From Actinomycetota bacterium (GTDB lineage: Bacteria > Actinomycetota > Actinomycetes > Streptosporangiales > Streptosporangiaceae), in NCBI GenBank assembly GCA_027314515.1, contig DAHVAR010000091.1, positions 1-64,000 on the forward strand: DNA of 64,000 nt. Reading direction: 5' to 3'. Both the position numbers and the translations under genes were made by a program. Shown piece by piece: positions 1 through 64,000 of the stretch. The notes under the pieces were generated by a model. The model saw nothing but the letters and a program-made list of their open reading frames with translations. It was not told where the DNA came from and made no database searches. Position 1 is the stretch's first letter. Each line of letters opens with the position of its first letter.

Positions 1-1701
1 AGCCTGTACCCGAAGAAGGTCGGCGGGAAGACGTACTGGTACCTGCGCGAGATGGCCCGCGTGGACGGGGTGCCGAAGATGGTGTCAGAGCGGTATGTGG
101 GCAGCGCCGCCGACATCGAGGCCATGCTGCAAGCGCGGGAGGCCGCGGTGACGCCGGCCCGGACCCGCCACCTGGCGTTCGGGGACGTGGCGGCGGCGTG
201 GGGCGTCCTGGAGGAACTCGGCGTGATCGGGCTGATCGACGAGGCGGCCGGCCGCCGCCCGGCGGGGCAGCCGCTGTCGACCGGGACCTACCTGGCGCTG
301 GCGGCGCTGAACCGGCTGGTCGCGCCGTGCTCGAAGGCCGGGTTCGCGGACTGGTGGCGCACCACCGCCGCGGACCGGTTCACCAGGGTTCCCGCCAGCG
401 CGCTGGATCACCGCCGGTTCTGGGACGCCATGCACGCGGTCACGCCAGCGCAGCTGGAGCAGGCGTCGGCGAAGATCGCGGCCAGGATCGTGGAGGTTTC
501 CGGCGTCGACGTGTCGAGCGTGGCGCTGGACATGACCAACTTCGCTACCTTCATCGACACCGGCAACGCCAGGGCGCCGGTCGCCCAGCGGGGCAAGGCC
601 AAGCAGAAACGGTCTGACCTGCGGCTGGTCGGCCTGGGCCTGGTCGTCACCCGTGACGGGGGGATCCCGCTGACCTGGCACGCCTACCCCGGCGACCGGC
701 CGGACGTCACCCAGTTCACCGCCATGGTCGATCAGCTTCGCGGCCGGTACGAGCACATCGCCGCGGCGCTCGGCCAGCAGCCCGCTGATCTGACGGTAGT
801 GTTCGACGCGGGCCAGAACAGCGAGGACAACTTCGCCCACCTGGCCGGCACCGGGCTGCGCTACGTCGGCTCGGTCCCCGCCTCCGACTGCCCCGACCTC
901 ACCAGCCTGCCCGCCAGCGCGCGCACGCTCGTCGACGAGCAGAGGTTCGGGAAGCTGACCGCGTTCGACACCCGCCGCACCGTCTACGGCGCCGGGCGCC
1001 GCGCGATCCTGACCCACTCACCCGAGCTGCGCGACAGCCAGGCCGCCGGGTTCGACGGCACCACCCTGGCCAAGGCCGGCCGCAAGCTCGGCGACCTTGC
1101 CGCCGTCCTGGCCCGCGGCAAGACCCGCCGCGGCCGGGACAAGGTAGAGGCCGAGATCACCTCCATCACCAGCAAGCCGTGGGTGCGGCGCGTCATCACC
1201 TGGCAGCTGGCCGGCGACCAGCCGAAAGACCTGCGGCTTTCCTGGCAGATCGACCAGCACGCGCGCGCTGCGCTGGAAGAAGAGATCTTCGGCAAGCACG
1301 TGCTCATCACCGACCACGACAACTGGACCGTCGCCGACGTTGTGGCCGCTTACCGGTCCCAGTCCGAAGCCGAGTTCTCCTTCCGCCAGCTCAAAGACAC
1401 CCGCGTCGTCTCCTTCTCGCCCATGCACCACTGGACCGAGCACAACATCCGCGTCCACGTGTTCACCTGCGTCCTGGCCCTGCAGATCGCCCACCTCATG
1501 CGCTACCAGGCCCGCAGGCAAGGCCTGAACCTGTCGGTACGCGAACTGCTGTCCCAGCTCGCCGGCATCGGCGAGACCGTCCTGATCTACCCCTCCACCG
1601 CAGGCCGGCCCAAAGCCCGCCGCATGACCACCGAGCTCACCGGCAACCAGCCCCAGCTCTACCAGATCTTCGGCCTCGGCCAGCGGGCGCCCCGGAGTTA
1701 G
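1..1701 (+). mobile_element. IS1634-type DDE transposase, 5' end probably outside the window
   Basis: ORF 52..1701; reading frame stays open to base 1 (SLYPKKVGGKTYWYLREMARVDG...), DDE-type transposase features and C-terminal 'YRSQSEAEFSFRQLKD' region. Confidence 0.85.
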
Positions 1702-1862
1702 GTCATACGCGCAAAACAGCCCTCACGCGCTGCTGACCAGCAGGAACCCTCAGCCCACTGCAAGATCACCGGAAACTCCGGCTAGCCGGTCAGGGCTGTC
1801 CTATGGTGTCCTATCCCTAGACGCCCCGGAGGCGTCCAGCGGAGCAGACATGCGGCCGGGAG

Positions 1863-3419
1863 GTGGCAGTGGGATCGAAGGGATTCTGGCGCCGGGCAGA
1901 GGAAGATCCGGGCTGGATCGCAGTGATCGATCCCGACGGCACGCAGCACGCGGCGGGAGACTTGCTCGGCCGGGTCAATCAGCTGACCCATGCGCTGAGG
2001 GCGCGTGGCCTCAAGCCCGGTGACGGCATTGCCGCCATCGCGCCGAATGGCTCGGCACCGGTCGAGGTGTACCTCGCCGCTCTTCAGGCAGGCTGGTACC
2101 TCACCCCGATCAACTGGCACTTCACCGCCTCCGAGGCTGCCTACATCGCGGCTGACTGCGGCGCCAGGGCGTTCTTCGTCCACGAAAAGTTTGCCCAGCT
2201 CGGCGTCCAGATCGCCGACCAGGCGGGCATCCCCGCCGCAGCACGGTTCAGCTACGGCGACATACCGGGCTTCACCGATGTCCGCGAGCTGCGCGCGGGT
2301 CAGCCCGCGACGCTGCCCGACGACCGGACCGCGGGGACGACGATGCACTACACCTCGGGCACCACCGGCCGGCCGAAGGGCGTGCGGCGCGGGCTGACGG
2401 GACTGGATCCGGACGACGCGGTCGTCCTGGGCGCGGGGCTGCTGTCCTTCTTCGGCGTCACCGACGGCCAGCCGAATGCCCACCTGCTGACCTCACCGAA
2501 CTACCACACCGCGGTCACCGTGTTCGGCGGCGGCGCCCTGCATCTCGGCCACACGCTGGTCTGCATGGACGGATTCGACGCGGAGACCGCGCTGGCGCTC
2601 ACCGAGCGTTACCGGTGCACCAGCTCGCACATGGTGCCGACTCAGTTCAAGCGGATGCTGTCGCTGCCCGACGAGGTCAAGGCCACGTATGACCTGTCGT
2701 CCATGCGCTGGCTGATCCACGCCGCGGCGCCCTGCCCGGTGGGGATCAAGCAGGAAATGCTGGACTGGTGGGGACCATGCGTCTGGGAGTACTACGCGGC
2801 GACCGAAGGCGGTGGCACGATCGCGTCGCCGCATGACTGGCTCGCCCATCCCGGCACCGTCGGCACCGCCTGGCCGATCAGCGAAGTGCTCATCGCTGAC
2901 GAGGACGGGAACTCCCTTCCGGCCGGGACGCCGGGCACCGTCTACATGAAGATGGGCTTCGCCGAGTTCGAGTACTACGGTGACAAGGCCAAGACTGAGG
3001 CGAGCAGGCTGCGCGGTTACTTCACCGTCGGCGACATCGGCTACCTGACCGAAGACGGCTTCCTGTTCCTCTGCGACCGCAAGTCCGACATGATCATCTC
3101 GGGCGGTGCCAACATCTACCCGGCCGAGATCGAGGCCGAGATCATCATGAACCCGAAGGTGGCCGACGTCGCGGTCTTCGGCATTCCGGACGAGGAGTGG
3201 GGCGAGCAGATCAAGGCAGTCGTCCAGCCAGCCGTCGGCGTCGAGCCCGGTGACGGCCTGGCCGCCGAGATCCTGGCGGGCCTTGACGGCAAACTGGCCA
3301 GGATGAAATGGCCGAAATCTATCGACTTCGCTGCCGATCTGCCCAGGGACCCGAGCGGCAAGCTGCTCAAGCGGCGGCTGCGAGATCCGTACTGGGCGGA
3401 TCAGGCCACCAAGATCTAG
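1863..3419 (+). CDS. acyl-CoA synthetase / AMP-dependent ligase
   Basis: AMP-binding motif 'MHYTSGTTGRPKGVRRG', 'YYAATEGGG', C-terminal 'SGKLLKRRLRDPYW'. Confidence 0.9.
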   Translation: MAVGSKGFWRRAEEDPGWIAVIDPDGTQHAAGDLLGRVNQLTHALRARGLKPGDGIAAIAPNGSAPVEVYLAALQAGWYLTPINWHFTASEAAYIAADCGARAFFVHEKFAQLGVQIADQAGIPAAARFSYGDIPGFTDVRELRAGQPATLPDDRTAGTTMHYTSGTTGRPKGVRRGLTGLDPDDAVVLGAGLLSFFGVTDGQPNAHLLTSPNYHTAVTVFGGGALHLGHTLVCMDGFDAETALALTERYRCTSSHMVPTQFKRMLSLPDEVKATYDLSSMRWLIHAAAPCPVGIKQEMLDWWGPCVWEYYAATEGGGTIASPHDWLAHPGTVGTAWPISEVLIADEDGNSLPAGTPGTVYMKMGFAEFEYYGDKAKTEASRLRGYFTVGDIGYLTEDGFLFLCDRKSDMIISGGANIYPAEIEAEIIMNPKVADVAVFGIPDEEWGEQIKAVVQPAVGVEPGDGLAAEILAGLDGKLARMKWPKSIDFAADLPRDPSGKLLKRRLRDPYWADQATKI

Positions 3420-4324
3420 GCGGCGAGCCGGATCGCCACCCGCTTGAGCATGTCGATCAGGCGGGTAGCGGCGACGGGGTACGGCGGCTGGCCGTAGGTC
3501 ACGGCGAAGATGTGCCGCCGGGCGCCGGGCAGCGGAGTGCTGGCGATGCCGGGATGCCTGGCTACCCGCAGGCACAGCTCCGGCAGCGTGGTGACGCCGA
3601 GACCAGCGGCCACGAGGGCCTGTACCGCGAGGTAGTCGTCGGTGGTGAACGAGATCTGCGGGGTGAACCCGGCTGACTCGCACTGCCGGACCAGCGAGCT
3701 ACGGCAGCGCTCGCAGCCGGCAATCCACCGGCTGTCCGCGTAGGCGGCCAGGTCGGACGCCGGCGGCCCGGCGGCTGCCGCGGTCACCAGGTGGACAGCC
3801 TCGTCGACCAGCAGCGTTCCGCGGGTGCCCTCGTCGGCGGGCTCTGGCGGGCACGGGTCAAGATCGGCCCGGTAGTGCTGGAAGACCACGGCCACGTCGA
3901 CGTAGCCAGCACGGAGCATCCGCAGCGCCTCCGGCGGCTCGGCTTCGGTGAGGACGAACTCCATCCCGGGTGCCTCCGCGGCCAGCATCGTCGCCGCGGC
4001 CGGGACCAGCGTGCCGAGTGCGGACGGGAACGCGGCCAGCCGCACCCGGCCTTCCCGCAGGCCGACGTGGGCGGCAAGCTCGGTCTCGGCGGCGTCCAGC
4101 CGGCCGATGATCTCCTCGGCCCGCTCGGCAAGCAGCCGGCCAGCGTCGGTCAGCCGGACGCCCCGGCCGACGCGTTCCAGCAGCCGGGCACCGGTCTCGG
4201 ACTCGAGCCGGGCGATGTGGTGGCTGACGGACGGCTGGGCATAGTTCAGCTCTCGTGCCGCCGCCGTGACGGAACCGTTCCTCGCGACCGCGACGAGTAC
4301 CCGAAGCCGGGTCACGTCCAGCAT
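3416..4324 (-). CDS. LysR family transcriptional regulator
   Basis: N-terminal HTH 'LRVLVAVARNGSVTAAARELNYAQPSVSHHIARLE' plus substrate-binding domain; convergent with a 4-bp overlap to the upstream ligase gene. Confidence 0.9.
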   Translation of the reverse strand: MLDVTRLRVLVAVARNGSVTAAARELNYAQPSVSHHIARLESETGARLLERVGRGVRLTDAGRLLAERAEEIIGRLDAAETELAAHVGLREGRVRLAAFPSALGTLVPAAATMLAAEAPGMEFVLTEAEPPEALRMLRAGYVDVAVVFQHYRADLDPCPPEPADEGTRGTLLVDEAVHLVTAAAAGPPASDLAAYADSRWIAGCERCRSSLVRQCESAGFTPQISFTTDDYLAVQALVAAGLGVTTLPELCLRVARHPGIASTPLPGARRHIFAVTYGQPPYPVAATRLIDMLKRVAIRLAA

Positions 4325-4327
4325 TCA

Positions 4328-4341
4328 CCAACTATAGATGG
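4328..4341. promoter_or_regulatory. imperfect dyad CCAACTATAGATGG adjoining the LysR start codon, candidate autoregulatory site
   Basis: 6 of 7 symmetric pairs; lies 4 bp from the LysR ATG at 4324. Confidence 0.35.
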
Positions 4342-4514
4342 CCTCGTTGTGATGCCCCCATCCCATCAACCTCCCCGCTCGTCGTCCCCATGCTCCTGGC
4401 ACGCACTGCCGCGGCTCGGCTCCCCGGCGAGGGAGCGGGCCCGTGGGGCACCTTTCCCTGGTTGTCCCGAGGGGCCGCCGCCGTGGGTGGGTATATCTCG
4501 CTCCTGGGGGCGAC

Positions 4515-6026
4515 ATGGCGACTTCTGGCGGGAACGGGCCTTCGGAGCCCGAGCATCCGGCAGGCAACCCGGCTGCCGAGGCCAATCCGCCCGCAGGCGG
4601 CGGGCCAGCCGCGGCGCCCGATGCGGCCATCATGCGCCGGGTCACCGGCGGAGCGGCGATCACCGCGCTCGGTGGGCTGCTGTTCGGCTACGACACCGGC
4701 GTGGTATCTGGCGCATTGCTGTTCCTCCGGACGCAGTTTGGCGGGCTGTCGAACTTCCAGCTGGAGCTGGTCACCAGCTTGCTGCTGGTCGGCGCGATGG
4801 CCGGCGCGCTGGCGGCCGGACGGCTATCGGGCCGGATCGGCCGCAAGCCCACGATCATGATCACCGCCGTGGTGTTCGTGCTGGGTGTGCTGCTGGCCGC
4901 AGTCACGCCGACCTACCCGGTCTTGCTGATAGCCCGGTTCGTCATCGGCCTCGCGGTGGGCTCGTCGTCGATGGTCGTGCCGCTGTACATCGGGGAGATC
5001 GCGCCGCCACGCTTCCGCGGCGGCCTGGTCAGCCTTAACCAGCTGGCGATCACCATCGGCATCCTCATTTCCTACCTGGTCGACTACGGCCTTTCCTCAT
5101 CCGGTGACTGGCGGCTGATGTTCGGGCTGGCCGCGATACCGGCGGTACTGCTGTTCGGCGGCATCCTGACTCAGCGCGAGAGCCCGTACTGGCTGATCGA
5201 GCGCGGCCGGGACGACGAGGCGCGGTCGGTACTGGCAAGGCTGCGGCCGTCCGGCGAGGTGGGCCGGGAAGTTGCCGAGATCCGTGAGGTCATCAGCCAG
5301 GGCCGGGCCGGGCTCCGCGAGGTGCTCAGCCGCACCGTGCGGCCAGCCCTGGCCGTTGGCGTGCTGATGGCCGTATTCCAGCAGATGACCGGTATCAACA
5401 CGGTCATCTACTACGCGCCGTCACTGCTGCACGACGCAGGCCTGGGCCAGTCCTCGGCGCTGCTGGCCAACGCCGGCATCGGCGCCGTGAACGTCGCGAT
5501 GACCATCGTGGCGGTCAGGCTGCTTGACCGGGCTGGCCGGCGTCCGCTGCTGATCAGGGGAAGCGCCGGAATGGCGGTGGGCATGAGCGCGGCCGCGCTC
5601 GCGTTCGCCGGCGGCACGCACCTGACCGGCGCGCGGGCCGCGGTGGCGATCGCGGCGCTGGTCGTCTACACCGGCTCGTTCGCGATCGGGCTCGGCCCGG
5701 TGTTCTGGCTGATGATCTCCGAGATCTACCCGCAGCGGGTGCGCGGCACCGCGATGGGCGTGGCCAGCCTGGCGAACTGGGCGGCCAACTTCCTGGTCAC
5801 GATCTCGTTCCTGACGCTGCTGAGCGCGATCGGCGGGACCGGCGTCTTCTCGCTGTTCGCCGTCCTGACTCTGGTAGCGATCTGGTTCTTCGTGCGCCGG
5901 GTGCCGGAGACCAAGGGCCGCAGCCTGCAGGCGATCGAGGCAGACCTGCGGCGGTCGCAACTGCTGGAACGGCCAGGAGAACCACCGGGACAGCGACCGG
6001 ACGGCCCGGTCGGTCACGCGGCTTAG
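4515..6026 (+). CDS. sugar porter family MFS transporter
   Basis: 12-TM pattern, 'GGLLFGYDTGVVSGALLFL', 'GRRPLLIRGS', 'PETKGRSLQAIEADL'; ATG at 4515 preferred over GTG 4443. Confidence 0.92.
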   Translation: MATSGGNGPSEPEHPAGNPAAEANPPAGGGPAAAPDAAIMRRVTGGAAITALGGLLFGYDTGVVSGALLFLRTQFGGLSNFQLELVTSLLLVGAMAGALAAGRLSGRIGRKPTIMITAVVFVLGVLLAAVTPTYPVLLIARFVIGLAVGSSSMVVPLYIGEIAPPRFRGGLVSLNQLAITIGILISYLVDYGLSSSGDWRLMFGLAAIPAVLLFGGILTQRESPYWLIERGRDDEARSVLARLRPSGEVGREVAEIREVISQGRAGLREVLSRTVRPALAVGVLMAVFQQMTGINTVIYYAPSLLHDAGLGQSSALLANAGIGAVNVAMTIVAVRLLDRAGRRPLLIRGSAGMAVGMSAAALAFAGGTHLTGARAAVAIAALVVYTGSFAIGLGPVFWLMISEIYPQRVRGTAMGVASLANWAANFLVTISFLTLLSAIGGTGVFSLFAVLTLVAIWFFVRRVPETKGRSLQAIEADLRRSQLLERPGEPPGQRPDGPVGHAA

Positions 6027-6050
6027 CCCGGCTGCCCGCATGATGGTGGT

Positions 6051-6926
6051 GTGCACCCGCAGAACATGATCTGGCGGCCAGCGCCCGGATGGCCGGAAGC
6101 GCCGCCCGGATGGCAGCCCCCTGCTGGCTGGAGCCCGCCCGCCGACTGGCCTGCCGCCCCGCCTGACTGGCAGTTCTGGGTGCCGCCCGGGCCGCGCTCA
6201 CCGGCGCGGTCGCACGAGCCGAGCCGGCGCGACCTGGTAGCCGAGACCAGGCTGGTCATGGTCGCGTTGCTGGCGCCGTGGATCATCAGCGCGGTACTGA
6301 CGCTGGCGGTGCACGAGACCTCGCATGTCAGCCTCACCCAGCTGCCGACCTACGACCCGCATCAGCCGGTGCTCAACGTCATCCTGGGGCTGCTCAGCTA
6401 TCTGCCGGTAGCTGCCGTAGTCCCGCTTGCGCTGCTGCTGCTGGCCAGGACCGGGCAAAGTCCCGCTGACCTGGGCCTGACCAGGGCCCGGCTGCCTGAC
6501 ATCGGCGTCGCCTTCGGCCTGATGGCGGCGGGCCTGGGCTGTGAGTTCCTGCTGGCCATCCCGTTCACGTTGCTGCGGCACTCGCCGCTGGTCAATACGG
6601 CCGGCCGACTGCACGTGCCGGCTTACTACATCATCTTCGGCCTGAGTCAGGCGCTGATTACCGCGATCGCTGAGGAGACCGCCGTCAGCGGATACCTGCT
6701 CACCCGGCTGGACCAGCTCGGCTGGAGGCCCTGGCCGGCATTCTGGCTGAGCCTCGCATTGCGCACCAGCTATCACGTCTACTACGGGCTGGGAGCGGTG
6801 CTGACGCTGCCGCTCGGATACTTCCTGACCCGCTCCTTCCAGAAGCATGGCAAGCTCAGCCGGCCGATCCTGGCCCACTTCCTGTACGACTCGCTGATCT
6901 TCCTGATCACGATCCTGGCGCGTTAG
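6051..6926 (+). CDS. CPBP family intramembrane metalloprotease with Pro/Trp-rich N-terminus
   Basis: TM segments and 'AIAEETAVSGYLLTRL' (EE motif) with a downstream 'FLYDSL' region; N-terminus WRPAPGWPEAPPGWQPPAGW. Confidence 0.75.
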   Translation: MHPQNMIWRPAPGWPEAPPGWQPPAGWSPPADWPAAPPDWQFWVPPGPRSPARSHEPSRRDLVAETRLVMVALLAPWIISAVLTLAVHETSHVSLTQLPTYDPHQPVLNVILGLLSYLPVAAVVPLALLLLARTGQSPADLGLTRARLPDIGVAFGLMAAGLGCEFLLAIPFTLLRHSPLVNTAGRLHVPAYYIIFGLSQALITAIAEETAVSGYLLTRLDQLGWRPWPAFWLSLALRTSYHVYYGLGAVLTLPLGYFLTRSFQKHGKLSRPILAHFLYDSLIFLITILAR

Positions 6927-7965
6927 CGTCCGGTGCCGGGCCGCCACGGCCCAGCAGCAGCGGGTCAGCCGGATTGCGCGCTGGGCGGCCGGGGTCGCCG
7001 GCCAGCGCGCGCCGCCGCCAGGCGATCCCGGACAGTGCCTCCAGCACCACCCGGTTGGCCAGGTAGGCCGTCACCTCGGCATGGTCGAATGGCGGCGCTA
7101 CCTCCACGATGTCGATGCCGGCCAGCGGAAGCTCCATGGCGATGCGGCGGACGGCGTCGAGCAGCTGGCGGCTGGTGAGGCCGCCTGGCTCGGGCGTGCC
7201 GGTTCCCGGCGCCATCCCCGGGTCGACGACGTCGACGTCGACGGACAGGAAGACCCCGTCGCATTCATCGGTCGCGATCGCGAACGCCTCGGTGAGGCAT
7301 TCGTCCAGGCCCCGGAACGTGACCTCGGCCATCTCGAAACTGCGCATCTGCTGGCTCGCCATCCAGTCCAGCGTCTCCGGCTCCGGCCAGTAGCCGCGCA
7401 GGCCGATCTGCAGGAACCGGTCCCCGCGGACCGCGCCGGACTCGATCAGGCGGCGCATCGGGGTGCCGTGGCCGTGCAGGGCGCCGAACTGGGTATCGCC
7501 CGTGTCGGCGTGAGCATCGAAGTGGATCATGGACACCCGGCCCCAGCCGGCGTGCCGGGCGACGCCGGTTGCGTCTGGCAGGGCGATGCTGTGATCGCCG
7601 CCGAGGATGACCGGCACGGCACCGCCCTGACAAGCCTGGTAGACCGCTTCCTCCAGACGGCGCAGGGACAGCTCGGTGTCGCCGGACGGCATCTCGATGT
7701 CGCCGGCGTCGGCGACCTTGAGCTCGGCCAGCGGGTCGACGCCCAGAGCCAGGTGCGGCCTCGATCCGTCGTGCGGCAGGTAGTCAGTGAACCGGATGGC
7801 CTGCGGCCCGAAGCGAGCACCCGGCCGGTGCGATGTCCCGCCGTCGAACGGAGCCCCGATGATCAGGATGTCGGTGTCCGCCCAGGATGCCGGGTCAGCC
7901 AGGTCGGCGCGCGGAACGCCGAGGAACGTGGCATCCGGGCCGTACATGCCGCCAAGTCGCGTCAT
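6907..7965 (-). CDS. agmatinase / arginase family ureohydrolase
   Basis: Mn-binding motifs 'GGDHSI', 'HFDAHADTGD', 'SVDVDVVDPGMAPGTGTPEPGG'. Confidence 0.92.
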   Translation of the reverse strand: MTRLGGMYGPDATFLGVPRADLADPASWADTDILIIGAPFDGGTSHRPGARFGPQAIRFTDYLPHDGSRPHLALGVDPLAELKVADAGDIEMPSGDTELSLRRLEEAVYQACQGGAVPVILGGDHSIALPDATGVARHAGWGRVSMIHFDAHADTGDTQFGALHGHGTPMRRLIESGAVRGDRFLQIGLRGYWPEPETLDWMASQQMRSFEMAEVTFRGLDECLTEAFAIATDECDGVFLSVDVDVVDPGMAPGTGTPEPGGLTSRQLLDAVRRIAMELPLAGIDIVEVAPPFDHAEVTAYLANRVVLEALSGIAWRRRALAGDPGRPARNPADPLLLGRGGPAPDANAPGS

Positions 7966-8074
7966 CGCCTATCCCTTCGCTACCCGGTTACGGTACCGGC
8001 AGTCGCTGTTCACTAGTTGGCGCAGTTAACCAGCCGGCCAGGAGCGCGAGGCTAGCAGGCAAGCTGGCCGTGAG

Positions 8075-8911
8075 ATGGTGCCAATGCAGACCAACGAGCA
8101 GGAACGGAGCACGAGCGTGACGCAGTCCGCCGGTACGGCACGGCCGGAAGTCGAACGGCCGCTTGGTCAGCCTGAGATTGACGCACTGACGCTGGCGGAC
8201 GGACGGCGCATCGCCCTGGCCGGCCTGCTCAACCTGCGCGATCTTGGCAACTACCCGGTTCGTGGTGGCGGCTCGGTCCGCTGGCGCACGCTGCTGCGGT
8301 CCGACGCGCTGCACGCGCTCGATGCCGATGGCCTGGCCGTGCTGCGCAGCCTCAACGTGCGCACCGTCGTTGACCTGCGCACCCAGTCCGAGACGCAGAT
8401 CGCGCCGAGCTTGCTGGAGGGGCTGGCCGTCCGGCGCGCGCACGTCTCGATCCTGCGCGGTGACCTGCAGCCGCTGCCGCCGGAACTCGATGCCATCTAC
8501 CGCTTCATGGTCGACGACTGCGCCGGCGCGATAGCTGAGGCGATCAAGGTGCTGTGCGCCGCGGACGCGTTCCCGGCACTGGTGCATTGCAGCGCCGGAA
8601 AGGACCGGACCGGCATCGTGATCGCCCTGCTGCTCGCCGTGCTGGGCGTTCCGGATGAGGTGATCGCCGCCGACTACGCGCTGAGCGCACGGTACCTCGA
8701 TCCGGACGCCACCCCGGCGATCGGGCACCTGCGGGCCAGCACCGGCCTTGGCGCAAGCCTGACGCGGCCGATGCTGACCAGCCCGCCCGGGCTGATCCTG
8801 AAGGTGCTGAGCTGGGTGCGGACGGCCGGCGGCTCGGTCGACGGCTACCTGCTCGACCACGGGCTGAGCCGGGCAGACCTCGGTCAGCTGCGCAGTGTCC
8901 TTATCGTCTGA
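8075..8911 (+). CDS. tyrosine-protein phosphatase (DSP/Y_phosphatase3 type)
   Basis: P-loop 'HCSAGKDRTGIV' and 'NLRDLGNYP' N-terminal motif. Confidence 0.9.
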   Translation: MVPMQTNEQERSTSVTQSAGTARPEVERPLGQPEIDALTLADGRRIALAGLLNLRDLGNYPVRGGGSVRWRTLLRSDALHALDADGLAVLRSLNVRTVVDLRTQSETQIAPSLLEGLAVRRAHVSILRGDLQPLPPELDAIYRFMVDDCAGAIAEAIKVLCAADAFPALVHCSAGKDRTGIVIALLLAVLGVPDEVIAADYALSARYLDPDATPAIGHLRASTGLGASLTRPMLTSPPGLILKVLSWVRTAGGSVDGYLLDHGLSRADLGQLRSVLIV

Positions 8912-8926
8912 GTCCTTATCGTCTGA
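8897..8926 (+). repeat. 15-bp perfect tandem duplication spanning the phosphatase stop codon
   Basis: gtccttatcgtctga x2 (8897-8911, 8912-8926). Confidence 0.95.
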
Positions 8927-8951
8927 GCCCTGAACACCTGGAAGGTTACAG

Positions 8952-9425
8952 ATGGCCATCGATGATCTCGACCGCCAGATCGTGGCTGCCCTCGTGGCCG
9001 ATGCCAGAGCCACGTACGCGCAGGTGGGCGCGCAGATCGGGCTCTCGGCCCCGGCAGTCAAGCGCCGGGTGGACCGGCTGCGTGCCTCGGGGGCCATCAC
9101 TGGCTTCGCCGCCCAGGTCGATCCGGCCGCGCTGGGCTGGACTACTGAGGCCTACGTGGAGCTGTTCTGCCGCGGCCGCACGTCGCCGGCCGAGATCGCG
9201 GCGGCCGTCGGCAAGCACCCGGAGGTCATCGATGCCTCCACGGTCACCGGGGAGGCCGACGCCCTGGTTCACATCCGCGCCGCCGACGTCCGGCACTTCG
9301 AGCAGGTTGTCGAGCGGATCGGGGCCGAGCCCTTCGTCGACCGGACACGCAGCGTGATCGTGATGTCCAGGCTCGTGCATAGGCCCGACCGGCTGCCGCC
9401 CGGCGAGAGCGGCCGGGCCGGCTGA
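8952..9425 (+). CDS. Lrp/AsnC family transcriptional regulator
   Basis: HTH 'IDDLDRQIVAALVADARATYAQVGAQIGLSAPAVKRRVDRL' plus RAM-like domain. Confidence 0.9.
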   Translation: MAIDDLDRQIVAALVADARATYAQVGAQIGLSAPAVKRRVDRLRASGAITGFAAQVDPAALGWTTEAYVELFCRGRTSPAEIAAAVGKHPEVIDASTVTGEADALVHIRAADVRHFEQVVERIGAEPFVDRTRSVIVMSRLVHRPDRLPPGESGRAG

Positions 9426-9486
9426 TTCGCGGATTTGCGGGTAACTCTGGCGCTGTCGGCTGCAGAGTTCGGCTACAGTCGTGGCC

Positions 9487-9729
9487 ATGTCGGAGCGTCA
9501 GAACGAACCAGTGACCGGCGGCAGGCCGATGACCACGGGCGAATTCCGGGCAGCGCGGGATATCTCCGCGAGCACGGCGCAGTTCCGGGCGTTCGCCGAG
9601 GACGGCTCGCAGGGTGATTGGGAGGCGAGCGCGCCCGCGCGCAGCCCGGCGAAGATCGCCGTGCTGATCGCGCTCGTGATCGTCGTGCTGGCGATCTTCG
9701 CGTTCATCGGCTATGAGATGAAGGGCTAG
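9487..9729 (+). CDS. small single-TM protein of unknown function
   Basis: 80 aa with C-terminal TM 'KIAVLIALVIVVLAIFAFIGYEMKG'; ends 5 bp before the proposed start of the next gene. Confidence 0.6.
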   Translation: MSERQNEPVTGGRPMTTGEFRAARDISASTAQFRAFAEDGSQGDWEASAPARSPAKIAVLIALVIVVLAIFAFIGYEMKG

Positions 9730-9734
9730 CGGGG

Positions 9735-11576
9735 CTGGCGAGCCAGCCTCCGGCCGGCCGGACGTCACCGGACGAGGAGAAGCACCGGCTCACCGCCCTC
9801 GAGGGGCTGGCCGCGCTGTCCCTCGATGCGCTGTCCTCGGTCGCCTACGGCCCGCAGGCCATCATCATCGTGCTGGCGACCGCCGGGGTGGCCGCGTTGC
9901 ACTACACGATGCCAGTGACCCTGGCGATCGTGCTGCTGCTGGTCGTCCTGGTGGTCTCCTACCGCCAGGTCATCGAGGCCTTCCCGAGTGGCGGTGGCGC
10001 CTACGCGGTAGCCAAGGCGCATCTGGGCGTCACACCGAGCCTGGTGGCGGCCGCCTCGCTGGTCGTGGACTACGTGCTGAACGCGGCTGTCGGCGTGTCG
10101 GCTGGCGTCGAGGCCCTCACCTCGGCCTTCCCGGTGCTGTATCCCGACCGGGTGTGGCTGTGCCTGGGCGTGCTCGGCGTGATCACCGCCGCGAACCTGT
10201 GGGGCGTGGCGGAGTCGGCCAGGCTGTTCATCGCGCCGACGATCCTGTTCATCGTAGCGATCTTCACGGTCATCGTCGCTGGCCTGCTTCGCCCGCATCC
10301 GCTGCCGTTTCCCGCCGGATCGGTGACGTCGGCCCCGCTGACGGTGGGCATCCTGCTGCTGCTGAGGGCGTTCGCCTCCGGGTGCTCGGCGCTGACTGGC
10401 GTCGAGGCGATCGCGAACGCGGTGCCGGAGTTCCGTGAGCCGAGGGCGCGTCGCGCCCAGCACACCGAAGTCGGGCTAGGCGTGATCCTCGGCCTGATGC
10501 TGATCGGCATCGCGGCGCTGGCCGACAAGTTCAAGGCCGAGCCGTCGACGACCGTGACCACGCTTGCCCAGCTCACCCAGGGCTCGATCGGCCATAACTT
10601 CTTTTTCTACGCGGTCCAGCTGCTGACCACGGTCCTGCTGGCGCTGGCGGCTAACACCTCCTTCGGCGGACTGCCGGTCCTTGCCTCGCTGCTCGCCTCC
10701 GACAATTTCCTGCCGCACCTGTTCTTCCTGCGGGCGCAGCGACAGGTACACAGGTACGGTGTCGTCGTGCTCGCGGTGGCCGCCGCTGCCCTGCTAGTGG
10801 CCTCGAGCGGCAGCACGCAGGCGCTGATCCCGGTGTTCGCCATCGGGGTGTTCGTCGGCTTCACGCTGTCGCAGGCCGGCATGGTGCGGCACTGGCGGCT
10901 CCAGGGCACGCCGGGCTGGCCGGGCCGGGCGCTCGTCAACGGCGTCGGAGCCGCATTCACCCTCGCGGCGCTTGCCATCGAACTGGTCAGCAAGTTCACC
11001 GAGGGTGCCTGGCTGGTCGTGATCGTCGTACCGCTGCTGGTGCTGATGTTCGCCTGGGTGCACACCGTCTATACGCGGATGGGCCGTGCGCTGGAGCTCG
11101 GTGATCTGCCGCGACCACCCGAACGCCGGACGTCGACGGTCGTCGTGCCGGTTGCAGTTATGTCGAGGCTGGTCAGGGAGGGCATCTCGGCTGCGCTGTC
11201 GCTCGGTGACGAGGTCATAGCGGTCACCATCTGCTTCGACGATCCGGCCGAGCAGGCAGTCAGCGAGAACCTGCGCGCGCAGTGGCAGCGGTGGGATCCG
11301 GGCGTCCCGCTGGTGACGCTGCACAGCAGCCACCGGTCGCTCGGCGAGCCGCTCGTCGCCTACCTGCGCGAGCTGGAGCGAACCTATACCCACGATCAGC
11401 TCGTCGTGCTGATCCCGGAGGTCCAGCAGGCCCGCCCCTGGCAGCGCATCCTGCATAACCAGCGGGGCTTCGCGCTGGAGCAGGCGATTCAGCACAGCGG
11501 CGTGAACGTGGTGATCTGCCGCCTCAGGTACCGGCTGTCGGCGGTGGCCGGTCAGCTACCGTCCGGGCCGCCCTGA
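9735..11576 (+). CDS. KimA/YdaO-like APC-superfamily potassium uptake permease
   Basis: Protein resembles B. subtilis KimA across its length as I recall it (ALSLDALSSVAYGPQAIIIVLAT...SYRQVIEAFPSGGGAY...CSALTGVEAIANAVPEF...ILHNQRGFALE). Homology begins upstream of the first ATG/GTG (9870); CTG at 9735 is the likely start. Confidence 0.8.
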   Translation: MASQPPAGRTSPDEEKHRLTALEGLAALSLDALSSVAYGPQAIIIVLATAGVAALHYTMPVTLAIVLLLVVLVVSYRQVIEAFPSGGGAYAVAKAHLGVTPSLVAAASLVVDYVLNAAVGVSAGVEALTSAFPVLYPDRVWLCLGVLGVITAANLWGVAESARLFIAPTILFIVAIFTVIVAGLLRPHPLPFPAGSVTSAPLTVGILLLLRAFASGCSALTGVEAIANAVPEFREPRARRAQHTEVGLGVILGLMLIGIAALADKFKAEPSTTVTTLAQLTQGSIGHNFFFYAVQLLTTVLLALAANTSFGGLPVLASLLASDNFLPHLFFLRAQRQVHRYGVVVLAVAAAALLVASSGSTQALIPVFAIGVFVGFTLSQAGMVRHWRLQGTPGWPGRALVNGVGAAFTLAALAIELVSKFTEGAWLVVIVVPLLVLMFAWVHTVYTRMGRALELGDLPRPPERRTSTVVVPVAVMSRLVREGISAALSLGDEVIAVTICFDDPAEQAVSENLRAQWQRWDPGVPLVTLHSSHRSLGEPLVAYLRELERTYTHDQLVVLIPEVQQARPWQRILHNQRGFALEQAIQHSGVNVVICRLRYRLSAVAGQLPSGPP

Positions 11577-12271
11577 TAGCGGTACCCCATGCCGGGCTCC
11601 GTCAGCAGCCACCGCGGCCTGGCCGGATCAGGCTCGAGCTTGCGGCGCAACTGGGCCATGTAGAGGCGCAGGTTGCCGGTGGCATCGGCGTAGCCAGGTC
11701 CCCAGACCTCGGCCAGCAGTTGCTGCTGGCTCAGCAGCTTGCCGGGGTTGCGCAGCAGCACCTCAAGGAGATGCCATTCGGTAGGGGTCAGCCGGATATC
11801 CGCGTTCCCGGCATGTTGCCGGTCGTCGCTGGTCGCGCCGCGCATGACGCGCTTGGCGGCCAGGTCGACGATGAGATCACCCAGCCTGACCTGCGGTACA
11901 TCGTCGTCCGCCGTTGCCCGCCTGGTGACGGCACGCATCCGGGCGAGCAGTTCGTCCATCCCGAACGGCTTGGTGACGTAATCATCAGCGCCGGCGTCCA
12001 GCGCCTCGACCTTGTCGGTGCTGTCGGCCCGGCCGGACAGCACGATGATCGGCGCGTCGCTCCAGCCGCGCAGGCCGTGGATGACCTCGACGCCGTCCAG
12101 GTCGGGCAGGCCGAGGTCAAGGATGACCAGGTCGGGCCGGTGGCGCGCGGCGAGTTCCAGGGCCTCGCCCGCGGTCCCCGCGGTGTGCACCTCGTACTGG
12201 CGGACGCGCAGGTTGATCCGCAGCGCGCGGATGATCTGCGGCTCGTCATCGATCACCAGAACGCTCGTCAC
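11552..12271 (-). CDS. kdpE: KdpE-type response regulator (copy 1)
   Basis: Receiver domain 'VIDDEPQIIRALRINLR', 'LDLGLPDLDGVEVI', OmpR-type DNA-binding C-terminus ending 'LLTEPGMGYRYQ'. Confidence 0.88.
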   Translation of the reverse strand: MTSVLVIDDEPQIIRALRINLRVRQYEVHTAGTAGEALELAARHRPDLVILDLGLPDLDGVEVIHGLRGWSDAPIIVLSGRADSTDKVEALDAGADDYVTKPFGMDELLARMRAVTRRATADDDVPQVRLGDLIVDLAAKRVMRGATSDDRQHAGNADIRLTPTEWHLLEVLLRNPGKLLSQQQLLAEVWGPGYADATGNLRLYMAQLRRKLEPDPARPRWLLTEPGMGYRYQGGPDGS

Positions 12272-12317
12272 AGCGCAACTCTGTCATCCCGCACAGCGGC
12301 AGCAGGCAGCGGCGGGA

Positions 12318-14942
12318 CTACGCCGTGCCGGCGTCGCGGTCGCTGCTGATCGCGAGCGCTTGCGACGGCGCCGGAACGGCCGGCAGCGACAGCGTCATGG
12401 TCAGCCCACCGCCCGGCGTCTCCTCGGGCTCCAGAGTGCCGCCCATCGCTTCGGTCAGGCCGCGGGACAGCGCCAGCCCGAGGCCGACCCCGGTGGTGTT
12501 GTCGGTATCGCCGAGCCGCTGGAAGGGCACGAACATCTGATCCCTGTGCTCCTGCGGGATGCCGGGACCGCAGTCGATCACCCGCAGTTCCACCCGGTCT
12601 TGCAGCGCGCTGCCGGACAGCGTCGGCGGGACATCTGACGGCGAGTACCGCAGCGCGTTCGCCGTCAGGTTCGCGATCACCCGCTCCAGGATGCCCGGGT
12701 CCACCGCCACCTCCGGCAGATCGTCCGGAATGCTGACATTCACCGCCTGCCCGGCCGGCCCGAGGTCGTCCAGCGACCGGGCGACGATCTCGGCCAGGTC
12801 AGCGGGCCGCGGGAAGACCGCGAGCGCGCCGGCTTGCAGCCTGCTCATATCGAGCAGGTTGTCGACGAGCCGGGCCAGCCGGTCCAGCGACTCGTCCGCG
12901 GTGGCCAGCAACTCGTCGTGGTCCTCGGCGTCCCACTCGATGTCACGTGATCGCAGGCTGGTGACCGCGGCCTTGGCAGACGCCAGCGGGGTGCGCAGGT
13001 CATGGCTGACCGCCGCGAGCAGCGCGGTGCGCACCCGGTCGGCCTCCGCTATCGGCCGGGCAGCCTCGGCAGCGGCGGCGAGGCGGCCCTGCTCGAGAGC
13101 CACCGCAGCGTAGGCGGCGAAGGCGCCGAGCACCCGCCGGTCGGTGGCTGGCAGCGGCCGGCCGCGCAGCGCCAGTACCAGGCCGTCGCCGGCCGGCATC
13201 TCGACATCGGCTTCCTCTGGGCGGCTGACCGGAGACTCGCCCGAGGAGCCCACCGCGGTCCACCGGCTGGCGATCCCCGCCTGCGGCGACTCGGTGCGCG
13301 GACCGGCCAGCTCGAGCAGCGTCACCGAGTCCATCCCGAACGCCTCGCGGACCCGGTCCAGGACCGCCGGGAGCGACCGCTGACCGCGCAGCACGCTGCC
13401 GGCGGTGGTCACCAGCAGCTCCGACTCCGCGCCCGCCCGGGCAGCTTGCTTGGTGCGCCGGGCCGCGGCATCGACCACTGAGCTCACCGTGAGGCCCACG
13501 GCGACGAAGATGGCGAGCGCCAGGGCGTTGTTGGCCTGCGCGATCGTCCATTTATGGACCGGCGGGGTGAAGAAGTAATTCAGCAGCAGCGATCCGGCGA
13601 CCGCGGCGAGCACGGCCGGGATGAAGCCGCCGACCAGGGCCACTACGATCACGCCAGCCAGGAAAACGAGCATGTCGCTGGTCAGGTTGATGCTCGCGTG
13701 CACGGTGGCCAGCACCAGCGACAGCAGCGGCATCAGCGCCACCGCCAGCGCATAGCCGGCCAGCTGGCGGCGCAGGGTCAGGCCGCCCGCCGCTCGCGGC
13801 AGCCCCCGGCCCCGGCCGGCATAGGAGTGCGTGACCATGTGCACGTCGATGTCACCGGACTCGCGTACCGTCCGGTTGCTGACGCCCGGTCCGGTCAGCA
13901 GCGAGGACAGCCAGCCGCGACGGCTGACGCCAAGCACCAGCTGGGTTGCGTTCTCCGCCCTGGCGAAGGCCAGCAGCGCATCCGGCACGTTGTCGCCGAC
14001 CACCTGGTGGTAGCTGCCGCCCAGATCCTCGACCAGCCGTCGCTGGGTGGCGAGGGCAGCCGGACTCGACCCGCCGGTCCCGTCCGACTGGGTCACATGC
14101 ACGGCCAGCAGGTCCCGGCCGGGCGACCGCGCGGCGATCCTGGCCGCCCGCCTGATCAGCGTCTCGCCTTCCGGGCCGCCGGTCAGCGCCACGACCACCC
14201 GTTCCCTGGCCTCCCAGGTAGCGCGGATGTCATGCGCTTCCCGGTAGCGCTGCAGGCCCTCGTCGACCTTGTCGGCGAGCCAGAGCAGCGCGAGTTCCCG
14301 CAGCGCGGACAGGTTGCCGATGCGGAAGTAATTGGTCAGCGCGGCATCGATCTTCCCGGCCTGGTAGATGTTGCCGTGCGCCATCCGGCGGCGCAGCGCC
14401 TCCGGGGTCATGTCGACGAGTTCGACCTGGTCGGCTGCCCGCACGATGGCATCGGGAACGGTCTCCCGCTGCGGCACGCCGGTGATCTTCTCGACCACGT
14501 CGTTGAGCGACTCCAGGTGCTGGATGTTCACGTTGGAGATCACGTCGATGCCCGCGTCGAGCATTTCCCGGACGTCCTGCCAGCGCTTGGCGTTGCGGGA
14601 GCCGGGAACGTTGGTGTGCGCGAACTCGTCGACCAGCGCTACGTCAGGCTGCCGCGCGAGTACGGCATCGAGGTCCAGCTCCTCGAAGAAGGTGCCCCGG
14701 TAGGGCATGCGCACCCGCGGGACCACCTCGAGGTCGCCGACCTGCTCGGCGGTGTGCAGCCGCCCGTGCGTCTCGACGAACGCGACGACCACGTCGGTGC
14801 CGCGTTCCCGGCGGCGGTGGCCCTCGTTGAGCATGGCGAACGTCTTGCCAACGCCGGCGGCTGAGCCGAGATAGATCCTCAGCTGGCCCCGGCCAGCCGG
14901 TGACCTGGTTGCCCTGACGTCCGCCAGGCGGTCGGTACTCAT
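12318..14942 (-). CDS. kdpD: osmosensitive K+ channel histidine kinase KdpD
   Basis: 'LRIYLGSAAGVGKTFAMLNEGHRR', USP-like domain, 4-TM DUF4118 region, 'AAVSHDLRTPLASAKAAV', HATPase. Possible upstream ATG at 14966. Confidence 0.95.
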   Translation of the reverse strand: MSTDRLADVRATRSPAGRGQLRIYLGSAAGVGKTFAMLNEGHRRRERGTDVVVAFVETHGRLHTAEQVGDLEVVPRVRMPYRGTFFEELDLDAVLARQPDVALVDEFAHTNVPGSRNAKRWQDVREMLDAGIDVISNVNIQHLESLNDVVEKITGVPQRETVPDAIVRAADQVELVDMTPEALRRRMAHGNIYQAGKIDAALTNYFRIGNLSALRELALLWLADKVDEGLQRYREAHDIRATWEARERVVVALTGGPEGETLIRRAARIAARSPGRDLLAVHVTQSDGTGGSSPAALATQRRLVEDLGGSYHQVVGDNVPDALLAFARAENATQLVLGVSRRGWLSSLLTGPGVSNRTVRESGDIDVHMVTHSYAGRGRGLPRAAGGLTLRRQLAGYALAVALMPLLSLVLATVHASINLTSDMLVFLAGVIVVALVGGFIPAVLAAVAGSLLLNYFFTPPVHKWTIAQANNALALAIFVAVGLTVSSVVDAAARRTKQAARAGAESELLVTTAGSVLRGQRSLPAVLDRVREAFGMDSVTLLELAGPRTESPQAGIASRWTAVGSSGESPVSRPEEADVEMPAGDGLVLALRGRPLPATDRRVLGAFAAYAAVALEQGRLAAAAEAARPIAEADRVRTALLAAVSHDLRTPLASAKAAVTSLRSRDIEWDAEDHDELLATADESLDRLARLVDNLLDMSRLQAGALAVFPRPADLAEIVARSLDDLGPAGQAVNVSIPDDLPEVAVDPGILERVIANLTANALRYSPSDVPPTLSGSALQDRVELRVIDCGPGIPQEHRDQMFVPFQRLGDTDNTTGVGLGLALSRGLTEAMGGTLEPEETPGGGLTMTLSLPAVPAPSQALAISSDRDAGTA

Positions 14943-14972
14943 CGACTGTGCTGCCTCGTAGACCATGTCGCC

Positions 14973-15660
<688 letters not shown>

Positions 15661-15683
<23 letters not shown>

Positions 15684-16290
15684 GGGCCCGGTTCAGTAGC
15701 AGCACGTTCACCACCGGCTCACCGAGGAACCCGAGCGTGCGGCCCGTGGTGTACTCCCTGACCAGGGCCTTGACCTGCGCCGGGCTGACGTGCCGGGCGG
15801 CGGCCACCCGGTCCACCTGGATCGCCGCATTCGCCGGCGAGATGTCGGGGTCCAGGCCGGAGCCGGAGGCGGTGACCGCGTCCGGCGGGATCTTCGAGAC
15901 CGGCACGTGGTCGAACGCGGACACCTGCCTTTGCCGTTTCTTGATCTCGGCGATCAGCTTCGGGTTGCTCGGTCCGAGGTTCGACGCGCCGGAGTACCGG
16001 GGATCGCAGCCGTAGTCGTTGCTGGCGCCGCTGGTCGCCGCGGACGGCCGCGGCTGGAAGTACTGCGGCAGCGGGTTCCCGTTGGCGCTCCGGAACTCCT
16101 GGCACAGCAGGCTCGATCCGATAATCCTGCCGTGATAGGTAACCAGCGACCCGTTCGCCTTGTCGTGGAACGCGATCTGCGCCACCGCGAGCATGGCCAG
16201 CGGGTAGATGATGCCGGTGAGCACGGTGAAGACCACGATGCCGCGCAGTGCGGCGATGTGCTGGCGGACGTAGCCGGGAAGGCGGTTCAC
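15661..16290 (-). CDS. kdpC: potassium-transporting ATPase subunit KdpC
   Basis: N-terminal TM and 'SGSGLDPDISPANAAIQVDRVAAARHVS...GEPVVNVLLLNRALDE'; GTG start at 16290. Confidence 0.92.
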
Positions 16291-16298
16291 TTGTCTTC

Positions 16299-18413
<2,115 letters not shown>

Positions 18414-18414
18414 C

Positions 18415-20085
18415 TCAGTGCAGTCCTTCTGCGAACGGGCCGAGGGCGAGGGCGGGGAAGTAAGTGAGGCCGATGAGCACGAGGATCACGCCGATGAGCA
18501 TGCCGACGAACAGCGGCTTGTGGGTCTCCAGCGTGCCCGCGCTGGCCGGCACGGGCTGCTGCCTGGCCAGCGATCCGCCCAGGCCAAGCGCGAAGATCAT
18601 AGGGGCGAACCTGGCCACCAGCATGACGATCCCGCCCACCGTGTTGTACCAGTAGGTGTTGGTGGCCAGGCCGGCGAAAGCCGAGCCGTTGTTGTTCGCC
18701 ATCGAGGTGAACGCGTAGAGGATCTCGGTCAGCCCGTGCGGGCCCGGGTTCAGAATGGATGCCCGCGGGATTCTCAGCCCGATGGACAAGCCCGTCCCGG
18801 CCAGCACGGTCGCCGGGGTCGTGAGGAAGTACAACGCCGCGTACTTCATCTCGGCCGGGCGGATCTTCTTGCCGATGTACTCCGGCGTCCGGCCGACCAT
18901 CAGGCCGCCGACGAATACCGTGACGATGGCCAGCACGAGCATGCCGTACAGGCCCGCGCCGACGCCGCCCGGCACGACCTCGCCGAGCGCCATGTCGGCC
19001 AGCGTGATCCCGCCGCCGAACGGTGTCAGCGAATCGTGGGAGCAGTTGACCGCGCCGGTGGAGGTGACCGTGGTCGACGCCGCGAACAGCGAGCAGCCGG
19101 CGGTGCCGAACCTCGTCTCCACGCCCTCCGTCGCGCCGTGGGCGACCTGGGCCGCGGTCGCTCCGCCGACGCTGTAGTGCGACTCGAAGAAGCTGATCCC
19201 GCCGACCGCGGCGAGCCAGAGAACCACCATGACAGCGAGCAGCGCGAACCCCTGCCGCGTGTCCTTCACCATCTTGCCGAAGGTCCGGGTCAGGGCGAAC
19301 GGGGTCACCAGGATCAGGAAGATCTCGAACCAGTTGGTGAACGGGCTTGGGTTCTCGAACGGGTGGGCGGAGTTGGCGTTGAAGAAGCCGCCGCCGTTGT
19401 TACCCGCCTGTTTGATGACCTCCTGGGAGGCCACCGGGCCGCCGGGGATGGTCTGGTGCGCGCCGGACAGGGTAGTCACGGTGTGGTAGCTGGCAATGTT
19501 GTCGATGACCCCGCCGGCCATCAGGATGATCCCGCCGATCACCGCGAGCGGGATCAGGTACCTGATGGTGATCCGCGTGGTGTCCACCCAGAAGTTGCCG
19601 AGCCGGTCGGTCTTGGACCGCATGAACCCGCGAACCAGTGCGATGGCCACCACGATGCCGACAGCCGCGGACATGAAGTTCTGCACGGCCAGGCCCGACA
19701 TCTGGGTCAGGTAGCCCATGGTCGACTCGCCGGAATAGTTCTGCCAGTTCGTGTTCGTGACGAACGAGGCCGCGGTGTTCCACGCCAGCGCCGGCGGCAC
19801 GTTCTTCATGCCCTCCGACAGCAGCAGGTAGCTCTGCAGCCGCTCGATGCCGTACAGGAACAGCACGCTGATCGCCGAGAAGGCCAGCATGCTGCGGGCG
19901 TAAGCACCCCACTTCTGGTCGTTGCCCGGGTTGATCCCGACCAGCCGGTAGATCCAGCGCTCCAGCCGCCAGTGCCTGTCGGTGGTGAAGACGTGCGCCA
20001 TGTAGTTGCCGAGCGGCAGGTAGCACGCGGCCAGCGCAGCGACGAGCAGGCCGAGTTGCAGCCAGCCGGCCGTAGCGGAGCTCAT
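18415..20085 (-). CDS. kdpA: potassium-transporting ATPase subunit KdpA
   Basis: '[10 protein letters not shown]', '[15 protein letters not shown]' and '[21 protein letters not shown]' selectivity-region motifs. Confidence 0.96.
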
Positions 20086-20174
20086 CAGAACCTCTCGGGC
20101 TTGACGAGAGCGACGAATAGGTACGCAAGCAGCAGCAAGCCGCAGATCAGGCCGACCCAGTTCTCAGCGCTCAA
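20085..20174 (-). CDS. kdpF: KdpF small subunit (29 aa, TTG start), not in the ORF track
   Basis: Manual translation: (M)[28 protein letters not shown]; stop overlaps the kdpA ATG (TGATG); KdpF-like 'SAEN..GL...L..YL..AL..PE.F'. Confidence 0.9.
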
Positions 20175-20253
20175 AGGACTCGATTCCCTTCAGGATGAGC
20201 CAGAGCACGCCGAAGACGACGATGGTCAGGCCGATATAGGCCAGGTCCAGCAT
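20164..20253 (-). CDS. 29-aa hydrophobic micro-ORF upstream of and overlapping kdpF
   Basis: Manual translation: [29 protein letters not shown]; preceded by aggagggctccATG Shine-Dalgarno; 11-bp overlap with kdpF. Confidence 0.75.
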   Translation of the reverse strand: MLDLAYIGLTIVVFGVLWLILKGIESFER

Positions 20254-20312
20254 GGAGCCCTCCTAGGCTTCGCCCGTTCCGAGCCAGTGAACTGCCTTGA
20301 GGAGGGCACCTA

Positions 20313-20360
20313 GCCGTTCCAAACGGCACCCATGCGGGCCGGATGCGGTTCCTAACGGAA
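20313..20360. promoter_or_regulatory. two related operator-like repeats 32 bp apart upstream of the kdp operon
   Basis: Perfect inverted repeat GCCGTTCCAAACGGC (20313-20327) and related GCGGTTCCTAACGGA (20345-20359). Confidence 0.55.
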
Positions 20361-20436
20361 TCCATGCACGGCGCTGGGGACTGCGATACCAACGGCGGTG
20401 CGCCGGCCGTCGTCGGATCTCCGGAGGCAGCAGAAA

Positions 20437-20462
20437 GCGGGGCCGCCGGATGGCGGCCCCGC
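20437..20462 (-). terminator. perfect 11-bp stem / 4-nt loop hairpin after the aminotransferase gene
   Basis: GCGGGGCCGCC-GGAT-GGCGGCCCCGC; minus-strand 3' flank begins TTTCTG. Confidence 0.7.
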
Positions 20463-20481
20463 CGGGGTAAAGCCCCTGCTG

Positions 20482-21873
20482 TCAGGCGGCGAGATCGTCC
20501 AGGCCGCTGAGGTCGGCCAGGATCGCACCGAACCTGGCCAGCGCGGCGGCGATCCACGGCAGCCGCAGCGGATCGGCCGCCGCCAGCGCCTGCTCGCGCT
20601 CGGCGTCGGTGTCGCCGTACAGCATGCTGGTGGCAAGCCGCAGCCGCAGGCAGGACGGGCTCTCGCCAAATGCGCTGCCCGGCAGCGTGCCGGCCCCGTA
20701 CCGGTCCAGTAGCAGGGCGGCGAGGTCATCGCCAGTCCGGACGCCGAACCTGGCCAGCAACTGGTCCCGCCACGGTGCGAAGTCCGGGTACAGGTAGAAC
20801 GCGGCCTGGGGCGGCGCGACGTCAAGCCCGGCGGCGGTGCAGCGCCGGGCCGCCTCGCGGCACACGGCGGCGTGCAGCGCGCGGCTGCGGTGCACGCGAT
20901 CGGCCAGGTCGGCTGGCTCGTCCATGGCCACGGCCGCCGCCTCCTGCATCGGGCCAGCGGCAGCCGACCAGATCTCGCTGGCGATGCCCAGCAGCCGGGC
21001 CCGCAGCGCCGAACCGGCCGCGCCGTCGGGCATGCGCGCTACCCCGATCCGCCAGCCGCCGGCGGCCAGGTTCTTGCTGAGTGAGGTCGTGACTATCGTC
21101 CGGTCCGGCGCGACCACAGCCGGGCTGAGGAACGGCAGGTCCGGGTCATGCACCAGATCCCGGTAGATCTCGTCGCTGATGATGAGCAGCCCGTGCCGCT
21201 CGGCAACCTCGCATACCGCGCGAACGGCGTCCGGACTGGCAAGCCGGCCGGTCGGGTTGTCCGGCAGGGTCATGAGCACGGCACCGATTGGCCGGTCGCC
21301 GTGACGCCGGCTGCGGACGGCGGCCTCGAGCGCGTCCGGGTCGCAGACCCCGCCCTCGCCGGCAACGGCGGGCACGAACTGCGGGGTGACGTCGGCCAGC
21401 GTGGCCTGAGCCGCGTAACTGACCCAGCTGGGCCGGGGCAGCGCGACGCTGGTGCCCAGCGCCAGCATCGTGCCGAACAACAGCGCCTTGCTGCCGGGGC
21501 CGGACACGACTGCCTCGGGCGCGGTCGGCAGCGACCGCCGGGACCAGTAGCCGGCTGCCGCCGCTCGCAGCCGCTGCGACCCGGCGACCGGGCCGTAGCC
21601 GCCGCGCCCGGCAGCGGCGGCCAGTTCTGCGATCAGCCGCGGATGGAGCGGGAGTCCGGCTTCGCCGAAGGCCAGCGGCAGTACCTGCTCGCCGCGCTGG
21701 CGGCGGCGCTCGAGTGCCTCATTGGCGGCGAGCGTGGCGGACACCGGGATGTTGGCGCGGCGGGCAGCCAGCTGGCCGGCGAAGGCCGGCGGCCCGGCGA
21801 CGCCCGCACCGGGGGAGTGCGGAGTCCGGCTGGAGATCGGTTCGGTCATGGCGGCTGGGCCAGCCCATGGCAT
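20482..21873 (-). CDS. PLP-dependent aminotransferase (class I/II)
   Basis: 'LPDNPTGRLASPDAV', 'IISDEIYRDL', PLP-lysine region 'TTSLSKNLAAGGWRIGVA'. Confidence 0.92.
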   Translation of the reverse strand: MPWAGPAAMTEPISSRTPHSPGAGVAGPPAFAGQLAARRANIPVSATLAANEALERRRQRGEQVLPLAFGEAGLPLHPRLIAELAAAAGRGGYGPVAGSQRLRAAAAGYWSRRSLPTAPEAVVSGPGSKALLFGTMLALGTSVALPRPSWVSYAAQATLADVTPQFVPAVAGEGGVCDPDALEAAVRSRRHGDRPIGAVLMTLPDNPTGRLASPDAVRAVCEVAERHGLLIISDEIYRDLVHDPDLPFLSPAVVAPDRTIVTTSLSKNLAAGGWRIGVARMPDGAAGSALRARLLGIASEIWSAAAGPMQEAAAVAMDEPADLADRVHRSRALHAAVCREAARRCTAAGLDVAPPQAAFYLYPDFAPWRDQLLARFGVRTGDDLAALLLDRYGAGTLPGSAFGESPSCLRLRLATSMLYGDTDAEREQALAAADPLRLPWIAAALARFGAILADLSGLDDLAA

Positions 21874-22010
21874 AGCAATAGCTCCTAGCTGCGGGGCGAG
21901 AGAAGGGTGGGGGGTACTTCTCAGCCGCAGAGGCTACCCGCCGCTAGTGCGCTGACCAGCCCATGTGGTGGTAAAGCATCAGTACATCAGGGCATGTCTG
22001 ACGCAGAGGT

Positions 22011-22023
22011 TAAGGGTGTCTTA
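22011..22023. promoter_or_regulatory. LysR-type T-N11-A box TAAGGGTGTCTTA
   Basis: Dyad TAAG-N5-CTTA in the divergent spacer, 11 bp before the LysR ATG at 22035. Confidence 0.5.
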
Positions 22024-22034
22024 TGCTGGTAGCC

Positions 22035-22961
22035 ATGCTCGAGTTGCATCGGCTCCGGCTCCTGCTCGAGTTCGCCGAGCGAGGCACGATCGCCGCCGCG
22101 GCTGGCGCCCTCGGCTATACGCCGTCCGCCGTCTCGCAGCAGCTCGCCGCGCTGGAGCGGGAGACCGGGGCGACGCTGCTGAACCGGACGGCGCGGACGG
22201 CCGAGCTGACCGAGGCGGGCAAGCGTTTGGCAGCGCGAGCGGCCGAGATCCTGGCGATGGTCGAGGCGGCCGAGGCCGACCTCGCCGCCCCGGAGCCAGC
22301 CGGACGGGTGGCGATCTCCGCATTCCCGACCGCGGCGGTCGCGTTCGCGCCAGCGCTGACCAGGACGGTTCGGGCGCATCCGGGCCTCAGCCTGCTGCTG
22401 CGCCAGACCGCGGGCGGTGAGGTGCTCCGGCTGGTCAGAGCCGGACAGGTGGACGTGGCGATCGTCGACGACTGGAGCGGCAAGCTGGCAGCCGGCCAGG
22501 CGGCGCTGCGGTTCTACCACCTGGTTACCGACCCGCTGGTGCTGGTCGTGCCGCGCGGGCACTGGGCGAGCGACCCGCGCGTTCCGGTGTCGCTGCACAA
22601 GCTGCGCGAAGAGCCGTGGCTGTCACCTCCCGCGGGCGAGGCGTCCCGCCGCGCGGTGGACCAGGTGCTGGCCGCAGCAGGCGGGGTAGCCGAGGCGCCG
22701 TCGGAGTTCGAGGGCCTGGCCACGATCCTGAGCCTGGTGGCGCGCGGCATCGGGGTGGCGATCCTGCCACGGCTGACGCTGGCCGGCGGCGACGCCCGGG
22801 TTGCCGTCCGGGAGTTGCCCGGAACGCGCCCGGCGCGGGACCTGTATGCGGCGGCCAGGGCATCCTCGGTGCGACGGCCAGCGGTCGCGGTGATCGTGCG
22901 GGCGCTGACCTCAGCGGCGCGCGGCCTGCCCGGCGCCCGGACCGAAGCCGAGGCTGGCTGA
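22035..22961 (+). CDS. LysR family transcriptional regulator
   Basis: 'LELHRLRLLLEFAERGTIAAAAGALGYTPSAVSQQLAALE' HTH; divergent from the aminotransferase gene. Confidence 0.92.
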   Translation: MLELHRLRLLLEFAERGTIAAAAGALGYTPSAVSQQLAALERETGATLLNRTARTAELTEAGKRLAARAAEILAMVEAAEADLAAPEPAGRVAISAFPTAAVAFAPALTRTVRAHPGLSLLLRQTAGGEVLRLVRAGQVDVAIVDDWSGKLAAGQAALRFYHLVTDPLVLVVPRGHWASDPRVPVSLHKLREEPWLSPPAGEASRRAVDQVLAAAGGVAEAPSEFEGLATILSLVARGIGVAILPRLTLAGGDARVAVRELPGTRPARDLYAAARASSVRRPAVAVIVRALTSAARGLPGARTEAEAG

Positions 22962-22981
22962 CTCAGCGTTAGGCTGCCCCA

Positions 22982-24067
22982 ATGAAGCCTGAGACCGGAA
23001 CGCTTGATCTTGCCCTGGCGGCTCCTGAGCTGACCGCGCGGCTCGTCGATATCGAGTCGGTGAGTGGTAACGAAGGGCCGCTGGCTGACGCGATAGCCAG
23101 CGCGCTGGCGGAGCTCGGGCACCTGACCCTGCATCGTGACGGCAACGCGATCGTGGCGCGCACGAACTTCGGCCGGGCCGAGCGGGTAGTGCTGGCCGGT
23201 CATATCGACACGGTTCCGGTGCACTCGAATCTCCCGTCGCGGCTGGCCGACGGCCGGCTCTACGGCTGCGGTAGCTGCGACATGAAGTCGGGGGTGGCGG
23301 TGCAACTGCGCCTCGCGGCGCAGCTGACCGACGCGGCCCGTGATGTGACGTACGTGTTCTACGACTGCGAGGAGGTAGAGGCAGAGCGCAATGGGCTGCT
23401 GCGGCTCAGCCGGGCACGGCCGGAACTGCTAGTGGCCGACTTCGCGGTGCTGCTGGAACCGACCGGTGCCGTGGTCGAGGGCGGTTGCCAGGGCACGCTG
23501 CGAGCCGAGATCATCGCGCGCGGCGAGCGAGCGCACAGCGCGCGAGCCTGGCTCGGCAGCAACGCGATCCACGCAGCCGGCGGGATCCTGGATGTGCTGG
23601 GCCGTTACGTCACACGCCAGCCGGTCGTGGACGGGCTCAGCTATCACGAGGGCATGAACGCAGTGGGAATCCGCGGCGGGGTGGCCGGCAACGTCATTCC
23701 GGATGAGTGCGTCGTCAGCGTCAACTTCAGGTTTGCCCCTGATCGCTCTGCCGGGCAGGCCGAGCAACACGTCCGGGACGTGTTCGACGGCTGGGACGTC
23801 GTCATCACCGACGTCGCCGGGGGAGCGCGGCCTGGGCTGGGCGCGCCGGCCGCGGCCTCTTTCGTTACGGCGATGGGCGGCGTGCCGCGGGCGAAGCTGG
23901 GGTGGACCGATGTCGCGAGGTTCGACGCACTGGGCATCCCGGCAGTCAACTTCGGCCCTGGCGACCCGCAGCTTGCGCACACCAGGGACGAGCACGTCGC
24001 GGTGGCAGAGATCGAGCAGTGTGAGTCGCAGATGCTCGCCTGGCTGAGTCCGGCTGCGCGAGGCTAG
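22982..24067 (+). CDS. dapE: succinyl-diaminopimelate desuccinylase
   Basis: M20 peptidase motifs 'LAGHIDTVPVHSN', 'GCGSCDMKSGVAV', 'DCEEVEAERNGL'. Confidence 0.93.
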   Translation: MKPETGTLDLALAAPELTARLVDIESVSGNEGPLADAIASALAELGHLTLHRDGNAIVARTNFGRAERVVLAGHIDTVPVHSNLPSRLADGRLYGCGSCDMKSGVAVQLRLAAQLTDAARDVTYVFYDCEEVEAERNGLLRLSRARPELLVADFAVLLEPTGAVVEGGCQGTLRAEIIARGERAHSARAWLGSNAIHAAGGILDVLGRYVTRQPVVDGLSYHEGMNAVGIRGGVAGNVIPDECVVSVNFRFAPDRSAGQAEQHVRDVFDGWDVVITDVAGGARPGLGAPAAASFVTAMGGVPRAKLGWTDVARFDALGIPAVNFGPGDPQLAHTRDEHVAVAEIEQCESQMLAWLSPAARG

Positions 24068-24073
24068 CCCCTG

Positions 24074-24099
24074 CTGGCGAGGCTGGCCCCGCTCGCCAG
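24074..24099. terminator. bidirectional hairpin between convergent genes
   Basis: CTGGCGAG ... CTCGCCAG, 10-nt loop, between the dapE and protease stops. Confidence 0.45.
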
Positions 24100-24112
24100 G
24101 GCCCGGCGATGG

Positions 24113-25768
24113 TTACTGCGGCGGCGCCGCGGCCAGCGTCACCTTGCGGGTCACGGTCTGGCCCGCGGGAGTCACCCACGTGAGCCTCACCGTGGCGCCG
24201 CTGTGCACGCCCTGCAGGATGTTCATCAGCGAGGCTGGCGACGACACCGGCTGGTTGTTCACCCTGGTGATGACGTCGCCGGCATTGATGCCCGCCGCGG
24301 AGGCCGGCGTCTGGCAGAGCGAGCCGAGTATCAGCGTGCCCGAACTGACCGGCGCGATCCTGGTGGGCAGGCCGGCCTGTTGATCGTTTTGCACGCAGCC
24401 GCCGGGCGCCGGGGTCACCTGACCGCCCTGGCCGGTCACGTCCTGCACCTGCTGCTGGAGCTGAGCTCGCGGACTCGCCGAGGTGCTCTGGGTGCCGTTT
24501 TTCCCGCTCGGCACGAGCACGCCGACGAAGCCCGAACTGCCGATCCGGATGCCCACGGCTGGGTGCCCGGCGATGATCCGCCGGGCGAGAGCGAGAGCCC
24601 GGTTGATCGGGATCGCGAAACCTACGTCCTGGCCGGAGTTGGCGGTGCTGTTCACGCTCGCTGCGGTGTCCATGCCGATGACCTTGCCGTCGGTGCTCAC
24701 TAGCGGGCCGCCGGAGTCGCCCGGAATGATCTGCGCATTGGTCTGCAGCATGCCGGTGAGGGTCTCAGCCGCTTCACCGCTGCCGTTGTCGCTTGCGGTG
24801 ATGGTCTGGTTGAGGTTGGTGATGGTGCCGGCCACGTAGCTGATCTTGCCGGTGCCATTCGCGTTGCCCATGCCGACGACCTGATCGCCGATCTTGACCG
24901 ACGAGGAGTCGCCGATCGGCACCGTCGGCAGGCCGGACGCTCCCACTAGCTGGATGACGGCGACGTCGGAGCCCTTGTCGTAGCCGAGCCACCGGGCCGT
25001 GTACTGCCGTCCAGTCGTCACTACCGTCGCGGTGAGGCCGGTCGTTCCGTTGATGACGTGATTGTTGGTCAGGACCAAGCCAGAGTGGCTGATGATCATG
25101 CCAGTGGCGGCGGCGCCCATGCCCTGGCCGTCGTACTGCAGGTTGCTCGTGATGACTACCAGCCCGGGCGTGACAGCGTTGCGGAGCCGCCGCATGGTGC
25201 CCTGTGAGATCGCTCCGGAGTTGCCACTGTTTGAGCTGCCGTTGTTGGCGTTGCCGTTCGTGCTGCCGCCGGGGAAGAGGCTGTTACCCGGCTGGCCGAG
25301 ATTGCCGGAACCGGCACTGCCAGAACTGGCGGCCGGCGGCTGGCTGCCGTCGGCGAACGCAACCACCAGGCTGCCGGCGGTAGCGGCGACGGCAGCAACG
25401 GCAATGTAGGTGATCGCCGCGGTGAGCGCGCGGCGGCGCGGCGGGCGGGGCGGCTGGCCGTAGCCACCGGGTACGCCGTAGTGGCCCGGCGGCTGGCCGT
25501 AGCCACCGGGCTGGCCGTAGCCGGGCTGGCCGTAGCCGGGCGGCGGGTAGCCGATCGGCTGGGTGAAGGCCGGCAACTCGCCGGCGCCGGCCCGGCTGGA
25601 CGCAGCCCGGCTGGACGCATCAGGATTACCTGACTCCCGGGCTGGCCCAAAGTCAGCGGTCTGCCGTGCCTCGCCCGCTTGCGGCTGAATGGACGGATCT
25701 GCGGGGGCCGTCCACGACTCCCAGATGCCAGGCCGCTGGCCGTCGCTGCTCTGCTCGTCCATCTCCAT
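24113..25768 (-). CDS. HtrA/DegP-like S1C serine protease with PDZ domain, N-terminal G/Y/P/Q repeats and one TM
   Basis: Triad motifs 'LTNNHVI', 'GSDVAVIQL', 'PGDSGGPLV'; PDZ 'AGINAGDVITRVNNQPVSSPASLMNIL'; 'PPGYGQPGYGQPGGYGQPPGHYG'. Confidence 0.92.
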   Translation of the reverse strand: MEMDEQSSDGQRPGIWESWTAPADPSIQPQAGEARQTADFGPARESGNPDASSRAASSRAGAGELPAFTQPIGYPPPGYGQPGYGQPGGYGQPPGHYGVPGGYGQPPRPPRRRALTAAITYIAVAAVAATAGSLVVAFADGSQPPAASSGSAGSGNLGQPGNSLFPGGSTNGNANNGSSNSGNSGAISQGTMRRLRNAVTPGLVVITSNLQYDGQGMGAAATGMIISHSGLVLTNNHVINGTTGLTATVVTTGRQYTARWLGYDKGSDVAVIQLVGASGLPTVPIGDSSSVKIGDQVVGMGNANGTGKISYVAGTITNLNQTITASDNGSGEAAETLTGMLQTNAQIIPGDSGGPLVSTDGKVIGMDTAASVNSTANSGQDVGFAIPINRALALARRIIAGHPAVGIRIGSSGFVGVLVPSGKNGTQSTSASPRAQLQQQVQDVTGQGGQVTPAPGGCVQNDQQAGLPTRIAPVSSGTLILGSLCQTPASAAGINAGDVITRVNNQPVSSPASLMNILQGVHSGATVRLTWVTPAGQTVTRKVTLAAAPPQ

Positions 25769-26089
25769 CACCCTCTGCCCAGTGTCATGCCAGCCTATGT
25801 CCGGCAGCCCGGGCCGACATCCGTCACCGGACGCAGTCGCTCGCACCCGTCCCGTCCAAGTAAGCACTACCGACCTGGACGTTAGCTGAACGAGCACTGA
25901 GGATCGCCTATCGCGGCGCGGGCTGGAGATGCGTTGCTTGTAGTCGCGCTAGTCGTGGTCCTGCATCAGTGAGTAAGCGGCCGGGGGGCCGCCGAAATTC
26001 CGGCTCAGGCAGCCGAGTGCCGGGAGTAATCTCCGCAAGTCGGGTGCGCTCGTCCCGGGGACGGGTGCGCCACGCTCGGGCGTGAAGGC

Positions 26090-26127
26090 GATATATCTTG
26101 TCATCTCTGCTGTGGAGATATATCTTG
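26090..26127 (+). promoter_or_regulatory. two copies of GATATATCTTG, 27 bp apart
   Basis: 26090-26100 and 26117-26127, just upstream of the ATG at 26163 and unusually AT-rich for this window. Confidence 0.5.
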
Positions 26128-26162
26128 AAGCTGTCACGGACGGCACCACGCAGGAGTTGACA

Positions 26163-26621
26163 ATGTCCGCACCGCCAAGCACCTATCAAACGGACCTGAG
26201 CCACCGCGAGGAGATCGCGGTTTCCGGCGCGGCGCTGTCGGAGGCGCCGTGGAAGCTGGCCGGAGCGGCGGGCGTCGCCGTCGCTGGCGCCGACATGCTC
26301 GCGCACCTTGCCTTCCTCCATCCGGAACTGTTCAGCCCGCTGTCTGAGGGCGTCGTCGCGTTCTTTGCGGTAGCCGGAGCGGGAGCCCTTGTCCGCAGCA
26401 GGCACAGCCGGGCGCTGCGCTGGGCGCGCAGCAGGCCGTGGCGATTCGCCATCGTGCCCGGAGCCGCCGCCGCGATCGTCATCTTCGTGCTGACCATGCT
26501 GCACGGCAGTGGCGTCTTCGGCAGTGGTTTCACCGCGTTGTGGCATGGCGCGATCGCCTACGGTGTGACCGGCGTGGTCGGCTCGGTCGTCCGGCCGAGC
26601 CGGGCAGAACGAGGCTCCTAG
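26163..26621 (+). CDS. integral membrane protein of unknown function
   Basis: 152 aa with several TM segments (AGAAGVAVAGADMLAHLAFL..., FAIVPGAAAAIVIFVLTML...). Confidence 0.6.
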   Translation: MSAPPSTYQTDLSHREEIAVSGAALSEAPWKLAGAAGVAVAGADMLAHLAFLHPELFSPLSEGVVAFFAVAGAGALVRSRHSRALRWARSRPWRFAIVPGAAAAIVIFVLTMLHGSGVFGSGFTALWHGAIAYGVTGVVGSVVRPSRAERGS

Positions 26622-26637
26622 CGGTTGCGACCCGCAG

Positions 26638-27399
26638 TCACGGCCGGCCCGCGATGCCATGCTCGCCGACCGGCCCGACTGCCAGGCCGCGCCGTTCGCA
26701 TTCGTCGAGCAGCGGCCGGACCGCCCCGAGGCCGGCTTGCCAGGCGCCTGGCGGCGAGGTGCAGCCGGAGTCATGCAGCAGCACGGTCACGCCGCCATCG
26801 AGCCCGCGAAGCAATGTCCGCAGCACCGAACCCGGCGTGGCGCCTGGTGTCCATTCCCGGCCCGAGGCGCCCCACAACACCGGGGAGAGGCCGAGTTCCC
26901 GAGCGACCAGCAGGGCCGGCCCGCTGAGCACTCCGTAGGGTGGCCTGAATAGCCGTGGCCGGATGCCGGTGACCGTAGCGATCAGGTCCGTTGCCCTGGC
27001 CAGGTCGGACCGGGTGGCCGCCGGAGTGCGGGCCGGGAGGTAGCGGTGATCCCAGCCGTGAACCCCGACCTCGTGCCCGGCGGCCGCGAGTTCAGCGGCG
27101 AGGCCCGGTGCCTTGGCAACCATGCTGCCCAGCATGAAGAAGGTCGCGTGCACCGCACGTTCGGCCAGCACCCGGGCGAATTCCGGGGTGGAGCCGGAAT
27201 CGGGGCCGTCATCGAAGGTGAGGGCCACATGCCCGGGATCGCCCTGGCCGGACAGCCGCCTGAAGGCGAGCATCCGGACTGGCCCGAGCCCGGTGATGCC
27301 CGGCCCGGCATGCGCAATGGCAAGTCCCGCGGCCGCGGCGCCCGCGAGGACTCCGGCCTGCCGCAACCGCCCGGCGCGATAACCGGCCGGTGCAGGCAC
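26638..27399 (-). CDS. polysaccharide deacetylase (NodB domain)
   Basis: 'VALTFDDGPDSGSTPEFARVL', 'EVGVHGWDHRYL', 'RLFRPPYG'. Confidence 0.93.
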   Translation of the reverse strand: MPAPAGYRAGRLRQAGVLAGAAAAGLAIAHAGPGITGLGPVRMLAFRRLSGQGDPGHVALTFDDGPDSGSTPEFARVLAERAVHATFFMLGSMVAKAPGLAAELAAAGHEVGVHGWDHRYLPARTPAATRSDLARATDLIATVTGIRPRLFRPPYGVLSGPALLVARELGLSPVLWGASGREWTPGATPGSVLRTLLRGLDGGVTVLLHDSGCTSPPGAWQAGLGAVRPLLDECERRGLAVGPVGEHGIAGRP

Positions 27400-27510
27400 C
27401 TACCGCCTCCGCCGCCGGATGAGCGGTGACCTGCGCTGTGCGATCACGAGGGAATGTTAACCCCGCCGAAACTGCCCAGCCCGGAGAGCGACGGCCTGAA
27501 TGGCTGCGGC

Positions 27511-27542
27511 CGTTGACCCTGATACCCGTTGACCCTGATACC
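27511..27542. repeat. 16-bp tandem duplication upstream of the glycosyltransferase
   Basis: cgttgaccctgatacc x2. Confidence 0.95.
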
Positions 27543-27660
27543 CGGCTAGTGTCCATCGCGGTTTTCCGGGTAGAGCGGTAGCCATGCGCATCGGGGTGGC
27601 TACCGGGTGCGGAGCGGCCGGCCCGGCAGGCGCTGGCCCGCTCTGGCGGGGCGTCGCCGA

Positions 27661-28755
27661 ATGACCGGATCCAGGTCCGCCGTGCTGTTGTCGGGCTCGA
27701 TCGGCATGGGACACGACGCGATTGCCGCGGCGTGCGCGTCCTCGCTCGAGTCGCAGGGCTGGTCGACGGTCACCCTGGACGCGATGAAGATGCTCGGTCC
27801 CGGCGGCGGCTCGGCCGGCCAGGCGGTCTTCCGCGCCATGCTCGGGACCCCGGGGCTCCTCGATGCCGTGCACTTCTCGGCGCTGCGCACCGGCAACCGG
27901 CTCGCCCGCATCGCCGATGCGCTCGCCAGGCGCAAGCTGGCGCCGGTACTGCGGCGGTATCTCGACCAGCATCCTGCCGACCTCCTGCTGTCGGTGTTCG
28001 CCACCGGGGCAGCAGCCGGAAGCGCGGTCGCACGCCGGTATCCGGCGATGCGCCACATCGTGTTGTGCAGTGACGTCACCCCGCACTGGCTCTGGGTGCA
28101 TCGCGACGTGGACATGTACCTCGTCTGTGCCGAGGTTGCCGAACTGGGCGTGCTGCGATTCCAGCCGGCTGCCAGGATCGAGGTGGTACCTCTTCCGGTT
28201 CGCCCGGCCTTCTACCGCCCGCTCGGGCAAGCTCAGGCCAGGGCAGCGCTCGCCATTCCGCCGGACGAGCGCTGCGTACTGCTCATGTCCGGTGCCTGGG
28301 GACTCGGGCCGGTAGCTGCCGCGGCTGAGGCGCTGGCCGGAGCCGGCCTGCACGTCCTGGCAGTGGCCGGCCGCAACGAGCGGCTGGCGAGCAAGCTGGC
28401 GGCGGTCGCCGCGCGGCAGCCGCGGATCCGCGCCTTCGGCTTCACCGACCGGATTCCGGACCTGATGTCCGCGGCCGACCTGGTCATCACCAGCTCGGGT
28501 GACACCTGCGCGGAGGCCCGGACTGTCGGCAGGCCGCTGTTGCTGCTGGACGTGGTCCAGGGTCACGGCCGGGACAACCTGCAGCACGAGCTGGAGCTTG
28601 GCGATGCCATGGTGACCTCGGCTGGCCCAGCGGAGGTCACTAGGTGCGCGCTTGCCGCACTGGACCGCGCTAAGCCTGCTCCGGTCGGCCTGGTCCGGTC
28701 GCGAGCCGACTGGGAGTCCGCCTTCGCGGCAGCAATCAGCAGCTGCGGCTTCTAG
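27661..28755 (+). CDS. MGDG synthase-like glycosyltransferase
   Basis: 'VLLSGSIGMGHDAIAAACA' N-terminal motif, 'LVITSSGDTCAEARTVGRPLLLLD' C-terminal donor site. Confidence 0.82.
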   Translation: MTGSRSAVLLSGSIGMGHDAIAAACASSLESQGWSTVTLDAMKMLGPGGGSAGQAVFRAMLGTPGLLDAVHFSALRTGNRLARIADALARRKLAPVLRRYLDQHPADLLLSVFATGAAAGSAVARRYPAMRHIVLCSDVTPHWLWVHRDVDMYLVCAEVAELGVLRFQPAARIEVVPLPVRPAFYRPLGQAQARAALAIPPDERCVLLMSGAWGLGPVAAAAEALAGAGLHVLAVAGRNERLASKLAAVAARQPRIRAFGFTDRIPDLMSAADLVITSSGDTCAEARTVGRPLLLLDVVQGHGRDNLQHELELGDAMVTSAGPAEVTRCALAALDRAKPAPVGLVRSRADWESAFAAAISSCGF

Positions 28756-28994
28756 CCGCACGGCGGCGGCAGGCACCGGGGCGAGCGATCACGCAAAGCA
28801 ACCTGCACAGCACGCTGGGTATTAGGGCGGGGCCGTTACCCGACCTGGCCCCGGCCCGCTGCCTGCGCATCCAGCTGACCTGGGTAACGTGTCTGTGACG
28901 CGGTGATCGGCCCGCACGCCCTGCCTGCCGGACCGGCCGCCGCGAAGACAGCACGGCACCCGGCCCTGCGGCAGCTCTTCGCGCAGGCGGGCAG

Positions 28995-30008
28995 ATGGCG
29001 GAGGCAACGGCAGTGACACAGGTAGCCGGCGCGATCGAGGTCGGCCTGACAGACCCCGGCCGAAACGTGCAGTCCGGCGGCCGGAGGTCCGCCCGCCTTG
29101 TCGCCCGCAGCCTGTTCCTGCTGACCAAGCCGCGCATCATCGAGCTGCTCCTGGTCACCACACTGCCCACCATGATGCTCGCCGCGCGCGGCCTGCCCCC
29201 GGCCCGGCTCATCCTGGTGACGATGCTTGGCGGTGCACTCGCGGCCGCCAGCGCGAACACGCTGAACTGCTATCTCGACCGCGACATCGACGCGGTCATG
29301 AAGCGGACGTCGAAGCGGCCGCTGGTAGCGCGGGTGGGCGGACATGGCGAGACAGGGACGGCCAGCGGGACGGCGGTCAAGCCCGGCGAGGCACTGGCGT
29401 CGGGAATCTTGCTCGGCGCCGCGGCCACGCTGCTGCTCGGCTTCGCGGCGAACTGGCTGGCCGCGGCGCTCGCCGACGCCGCGATCTTGTTCTACGTGTT
29501 CGTCTACACGATGGCGCTGAAGCGGCGCACTGCCTCCAACATCGTGATCGGCGGCGCCGCTGGCTGCTTCCCGGTGCTCGTCGGCTGGGCCGCGGTCACC
29601 GGCCGGGTGAGCTGGGCAGCCGCGGTGCTGTTCGGGGTGATTTTCTTCTGGACTCCGCCGCACTTCTGGGCGCTGGCGATGAAATTCCGCGATGACTACG
29701 CGGCGGCGAAAGTCCCGATGCTCCCGGTGGTCGCGAGTCCGGCGGTGGTGGCCAGGAAGATCCTGCTCTACTCCTACGTCATGGTTGCCGCGACGCTGCT
29801 GCTGACGCCGTACGCGGGCTGGGCCTATGGCGCCTGCGCGGCTGTGCTCGGTGGCTGGTTCCTGGTCGAGGCGCACCGGTTGCGTAAGCGGATCGGGTCG
29901 TCCAGCGGGCCGGCCCCGATGCGCCTGTTCCACCTGTCGATCGTGTACCTCACGCTGCTGTTCGCGACGGTAGCCGTGACGGCGGTGCTGCCATGGCACG
30001 GCTGGTAG
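28995..30008 (+). CDS. ctaB: heme o synthase / protoheme IX farnesyltransferase
   Basis: UbiA motifs '[16 protein letters not shown]', '[23 protein letters not shown]', '[11 protein letters not shown]'. Confidence 0.95.
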
Positions 30009-30128
30009 TCAGTCAGCCACCCAGGGTGAGCGGGCGTCGGGCCGGCCCGCGATACTTTGTTGCCGGGTTCCGTAAAATTACGAGTCATTGACCCTAGCCG
30101 CCGGCTTCCAGGGGTAATGCTTGGTCAT

Positions 30129-31721
30129 ATGAGCTGGACGAGACGGGCGTTTCTCGGCCGGGCCGCCGCCGCCGCCGCCGTGCCGGCCGCCGTGGTCGCG
30201 GCGGTAAAGATCGGTGATTCGGTGACGCCGGCCAAGACCGGCGGCCGCGCAGTCGCCGCGGCGCGCTCGGGCCGGCCGAGGGCCCGCTGGACGGTCAAAT
30301 ACGAGAACTCGCTACCTGGCTATCCGGACTGGCGGATCAGGAATCAGGGCCCGGTGCACGCCATAGGCGGCTACGCCGGGCAGGCAAGCGTCCTGCCCGG
30401 CGAGCCCATCGACCTGTACGTGTCGACGACGGCGCGCGAGTTCACGGTGAAAGCCTTCCGGATGGGCTGGTACAAGCATGACCTTGCCCGGCTGCTCTGG
30501 CAGTCCGGTTCGATCCGCGGGCACCGGCAGGCGCCCGCCAGGTTCGATGCATCGACCCGGACGGTGTACACCAAGTGGGGCGTCTCGCTCACCGTGCCGA
30601 GCGACAACTGGCCCGAGGGCTCGTACCTGTTCAGGCTGGACGGGGATAACGGCTTCCAGCGATACGTGCCGGTGACCGTCAGGTCGGCCAGCACCGCGGG
30701 CAAGGTCGTCATGAAGAACGCCGTGCCCACCTGGCACGCCTACAACACCTGGGGTCACTACGACCTCTACAAGGGCCCGGACGGCAGCTATAACTCCCGG
30801 TCCTACGCGGTCAGCCTGGACCGGCCGATCGACACCGACGGCGCGTACCTGTTCATGGTCTACGAGCGCAAGCTCATCAATCTGGCCGAGCGCCTCGGCC
30901 TGCCGCTTGCTTACCTCACCAGCATGGACATCGCCAGTAATCCGCACTCGCTGGATGGCGCGGCAGCGCTGGTGTCGCCCGGTCATGACGAGTACTGGTC
31001 ACCGCCCGAGCGGGCGATCGTGACGGCCGCCAGGGACAATGGCATGAACATCGCTTTCCTCGGCGCGAACGCGATGTTCCGCCGGACCAGGCTGGAGCCG
31101 ACCGCGATCGGCGACAACCGGCTGATCGTCTGCTACAAGACCAGCTACGCCCTGGACCCGATGTACGGCAAGCAGAACGACCTGGTCACCAGCGACTGGC
31201 GCGAGCCGCCGAACCCGGACCCGGAGTCCTCGCTGATCGGCACGCTTTACGAGGGCTTCCCGGCCATCGCGGACTACGTGGTGCACACGCCGCACGCGTG
31301 GATGTTCAAGGGCACCGGGGTGCGCCGGGGTACCAGCTTCAAGGCGCTGGTCGGCATCGAATACGACCGGGTAACGCCCGGCTATCCGATGGAGCGTCCG
31401 ATTCAGGTGCTAGCCCACTCGCCCCTGGTGTGCCAGGGTGTCAACAGCTTCGCCGACTCCGCGTACTACACCCACCGCGGCGGCGCGGGCGTCTTCAACT
31501 GCGGCACCATGCGCTGGGTCGAGTCGTTCGGGCCGCCGACGTACAACTGGGGCCTGACTCCGTCGGCCGGCGATTTCACCCGGCGGGTGACGGCAAACGT
31601 GCTGAGGGCGTTCGCGGACGGCCCGGCTGCCGAGAAGTACCCCGCGTACGACAACCTTGCCGAGATCCACGAGCAGGTCGGTGACCCGCTGACTGGCGGC
31701 AGTGTCGCCACTGCCGGGTAA
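30129..31721 (+). CDS. Tat-exported protein with N,N-dimethylformamidase beta-subunit-like domain
   Basis: Tat signal 'TRRAFLGRAAAAAAVPAAVVAA'; 'VKAFRMGWYKHDLARLLWQSG', 'VSPGHDEYWSPPER', 'GVFNCGTMRW'. Confidence 0.72.
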   Translation: MSWTRRAFLGRAAAAAAVPAAVVAAVKIGDSVTPAKTGGRAVAAARSGRPRARWTVKYENSLPGYPDWRIRNQGPVHAIGGYAGQASVLPGEPIDLYVSTTAREFTVKAFRMGWYKHDLARLLWQSGSIRGHRQAPARFDASTRTVYTKWGVSLTVPSDNWPEGSYLFRLDGDNGFQRYVPVTVRSASTAGKVVMKNAVPTWHAYNTWGHYDLYKGPDGSYNSRSYAVSLDRPIDTDGAYLFMVYERKLINLAERLGLPLAYLTSMDIASNPHSLDGAAALVSPGHDEYWSPPERAIVTAARDNGMNIAFLGANAMFRRTRLEPTAIGDNRLIVCYKTSYALDPMYGKQNDLVTSDWREPPNPDPESSLIGTLYEGFPAIADYVVHTPHAWMFKGTGVRRGTSFKALVGIEYDRVTPGYPMERPIQVLAHSPLVCQGVNSFADSAYYTHRGGAGVFNCGTMRWVESFGPPTYNWGLTPSAGDFTRRVTANVLRAFADGPAAEKYPAYDNLAEIHEQVGDPLTGGSVATAG

Positions 31722-31825
31722 GGTGGCCAGGGTCAGACGTGCGGATGACGCGCAAGGTCGGCGCGGCCATTATCGTGAGATCTGGCGGGGACATGCGGGT
31801 GGCGGCGGGAAGCGGTGGGTGAGCG

Positions 31826-33340
31826 ATGCGCAAGCTAAGCGTTAGGACTCGGTGGGCGGTTCCGGTCGGCGTTGTCGCGGTGACCGGCATCGTCATCGCG
31901 GCAGCAGCGGTGGCCAGCGCGGCGGCGGTGCCATCGCTGCCGTCCCGGACGCCGCGGCAGTTGCTGACCGAGATCGCGCAGGGCATGGCGACGCCACTAG
32001 GCCCGCTGACGGCGACCGTGCAGCAGACCGCCAACCTCGGCTTCCCGGCGCTGGCGCTGCCCGCGCAGGAAGGCGGCGCTAGCGGCCCCTCGGCTGGCCC
32101 GCAGTCCGTCACCATTTGGTACCGCGACCCGCGGCACGTCAGAGTGGCCGAGCAGGTGCTGGCGGGCGAGACCGACTTGCGCCGCGATGGCCGCACGCTG
32201 TGGGTGTGGAACAGCAAGACGCAGACCGCGACGCGGTACATGCTCCCGGCCCGGAAGTCGCACGGCGGCTCCGGGCCGGCTGGCGGCTCCGTGCCGGGAA
32301 CGCCGTCGGCAGCCGCGGCGCAGCTACTGACGGCGATCGGGCCGACGACCGTGGTCAGCGTCCAGCGCAACGTCTACGTGGCCCGGCGTGCCGCTTATCA
32401 GCTGTCGCTGGTGCCGCGCAGCAGCAAGTCACTGGTCGGCAGCGTGGTGATCGCGATCGATGCCAGGCGTCACATACCGCTGCGAGTCGAGGTGTACCCG
32501 CGAGGCTCGTCGACGGTCGCCTACAGCATCGGCTTCACCGCACTGTCGTTCGGCCCGCCGGCGGCATCCAACTTCAACTTCACCCCGCCGTCCGGTGCGA
32601 CCGTGAAGAAGGTGACGGTGCCGGGCAATCTCACGTCGATCCTGGGCCAGGCCGTCCCCGGCGCCGCCGGCCTCGGCAGCCTGGTGCCCGGCGCGCCGGG
32701 TGCCGGCCTCGGCAGCCTTTCGTTCGGGCCTGGCGCCCACGGCAGCGTGACGCCCGCTACCGCCAGGCTGATCACCGGCATGCTGGCACCGGCCAAATTG
32801 CCCAAGTTCTTGCCTGCACTCCCGCCGCAAGTGCGCAGGCAGATCGAGGCACAATTCGCCAAGAGCCTGCCGGCCGGCCTGAGCAAAGCGCGGCGGGCGG
32901 CCTTGATCAAGGCGTTCGCCAGGCATCTCCTCGGCCGCCGTCCCCTCAGCCGGGGTGTCATCGCTCAGCTCGGGACCAACGCTGGCCCCGCCACGGCCGC
33001 GCCGCGCGTTATCGGCGCCGGCTGGCTGTCGGTTGTCGCCACCCCGCCGAGCCCGCAGGTGGCCGCCGCGGTCAGGCTCGCGCTGCACGGCAGCCCGGGG
33101 GCAGGCCAGTCGTCGCCGGCCTACAACTCGGCACCGGCGGTGAGCCCGCCGGCCGGGCAGGTTCTGGCCGCGTTGCCGGCTCTGCTGAGGGCGGCGACCC
33201 CGGTGCACGGCACGTGGGGCCGCGGCTGGCTGCTGCAGACCGCACTGGTGAACGTCCTCGTCACCACCAAGGGGCAGATCCTGGCCGGTGCCGTCACCCC
33301 CTCGGTGCTGTACGCCGACGTGGCCGCCGACGCGGGGTGA
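31826..33340 (+). CDS. LolA-like / DUF2092-type exported protein associated with an ABC transporter
   Basis: N-terminal signal/TM and LolA-like beta region 'VTIWYRDPRHVRVAEQVLAGETDLRRDGRTLWVWNSKTQTATRYML'. Confidence 0.65.
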   Translation: MRKLSVRTRWAVPVGVVAVTGIVIAAAAVASAAAVPSLPSRTPRQLLTEIAQGMATPLGPLTATVQQTANLGFPALALPAQEGGASGPSAGPQSVTIWYRDPRHVRVAEQVLAGETDLRRDGRTLWVWNSKTQTATRYMLPARKSHGGSGPAGGSVPGTPSAAAAQLLTAIGPTTVVSVQRNVYVARRAAYQLSLVPRSSKSLVGSVVIAIDARRHIPLRVEVYPRGSSTVAYSIGFTALSFGPPAASNFNFTPPSGATVKKVTVPGNLTSILGQAVPGAAGLGSLVPGAPGAGLGSLSFGPGAHGSVTPATARLITGMLAPAKLPKFLPALPPQVRRQIEAQFAKSLPAGLSKARRAALIKAFARHLLGRRPLSRGVIAQLGTNAGPATAAPRVIGAGWLSVVATPPSPQVAAAVRLALHGSPGAGQSSPAYNSAPAVSPPAGQVLAALPALLRAATPVHGTWGRGWLLQTALVNVLVTTKGQILAGAVTPSVLYADVAADAG

Positions 33341-34323
33341 GCTTGTCGGCCCAGCTAGCTGGCGCTATACATGCCAGCACCGAGACGGATGCCGGGTTCG
33401 CGGTCACCAGCAGCGGGCTGAGCAAGCGCTTTGGCGGCGGTCAGCTAGCCGTCGACCAGATCGACCTGGCGGTGCCGGCCGGATCGGTCTACGGCTTCCT
33501 CGGGCCGAACGGCTCCGGCAAGACCACGACGATCCGCATGCTGCTCGGATTGATCCGGCCGACCGCGGGAAGCCATGCAATGCTCGGGCTGCCGATGCCC
33601 GGCCGTCAGGCCGATGCGCTGCCGCTGGTCGGGTCGCTGGTCGAGGGACCGGCGTTCTACCCGCACTTGTCTGGGCGGGCGAACCTGACGCGCCTCGACG
33701 CTGCCGACGCCACGGCCGACGCCGCGACCGCGCGACGCCGGATCGACGCGGCACTGGCCAGGGTCGGGCTGCTCGGGGCGGCAGACAAGCGCTACAAGGC
33801 GTACTCGCTCGGCATGAAGCAGCGGCTCGGCATCGCGACCAGCCTGCTGCGGCCACGGCAGCTGGTGATCCTGGACGAGCCGACGAACGGCCTGGACCCG
33901 CAGGGCACCAGGGAAGTAAGGGCGCTCATCAGGCAGATCGCGGCGGACGGGACCACCGTATTCGTGTCCTCGCACCTGCTCGCCGAAGTCGAGCAGGTGT
34001 GCACGCACGTGGGCGTGATGCGGGCCGGCCGCCTGGTCTACCAGGGGTCGCTGGCGCAACTGCGCGGGCAGGCCGGGCTGCTCGTCCGGACACCCAAACC
34101 GGAACTGGCCGCTCAGGTCCTTGCCGAACTCGGCCTCGCCGGGATCCGGCAGGGCGACGGCGCCGATCAGGAAGTGACCGCGGAGCTCGGCGCCATGCTG
34201 CCCGAGGTCATCTGCGAGCGGCTGGTGCTGGCCGGCGTCCCGGTGGCCGGGCTGGAGACGCCGCGCCGCAGTCTTGAGGATGAGTTCGTCGAGCTGACCG
34301 GCGAGGGTTTCGATGTCGATTGA
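33337..34323 (+). CDS. ABC transporter ATP-binding protein
   Basis: Walker A 'GPNGSGKTTTI', signature 'YSLGMKQRLGIA', Walker B 'LVILDEPTNGLDPQ'; GTG start overlaps the previous stop (GTGA). Confidence 0.94.
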   Translation: MSLSAQLAGAIHASTETDAGFAVTSSGLSKRFGGGQLAVDQIDLAVPAGSVYGFLGPNGSGKTTTIRMLLGLIRPTAGSHAMLGLPMPGRQADALPLVGSLVEGPAFYPHLSGRANLTRLDAADATADAATARRRIDAALARVGLLGAADKRYKAYSLGMKQRLGIATSLLRPRQLVILDEPTNGLDPQGTREVRALIRQIAADGTTVFVSSHLLAEVEQVCTHVGVMRAGRLVYQGSLAQLRGQAGLLVRTPKPELAAQVLAELGLAGIRQGDGADQEVTAELGAMLPEVICERLVLAGVPVAGLETPRRSLEDEFVELTGEGFDVD

Positions 34324-35248
34324 ACAAGGCGACCGGGCGCTGCCGCAGGCGGCTGGCGGTGCAGTGGCCGTTCGCCCGCGGCTTGACTGGCCGGACGAGC
34401 CGCGGCTAGCCCAGAGGAACCCCGTTTCCGCCTGGTTGCGGTTCTTTGCTTCCGAGATCCGGCTGGTCTTCGGCCGTCCGCGGAACCTGGCCCTGCTCGG
34501 CGTGCTCGGGTTCGTGCCGGTGTTCTTCGGGGTCGTGTTCCGGCTGACGATCTCCTCGGTCGACGGCGGCGGCGGTCCGCCGTTCCTGAATCAGCTAGCC
34601 GGCAACGGGGTGTTCCTCGCGCTGGTCGTGCTCACGGTCATGCTGACCGTGCTGCTGCTGCCGCTGAGCGCCGCCGTTGTGTCCGGCGACGCGATCGCGG
34701 GGGAGGCCGCCCTCGGCACGTTGCGCGGCTTGCTCACCGTCCCGGCTGGCCGGACCAGGCTGCTCGCCGTCAAGTACGCGGCGATCGTCGTGTTCAGCCT
34801 GGCGGCTTGCCTGCTAGTCGCGGCCATGTCGCTGGTCATGGGCCTGATCCTGTTCCATGTCGGCCAGGTCACGCTGTTGTCAGGCACGACCGTCTCGCTC
34901 GGGGCTGGCGTGCTGCGGGTGCTGGCGGTCGCCGTCTTCGCCGCTGCCGCGATGGCCTCACTCAGCGCGATCGGGCTGGCTGCCTCGACCCTGACGCAGC
35001 ATCCGGTGGGCGCCATCGCCGGGGTCCTGATCGTCACCGTGGCCAGCGAGATCTGCGACCAGGTGCCGCAGCTGTCGGCGATTCACGCCTACCTGCCGAC
35101 GCACTACTGGCTGAGCTGGGACGGGCTGTTCCGGTCGCCGACCGACTGGTCCGGCGTGGAGCACGGGCTGGTTTCGTTCGCGGTGTACGCGGTGATCTTC
35201 GGTTCGATCGCCTGGGCGAAGCTGACCTCAGCCGACGTCAGCAGCTGA
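34313..35248 (+). CDS. ABC transporter permease
   Basis: Six-TM ABC-2-like protein overlapping the ATPase gene. Confidence 0.85.
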   Translation: MSIEQGDRALPQAAGGAVAVRPRLDWPDEPRLAQRNPVSAWLRFFASEIRLVFGRPRNLALLGVLGFVPVFFGVVFRLTISSVDGGGGPPFLNQLAGNGVFLALVVLTVMLTVLLLPLSAAVVSGDAIAGEAALGTLRGLLTVPAGRTRLLAVKYAAIVVFSLAACLLVAAMSLVMGLILFHVGQVTLLSGTTVSLGAGVLRVLAVAVFAAAAMASLSAIGLAASTLTQHPVGAIAGVLIVTVASEICDQVPQLSAIHAYLPTHYWLSWDGLFRSPTDWSGVEHGLVSFAVYAVIFGSIAWAKLTSADVSS

Positions 35249-35330
35249 GAAATAGGGCGTCCAGGGCCGGTCATCCACAGCAGGGCGCGGCCGTCCCGCG
35301 CTCGCGCCCGGCAGGCGATAGCGTGCACTA

Positions 35331-37421
35331 GTGCCCACTGAGCTGCCCGAGATCGGCGTCCTGCTCAAGGCGGCGGTGTCCGGGATCCGCGGCGCGCAGC
35401 GGCCGGGACAAGTCGCGATGGCCGAAGCGGTCCTGCAGGCGATCCAGGCCCGGCGGCATCTGGCCGTGCAGGCCGGGACGGGAACGGGCAAGTCGCTGGC
35501 CTACCTTGTGCCCGCGGTCCGGCACGCACTGGGCGAGCAGGGACAGACGGTCGTCATCTCGACCGCCACGATCGCGCTGCAGCGCCAGCTCATCGAGCGC
35601 GACCTGCCCCGGCTGTCGGCGGCGCTGGCGGACCTGGTGGGCAGGGAGCCGGTGTTCGCGATTCTCAAGGGCCGGCGGAACTACCTGTGCCTGAACAAGG
35701 TGCACGGCAGCGCGCAGGACGAGCCCGCGGACTCGCTGTTCGACGCGCGATCGGTATCGGCGATCGGGCGGCAGGTGACCCGGCTGCACGACTGGGCGGC
35801 GACGACCGACAGCGGGGACAGGGACGAGCTCGTTCCCGGCGTGGACGACCGTGCGTGGCGGCAGGTGTCGGTCAACGCGCGGGAGTGCATCGGCGCGGCG
35901 AAGTGCCGGTTCGGCAGCATGTGCTTCGCCGAGCGGGCACGCGAGGCGGCCGGCGAGGCGGACCTCGTGGTGACGAACCACGCGCTGCTCGCCATCGACG
36001 CGATCGAGAACAACATCGTGCTGCCCGAGCACGATGTCGTGGTCATCGACGAGGCGCACGACCTGGTCGACCGGGTCACCAGCGTGGCATCCGGCGAGCT
36101 GTCCGCGGCAGCCGCCGACGCGGCGGCCCGCCGGTGCGGCAGGCTGGCGGCGGAGGAGCTGTCCGGCCGGCTGCGTGCCGCGGCCGAAGGCCTCGAGCTG
36201 GCGCTGGCCGACACCCCGGACGGCCGTCTCGACGTGCTGTCCGAGCAGGTTGAGGAGGCGCTCACCGTCGTCAGGGACGCGGCCGCGGCGTGCGCGGCTG
36301 ACCTGCGCAGCCAGTCCGGCGGCGACGACGACGCCGAGCGGCTGACGGCTACCAGAGTCGCGACCGTGGCGCTGGACGAGGTGGCGGAGAACGCCACCCG
36401 GATCATCGCCGCCTACGCCGAGCAGATCGCGGCCAGGCCCGAGGTCGTGTGGCTGGACCGGCCGGCCGGGGAGGAGCCCGCCCGGCCGGACACCCTGCGG
36501 GTGGCGCCGTTGCAGGTCGGCACGCTGCTCGCGGAGCGGTTGTTCAAGCCTCGCACGGTGGTCCTGACGTCGGCGACGCTGACCCTCGGCGGATCATTCG
36601 AGCCGCTAGCGCAGCAGTGGGGCTTGCCGCAGCTGGGCACGCCCGACCGCGCTGCCCGGGCCGCAGTGCCGCCAGTGCCCGCCGCGGGCGAGTCCGGCGG
36701 GTCGGCCGAGTCCGGCAGCGGTGAGCCTGATGCGCCCGGGCTCAACTGGACCGCGCTCGATGTCGGCTCGCCGTTCGACCACCGCCGCAGCGCGATCCTG
36801 TATATCGCGCGGCAGCTTCCGCCGCCAGGCCGCGACGGGCTGTCCGCCGGTTGCCTGACCGAGTTGCGCGAGCTGATCGAGGCGTCCGGCGGGCGGACTC
36901 TCGGACTGTTCTCCTCGATGCGGGCAGCGCGGCAGGCGGCCGACGCGCTGCGCGGCGAGATCGGCGTGCCGCTGCTGTGCCAGGGGGAGGACTCGACCGG
37001 GCTGCTGGTCAGCAAGTTTGCCGCGGACGAGCAGAGCTGCCTGTTCGGCACGCTGTCGCTCTGGCAGGGCGTCGACGTGCCGGGCCGCTCGCTCCAGCTT
37101 GTCGCGATTGACCGGATCCCGTTCCCCCGGCCGGACGACCCGCTCGCCTCGGCCCGGCAGCGGGCGGTCGCCGCGCACGGCGGTAACGGCTTCATGGCCG
37201 TGGCGGCGGCGCAGGCCGCGCTGCTGCTGGCGCAGGGCACTGGCCGGCTGCTGCGGACCGTCGACGACCGCGGGGTGATCGCCATCCTGGACCCGCGGCT
37301 GGCGACCGCCCGGTACAGCGGTTTCCTGCGGGCGTCGCTGCCGCCGTACTGGAGCACCTACGATGCGCAGGTCGTGCGCAGCGCATTGCGGCGGCTGGCC
37401 GCGGCGCCGGCGAAGGCCTGA
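35331..37421 (+). CDS. DinG/XPD-like ATP-dependent DNA helicase
   Basis: 'AGTGTGKSLAYLVPAV', 'VVIDEAHDLVDRV', Cys cluster region 'NYLCLNKV...CIGAAKCRFGSMCF', C-terminal 'QGTGRLLRT'. Confidence 0.92.
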   Translation: MPTELPEIGVLLKAAVSGIRGAQRPGQVAMAEAVLQAIQARRHLAVQAGTGTGKSLAYLVPAVRHALGEQGQTVVISTATIALQRQLIERDLPRLSAALADLVGREPVFAILKGRRNYLCLNKVHGSAQDEPADSLFDARSVSAIGRQVTRLHDWAATTDSGDRDELVPGVDDRAWRQVSVNARECIGAAKCRFGSMCFAERAREAAGEADLVVTNHALLAIDAIENNIVLPEHDVVVIDEAHDLVDRVTSVASGELSAAAADAAARRCGRLAAEELSGRLRAAAEGLELALADTPDGRLDVLSEQVEEALTVVRDAAAACAADLRSQSGGDDDAERLTATRVATVALDEVAENATRIIAAYAEQIAARPEVVWLDRPAGEEPARPDTLRVAPLQVGTLLAERLFKPRTVVLTSATLTLGGSFEPLAQQWGLPQLGTPDRAARAAVPPVPAAGESGGSAESGSGEPDAPGLNWTALDVGSPFDHRRSAILYIARQLPPPGRDGLSAGCLTELRELIEASGGRTLGLFSSMRAARQAADALRGEIGVPLLCQGEDSTGLLVSKFAADEQSCLFGTLSLWQGVDVPGRSLQLVAIDRIPFPRPDDPLASARQRAVAAHGGNGFMAVAAAQAALLLAQGTGRLLRTVDDRGVIAILDPRLATARYSGFLRASLPPYWSTYDAQVVRSALRRLAAAPAKA

Positions 37422-37589
37422 CCGACCGGCGAGGCGGAAGGCACAGCAGCGCACTGGGGAGATGCCGGCAACACCGCCGGCTTCGCTTGCAAGGTTTCGA
37501 ACCCTGGAAGGCCGATGTCCGCGGATCTAGCGCGAGGGCCGCAGATCGAAATCCCGTTGCCCGCAGATCTAAAGCCCGACACCCTTCTT

Positions 37590-37830
37590 CGCGCCAGGAG
37601 CAGCGGGCTCAAGAAGGCCGACTACCTCGCGCGAATCGCCTGCGGCGGCTATCCGGGTGCATTCCGAAGGGACACCCCGGGGCGCCGCAACCGACTCTTT
37701 TCCAGCCACCTGAACGACATCATGGTGCGGGATGTCAGGCAGGTCGCGAAGATCGAGCGCGCATCGGGTCGATGCCCGTCGCGTTGGCCGAGTTTGGCAA
37801 GGCGGCTCCGTCGTGCTGCAGAACGCGATC
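37590..37830 (+). pseudogene. frameshifted remnant of a DUF4143-type AAA ATPase
   Basis: Frame of 37515: 'LKKADYLARIACGGYPGAFRRDTPGRRNRLFSSHLNDIMVRDVRQVAKIER', then continuity in another frame 'RIGSMPVALAEFGKAA'; no Walker region present. Confidence 0.6.
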
Positions 37831-37993
37831 GCCGACGATGCGACGATCGCGGCGGTTTCTTGCGGGTGTCGCTGGCGCCGGACTGGAGCGCCTACGGCCG
37901 GCACTATCGCCGGGCCAGTTTGCAATGTCAAGGCGCGAGCTTGCCGTCGTGATCCCGCCAGCAATGCCCGTTCCCGGCCCTGATCCTGGGGTT

Positions 37994-38524
37994 ATGAGAA
38001 CACTGGCAGATTCAAGGACGAGCTTTGAAGTGCGCGCTATCACGCCTGACGTGCTCGCCGAGTTGCGCAACGCGGACGATGCAGGCAACGCTGCGGTCTT
38101 GCGGACCGATCCCGACGGTGGCGCGCCGCTGCGCTGCTGCCTGCGGCGGACCTGGCCGGGCGAGCACGTAGCGCTGGTGTCTTACGCGCCGCTGCGCCGG
38201 TGGGCCAGCGAGACCGGCGCGCAGCCGGGCCCGTATGACGAGGTCGGACCGGTCTTCATTCATCCGGCAGAGTGCGACGGGCCAGACGGGACCGGGTATC
38301 CGGCGGCGTTCGCGACGAGCGCTCGTGTGCTGCGCGCCTACCACGCCGACGGCCACATCCTGGGCGGGCGGCTGGTGGCGGGTGATCCGGACGGTAGTCC
38401 GGTGCCGGTCGAGTCAGCGCTCGCGGAGATGTTCGCCGAGCCGGCCGTGGCGCTGGTGCACGGCAGGGCCGTCGAGTTCGGGTGTTTCACCTTCGAGGCG
38501 CGCAGGGTGCGCGAGCTCGGCTAG
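37994..38524 (+). CDS. DUF1203 domain-containing protein
   Basis: 'PLRCCLRRTWPGEHVALVSYAPLR', 'GPVFIHPAECDG', 'RAYHADGHILGGRLV', 'HGRAVEFGCFTFEARR'. Confidence 0.85.
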   Translation: MRTLADSRTSFEVRAITPDVLAELRNADDAGNAAVLRTDPDGGAPLRCCLRRTWPGEHVALVSYAPLRRWASETGAQPGPYDEVGPVFIHPAECDGPDGTGYPAAFATSARVLRAYHADGHILGGRLVAGDPDGSPVPVESALAEMFAEPAVALVHGRAVEFGCFTFEARRVRELG

Positions 38525-38538
38525 GCCGAGGCGGCGGG

Positions 38539-38581
38539 AGCCGTGCTGCGCTGTCCTGGCCAGCGGCGCAGCACGGCTTTT
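38539..38581 (+). terminator. intrinsic terminator after the DUF1203 gene
   Basis: 13-bp perfect stem AGCCGTGCTGCGC/GCGCAGCACGGCT followed by a short T run. Confidence 0.75.
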
Positions 38582-38590
38582 GCGTGCTCG

Positions 38591-39589
38591 TTACAGGACG
38601 TCGTGGCCGGGGTGGGGCTGGTCAGGCAGCGGCGTGCGCACTGCCGGGATCGTGCCAAGCCGGCCGGCCTGGTAGTCCTCGAAGGCCCGGACGAGTTCCG
38701 CCCTGGTATTCATCACGAACGGACCGTAGGCCGCGACCGGTTCGCGGATCGGCTGTCCGCCGAGGACCAGCACGTCCAGCTTCTCGCCCGGGCCGTCCAT
38801 GATCCGCTGCGCGCCGAGCGTCAGCACGTCACCGGCGCCGAACACGGCAAGCTGGCCGGTCCTCACCGGGCGCCGGGCAGCGCCGACCGTCCCCGAGCCG
38901 GCCAGTACGTAGCCGAGTGCGTTGAAGTCCGGCCGCCAGGGCAGCCGGAACTCAGCGCCCGGCTCCACGGTCACGTGCAGGAGAGTGATCGGGGTATGGG
39001 TGACGCCAGGGCCCGCATGCCCGTCAAGCTCGCCGGCTATAACCCGTACCAGGGCGCCGCCATCGGCGGAGCTGAGCAGCGCCACCTGACCAGCGCGAAT
39101 GTCCTGGTAGCGCGGCGGGGCCAGCTTCAGCCGGGACGGCAGGTTCACCCAGAGCTGGAAGCCATGGAACAGGCCACCGCTCATCACCAGGTCTTCGGGC
39201 GGCTCTTCGATGTGCAGGATGCCCCCGCCGGCGGTCATCCACTGCGTGTCGCCGTTGGTGATCAGGCCGCCGCCGCCATTGGAGTCCTGATGGCGGAAGA
39301 CGCCGTCGATGATGTAGGTCACGGTCTCGAAGCCGCGGTGCGGGTGCCAGGACGTGCCCTTCGGCTCGCCCGGCGCGTAGTCGACCTCGCCCATCTGGTC
39401 CATGTGAATGAAGGGATCCAGTGCCCGCAGTTCGACGCCGGCGAAGGCGCGGCGAACCGGGAAGCCCTCGCCCTCGAACCCGGACGGTGCTGTCGTGACC
39501 GACAGGACGGGCCGGTCCGCGGCCGTTGCCGGATCCGGTTCGCTGATGCGCGGGAGCACCAGGATGTCTTCGACTGTCACCGCTGGCAT
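38591..39589 (-). CDS. pirin family protein
   Basis: 'FIHMDQMGEVDYAPGEPKGTSWHPHRGFETVTYIIDG', 'HIEEPPEDLVMSGGLFHGFQLWVNLP'. Confidence 0.95.
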   Translation of the reverse strand: MPAVTVEDILVLPRISEPDPATAADRPVLSVTTAPSGFEGEGFPVRRAFAGVELRALDPFIHMDQMGEVDYAPGEPKGTSWHPHRGFETVTYIIDGVFRHQDSNGGGGLITNGDTQWMTAGGGILHIEEPPEDLVMSGGLFHGFQLWVNLPSRLKLAPPRYQDIRAGQVALLSSADGGALVRVIAGELDGHAGPGVTHTPITLLHVTVEPGAEFRLPWRPDFNALGYVLAGSGTVGAARRPVRTGQLAVFGAGDVLTLGAQRIMDGPGEKLDVLVLGGQPIREPVAAYGPFVMNTRAELVRAFEDYQAGRLGTIPAVRTPLPDQPHPGHDVL

Positions 39590-39759
39590 GGCGTCCTCCG
39601 TCTACTAGTCTGCCTGGTCAGCCGGCGCCTGTCGGCCGCTGGCCCGCCGCAGGGAACATTGATTGAATGCGCAACATTCCCTGTGGCGAGCAGGAATCCC
39701 AATAAAGCCGACATAGCGCGCCGTCACGTCAACGGACTGCCAAGTTGAGCCCACGCGAC

Positions 39760-39776
39760 AGTGATCTGTGTCACAT
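39760..39776. promoter_or_regulatory. CRP/FNR-family-like palindrome AGTGATCTGTGTCACAT
   Basis: Matches TGTGA-N6-TCACA except the first base. Confidence 0.45.
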
Positions 39777-39905
39777 AATGAAACCAGCTTCGGTAGCGTG
39801 GCGTCAGATCCTCATCACGCACCGTGATGCCCCCGATATGACTCCGGCTGGTCAGCTGCGACAGGCGGTCTGGCCAGCCGGCTTCCACCACAGTGAATAA
39901 CCGAG

Positions 39906-39948
39906 CGCCTCGTGCCCTGTCCCGCTTCCGGGGACAGGGCACGAGGCG
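39906..39948. terminator. 18-bp perfect stem-loop 3' of the TetR gene
   Basis: CGCCTCGTGCCCTGTCCC - 7-nt loop - GGGACAGGGCACGAGGCG. Confidence 0.75.
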
Positions 39949-39964
39949 TTGCGCTGCGGTCACG

Positions 39965-40597
39965 TCACAGCGGCAGGCCCTGCTCGAGGTGGGCCAGCGC
40001 CTTGTCGATGCGCCCGAACAGCCCGGCCACGTCGGACATCCCGTCGGCAGTCCAGGTGTCCTCGCCGTAGCTGGTCGTGACGGACATGATCACGCCGATG
40101 ACAGCGCCGGCCAGGTTGCGCACCTCGAAGTCGTCGGCGCTCCGGCCCGTTCGCCTGGCAATCGACTCCGCTATCTGGTTAATCGTCCGGACGAACTCGT
40201 CGACTGCCCGCGCCCGCACTTCGGGAACAGTTGCCGCCAGCTCCGCGGTGTCCCGGAACCGGACCAGGTCCTCCGGGCTCAGTGACGCCAGGGTGGCGGC
40301 GGAGGCGGCACGGAACGCGGCGATCGGGCTCAGCTCAGGCGGCTGGGCCGCGAGCGCCTCAGCCGTGACGATATCCAGGTCGTCCTGCAGAACCACGTCT
40401 TCCTTGGTGGGGAAGTACCGGAAGAACGTGGCCGGCGAGACTTCCGCCGCATCGGCGATCTGCTCGATGGTCGTGGCAGCATAGCCCTGCTCGCGGAAGA
40501 GCCGGAGCGCCTGCTGCCGGATGGCAACGCGCGTCCTGGCCTTCTTTCGCTCGCGGAGGCCCGGCTGCCGGGCAGCCATGTCGGTCATGCCAGTCAT
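39965..40597 (-). CDS. TetR family transcriptional regulator
   Basis: 'RVAIRQQALRLFREQGYAATTIEQIADAAEVSPATFFRYFPTKEDVV'; ATG at 40597 overlaps the MFS stop. Confidence 0.95.
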   Translation of the reverse strand: MTGMTDMAARQPGLRERKKARTRVAIRQQALRLFREQGYAATTIEQIADAAEVSPATFFRYFPTKEDVVLQDDLDIVTAEALAAQPPELSPIAAFRAASAATLASLSPEDLVRFRDTAELAATVPEVRARAVDEFVRTINQIAESIARRTGRSADDFEVRNLAGAVIGVIMSVTTSYGEDTWTADGMSDVAGLFGRIDKALAHLEQGLPL

Positions 40598-42294
40598 TCT
40601 GCCCCGGCGGCATCCAATTCCGCGCTGCCGGCCCCGCCGGCGTCCCCGCCGCTGCCGGCCCCGCCGGCGTCCCCGGCGGCCTCGCGTGGCGCGATCCCGG
40701 CGGGGCCGCCCGGGCGGCCCGGCCGCCGGGGCAGGAACACGGCGGCCAGCACGGCCGCCGCTGCCGCGATCGCCGCGCAGACCCAGAGCATCAGGTCGAC
40801 GCCGCTGGCGTACGCGATGTGCACGGCCGTGAGTAGCGATGCCGAGCCGAGCCTGGCAGCGACGATGACGCCGGCTCCGACGCTGCTCTTCGCTGCCGCG
40901 AGCGCGGCCGGCGGCTGGCTGGCGGTGAGGTGGCTGGCGGCGAGGTGGCTGCGGTACACCGAATTCAGCACGGTACCGAGCACCGCGATGCCGATTGTCG
41001 CGCCCACCTGGCGGGCCGCGGTCATGAGCGCTGAGCCGGACCCGCTGCGCTCCGCCGCCAGCGCGCTGAGCGCGGCGTTCAGCATAGTCGGCATCGCGAG
41101 GCCAAGGCCAAGACCGGTCACCGCGAACCACGTGCACATGAAACCCGCGCCACTAGCTGGCGACGTAGCCGTGCCGACGGCGAGCGCCGCGGCCATGACC
41201 GCGAACCCGCCGGCGCCGACCGGCCGCATGCCGAGCACCGGCGGACGGCCAGGGCCGCCGTCGCCCGCCTTGCGCGTGCTCTGCAGCCGCTGCCCGATGC
41301 CGAGCCCGACCACAAGGCCGCCGATCAGCGGCAGCATCCGGATGCCGCTGGCCATCGAGTCGAGCCCGCTGACGTCCAGGAAGAACTGCGGCATCGCGAA
41401 CGTCAGGCCGAACAGCGCGAAGGAGATCATCGTCGACAGTGCCGTCCCCCAGGTGAACCCCGGGGCGGCAAACAAGCTCAGGTCGACCAGTGGCTGGCCG
41501 CGGCCACGACGGCCGGCCGCACGCTCCCAGGCCGTGAACAGCCCGAGCAATGCCGCGCCGGCCGCCATCGCGGCGACTGCGAGAACGTCTGACCATCCGT
41601 ACTGCCCGGCCCGGATGACGCCGTAGGTCAGGATGGCCAGGCCGGCGCTGGAGAGGAGCACGCCGATGACATCGATGCGCAGGCGTCCGGTGCCGCGCGA
41701 CTCGGGCAGCAGGAACATCACCGCTGCCAGCGCCAGCACGACGACCGGAACGTTGATCAGGAACACCGATCCCCACCAGTAGTGGTCGAGCAGCCAGCCG
41801 CCGAGGATCGGGCCGAGCGGGTAGCCGAGGAAGGTCGCCCCGCCGACGATGGCGATCGCCTTCGGGCGCTCCGCAGGCGTGAACATCACCGGCAGGACGG
41901 CAAGCGCGAGCGGCATGATGACGGCGGCCGCGAGCCCGAGCACCGCGCGCGCCGCGATGAGTTCGCCGGGCGATGACGCGTAGGCGCACGCGGCCGAAGC
42001 GGCGCCGAAGACTGCGAGCGCGCACATCAGCAGCTTCTTCCTGCCGACCCGGTCGCCGACAAGCCCGGCGGGCAGCAGCGCCGCGGCCAGGACCAGGCTG
42101 TAGGCGTCGACGAACCACTGCAGGTCGCCAGTGGAAGCGTGCAGGTCGACGGCCAGCGTCGGCAAGGCAAGCGAGAGGACGAACAGGTCGAGGCCGACGA
42201 CCAGGACGCTGACCGCCAGCGCTCCGAGTGCCCACCAGCGACGGCTGCCGCCGCCGGCCGTGAACTCGACATGGCGCACGGGGCTCACCTCCAA
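40594..42294 (-). CDS. DHA2-type MFS transporter (drug efflux-like)
   Basis: 14-TM pattern, 'GLDLFVLSLALPTLAVDLHAS', 'GDRVGRKKLL'. Confidence 0.92.
   Translation of the reverse strand: MEVSPVRHVEFTAGGGSRRWWALGALAVSVLVVGLDLFVLSLALPTLAVDLHASTGDLQWFVDAYSLVLAAALLPAGLVGDRVGRKKLLMCALAVFGAASAACAYASSPGELIAARAVLGLAAAVIMPLALAVLPVMFTPAERPKAIAIVGGATFLGYPLGPILGGWLLDHYWWGSVFLINVPVVVLALAAVMFLLPESRGTGRLRIDVIGVLLSSAGLAILTYGVIRAGQYGWSDVLAVAAMAAGAALLGLFTAWERAAGRRGRGQPLVDLSLFAAPGFTWGTALSTMISFALFGLTFAMPQFFLDVSGLDSMASGIRMLPLIGGLVVGLGIGQRLQSTRKAGDGGPGRPPVLGMRPVGAGGFAVMAAALAVGTATSPASGAGFMCTWFAVTGLGLGLAMPTMLNAALSALAAERSGSGSALMTAARQVGATIGIAVLGTVLNSVYRSHLAASHLTASQPPAALAAAKSSVGAGVIVAARLGSASLLTAVHIAYASGVDLMLWVCAAIAAAAAVLAAVFLPRRPGRPGGPAGIAPREAAGDAGGAGSGGDAGGAGSAELDAAGAE
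40624..40677. repeat. 27-bp tandem duplication in the MFS C-terminus
   Basis: gctgccggccccgccggcgtcccc(gcc/ggc) x2, encoding GDAGGAGSG/GDAGGAGSA-like repeats. Confidence 0.9.
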
Positions 42295-42319
42295 TCACGC
42301 AAGTGACTCTTATACGAGA

Positions 42320-42330
42320 TTGACTGTCAA
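42320..42330. promoter_or_regulatory. perfect palindrome TTGACTGTCAA in the MFS/TetR operon promoter region
   Basis: 26 bp upstream of the MFS ATG; candidate TetR operator. Confidence 0.4.
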
Positions 42331-42458
42331 ATCAGAGACTACATCAAGATAGCCTGAGCCGGCTCGGACATCTCGGCCATCGCGAAGCCGCGGACCCGCA
42401 TGGTGCCGACGCCTGAGCTCTGGCTGGCAGACTGGTGACGGAGATAAGGAGTCAGCCA

Positions 42459-42977
42459 ATGCCACAGCCACAAGGCGAGGAGCTTGCCCGCGTTCGTGCC
42501 CGCCGGGAGGAGCTGCGCACGCAGTATCTGCGCCCGCTAGCCGACCGTCCGCCGTCGACCGTCAGCGGGGTGCATCACCTCGCGCTGATCTGCAAGGACG
42601 CGGAAGAGACGATCGAGTTCTACCAGGAGTTCCTTGGTTTCCCGCTAGTCGAGCTAGTGGAGAACCGCGACTATGCCGGCTCCAACCACTTCTTCTTCGA
42701 CATCGGCAACCACAACCTGCTCGGCTTCTTTGACTTTCCCGGCCATGACCATCCGGCCTGGCAGGAGACCATCGGCGGCGTGCAGCATCTGGCAATCTCG
42801 GTGTCGGCCGCACAGTTCGCAGCGGCGAAGGAGAAACTCGACGCTGCCGGGATCGACTACCTCGGCCCGGACCGCGGCGCTGACAACAGCATGTACTTCC
42901 GCGACCCCAATGGTGTCGGCCTGGAACTGTACCGGGAAGACCTCGGGACGTTTGAGGGCGAGTTGCTGGTCGAGTAG
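42459..42977 (+). CDS. VOC family (glyoxalase/dioxygenase superfamily) protein
   Basis: 'SGVHHLALICKDAEETIEFYQEFLGFPLVE', 'YFRDPNGVGLELY'. Confidence 0.93.
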   Translation: MPQPQGEELARVRARREELRTQYLRPLADRPPSTVSGVHHLALICKDAEETIEFYQEFLGFPLVELVENRDYAGSNHFFFDIGNHNLLGFFDFPGHDHPAWQETIGGVQHLAISVSAAQFAAAKEKLDAAGIDYLGPDRGADNSMYFRDPNGVGLELYREDLGTFEGELLVE

Positions 42978-43029
42978 GAAGGGCCACCCGCCAGCTCAGC
43001 GGGACCTGCGCTGCCTGTTCTTGACGAAT

Positions 43030-43452
43030 TCAGGCCCGGTGCTCGCGGCGGATCACCAGGCGGAGCCCGGACCAGGTGTCGTCGATCCCGCACACCTTGT
43101 TGTCCACCAGCCCGGTCGGCAGCACGATATCCCGGATGGCCTGGTCGGTTACGTCTGTCGGCACCTTGCTGGTCCGCTTGGGCCAGGCGATCCATAGTCC
43201 GCATGCCGGAGCCATCCGGGCGCGTAGCCTCGGCAGCTCTGCCTCCAATTCAGCACGGCGGGTGACGAAGGCCACGATGACGTCGTAATGCGCGTCATCC
43301 GACAGGTCGGTATGCAGCCTGGCGACGTCGGGCAGTTCGGCGAGCGTGTCCTCGAACGCCTCGGGCGCGCCGATCAGTGCCACCTCGTCGCCTTCGCCGA
43401 TGCCGAGCTTGCGAGCGAGCGGAGTTCCGCGGTCACCGGTCCCCTCAGGCAT
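43030..43452 (-). CDS. DUF3052 family protein
   Basis: 'LARKLGIGEGDEVALIGAP', 'GLWIAWPKRTSKVPTDVTDQAIRDIVLPTGLVDNKVCGIDDTWSGLRLVIRRE'. Confidence 0.88.
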   Translation of the reverse strand: MPEGTGDRGTPLARKLGIGEGDEVALIGAPEAFEDTLAELPDVARLHTDLSDDAHYDVIVAFVTRRAELEAELPRLRARMAPACGLWIAWPKRTSKVPTDVTDQAIRDIVLPTGLVDNKVCGIDDTWSGLRLVIRREHRA

Positions 43453-43488
43453 CCGTCCTCCCGCGACGGCTCAGCAGGTAAAGACGGC

Positions 43489-44061
43489 TCAGAAGGCAAA
43501 GCCGCCGGGCTTGGCGTTGCGGTCGGCGATGAGCCCGGCCACTGTCGCAATGGCGATCTCCGCGGGAGTGCGTGAGCCGATGTTCACGCCGATCGGCCGG
43601 TGTACCTTGCTGACCTCGCTGGCCGGCACGCCGAGCTCAGTCAGCGCTGCGACATGCGGCGCCTCATGCCGCGGATTGCCCATGATGCCAACCCAGCGCG
43701 CGCCTGCTGCCAGCGCATCGCGCAGCTGGACGCCCAGCTCGGGCCGGTGATGATCGGTGACAACGACATCGGTTCTGCCGTCGGCGAGGCCGTCCAGGCT
43801 GTCAGCAAGCTCGAAGTCACCGGCCGGGGCGGCCTTCGCTCGCTCCGGGTCCGGCTCTACCAGCACTGCCCGGTACCCTGCGTCGGCGCCGTAGCGCAGC
43901 AGGTAGCTCGCGACCGGCGTGGCGAAGACCGCCGCCAGCACCTTGTCCTGCGCCGGGGCCGGGACCGTGCCGTGCGCCACCGCGCAGCTGTCGTCGTGCA
44001 CATGATGGTCATGCGAGTGTTCGCGCCGGTCGAGGGAATCGCCGTGCCCCGAGCTTGCCAT
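43489..44061 (-). CDS. XdhC-C domain Rossmann-like protein with His-rich N-terminus
   Basis: 'VVVTDHHRPELGVQLRDALAAGARWVGIMGNPRH', 'VHRPIGVNIGSRTPAEIAIATVAGLI'. Confidence 0.82.
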   Translation of the reverse strand: MASSGHGDSLDRREHSHDHHVHDDSCAVAHGTVPAPAQDKVLAAVFATPVASYLLRYGADAGYRAVLVEPDPERAKAAPAGDFELADSLDGLADGRTDVVVTDHHRPELGVQLRDALAAGARWVGIMGNPRHEAPHVAALTELGVPASEVSKVHRPIGVNIGSRTPAEIAIATVAGLIADRNAKPGGFAF

Positions 44062-44117
44062 GCCTACGAGCTTGCCATCCGCGACGCCGCCGGGCAACTT
44101 ACCATGATCGCCTGACC

Positions 44118-45818
44118 TCAGCCCAGCAGGCCGGCGACGGCCAGCCGCAACTGTTCCAGCCGGCTGTGCGCCGCCTGCCGGGCCGTTGCCAGCGAGCGGC
44201 CGGTCACCTGCTCGACGACTTCCAGGTAGGCGGTGATCTCCGGCTCACCGTCGGCCGGCCCGACGACCACGCGCGCTCCGGGCAGCTCGTAACTGATCAT
44301 GTCGGCGGACGGCAGATCCCAGCTGCCGCCGGTGTAATCAGTCATCCGGATGACCGGCCGGCCGCACAGCTCGGCCGGGCCGGTTGCGCGCAGCCGGGAC
44401 ATCACGTCGACCGCGGCCAGGTCCGGCCGGGCTAGCCGGGCGGTCAGGTGCACGCCGTGCGCAGCCTCAAGCGCGTCATAGGCATCCTGGAGCGACTCGC
44501 CCACGGACCTGGCTATGGCGGCCAGCCGGAGGACCGCTAGCGCGGCGCAGATGCCATCGCAGTCCCGCGCCGCCCCGCCAAGGGCGTAGCTCGCTTCCTC
44601 CGAATAGCCGAACGCGAACCGCGCATCCTGTCGCAGGTCAGCGGCGCGGACCAGGCGTTCCGACCCAGTTGGGGCCAGCACGTGCCGGGCTCCGGCCGCG
44701 GCCGCGATCTTCGACAGCAGTGAGCCGCAGACGACAGTGCTGACGACAAGCTGCTGCGACATGACGATGCCTGGCTCGGCTGCCATCCTGCCGAGTACGA
44801 ACGCGCCCAGCAGCGCGCCAAGCTGATCGGCAGTGAGCTGCCGGTAGCCGCCGGGCGCGGCCGGGTCCGGCACCGCGACTGCCAGCCGGCCGCCGTCCGG
44901 GTCGGTTGCCAGGACCAGGTCGCAGGACGACCGCCGCGCCAGCGCGATCGCGAGATCGAGCGCGCCCGGCTGCGCCAGATCGGGGACCGGCAGGGACGGG
45001 AAGTCCGGATCGGGTTGCAATTGCGCCGCGACCACATCGGGTGCAGGGTAGCCGCCCTGCTCGAACGCACGCAGCGCCAGCGCTCCGGCCACCCCGTGCA
45101 GCGGCGTGTAGGCGAACCGGAGCCAGGCAGCGCTCGGCGGCGCCTCGCCCGCCGTCGCGCGGACCGAGTCGAGGTATGCCTGCGCTCCCTCGTCGCCGTG
45201 CGCGGTGATCAGCGGACTGCCGGATGGCGCGATCGCGATGCCGGGAAGCGGCCCGAGCACGGTCAGCGCCGCGTCGATGTCGGCGTCGGCAGGCGGCGCG
45301 AGGTGCAGACCGGCCCCGTCGTACACCCGATAGCGGCTGTCCGCGGCCGGGCCGGGGCCGGCGGTGATCATGACGCCGGCGACGGCGCCGAAGAACCGAA
45401 CGGCGAAGGACAGGAACGGGGTTGGCTGGCCACCCGGCAGCAGGTGCACACGGATGCCTGCGCCGGCGAAAACAGCGGCGGCCTGCGCGGCGAACGCTGC
45501 GCTGAGGCGTGCTGCGTCCCGGCCGATCACGATGCCCGCAGCGGCTGCACCTGGTGCGCGGTCCAGCAGCCAGCCGGCCACCGCTGCGCTCGTGGTCGTC
45601 ACTGTCGCGCGGTTCATCCGGCTCGGCCCGGCCGCGGCAGGCCCGCGAAGGCCGTCCGGGCCGAAGCGCAGCCGCCCGGCGAACCTGCTGGCGAGCTCTG
45701 CCGCCGCAGCCGGCGAGTCGTCGGCGAGCAGCGCGGTGAGCTCGGCCTTGTCCTGCTCGCTGACGTCGGCCGCGATCCAGGCCAGTATCTCCTCGCGGAG
45801 GCCGGCCGCAATCGTCAT
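44118..45818 (-). CDS. alpha-D-phosphohexomutase superfamily protein, predicted catalytically inactive
   Basis: Overall PMM/PGM architecture, but TASHNP->TAGPGP, DPDxDR->DPDGGR, RPSGTEP->GPADGEP. Confidence 0.85.
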   Translation of the reverse strand: MTIAAGLREEILAWIAADVSEQDKAELTALLADDSPAAAAELASRFAGRLRFGPDGLRGPAAAGPSRMNRATVTTTSAAVAGWLLDRAPGAAAAGIVIGRDAARLSAAFAAQAAAVFAGAGIRVHLLPGGQPTPFLSFAVRFFGAVAGVMITAGPGPAADSRYRVYDGAGLHLAPPADADIDAALTVLGPLPGIAIAPSGSPLITAHGDEGAQAYLDSVRATAGEAPPSAAWLRFAYTPLHGVAGALALRAFEQGGYPAPDVVAAQLQPDPDFPSLPVPDLAQPGALDLAIALARRSSCDLVLATDPDGGRLAVAVPDPAAPGGYRQLTADQLGALLGAFVLGRMAAEPGIVMSQQLVVSTVVCGSLLSKIAAAAGARHVLAPTGSERLVRAADLRQDARFAFGYSEEASYALGGAARDCDGICAALAVLRLAAIARSVGESLQDAYDALEAAHGVHLTARLARPDLAAVDVMSRLRATGPAELCGRPVIRMTDYTGGSWDLPSADMISYELPGARVVVGPADGEPEITAYLEVVEQVTGRSLATARQAAHSRLEQLRLAVAGLLG

Positions 45819-46642
45819 CAGCGCAAGCCGCCGATGATCGACGCGAGCAACTCGCCCAGTGACGCGGCGGCTCGGGCGCCCGCCGACACCACCTCGGCGT
45901 GCTCGATCGGCTGCGCCGACAGCCCGGCTGCCAGGTTAGTGACCAGCGAGATACCGAGGACTGCTGCGCCGAGGTGCTTCGCCGCGATCGCCTCCAGCAC
46001 GGTGGACATGCCGACCAGCCCGGCGCCGGCCGCGGCAAGCATGCGGATCTCTGCCGGGGTCTCGTACTGAGGGCCGGGCAGCCCCGCGTACACAGCCTCG
46101 GCCAGGTCCGGCCGGTGCGCCCGTGCCGCCGCCCGCAGCGCGGCCGGATACAGCGCGGTCAGGTCGGTGAACCTGGACGGGTAGCCATCGGGCGGCGGTG
46201 GGCCGGTCAGCGGGGAGACGCCGGTCAGGTTGAGCTGGTCGCTGATCAGCACCGGCTGACCGGGCTGCAGACGGAGGTCGATGGCCCCGGCCGCGTTGGT
46301 CAGCACGACCGTCTGGCAGCCGGCCGCGACCGCGGTGCGGACGCCGTGCACGACCGTGTCGGGGGAGTGCCCTTCGTACAAGTGCGCGCGGCCGAGGAAG
46401 ACCAGCGCGTCGCGCCCGCCGATGCCGACGGACCGGACGAGCGGCTCGTGACCGGCAACCGTAGGCGCGGGCAGGCCGCCAAAGTCGGCGAAGGTGAGCT
46501 CGGCATCCGCCGGGCCGAGTGCGCCGGCCGCGGCTGACCAGCCGGAGCCGAGCACGACCGCCACGTCATGGCGGGACTTGCCGGTCAGCTGGGCGAGTTG
46601 CGCGGCACTTGCCGCGGCGGCCGCAAACGGATCAAGGGTCAT
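45818..46642 (-). CDS. purine nucleoside phosphorylase
   Basis: 'VAVVLGSGWSAAAGAL', 'RAHLYEGHSPDTVVHGVRTAVAAGCQTVVLTNAAG', 'AGLPGPQYETPAEIRML'. Confidence 0.94.
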   Translation of the reverse strand: MTLDPFAAAAASAAQLAQLTGKSRHDVAVVLGSGWSAAAGALGPADAELTFADFGGLPAPTVAGHEPLVRSVGIGGRDALVFLGRAHLYEGHSPDTVVHGVRTAVAAGCQTVVLTNAAGAIDLRLQPGQPVLISDQLNLTGVSPLTGPPPPDGYPSRFTDLTALYPAALRAAARAHRPDLAEAVYAGLPGPQYETPAEIRMLAAAGAGLVGMSTVLEAIAAKHLGAAVLGISLVTNLAAGLSAQPIEHAEVVSAGARAAASLGELLASIIGGLR

Positions 46643-46665
46643 GCTGGCCTAGGGTAGCGGTCGCG

Positions 46666-46705
46666 CTGGTTACTCCTCGGCGAGCAGGTGGGCGGCGGGC
46701 AGGCG
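46666..46705. repeat. 40-bp direct repeat, copy A (3' end of the FtsX permease gene)
   Basis: ctggttactcctcggcgagcaggtgggcggcgggcaggcg; identical to 50204-50243. Confidence 0.97.
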
Positions 46706-49438
46706 ACGTAGTGCCCGGGCTGGCAGGAGTGCGGCGGTGGCGGTGATCAGGACGCCGGCTGCCACGGCGGTGGCGGCGACCAGGTAGAGGGTGGCAGGTA
46801 GCTGGCCGGCGAAGATCGAGGCGGCGGCGAGGCCGAGGGCGGCTCCGGCTGCCGATCCGGTGAGGCCGATGATGGTGCCTTCGGTGACGACCAGCCGGCT
46901 GAGCGCGGACTCGGGCCAGCCGAATGCGCGGATGGCGGCGAGTTCGGCGGCGCGTTCCCGGATGTTGAGGAAGATGACGTCGGCGACGGCTAGTACGCCG
47001 AGCGCGACGGTGGCCACGACGGCGATGTAGTCGACGCCGCGGACCTGGACCGCGACGGCGTTGCCGAGCAGCGAGCCGACGACGACGCCGCGGAAGGCGA
47101 AGGTGAGGGCGGCGAGCACGGTCAGCGCGGTGATGCCGATGGCCAGGCTGATCGCGCCGACGAGCGCGCGGCCGGGGGTGCGCAGCACGTTGACGGCTGC
47201 CAGTGCGGTAATGCCGCCGGGCTGGCGGGCGCGGCGGACGGCCAGTACTGCCGGGCGGACTGAGGCGACGGGCTCGGCGGTGGCGGCGAGCCAGGCCGGC
47301 GCTACCCCGGCGGTGACGGCGACGGCGACGGCGATCGGCACGGCCAGCGCCGCCCGCCCCGGTGAGGCGTGCAGGCCGAGCGCGGAGGAGAGCGGCAGGG
47401 CCGCGGCGGCGCCGAGTATCCCTGCGGTCAGGCCGATGGCTGCCAGTTCGCCGAGTACCGCGGTGAACAGCCGGGGCCTGGTCCAGCCCAGGCAGGCCAG
47501 CACGCCGAGTTCCCGGCGGCGGGCGCGTACTGCCGCTGCGGCGGAGTTGGCCACGAACAGGACGCAGACGACCAGGATGAGCAGGAACAGCACCAGGCTG
47601 TTCTTGTCGATCGCGGTGAGGATCGCGACGGCAACGCCTTTTTTCACCCAGCCTTCGGACAGTGTCAGGGCCGGCTGGCCGAACTTCCCGGCGGGCAGGT
47701 CAATCGTGGTCGGCTGCGGGGAGGAGCCTGCCACGATGTCGACTGCCAGGTGCGTGCGCACCGCGACCTGCTGGGCTACCTCGCGGATCCGTTCCAGCGA
47801 CACCGCGTTCGGCCCGGTCACCCCCGCCACCCGCACCCGGATCACGCTGATCGGATCGGCAGCGCGGGCGGCGTCACCGTAGTAGGAAGACTCCAGCGCG
47901 GGCAGCGCGGACAGGGTGGTGACAAGGTCCACCGGCTGAGTGACGTACCCGCCGAGGTTCTGGTTGGGCAGCAGGTCCTGCCCGTGCAGCGCGTGCCGGC
48001 TGGCCGCGCTCGCCGGCGCCGCGGCCACCGGCTGGTACGGGCCAAGCGGCAGTTGCGACAGCGGATCGAACGACCGGATCCGGGCCGCGTCGAACGTGCC
48101 CACCACGCGGGCATAGGCCTCATGTTGCCCCGGAGTCGCCTGATGCGGCTGGCCGAGGTCGAGCGTGGTCGCGTGCACAGCCAGAGCGCGGTACTGGACG
48201 TCCTCGTTGTCCATCGGCGGCGCCTGGATGCCGCCCGTGTACCAGACCGACGCCGGGTTGCGCACCTGCTGCGGAACGAGCACACCGGGGGCAGCGCGGC
48301 GGTAGCTCACCGTTCCGGCGGTCCAGTATCCCCAGAGCGGGGAGACTCCGGCGACGTTCCCCTGAAGGGTGGTCTCGGTGAAATTATCGTAAACCTGCCG
48401 GTATGCCCGTGCTGCAGTGATCCGGGTGGTCGCGACCGTCGTGGCCGGCGCCGTTGCCTCCCGGGCCATCCAGGTCACGCTCATGTCCGGCGGCGCCGCG
48501 GGCGTGGCGAGCTGCTGCAGCTCGGTCACCGCGTACTCGTCCATGCCCGGCGACGAGGCGGCGAGGACCGGGAACTCGGTGAGCCCGGCCGAGTCTGTCC
48601 GGGCGCCCGACTTCTCGCCTAGGTACCGGCCGGAGACCAGCGCGTGGTTCAGCCCGTCCAGCTTCGCCTCGGCCACCGGGTCGATCGCGGCGATCAGCAG
48701 GGGAACCTCCCAGCGCACGTAGTAGTGCGCCGCACCGGGCCGGGCATTGCTCGCCCCGGCCAGGCCGGGCAGCCCGGCTCCGTAGCCATCGGCCTTGGAC
48801 CAGCAGTCCACGGCGGATTGCGCGGCGATGCCGAACGGGTTCGCGGTCGGGGGCGCCCCGAGCGAAGGGCAGACGCTTGCCACGCCGCCGCCCGGCAGAT
48901 CCTCCACCAGGGGGCTGTTGTTCCGCTGCAGGTCGAACCGAAGCCGGTTCGGGGTCACGTAGAGGTAGGACGGTGGCTGGGTGATCCGGGTGCGCCCAGC
49001 CTGGCTCACCCAGGTCGTGCTGATCCGGTAGAGCTGGTGGCCGGGCCGGTGATAGTCAGCGGCAGGAACCGTCACCGGGATGTCCGCGACGAACTCGGTG
49101 TAGCCGATCATGGCGATGGGGGCGGCCACGGACACGCCGGGCAGGCTGGCGATCTGGTGGTATTGGGCCATGGTGATGCCGCCGTAGATGCCGGACAGGA
49201 AGTTCGGCTGGACGGTGCCGGTCTGGGTTTCGAGCGTGGTCCTTGATCCCCTGGGCCGGACCAGGATGTCGTAGGCGGCGGCGAAGTGCGCCGACACGGT
49301 GCCGGTGGTGCGTAGTTGCGCGGTTCGTGATGCCGCGGTCAGCACGGTGAACGCGGTCGTTGCCAGCAGCAGCCCGATCAGCAGCGCGATCGCGCGGGTT
49401 GTCCGGAAGCGCAGTTGTGACCAGGCCAGCCGTGCCAT
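46670..49438 (-). CDS. FtsX-like (MacB-type) ABC transporter permease
   Basis: 922 aa, 'RARRRELGVLACLGWTRPRLFTAVLGE' and 'RAAELAAIRAFGWPESALSRLVVTEGTIIGL' FtsX motifs. Confidence 0.92.
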   Translation of the reverse strand: MARLAWSQLRFRTTRAIALLIGLLLATTAFTVLTAASRTAQLRTTGTVSAHFAAAYDILVRPRGSRTTLETQTGTVQPNFLSGIYGGITMAQYHQIASLPGVSVAAPIAMIGYTEFVADIPVTVPAADYHRPGHQLYRISTTWVSQAGRTRITQPPSYLYVTPNRLRFDLQRNNSPLVEDLPGGGVASVCPSLGAPPTANPFGIAAQSAVDCWSKADGYGAGLPGLAGASNARPGAAHYYVRWEVPLLIAAIDPVAEAKLDGLNHALVSGRYLGEKSGARTDSAGLTEFPVLAASSPGMDEYAVTELQQLATPAAPPDMSVTWMAREATAPATTVATTRITAARAYRQVYDNFTETTLQGNVAGVSPLWGYWTAGTVSYRRAAPGVLVPQQVRNPASVWYTGGIQAPPMDNEDVQYRALAVHATTLDLGQPHQATPGQHEAYARVVGTFDAARIRSFDPLSQLPLGPYQPVAAAPASAASRHALHGQDLLPNQNLGGYVTQPVDLVTTLSALPALESSYYGDAARAADPISVIRVRVAGVTGPNAVSLERIREVAQQVAVRTHLAVDIVAGSSPQPTTIDLPAGKFGQPALTLSEGWVKKGVAVAILTAIDKNSLVLFLLILVVCVLFVANSAAAAVRARRRELGVLACLGWTRPRLFTAVLGELAAIGLTAGILGAAAALPLSSALGLHASPGRAALAVPIAVAVAVTAGVAPAWLAATAEPVASVRPAVLAVRRARQPGGITALAAVNVLRTPGRALVGAISLAIGITALTVLAALTFAFRGVVVGSLLGNAVAVQVRGVDYIAVVATVALGVLAVADVIFLNIRERAAELAAIRAFGWPESALSRLVVTEGTIIGLTGSAAGAALGLAAASIFAGQLPATLYLVAATAVAAGVLITATAALLPARALRRLPAAHLLAEE

Positions 49439-49450
49439 CGCCGCGCGCTC

Positions 49451-50203
49451 TCAGCCGAGTTGCCCGACGCGCCGGATGATGTCATCGGCCGGGTAGCCGC
49501 CGGTCAGCATGATGTCGTCGATGACGGCCCCGTCGCGGAGCCTGATCAGCCGTTCGGCGCGGGCGGCGATCTGGGGGTCGTGGGTGGCCAGGATGATCGT
49601 CATCGCCCGCTGCTGGCGCAGCGTGGCCAGCAGTTGCAGGATCTCGGCGGCGTTCGCCGAGTCCAGGTTGCCGGTCGGCTCGTCGGCCAGCAGCAGCGCG
49701 GGGGTGTTGATCAGCGCCCTGGCGATGGCGACCCGCTGCTGCTCGCCACCGGACATCCTGGCCGGCAGCGACTGCTCGCGGCCGGCCAGGCCGACAGCGG
49801 ACAGCAGTTCCCTGCCGCGTTCGCGTTTGCTGAAGGCTGTCCGGTAGGGCAGCAGCGGCGCGATGACGTTGTCCAGCGCGGTGAGCGCGGGGAGCAGGTT
49901 GTAACGCTGGAAGACAAAGCCCGCCGTGCGCCGGTAGGCCGCCAGCGCGGCGCCGCGCAGCGCGGTGACATCCGTGCCGGCCGCGATGACCCTGCCGGAG
50001 TCCGGGCGCTCGATCGCGCCGATCAGGTGCAGCAGGGTGGACTTGCCGGAACCGGACGCGCCGGTCAGCGCGACGAACCCGCCCGCGCCGATGCTCAGGC
50101 TGACGTCGTGGGCAGCGCGGACCTGCCGGTCGTTGCCGATCCCGTAACTCTTGCAGATGCCGCGCAACTCGATCGCAGCATGGCCGCCAGCCGGATCAGT
50201 CAT
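49451..50203 (-). CDS. LolD/MacB-type ABC transporter ATP-binding protein
   Basis: 'LTGASGSGKSTLLHLIGAIERPDSG', 'RMSGGEQQRVAIARAL', 'LLADEPTGNLDSANA'. Confidence 0.96.
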   Translation of the reverse strand: MTDPAGGHAAIELRGICKSYGIGNDRQVRAAHDVSLSIGAGGFVALTGASGSGKSTLLHLIGAIERPDSGRVIAAGTDVTALRGAALAAYRRTAGFVFQRYNLLPALTALDNVIAPLLPYRTAFSKRERGRELLSAVGLAGREQSLPARMSGGEQQRVAIARALINTPALLLADEPTGNLDSANAAEILQLLATLRQQRAMTIILATHDPQIAARAERLIRLRDGAVIDDIMLTGGYPADDIIRRVGQLG

Positions 50204-50243
50204 CTGGTTACTCCTCGGCGAGCAGGTGGGCGGCGGGCAGGCG
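50204..50243. repeat. 40-bp direct repeat, copy B (abuts the ATPase start codon)
   Basis: Identical to 46666-46705; minus strand gives ...CTCGCCGAGGAGTAACCAG|ATG. Confidence 0.97.
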
Positions 50244-50274
50244 GCACAGCAGATGAGTTAATGTGACCCTATAC

Positions 50275-50327
50275 CTAGTGACAATGCAAGACCATGCGGC
50301 GTCTGGTTAGCTAGCGACAATGCAAGA
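50275..50327. promoter_or_regulatory. two near-identical 17-mers in the ABC/PadR divergent spacer
   Basis: ctagtgacaatgcaaga (50275-50291) and ctagcgacaatgcaaga (50311-50327), 36 bp apart. Confidence 0.6.
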
Positions 50328-50373
50328 TGAAATCGTTTCGTTACGAGACTCCTCGACCGGGGACTGACGACAC

Positions 50374-50967
50374 ATGCCCCTGCATCACGCGGTACTCGCC
50401 TTGCTGGCAGACAAGCCGGCTCACGGCTACGAGCTGAAGAGCAGCTTCGAGCAGGCCGTCGGCGACCAGTGGGGCGGCCTGAACATCGGGCATCTGTATC
50501 AGATACTCGACCGGCTCAGCCGGGACGGGCTGATCGAGTCGGAGCGGCAGCCGCAGCAGGTCAAGCCCGACCGTGTCGTTCACCACCTGACCCCGGCCGG
50601 GCGCGAAGAGCTGGACCGGTGGCTGGCCGAGCCGAGCGCCCGCCAGCGCGGTTACCGGGATGACTTCTTCCTCAAGCTGATGGCTGCCGCGCAGGCCGGG
50701 GACCAGCAGACCCTCGATGGCGTACTGCGTCGCCAGCGGGCGCACCTGCTGCGGGAGCTGCGCGGCCTTGCCGAAGCCAGGACTCAGTCGCCGTCGGACG
50801 TCGTGGCCCTGCTGATCACCGCGGCTGAGCTCCATGTCCGGGCTGATCTCGGCGTCGTTGACGCAGCCGAGCAGGCGCTCACGACGAGCGTCGCGCATCC
50901 GGAAGCCAGCCGGGCGCGCCCGGAGCCGGCGACGAGGGCCGGAACCAGCGAGGCCGCCGCAGGCTGA
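50374..50967 (+). CDS. PadR family transcriptional regulator
   Basis: 'LHHAVLALLADKPAHGYELKSSFEQAVGDQWGGLNIGHLYQILDRLSRDGLIE'. Confidence 0.95.
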   Translation: MPLHHAVLALLADKPAHGYELKSSFEQAVGDQWGGLNIGHLYQILDRLSRDGLIESERQPQQVKPDRVVHHLTPAGREELDRWLAEPSARQRGYRDDFFLKLMAAAQAGDQQTLDGVLRRQRAHLLRELRGLAEARTQSPSDVVALLITAAELHVRADLGVVDAAEQALTTSVAHPEASRARPEPATRAGTSEAAAG

Positions 50968-51161
50968 CTCCGGGCTGGCCCGCATCCGGCCCGTTTCCCG
51001 TCGCAGGCTTCGGTTCGGCCCGGTTTGCGGGCGCACTAGCGCAGTGGCCGGCAGCCGATCACCCGGCGCGGATGAGGCTCGGCCCCTGCCGTGCTGTGCA
51101 GAATCGACAGTGTGCCGACACTGCTGCAATCCCCGGGCACGGAGTGAGAAGCGGGTACGTC

Positions 51162-52496
51162 GTGGGCGCGTACGGACAGGCCGGATCCGCTGAGCAGGAG
51201 ACGGTTGCCGGGGCTGACGCCGCGCAGCGCTGGCTCGCCCGGCTGAGCTTGGTGCTCGTTGCGGTTGCTGTCGCGATACCAGCGGTCTTTGCCGGGCTGA
51301 AGAGCATCGCGATGCTGGGCGTCGGCGTGGCGGCGGCTGCCGTGAGCCTCGCCGCGGCGTATGCGTTCCTGTCGCGGCGAGGCTCACTGCGCTGGCTGGC
51401 ACTGGCCGCCTTCGTCGCCGCGCCGGTTGCCGTCATCGCTCTCTATGCGTTCGCCGGGCTGCTCTGGGTGGCGCTCGCGGCGGCTGCCAGCTGGCTGCTC
51501 GCGGGGGTTACGGCACGGTCCGCGCTGGCCCGCGGCCGGACCGGCGACCGGATGCCCGAATGTCCTGCCCGCCCGGTCCGGCATCCGTTCCTGATCATGA
51601 ACCCGAAGTCCGGTGGCGGGAAGGTGGACAGGTTCGACCTCAAGCGCAAAGCCGAGGATCTTGGCGCCGAGGTCTTTCTCATGGCTGGGCCCGAGCCAGT
51701 CGACGTCACCGCGGTGGCTGAGAAGGCGGCCGCGGACGGCGCCGATCTGCTCGGCGTTGCCGGCGGTGACGGCACGCAAGCGCTGGTAGCCGGCGTGGCG
51801 GCCGAGCACGGTATCCCGTTCATGGTGATCACGGCTGGTACTCGTAATCACTTCGCGCTGGATCTCGGGCTGGACCGTGACGATCCTTCGGCGTGCCTTG
51901 AAGCGTTGCGGGACGCCGTCGAACTGCGCGTAGATCTGGGCACGATCGGCTCCCGGACGTTCGTGAATAACGCATCGTTCGGTGCCTATGCCGACGTGGT
52001 CCAGACTCCCGAATACCGCGACGACAAGCTGGGCACGACGCTTGACGTGCTGCCGGGCTTGCTCGAGGAGCACCGCGGGCCACGGCTCAGGGCGCGAGCG
52101 GATGGCGTCGAGCTCGGTGCGCCGCAAGCGCTGCTGGTGGCCAACAACCCGTACGGAAGCGGGGACATCGCGGGGCTCAGCCGCCGGCCGCGGCTTGATC
52201 GCGGCATCCTCGGCGTGGTCGGCGTCTATGTGAGTAGCGCGCGGCAGGCAGCCAGCCTGCTGGGCGGCAGGCGGGCGGGCGGCCTGAACCTGCTGACCGC
52301 GACTAAGGTCGAGATCACTGCTGTCCGTCCCGAAGTCTCGGTCGGGGTAGACGGCGAGGCGCTGTCGATGCCCACGCCGGTGCTGTGCGCAGTCCGTCCC
52401 GGCGCGCTCCGCGTGCGGGTGCCACGGCACCGGCCAGGTGCCAGCCTGGCGAAGCCGCCGATGGACTGGGCGCGGCTGAGACAACTCGCCCGGTAG
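51162..52496 (+). CDS. diacylglycerol kinase family lipid kinase
   Basis: N-terminal TM segments then 'FLIMNPKSGGGKV', 'LLGVAGGDGTQALVAGVA', 'ITAGTRNHFALDLGLDRDDP'; start among GTG 51162 or upstream. Confidence 0.88.
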   Translation: MGAYGQAGSAEQETVAGADAAQRWLARLSLVLVAVAVAIPAVFAGLKSIAMLGVGVAAAAVSLAAAYAFLSRRGSLRWLALAAFVAAPVAVIALYAFAGLLWVALAAAASWLLAGVTARSALARGRTGDRMPECPARPVRHPFLIMNPKSGGGKVDRFDLKRKAEDLGAEVFLMAGPEPVDVTAVAEKAAADGADLLGVAGGDGTQALVAGVAAEHGIPFMVITAGTRNHFALDLGLDRDDPSACLEALRDAVELRVDLGTIGSRTFVNNASFGAYADVVQTPEYRDDKLGTTLDVLPGLLEEHRGPRLRARADGVELGAPQALLVANNPYGSGDIAGLSRRPRLDRGILGVVGVYVSSARQAASLLGGRRAGGLNLLTATKVEITAVRPEVSVGVDGEALSMPTPVLCAVRPGALRVRVPRHRPGASLAKPPMDWARLRQLAR

Positions 52497-52501
52497 CCGT
52501 A

Positions 52502-52993
52502 GTGCGGGTCGGCTACGCGCGCGTGTCGGACTGGCGGGACCTGCTGCGCTGGGCCGCAGATCTGTCGGCGAGAACCGTCGTCATCGACGTGGAACCGCTA
52601 GTCGCATTCTGGGACACCAGCCAGGAACATCTCGACCAGGGAGTCGCGGCCGTGCTCGCCCAGGTTGCCGCGATTCCGCCGGTAGAGGTGGTGTGCTTCG
52701 CCACCAATTCGGCCCGGCGGTTGTCCGGCACTCCGTCCGGCGCTGGCGTCCGCGTGATCTACCTGCCGTCTGCCCGCAAGCCGCTTAACACAGCGCCGTA
52801 CCGCAACCTGCCCCGGCCCGGGATTGTCATCGGTGACCAGCCTGCGACCGACGGCGTCCTTGCCCGTCGGCTCGGATACACGTTCCTGCACTACTCGCCG
52901 CTGCTGGCCAGCGTGCCGGCCGGGCCGCGCCTCCTGCAGCGATGCGGACAGTGGCTGCTGCCGTTGCTGTTCGGGAATCAGCGACGGCAGTGA
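52502..52993 (+). CDS. YqeG-like HAD superfamily protein with altered motif I
   Basis: 'VVIDVEPLVAFWDTS' (motif I), 'CFATNSAR' (II), 'ARKPLNTAPY' (III), 'VIGDQPATDGVLARRLGYTFLHYSPL' (IV). Confidence 0.75.
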   Translation: MRVGYARVSDWRDLLRWAADLSARTVVIDVEPLVAFWDTSQEHLDQGVAAVLAQVAAIPPVEVVCFATNSARRLSGTPSGAGVRVIYLPSARKPLNTAPYRNLPRPGIVIGDQPATDGVLARRLGYTFLHYSPLLASVPAGPRLLQRCGQWLLPLLFGNQRRQ

Positions 52994-53051
52994 GACCGGG
53001 GCGCTAGGCACCCGCGCCCTAGGCGATGCACAAGGACGTCGCCGAGCGGCG

Positions 53052-53504
53052 TCAGGCCACGAACAGCGACAGCGTGTCAGCTACGCAGGCCGCCTTCTCC
53101 TGGCCCTCGACCTCAACCCGCATCCGCACGTGCGCGAGTGAGCCGAGATGGGTCTCCTTGACGTCGGTCAGCGTCGCCTCGGCCCGGATGGACGAGCCGG
53201 TCAGCACCGGCGATGGGAAGCGGACCCGGTCCAGGCCGTAGTTGATGCCCATGGTCAGGTTCTCGATCCGGAAGATCTCCATCGACAGGATCGGCAGCAG
53301 CGACACGGTCAGATAGCCGTGGGCGATCGTTCCGCCGAAGGGGCCGCGCGCCGCGCGCTCGAGGTCAACGTGAATCCACTGGTGATCTCCAGTGGCGTCG
53401 GCGAAGGCATTCACCTGCTCCTGGGTGATCTTGTGCCACTCGCTGAAACCGAGGCTCTCGCCCTTGACCGCGACGAACTCGTCCAGGTTGGCAAAGGTGC
53501 GCAC
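53052..53504 (-). CDS. MaoC family dehydratase
   Basis: 'INAFADATGDHQWIHVDLERAARGPFGGTIAHGYLTVSLLP'-type hot-dog signature. Confidence 0.94.
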   Translation of the reverse strand: MRTFANLDEFVAVKGESLGFSEWHKITQEQVNAFADATGDHQWIHVDLERAARGPFGGTIAHGYLTVSLLPILSMEIFRIENLTMGINYGLDRVRFPSPVLTGSSIRAEATLTDVKETHLGSLAHVRMRVEVEGQEKAACVADTLSLFVA

Positions 53505-53645
53505 GCCAGTAACCTCCGGGTGAGTCAGGCAGATCCGCCCTCCGGCTAGCCGCGGGCGGGACTAACAGGACAATAGCGCCAGTCGCCCGCTGCCGACAGC
53601 CTGCGGCCGATGACTGCCTGCGGCTCGCTGGCCGGCCGCGCACGC

Positions 53646-54284
53646 CTAGATGCTGCCGAATAGCCGGTCGCCGGCATCGCCCAGGCCGGGCACGATGTAG
53701 CCCTTGTCGTTGAGCCCGGCGTCGACGGCGCCGGTCACCACCTGAACCGGGACGCTGCCATCCTGGAAGCCGGCGGCCAGCCTGGCCAGCCCTTCCGGCG
53801 CTGCTACCAGGCAGATCGCCGTGACTGTCGCGGCGTTGCGATCGAGCATCATCGTGATGACCGTCTCCATCGACCCGCCGGTGGCCAGCATCGGATCCAG
53901 GATGAACGTGTCCCGTCCGGTCAGGTCGGCCGGCAGCCGTGTCGCGTAGGTCGAGGCAATCAGCGTTTCCTCGTTCCTGACGAGCCCGGCGAAGCCGATG
54001 TCCGCGCGCGGCAGCAGGCTGGCGAGACCATCAAGCATCCCGATTCCGGCCCGGAGGATCGGTACCAGCAACGGGACCGGCCTGGCCAGCCGCACGCCGT
54101 CGGCTGGCGCCACAGGCGTGACCATCTGGACGGGCTCGACCCGCACGTTCCTCGTTGCCTCGTATCCGAGCAACGTGGTCAGCTCGTACGCAAGTCGCCT
54201 GAAGGTCGGGGTGTCGGTGCCGCGGTCACGCAGCGCGGTGAGCTTGTGCGCGACGAGCGGATGATCGGCAACGGTCGTTTGCAT
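53646..54284 (-). CDS. upp: uracil phosphoribosyltransferase
   Basis: '[18 protein letters not shown]', '[19 protein letters not shown]', '[14 protein letters not shown]'. Confidence 0.96.
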
Positions 54285-54347
54285 GCTCGGTAGTGTGCCA
54301 GCCGCCCCGCGCCCGCCGCCGCTAGCGCTCGGCTGTCAGGCGCGGTG

Positions 54348-54869
54348 CTAACCGCGCCGCTCGGCTGCCGCTTCAGCGAGCAGTTGCCCGGCGGCTTCCA
54401 GGCAGCCGGGGCCGAAAGCATCCTCGACAGCAGCCAGCAGTGCCTGCTGCGCGCTGGAGATCGCTTCCGCCGCGGCCCGGATCTGCGGCACCGTCCACTT
54501 CCGGCCGGCGACCTGGTAACTGCGCCGCAGGCTCTGCAGCGCGGCGGGCGCGCCGTGAGCTTCGTTGCCCCAGGCTTCGTGCACCAGCATGTTCCGGTCG
54601 CGGTTGGCTTCGCGGCAGGCATGCAGCGCAGTCCGGATCGCATCTCGCTGGGCGACGGGCAGCTCCGCATGGTGGCGCGCTACCGCGTCACAGTTCTCGA
54701 TGAGCCAGTGCGTCTCCTGACTGCTTGCGACCACCGCGGCGTAGGCGCCGCCGACGAGCGTGCAGAAGCTCATCCGCAAGGCGATCTCCAGCACCGCGGC
54801 CCGCTCGACAACCTGCCCGAGTATCTCGAAGCGCTCGTCCGGGGGATCGGTTCTCGGCGGCTCCGTCAT
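54348..54869 (-). CDS. conserved-looking alpha-helical protein of unknown function
   Basis: 173 aa from ATG 54869 (MTEPPRTDPPDERFEILGQVVERAAVLEIALRMSF...RDRNMLVHEAW...). Confidence 0.65.
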   Translation of the reverse strand: MTEPPRTDPPDERFEILGQVVERAAVLEIALRMSFCTLVGGAYAAVVASSQETHWLIENCDAVARHHAELPVAQRDAIRTALHACREANRDRNMLVHEAWGNEAHGAPAALQSLRRSYQVAGRKWTVPQIRAAAEAISSAQQALLAAVEDAFGPGCLEAAGQLLAEAAAERRG

Positions 54870-54968
54870 AGCCGGCAGCCTAGAACCTGCCGCCTCCGGC
54901 GGGCCGCGCGCCCGCCTTGTTGACGGTCGCGTCGTGCACGCGAATCGAAACTGTGTTCTACTAATGGG

Positions 54969-55496
54969 ATGAGCACGGTCGTCCGTCCGGAGTGGTGGTG
55001 CTATCCGTTGCAGTGCCCGGCAGGTCATCCGTGGGCACCGGGGCGCGTCACGGTGGGCTGGATGCCATGTGACTGCCCGAGCACCCGGACCCACGGTGTG
55101 CTTGGTCACCTGTGGGTCCGGTGCCGAGAAGACAGCTGCCCGTCGATCTGGTACCGGCCGCGTCACGAGCGCGCCGTGTTAGGCCCTGCCCGCAGCCGGC
55201 TGCCGCGGTTCTGGCCTCCGTTAGCCTGGCCCATGCTCCGGCATGAGCACGGTGTGCTCCTCCGGCATGAGCACGGTGTGCTCATCCAGCAGGTAGTCGA
55301 AGGCAAGCGGGGTGCAGTCGTGCTGCGCGAGCCAGTCCATGAACGTCACGTGCACCGGATGTGCCCGGTAGGCGTTCATGGTCGCCACGTCCGCGAACTC
55401 GGTGTACAGCAGGTAGGCGTAGCCGCGGTTGCGGGCACCGGTCAGGTCGGTGCCCAGGCGGCATTTTGTCATCAGGCCGATCTCGCCCGGCCATGA
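54969..55496 (+). CDS. Cys/His-rich small protein; ORF runs on antisense through the next gene
   Basis: 'LQCPAGHPWAPGRVTVGWMPCDCP...GHLWVRCREDSCPSIWYRPRHER' then non-characteristic tail. Confidence 0.5.
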   Translation: MSTVVRPEWWCYPLQCPAGHPWAPGRVTVGWMPCDCPSTRTHGVLGHLWVRCREDSCPSIWYRPRHERAVLGPARSRLPRFWPPLAWPMLRHEHGVLLRHEHGVLIQQVVEGKRGAVVLREPVHERHVHRMCPVGVHGRHVRELGVQQVGVAAVAGTGQVGAQAAFCHQADLARP

Positions 55497-55580
55497 CGCC
55501 ACCATGTCCCGCATCTGCGTCGCCTCTGCCGCGGACAGTTCGCGCGGAAAGCTGAACAGCACGATGTGCTGCAAGGTCAT
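55221..55580 (-). CDS. Dabb family (stress-responsive A/B barrel) protein
   Basis: 'MTLQHIVLFSFPRELSAAEATQMRDMVASWPG...YLLYTEFADVATMNAYRAHPVHVTFMDWL'. Confidence 0.9.
   Translation of the reverse strand: MTLQHIVLFSFPRELSAAEATQMRDMVASWPGEIGLMTKCRLGTDLTGARNRGYAYLLYTEFADVATMNAYRAHPVHVTFMDWLAQHDCTPLAFDYLLDEHTVLMPEEHTVLMPEHGPG
55237..55284. repeat. 24-bp in-frame tandem duplication at the Dabb C-terminus
   Basis: tccggcatgagcacggtgtgctc(c/a) x2; encodes EHTVLMPE EHTVLMPE. Confidence 0.95.
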
Positions 55581-55609
55581 CGTGGATCTCCTCGGTGGTC
55601 AGTCAGCCG

Positions 55610-57202
55610 TCACGAGCCCTCGGCTTCGGCCGGCACCTTCGCCATCTCGACGTCGAACACTCCGTCTCCGGAGTACCGGAGGCCGCAGTAGTAGCCGATG
55701 AAGTAGAAGATCAGCGACATGGCGGCGAAGACCACGGTGTCCCAGGGGAACGGGATGATTCCGGAGCCGCCGAACTGGGCGCTGCCCAGGTAGGAGAACA
55801 GCACGATAGACCCGAGGTAGGCCGGCATCCAGATGCCCCACTTGACGTCGTGCGCGGTGAGCCTGCGATGCGGGACGTAGAAGAACAGCAGCAACAGTCC
55901 GACGGCCACGGAGGGGATGAGCACGCGCACCGAGTGCCAGCCCGCCCAGTAGATCATCACGCTGCTGACGGTGAAGGCCCACGGCGCGAGCACCTTGTAG
56001 GCAGGGAGCCGGTAGGGCCGCGGCTCGTCCGGGTTCTTGCGCCGGAAGATCGCCAGCGCCAGCGGGCCGGGGGCGTAGGAGAGCAGGAGCGCACTCGCCA
56101 CCAGCGGGAACAGCGAGGTGAACGCGGGCAGCAGCACAATGTAGATGGCCGAGACGACCAGCACCAGGATGTTGGAGACCCACGGGATGCCGTCCGCGCT
56201 CAGCCTGGTGAACGCCATTGGCAGGTAGCGGTCGTGCTTGGAGAGCGTGTGGCCTACCCGTGAGCACCCCCCGTAGTAGATGTAGCCGTCCTTGAAGGTG
56301 GCGATCAGCGTGACTACCAGGGCGATCAGGCCGATCGTGGCCAGCGCCACACCGTCGGAGACGCTGGTCAAGGGGAACGCCAGGCTGTTCAGCCCGGCCC
56401 AGTCGCCCGCTTTCACGTGCATGGCGCCGAAGTTGATCGCACCGTTGACCGCCAGGCTCTCCAGCGCGTAGATGACCATGGTGATGAAAAGGGTGATGAA
56501 GACGGCCTTGGGGATGACCTTTCCTGGATCGCGGACTTCCTCGGCGTAGTCGATCGGCTGGCGGAATCCGCCGTAGCCGTAGATCGTGGCCGAGATGGCC
56601 AGGAACACCCCGCTGTAGCCCATCGGGGCGAAGCCGCCGAAATGCGAGAAGTTATGCGGGTGGAACTGGGTCAGCAGCGCCAGGATCAAGACGACGAGGC
56701 CGACGATCGTGGCGATCGTCAGCACGTTGTTGATCTGCCCCATGTACCTGATCCGCAGCCAGTTGATGATCGCGACAGCTACCAGGATGAGCAGCGTGGT
56801 GAGGATGCCGGCCGTTGTCAGCTTGGTGCCCGTGTACAGGCCAGGGAACCAGTAAGCGAGGTACTCGGTGAACGCGACGCAGATAGATGGCACTGCCAGC
56901 GCGTATCCGATGAACGATCCCCAGGCGTTCAGCACGCCCACGATGGGCCCGCTGCTACGAGCCGGGTAGTAGGCGACGCCGCCGGCCCGCGGCCACATGG
57001 TGCCGAGCTCCACGTAGGCCATCGCCACCGCCAGGATCAGCAGCAGGGCAATCACCCACGAGATGATCCCTGACGGCCCGGCGAGGGCGAGAACCGAGAC
57101 TGGGGTGAAGCCGACCGCGGGGCCGAGAATCGCCCCGGTAGCCAGGAACACGACGCTCCACAGGCCGAGTTCGCGCCGGTACTGATGAGAGGTAGATGAC
57201 AT
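55610..57202 (-). CDS. APC family amino acid/amine permease
   Basis: 12-TM, 'WSVVFLATGAILGPAVGFTPVSVLALAGPSGIISWVIALLL', 'GFRQPIDYAEEVRDPGKVIPKAV'. Confidence 0.92.
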   Translation of the reverse strand: MSSTSHQYRRELGLWSVVFLATGAILGPAVGFTPVSVLALAGPSGIISWVIALLLILAVAMAYVELGTMWPRAGGVAYYPARSSGPIVGVLNAWGSFIGYALAVPSICVAFTEYLAYWFPGLYTGTKLTTAGILTTLLILVAVAIINWLRIRYMGQINNVLTIATIVGLVVLILALLTQFHPHNFSHFGGFAPMGYSGVFLAISATIYGYGGFRQPIDYAEEVRDPGKVIPKAVFITLFITMVIYALESLAVNGAINFGAMHVKAGDWAGLNSLAFPLTSVSDGVALATIGLIALVVTLIATFKDGYIYYGGCSRVGHTLSKHDRYLPMAFTRLSADGIPWVSNILVLVVSAIYIVLLPAFTSLFPLVASALLLSYAPGPLALAIFRRKNPDEPRPYRLPAYKVLAPWAFTVSSVMIYWAGWHSVRVLIPSVAVGLLLLFFYVPHRRLTAHDVKWGIWMPAYLGSIVLFSYLGSAQFGGSGIIPFPWDTVVFAAMSLIFYFIGYYCGLRYSGDGVFDVEMAKVPAEAEGS

Positions 57203-57272
57203 GTTGGCCTCCTTCGAAAGGCCCGGGCGGTCACCATCGAAAGCCGGACGGGCCGGCCTGCCGGGCTTCGGT

Positions 57273-58877
57273 TCAGAAGAACTCGAAGTACTCGCGCATC
57301 TCCCAGTCGCTGATGTTCTGTCCTTCCGGTGGCGGGTTCTCCGCGATGGCCGCGTTGTAGCGGGCCACCTCGGCGCGCTTCATTTGCAGCAGGTAGTCGA
57401 CCAGGATGTCGCCGAACGCCTTGCGGAAGAACTCGTCTTGATCGAGCACGCCAACCGCGTTGTCGAGGGACGCCGGAAGGGGCGTGTTCTGCGTGGCGTA
57501 CGGGTCGGCCTCGACCGGCGGCGGCGGGTCGAGCGCGCGGCGGATGCCGTCGAGCCCGGCGGCGATGTTCGCCGCCATGTACAAGTACGGGTTGGCGGCC
57601 GGCTCGCCGATCCGCATCTCTACGTGGCTGTTCGCGTCGCCGGGCGCACCCTGAACGCGGACCAGCGCCCCTCGGTTCTCCAGTGCCCAGCACACCCGGT
57701 CGGGCGCGAAGGAGTATGGCCGGAAGCGCTTGTAGCCGTTGACCGTCGGTGTGGCGAACACGCTCATCGGCAGCGCGTGCTCGAGCAACCCGGCGACGAA
57801 CTGCCGTCCGGTCAGCGACAGGTAGTCGTCGTCGCTGGCGAACTCGTTCCGCCCGTCCTGCCGCGAGATCAGCGACTCGTGCAGGTGCCAGCCCGACGGG
57901 AAGAAGTTCGGCAGCGCAGGTACGCACATGAACGTCGCCAGCAGCCCGCGGCGCTGGCAGATCTGCTTGACGGCGGACCTGAACAACACCACCGCGTCGG
58001 CTGCTGCCAGCCCGCCGATCGGGCTGAAGCTGAACTCGATCTGGCCGGGCCCCCACTCATCCTCCATCGAGCGGGGCGGGAGCCCGACGGCCGCGAGGCC
58101 ATCGCGGATCGCCTCCAGCGTGCTCGAAACGCTGTCCAGCCGTACCTCCGACAGGTACTGGTAGCCGCGCTCGAAGACGCTGACCGCAGGAGGCGGCGCG
58201 GTGAAGCCGGCGTCCTGCGGTGCGATGTGCTCGGAGTCGAGCTTGACGATGTAGTACTCGATCTCGATCCCGGCCAGGTAATCGAAGCCGGCGTCGCCGA
58301 GCTCGGACAGCATGCGCCGCATCAGCCCGCGGCCATCCAGCGGCACTGGCTGGCCACTGGAGAAGTACGTGTCGCACAGCATCCATCCGGTCCGGTCGGC
58401 CCAGGGCAGCACGCGGAACGTGGCCGGATCGGGTACGAGCACGACATCCGGGAAACCGGTGAACTCCGCGATGCCGAACCCGCCGCCGGCAGCGAAGGCC
58501 GGCACGAACACCTGGTTGCCAGTGTCAAGACTGTAGATCGCACCGGAGAAGTCCAGGCCGTTGGACATCGCGGCGATGGCCACCTCGGGCGACAACGACT
58601 TAGCGCGGGGCATGCCGTGCTGATCCACGACCACCAGCCGGACGGTGCGGAGGTCCAGCGCGCGGATCTGACCGGCGACCTCGGCCGCCATTGCGGCCTG
58701 CTCCGGCGTATACAGGCCGTTGCGCGCGACGAATCCTGGCTGGCCAACGCCGTGCGCGTCAGTACGCCCTGGGGGGACCCCAGAACCCGATGGCCGACCC
58801 GCGGCCGGGCTGCTGCTTGTCACGTGGCTGTCCTCCGATGCAGTTGTGTCTGAGTCGGCCAGACACCGGGAAGCCAA
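57273..58877 (-). CDS. glutamine synthetase-like gamma-glutamyl amine/amino acid ligase
   Basis: 'EDEWGPGQIEFSFSP', 'PSGWHLHESL', 'NGYKRFRPYSFAPDRVCWALENRGALVRVQG', 'EMRIGEPAANPYLYMAANIAAGLDGI'. Confidence 0.9.
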   Translation of the reverse strand: MASRCLADSDTTASEDSHVTSSSPAAGRPSGSGVPPGRTDAHGVGQPGFVARNGLYTPEQAAMAAEVAGQIRALDLRTVRLVVVDQHGMPRAKSLSPEVAIAAMSNGLDFSGAIYSLDTGNQVFVPAFAAGGGFGIAEFTGFPDVVLVPDPATFRVLPWADRTGWMLCDTYFSSGQPVPLDGRGLMRRMLSELGDAGFDYLAGIEIEYYIVKLDSEHIAPQDAGFTAPPPAVSVFERGYQYLSEVRLDSVSSTLEAIRDGLAAVGLPPRSMEDEWGPGQIEFSFSPIGGLAAADAVVLFRSAVKQICQRRGLLATFMCVPALPNFFPSGWHLHESLISRQDGRNEFASDDDYLSLTGRQFVAGLLEHALPMSVFATPTVNGYKRFRPYSFAPDRVCWALENRGALVRVQGAPGDANSHVEMRIGEPAANPYLYMAANIAAGLDGIRRALDPPPPVEADPYATQNTPLPASLDNAVGVLDQDEFFRKAFGDILVDYLLQMKRAEVARYNAAIAENPPPEGQNISDWEMREYFEFF

Positions 58878-58900
58878 GCCTGCCGGCGCCGGGCACCGGA

Positions 58901-59461
58901 TCAGGTCTTCTCGGGGGCACCGCGACGCTGGCTCATCTGTGCCAGCATCGCGGCGGTGAAGTTGCCGGGCTCGACGTCAGCAAGGGACAGGTACGTCTCG
59001 GTCCGCTGTACGCCGCTGATCTGGAAGATCTCGGCGAGCAGCAGCTCACGCAGGTGCGCGTGATCCCGGACGCGCAGCCGGACTAGCAGATCCAGGCCGC
59101 CGGTCACCACGCTCATGCCCTCAGCCTCTGGCAGCGCCCGGATCGCTTTAATGATCTCGCTGAGGTCCATGCCGGGGCCGGCCGTGACCGCGATATAGAC
59201 GACGACCGGGTATCCGAGGGCCGCCCAGTCGACATCGACCCGGTAACCCCTGATTGCGCCCAGGCGCTCCAATCGGGCAATCCGGTCAGCCACCGCGGGA
59301 GGCGACATCTCGACTTGCCTGGCCAGCGCACGCTGTGACTGGCGAGCGTCGTTCGCCAGTGCGCGTAGCAGGGCTAGGTCGATGTCGTCTACCTCAACCT
59401 TCGGGCGGGCGGCCAGGGTGACTTCGGCCAGCCTCGCGAAGGGCGCTGAGACAGTTGCCAT
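58901..59461 (-). CDS. Lrp/AsnC family transcriptional regulator
   Basis: 'VDDIDLALLRALANDARQSQRALARQVEMSPPAVADRIARLERLGAI'. Confidence 0.94.
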   Translation of the reverse strand: MATVSAPFARLAEVTLAARPKVEVDDIDLALLRALANDARQSQRALARQVEMSPPAVADRIARLERLGAIRGYRVDVDWAALGYPVVVYIAVTAGPGMDLSEIIKAIRALPEAEGMSVVTGGLDLLVRLRVRDHAHLRELLLAEIFQISGVQRTETYLSLADVEPGNFTAAMLAQMSQRRGAPEKT

Positions 59462-59542
59462 ATGCCAGCCGACCGTTCGTGATGCCGAGTAACTTGAGTT
59501 ATGCTGGCTGATACCGCCGCTGCTTCTGTAAAGCACGCGGTG

Positions 59543-59565
59543 AGAAATTCTTACATTTGCAAAAT
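59543..59565. promoter_or_regulatory. AT-rich island agaaattcttacatttgcaaaat, candidate Lrp/AsnC site and promoter
   Basis: 18 of 23 bases A/T in a very GC-rich window, between divergent genes. Confidence 0.45.
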
Positions 59566-59590
59566 CGGCTGTCAAGATACGGAAGCGCTA

Positions 59591-60850
59591 ATGACCGCAG
59601 CAATGGACCAGCGCCACATCAGCCTGCCTGGCACGGCTGCAGGCGGCACTGCGCGTGACTGGGACGCCGCTTTGGCCAAGCGCACGAAGTCACTCGGGGG
59701 CGGCGAGATCACCGCGATTCTCGCGCTCGCCGGGGCGTCCGACGTCATCACGTTTTCAGGCGGGTTCCCCGATCCGGCCACGTTTCCCGCGCCAGTGCTC
59801 GCGGACATAGCGGCCCGCCTGATCACGCAGGACCCGGGTGTTGCCCTGCAGTACTCGGCGACCGAGGGCATCGCGGGGGTGCGCGACTACGTGGCCGGCC
59901 GGCTGGCTGCGCTCCAGGGCCGCACGCCGGGCCCGTCGGAGTTGATGGTCACCAGCGGCGGCATCGACTGCATGGAGTTGGTCGCCAAGAGCTACCTGGA
60001 TGCCGGGGACGCGGTCGTGGTGGAGGCGCCGACCTACCTGGGCGCGATCATGGCGTTCCGCGGCTACGAGGCTGACGTGCGGGGCGTGCCGGTCGACAGT
60101 GACGGGTTGCGAACCGACGTGCTCGCCGATCAGCTGGCCGCTGGCCTGCGACCGAAGATCTTGTACACGATCCCGGATTTCCAGAATCCGACCGGGCTGA
60201 CGATGGGCGCGTCCCGCCGGAGTGAGCTGATCGCGCTGGCCCGGCGGTACGGGTTCCTGATCCTCGAGGACGTCGCCTACCGGGATCTCCACTTCGACCA
60301 GCCGCCGCCAGACAGCCTGTGGTCGATGGCGCCAGATGTCGTGCTGCAGGCCGGGACGTTCTCCAAGATCTTCTGCCCGGGCTTCCGGATGGGCTGGGCG
60401 GCAGGGCCGGCCGAGATCATCAGCCGGCTGGTGGTGGCCAAGCAGAACTCCGATCAGTGCTCGGGCGCTCTTGGTCAGCGGATGCTGGAGGAGTATGGCC
60501 GCGGCGGGCACATGGAACGTCAGATCGTCGCCTCTCGTGCGCTGTATGCGCGCCGCGCCGCCCTGATGGACCAGGCGCTGACCGCGCACATGCCGGAGGG
60601 CACGACATGGACTACACCGCAGGGCGGCTTCTACATCTGGGTCACCGCCCCCGACGGTGTGGATACCGTGGCCTTGTCCGCCGCGGCGCGAGCGCGAAAA
60701 GTCGCCTATGTACCAGGCCGGCCCTTCTACCCCGGTGACGAGGGCGCGGCGCAGATCCGCCTCGCTTACAGCCGGGTGGCTAACGAGTTGATCGAGGAGG
60801 GCATCCACCGGATCGGCGGGGTGCTCAGAACTGCCCTGGAGGAACAATGA
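59591..60850 (+). CDS. PLP-dependent aminotransferase (2-aminoadipate/MocR-type fold I)
   Basis: 'ITFSGGFPDPATFPAPVLADIAARL', 'YTIPDFQNPTGLTM', 'LILEDVAYRDLHF', 'AGTFSKIFCPGFRMGWA'. Confidence 0.93.
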   Translation: MTAAMDQRHISLPGTAAGGTARDWDAALAKRTKSLGGGEITAILALAGASDVITFSGGFPDPATFPAPVLADIAARLITQDPGVALQYSATEGIAGVRDYVAGRLAALQGRTPGPSELMVTSGGIDCMELVAKSYLDAGDAVVVEAPTYLGAIMAFRGYEADVRGVPVDSDGLRTDVLADQLAAGLRPKILYTIPDFQNPTGLTMGASRRSELIALARRYGFLILEDVAYRDLHFDQPPPDSLWSMAPDVVLQAGTFSKIFCPGFRMGWAAGPAEIISRLVVAKQNSDQCSGALGQRMLEEYGRGGHMERQIVASRALYARRAALMDQALTAHMPEGTTWTTPQGGFYIWVTAPDGVDTVALSAAARARKVAYVPGRPFYPGDEGAAQIRLAYSRVANELIEEGIHRIGGVLRTALEEQ

Positions 60851-61365
60851 GTACCGTGCCTGCCCGGCGGGACGACGCCCCGGAGCCCCCCGGATCGCTC
60901 GGCGATGCGGCGAGCCACTTCACCACGGAGGCACACGGCGAGCCAGCCGGTCCCGGCCGGTACGTCAATGTGGACTCGATCAGCCCGGTCGAGTTCCTCC
61001 CCGGGCTCGGGTTCCGGCCGGTCAGCGGGCAGCGCGGGATGACGAACTTCGTCAGCTTCGAGCCAGGCGCGAAAGCGCCGCGGCATGTGCACGAGGAGGA
61101 GCAGATCGTCATCGTTATCGATGGCGAGTTCACCTTCGACCTGGACGGCGACGTACGCGTCATGCGCAAGGGCGACGTCGCGGTCGTGCCAGCGTGGGTC
61201 CCGCACGGGGCATGGACTACTGACAGCCACTGCCTGGAGATCGACGTGTTCTGCCCGCCGCGGCAAAGCCTGCTAAAGCTCGCCGCCGCTCAGGCCGGCC
61301 AGGTCGCGCAGGCCGGCCAGGCCACGCCGGCAGGCCAGGCCGGGCAGGCGGGGAGCGAGTCCTAG
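60847..61365 (+). CDS. cupin domain-containing protein with Ala/Gly/Gln-rich tail
   Basis: 'PGAKAPRHVHEEEQIVIVIDGEFTFDLDGDVRVMRKGDVAVVPAWVPHG'; ATGA overlap with the aminotransferase. Confidence 0.92.
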   Translation: MSTVPARRDDAPEPPGSLGDAASHFTTEAHGEPAGPGRYVNVDSISPVEFLPGLGFRPVSGQRGMTNFVSFEPGAKAPRHVHEEEQIVIVIDGEFTFDLDGDVRVMRKGDVAVVPAWVPHGAWTTDSHCLEIDVFCPPRQSLLKLAAAQAGQVAQAGQATPAGQAGQAGSES

Positions 61366-62160
61366 GTGGACCTCGGGCTGGCCGGCCGCAAGGCGATCGT
61401 CACCGGCGGGTCGAAGGGACTAGGCAAGGCCATCACCGCCGATCTGATGGCCGAGGGCGCATCGGTCGTCATCTGCTCTCGGCATGTCGCCGAGCTCGAG
61501 TCGACGGCAGCGGAATTGACGAAGAGCGCAGCCGACGGGGGCGGCGCCGTGTTCGCGCTGCCGTGCGACGTGACAGACCCGGACCAGGTCATCAGCTTCA
61601 TCGATGACGCGACGGCCGCCCTTGGCGGGCTGGACATCCTGGTCAACAATGCCGGCGGGGCCAGGCCCGGGCAGTTCGGCACCTTGACCGATGACGACTG
61701 GCATGCCGACATCGAGGTCAAGCTGCTTGCCCAGATCCGGTGCACCAGGGCGGCGCTGACGCCGCTACGGCAGAGCCAGGCGCCCCGGGTAGTCAACATC
61801 AACGCCGTGTACGCGCGCTACCCCGATCCCGCATTCCTCGCCTCCTCCGTCAACAGGGCCTCCTGCCTCAGCCTGTCGAAGGCGCTGTCCATCGAACTGG
61901 GCCGGGAGGGGATCCTGGTCAACAGTGTCAACATCGGCCTGGTCGAGACCCCGCAGTGGCAGAACATCCACCGCCGGCGGGCACCCGGCATGTCGGCCGA
62001 GCAGTTCTTCGGCAAGCTGGCCGAAGCCGAGGTCCCGCTCGGCCGGTTCGGCCGCCCTGACGAGGTCGCGGGGCTGGTGACGTTCCTGGCTAGTGACCGG
62101 GCCAGCTACATTGCCGGCGCGTCCATCGACGTCGCTGGCGGGATGGGCAAATTTCTCTAG
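61366..62160 (+). CDS. SDR family oxidoreductase
   Basis: 'AIVTGGSKGLGKAI', 'DILVNNAGGARPG', C-terminal 'LASDRASYIAGASIDVAGG'; GTG start immediately after the cupin stop. Catalytic Tyr-x-x-x-Lys is atypical (see findings). Confidence 0.93.
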   Translation: MDLGLAGRKAIVTGGSKGLGKAITADLMAEGASVVICSRHVAELESTAAELTKSAADGGGAVFALPCDVTDPDQVISFIDDATAALGGLDILVNNAGGARPGQFGTLTDDDWHADIEVKLLAQIRCTRAALTPLRQSQAPRVVNINAVYARYPDPAFLASSVNRASCLSLSKALSIELGREGILVNSVNIGLVETPQWQNIHRRRAPGMSAEQFFGKLAEAEVPLGRFGRPDEVAGLVTFLASDRASYIAGASIDVAGGMGKFL

Positions 62161-62173
62161 GGAACGGGGTTGC

Positions 62174-62956
62174 ATGTGCCGGCTGCTTGGTTACTGCTCG
62201 GATCATGAGGCGTCGCTGGAGGACCTGATCGGCGCCGATGGCCTCCGCGAATTCACTGGTCTGTGCGCACTGCACGGCGACGGGTGGGGGATGGCCTGGT
62301 ACAACGGCGCCGAGCCCAGCATCCGCAAATCGCCGCTCCGCGCCGACAGCGAGCCGGAGTATGACAAGCTGGCCCGCGATCCGCTGGCCAGCCTGGGGCT
62401 GGTGCACCTCCGCTGGGCAACTCCCGGCCTTGGCGTGACCGAGCGCAACAGTCACCCGTTCCGGTACGGCCAGTACGTGTTCGCGCACAATGGCGCTATC
62501 CATCCGCAGAACAGGCTGCCCGAGATGCTGCCGCCGCAGTGGGAGAGCAAGCTGGCTGGCACGACCGACAGCGAACGGTACTTCCTGCTCGTCATGTCGC
62601 GGCTGGCCAGTAACGGCGGAGACATTGTAGCGGCGATCGCGGCGGCGGCCGCCGACATCGACGCCGTGTTCGAGCCGAACAGCCTGAACGCGATCCTGCT
62701 ATCTCCTGACAAGCTCTACGCGATCAGCTGGTACCACCGTGACCGGATACCAGAAGCCAAGCTGCAGGCTCTCGGTTGCAAGCCGGATGAGGTCGCGGCC
62801 TACTTCGACCTGGCGTACCGCGCGACTGATAGTTCCGTGGTTGTCGCTAGCTCGGGCTGGCCGCAGCCCGGCTGGACGCCGCTGGAGAACCGTCATGTCC
62901 TGGTGACGGACCGCCGAACTCTCACGACCGCGGTGCTACCGCTGACGGTGGTCTAG
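62174..62956 (+). CDS. class II glutamine amidotransferase (EgtC-like)
   Basis: N-terminal Cys2 'MCRLLGYCSD', 'LCALHGDGWGMAWYNG', 'HLRWATPGLGVTERNSHPF', 'FAHNGAI'. Confidence 0.93.
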   Translation: MCRLLGYCSDHEASLEDLIGADGLREFTGLCALHGDGWGMAWYNGAEPSIRKSPLRADSEPEYDKLARDPLASLGLVHLRWATPGLGVTERNSHPFRYGQYVFAHNGAIHPQNRLPEMLPPQWESKLAGTTDSERYFLLVMSRLASNGGDIVAAIAAAAADIDAVFEPNSLNAILLSPDKLYAISWYHRDRIPEAKLQALGCKPDEVAAYFDLAYRATDSSVVVASSGWPQPGWTPLENRHVLVTDRRTLTTAVLPLTVV

Positions 62957-62997
62957 CGGGGCGGCGGTCTAGCGGAGCGGTGATCTAGCGGAGCGAG
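62950..62997. repeat. three tandem ~16-bp units covering the stop codons of two convergent genes
   Basis: ggtctagcggggcggc / ggtctagcggagcggt / gatctagcggagcgag. Confidence 0.93.
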
Positions 62998-63413
62998 AGC
63001 GCCCGCGCGTCGGCCCGATCCGGCGCGGCGCTGGTCAGGTCCAGGTATGGCTCCTCGTCCGGCTCAGGCAGGGCCATCGCGCTGGCGCTCGGCGTCGGCC
63101 GCGGCCGCCGCGGGTGGCCTGCCGCCGAGGTTCCGCCGCGGCCGCGGTAGATGAGCAGGCCGTTCACCGGGTCGGGGACCGCGTCCAGGGCGGCGCGCAC
63201 CACCGGCAGGTCTCGGAAGGCCAGCCATTGCGCATCGGTGTGGAAGCAGACTTCGAAGGCGACTCCCCAGGTGCCTGCATGCCAGATCCCGTCGAGCGCG
63301 CCGTTAGTGAGCGCTGCCTCGATCAGTTCGGAGTCGTGGGCCTGCTGCCACTGGAAGGCAGAGAACTCAGCGAACTCCGAGTGCAGGACCTCGATCGACC
63401 ACCAGTCAGCCAT
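62985..63413 (-). CDS. hypothetical protein
   Basis: 142 aa from ATG 63413: 'MADWWSIEVLHSEFAEFSAFQWQQAHDSELIEAALTNGALDGIWHAGTWGVAFEVCF...'. Confidence 0.7.
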   Translation of the reverse strand: MADWWSIEVLHSEFAEFSAFQWQQAHDSELIEAALTNGALDGIWHAGTWGVAFEVCFHTDAQWLAFRDLPVVRAALDAVPDPVNGLLIYRGRGGTSAAGHPRRPRPTPSASAMALPEPDEEPYLDLTSAAPDRADARALSLR

Positions 63414-63567
63414 TACCTGAATGGTACGTCCGCGCGAACAGGCGCGGAAGGGGCGCGGGCCCCTGGTGCCCTGCGCGTAACCGCCGTGCAACCGGAGTGC
63501 CGAAAACTAGCCGGCCCGAAGCGGACGCATCGCGATCCGGCCGAGCGCGGCGGCCACGCAGCCGGGC

Positions 63568-63981
63568 TTAGCCGCGGTGACTGTGGCTAGGGCTGGCATG
63601 TCGGCCCGCTCCCCGCATGGACGGCCGTGACGTGGCTAGCCGCGCCCGGAAGCGGGGCACCGGGAGGGGCCGGACCGGAGCGATCCGGACCAGGCAGTTG
63701 TAGGTCACGACGGCGATCGCTATGTGCATGAGCATCAGCACCCCGATTGCGTCGCCAGGCTCGCCCCGGTAGAGGATGTAAAGGTCGGGCAGCCACAGGA
63801 CCAGGGTGACCAGGATGGCACTGCGGACGAACAGCCAGCGCGGCTGTGAGCTCACCCTGGTCACCACGGGCCAGCCGATACAGGCGATGATGACGCCGAC
63901 CACGGTGAGCCTCCCGTAGTCGAAAAACTGAAAGTGCATATAGCCCCTGGTCGACGGGAACACTGCCTGGCCGATGACCAC
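63568..63981 (-). CDS. small integral membrane protein of unknown function
   Basis: Four hydrophobic segments (VVGVIIACIGWPVV, FVRSAILVTLVLWLPDLYIL, GVLMLMHIAIAVVTYNCLV). Confidence 0.6.
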   Translation of the reverse strand: MVIGQAVFPSTRGYMHFQFFDYGRLTVVGVIIACIGWPVVTRVSSQPRWLFVRSAILVTLVLWLPDLYILYRGEPGDAIGVLMLMHIAIAVVTYNCLVRIAPVRPLPVPRFRARLATSRPSMRGAGRHASPSHSHRG

Positions 63982-64000
63982 GAGCAGCGCGTCCGCCGCT

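Follow-up and report, generated by a model that had tools for sequence, protein, structure and literature searches.

A PmmB-type phosphosugar mutase predicted to be catalytically dead yet intact in frame and fold in a genus of uncultured Streptosporangiaceae

The window analyzed here is a 64,000-nucleotide stretch of DNA from an uncultured genus within the Streptosporangiaceae, taken from a MAG-like assembly of 5.86 Mb in 280 contigs that is 98% complete. It encodes a protein that, judged by sequence and synteny, is orthologous to the PmmB-type phosphosugar mutase linked to PNP in actinobacteria (Table 1). On balance, and with modest confidence, we favor the reading that it is an orthologous pseudoenzyme, predicted to be dead, whose fold has been retained for a putative noncatalytic role. 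The first-pass annotation had read the altered loops TAGPGP, DPDGGR, and GPADGEP within an intact 566-aa frame and had proposed a pseudoenzyme; the readings and the frame are confirmed here, and the proposal is supported, as each class of catalytic residue is altered.

Table 1. Coordinates of pmmB, its former catalytic loops, and neighboring genes in the window
Feature	Position	Strand	Basis
pmmB orthologue, 566 aa, phosphohexomutase fold, predicted catalytically dead	44118..45818	(-)	ORF, Pfam, AF2, Foldseek
Former phosphoserine loop TAGPGP (canonical TASHNP), residues 152-157	45348..45365	(-)	Alignment
Former metal loop DPDGGR (canonical DPDGDR), residues 306-311	44886..44903	(-)	Alignment
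Former GFKW loop, residues 385-388, reading GSER without the general acid/base Lys	44655..44666	(-)	Alignment
Former sugar-specificity loop YSEEASY (canonical YEEALGY), residues 405-411	44586..44606	(-)	Alignment
Former phosphate loop GPADGEP (canonical RPSGTEP), residues 520-526	44241..44261	(-)	Alignment
Purine nucleoside phosphorylase (PNP), 274 aa, canonical	45818..46642	(-)	NCBIfam NF006054, PDB
XdhC-family protein, syntenic neighbor in genus	43489..44097	(-)	Pfam PF13478, synteny
Conserved 140-aa neighbor, no family match	43030..43452	(-)	Pfam scan, synteny
Glyoxalase/VOC-like protein, syntenic, used as control gene	42435..42977	(+)	By eye

The pmmB frame begins with ATG and runs without internal stops, and its product carries PGM_PMM domains I, II, and III in order (Pfam 78.6, 68.6, and 34.3 bits, each above its cut-off), followed by a C-terminal domain that has no Pfam match and is seen in the AF2 model (pLDDT 76, pTM 0.75, run with a seven-sequence alignment). 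The top Foldseek matches of this model are all phosphohexomutases (TM 0.5-0.77; best 2z0f, E 9e-23), among them herring PGM5 and a Thermococcus phosphopentomutase (9ix8), and both the domain order and the multidomain fold place the protein in the alpha-D-phosphohexomutase superfamily. Disorder of the altered loops was considered and rejected, as low AF2 confidence there is not evidence for it: the active-looking G001 orthologue, modeled as a control (pLDDT 78.6, pTM 0.79), dips at the same sites. The protein is 53-65% identical to the nearest canonical members, and conserved synteny with PNP and XdhC identifies it as an orthologue of the PNP-linked group, which we take to be PGM2-like (cd05799). 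By analogy, the active enzyme probably acts as a phosphopentomutase and interconverts the 1- and 5-phosphates of (deoxy)ribose. This assignment is drawn from the linkage to PNP and from the phosphopentomutase activity of PGM2 (PMC5570346); the specificity of PGM2-like proteins in bacteria is described there as unsettled. The adjacent PNP is well conserved (NF006054 279.6 bits, cut-off 218; PDB match 7zsq/1g2o, E ~1e-73; GPxYETPAEIRML and VTNLAAG segments retained). Its frame overlaps that of pmmB by one base, the PNP-pmmB order is conserved across the family, and the two genes probably form one operon. Beyond PNP, an FtsX/ABC region (46670-53008) precedes the next syntenic gene; it is mostly absent in the sister genome G006 and unmatched in canonical members of the genus, as would fit a lineage-specific insertion or deletion.

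The S-H-N of the phosphoserine loop is gone (S154G, H155P, N156G), as are the phosphate loop (R520G, S522A, T524G) and the GFKW lysine and EEALGY loop (K387E, E406S, A408E, L409A, G410S), and the DxDxDR metal loop is broken at its third aspartate (D310G). Further motif losses are FGTAGLRG to FGPDGLRG, NPEE to DLAQ at 280-283, and DKDG to DCDG (K420 to C). An alignment with 30 canonical orthologues has 138 near-invariant columns, and the protein departs from them at 41, including T54P/A55D, R103A, N161S, K164R, N280D to E283Q, F386S/K387E/W388R, K420C, G523D, K527E, and K529T; R58, D306, D308, and R311 are still canonical. Canonical loops in another register had been raised as an alternative by the first-pass annotation, and none is hidden in the other two reading frames across the altered loops. 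With every class of catalytic residue changed, the protein is almost certainly dead as a mutase, as far as its sequence can tell.

Such changes are rare. Of the 130 PmmB orthologues aligned, 126 came from a genome search, in which this family supplied nearly all and other families in the class a few, and 4 came from named records at a greater distance. At 17 key positions, 127 of the 130 are unchanged, one of these being truncated. The three exceptions are the window genome (11 departures), its sister G006 (11), and the genus-mate G002 (12), and chance was ruled out as an explanation, given 127 unchanged orthologues against 11 changed positions here. The G006 protein, from a separately assembled MAG (FK1.bin32), is 91% identical to that of the window and has its lesions in common, with loops reading TAGLGP, DTDGGR, and GPADGEP; the G002 protein, encoded at the same syntenic locus, reads AASAGP, DPAGAR, and TPRGG. 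R58, D306, and R311 are retained in all three dead proteins, and none of the three genes contains a stop or frameshift. A plasmid search returned only distant homologues (<60% identity). In the family sample, five genomes, three of them in genus g62, have no PmmB match at all; this genus (G117, G141, and G161, with G071 giving only a weak match) seems to be without PmmB altogether.

By protein phylogeny, inactivation has occurred at least twice, once on the stem of the window genome and G006 and once in G002, because a nine-gene tree rejects a common origin with G002. In that tree, the window genome and G006 group with the canonical G001 and G003 (support 100), and a grouping of the window genome, G006, and G002 is rejected (AU p 0.0016). 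Five neighboring genes alone give AU p 0.21 for a single origin shared with G002, and in the pmmB tree without masking the dead genes cluster together; masking the near-invariant columns abolishes this clustering, in agreement with the nine genes that rule out a single shared loss. The two lineages have both changed at 24 columns and carry an identical new residue at 10 of them, against 2-6 expected (P 0.04 to 2e-5) under a neutral mutation model that omits conservative replacement, which can inflate identity. These identical replacements in two dead lineages are only suggestive of convergence.

The evidence from substitution patterns indicates that what remains of the fold is very probably under purifying selection. 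Pairwise dN/dS of pmmB between the window genome and G006 is 0.248 (CI 0.18-0.34; dN 0.042, dS 0.171), a value that reflects selection after the loss because the two species diverged later. In a branch model, dN/dS is 0.244 for the window/G006 tips, 0.176 for their stem, and 0.156 for G002 against a background of 0.081, and fixing the tips at 1 is rejected (2dlnL 48.1). The roughly threefold rise at the tips over background implies weakened constraint and counts against our preferred reading, as does neighbor gene 54351, whose dN/dS of 0.21 is similar to that of pmmB; the other neighbors mostly fall at 0.03-0.11 and PNP at 0.18 (CI 0.07-0.43), the value at 55613 being left out because of a wrong frame. 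A dN/dS below 1 could also arise from selection against misfolded protein alone. The changes are concentrated in the catalytic loops, where 31 of 60 near-invariant columns have changed and 29 are retained, versus 10 changed and 68 retained (~87%) of the 78 elsewhere (Fisher p 1.4e-6, only indicative, as the loops were defined by hand after viewing the alignment), and G002 has the same pattern (33 of 60 against 9 of 78). The gene is thus not wholly free to drift, because loop and other columns would then have changed alike. Under neutrality, some 3.7 nonsense mutations would be expected, and none is observed (P 0.026). Neither the dN/dS near 1 nor the disabling mutations of a neutral pseudogene are found, and pmmB instead presents a homologue that lacks catalytic residues yet is under selection, as a pseudoenzyme should be; the earlier claim that this is not plain decay is borne out by the dN/dS of about 0.25, the intact frames, and the retained noncatalytic invariants. 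Across 38594-46642, dS between the window genome and G006 varies among neighbors (0.06 for PNP, 0.07 for the VOC gene, 0.17 for pmmB, and 0.50 for the gene at 38.6 kb), and this unevenness suggests recombination.

Relaxation after the stepwise loss of pathway genes is the likely trigger of the inactivation, since deoA, deoC, PNP, and finally pmmB have been lost stepwise in the genus. The window genome contains no DeoB-type phosphopentomutase, and backup of PmmB by DeoB was rejected on that ground. G003, G007, and G008 carry deoC, and G005 part of it; it was not found in the window genome, G006, G001, G002, or G004, these absence calls being weaker for the MAGs G002 (77% complete) and G004 (72%), whose loci are covered. 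Besides a TrpD-like match, Glycos_transf_3 genes occur only in G005, G007, and G008, adjoining deoC in the latter two; from their position and score, we infer that they are thymidine phosphorylase (deoA). The locus in G002 lacks PNP and has a luciferase-like gene after pmmB; elsewhere in this incomplete MAG there is only a weak partial PNP match of 30% identity. In G004, both pnp and pmmB are deleted, and the same luciferase-like gene comes after XdhC; beyond the deletion, a uracil phosphoribosyltransferase-like gene (G004 C525 (L218) 7522-8256), recognized by eye, adjoins this luciferase-like gene. The genus thus displays a graded loss, from a full pathway through an active PmmB without deoA, a dead PmmB with PNP, and a dead PmmB without PNP, to nothing. 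G001, which is without deoC yet retains an active-looking PmmB, counts against our preferred reading, and G004 and the g62 species live without detectable PmmB, so any second role must be dispensable.

Under the reading we prefer, deoxynucleoside catabolism would have been lost in part of the genus, deoA first and then deoC, mutase flux would no longer have been needed, and the catalytic residues of PmmB would have drifted. The loss of all catalytic loops itself falls on the stem common to the window genome and G006. The scaffold would have been kept for a fold-dependent noncatalytic role, probably one already present in the active ancestor and most likely the binding of a protein partner other than PNP alone. 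PNP would still work, and its ribose-1-phosphate would either pass to the other canonical phosphohexomutases or go unprocessed. No second canonical PmmB, which the first-pass annotation had suggested looking for, was found in the genome; the canonical mutases that remain are GlmM (C85), a TIGR01132 phosphoglucomutase (P0002), and a large phosphosugar mutase (P0001), and these could supply residual activity or substitute for PmmB. P0001 and P0002 form a canonical tandem pair on G000 C134 (L063:5338-9033) and are also adjacent in G006 (L066).

The main rival is slow decay restrained by folding costs, which we consider somewhat unlikely. PmmB would then be functionless, with frame and fold persisting since the loss is fairly recent and misfolding of an operon-expressed protein is costly, and G002 and G004 might, at the same lesser probability, display later steps. 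The graded erosion of pathway and locus, the threefold rise in dN/dS, loops that still drift between sisters (TAGPGP/TAGLGP, DPDGGR/DTDGGR), and lineages that manage without pmmB all fit such a course, but it sits poorly with the retention of ~87% of noncatalytic invariants beside replacement of about half of the loop residues in two independent lineages, and with three dead genes free of stops and frameshifts. That the pocket was instead rebuilt for another reaction or ligand, with R58, D306, and R311 still in use, is improbable. The persistence of these residues in all three dead proteins and the excess of identical replacements would agree with it, but the loops differ between sisters and between the two lineages, neither a phosphate site nor a complete metal site is recognizable, and conservative replacement can account for inflated identity. 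Equally doubtful is a scaffold or regulator specific to PNP, which the first-pass annotation had raised as a possibility and for which the one-base overlap, the conserved gene order, and the intactness of PNP speak; this suggestion is unsupported and in part contradicted, because G002 has kept a dead PmmB although PNP is gone from the locus, with only the weak partial match elsewhere. An assembly, binning, or frame artefact can be dismissed despite all genus genomes being MAGs or fragmented assemblies, given the 91-kb contig, full synteny with the genus, the intact frame without hidden canonical loops, and, in practice decisively, the matching lesions in the separately assembled G006.

The closest functional parallel is vertebrate PGM5 (aciculin), an inactive superfamily member with a structural or binding role (PMC5570346, PMC7761743) whose substrate binding is intact (PMC7761743). 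Both proteins are inactive members that retain the fold, but PGM5 is a paralogue with a subtle active-site change, whereas the window PmmB is a single-copy orthologue in place that has lost all loops, including those for phosphate and metal. The Thermococcus phosphopentomutase (9ix8; PMC11641776) shares the fold, and its reaction is the one proposed here for the ancestor before inactivation, but it is an active enzyme. Canonical PmmB proteins share synteny, PNP-pmmB operon order, and full-length alignment with the window protein, which differs in being without the phosphoserine, one metal ligand, the acid/base lysine, the sugar loop, and the phosphate loop. In the same genome, P0003 (G000 C193:37646-38038; L064:6689-9229) is a mannose-1-P guanylyltransferase-like nucleotidyltransferase with hexapeptide repeats and a fused phosphohexomutase domain with degenerate serine, metal, and phosphate loops (TTPGDP, DPVGER, LPDPSE); it resembles the window PmmB in these altered loops but belongs to another subfamily and is fused to a nucleotidyltransferase. 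A search of the open literature for a phosphohexomutase pseudoenzyme under those words returned no report, a weak negative.

Most work on pseudoenzymes concerns paralogues that coexist with an active copy. In this genus, by contrast, the only PmmB orthologue is dead in two independent lineages while still in its ancestral operon, and close relatives span every stage from a full pathway to complete deletion. Homology-based annotation would label this pmmB an active phosphosugar mutase, leading to overprediction of nucleoside catabolism. The genus permits a direct question, namely whether the scaffold is kept for a noncatalytic role or is slowly decaying, and whether this mutase moonlights. We tentatively suggest, as a possibility that falls short of even likelihood, that a second binding role predated the catalytic losses and that two lineages independently dropped catalysis and kept the scaffold, with parallel replacements. 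If true, this would constitute a replicated natural experiment separating the moonlighting from the catalytic function of a phosphosugar mutase.
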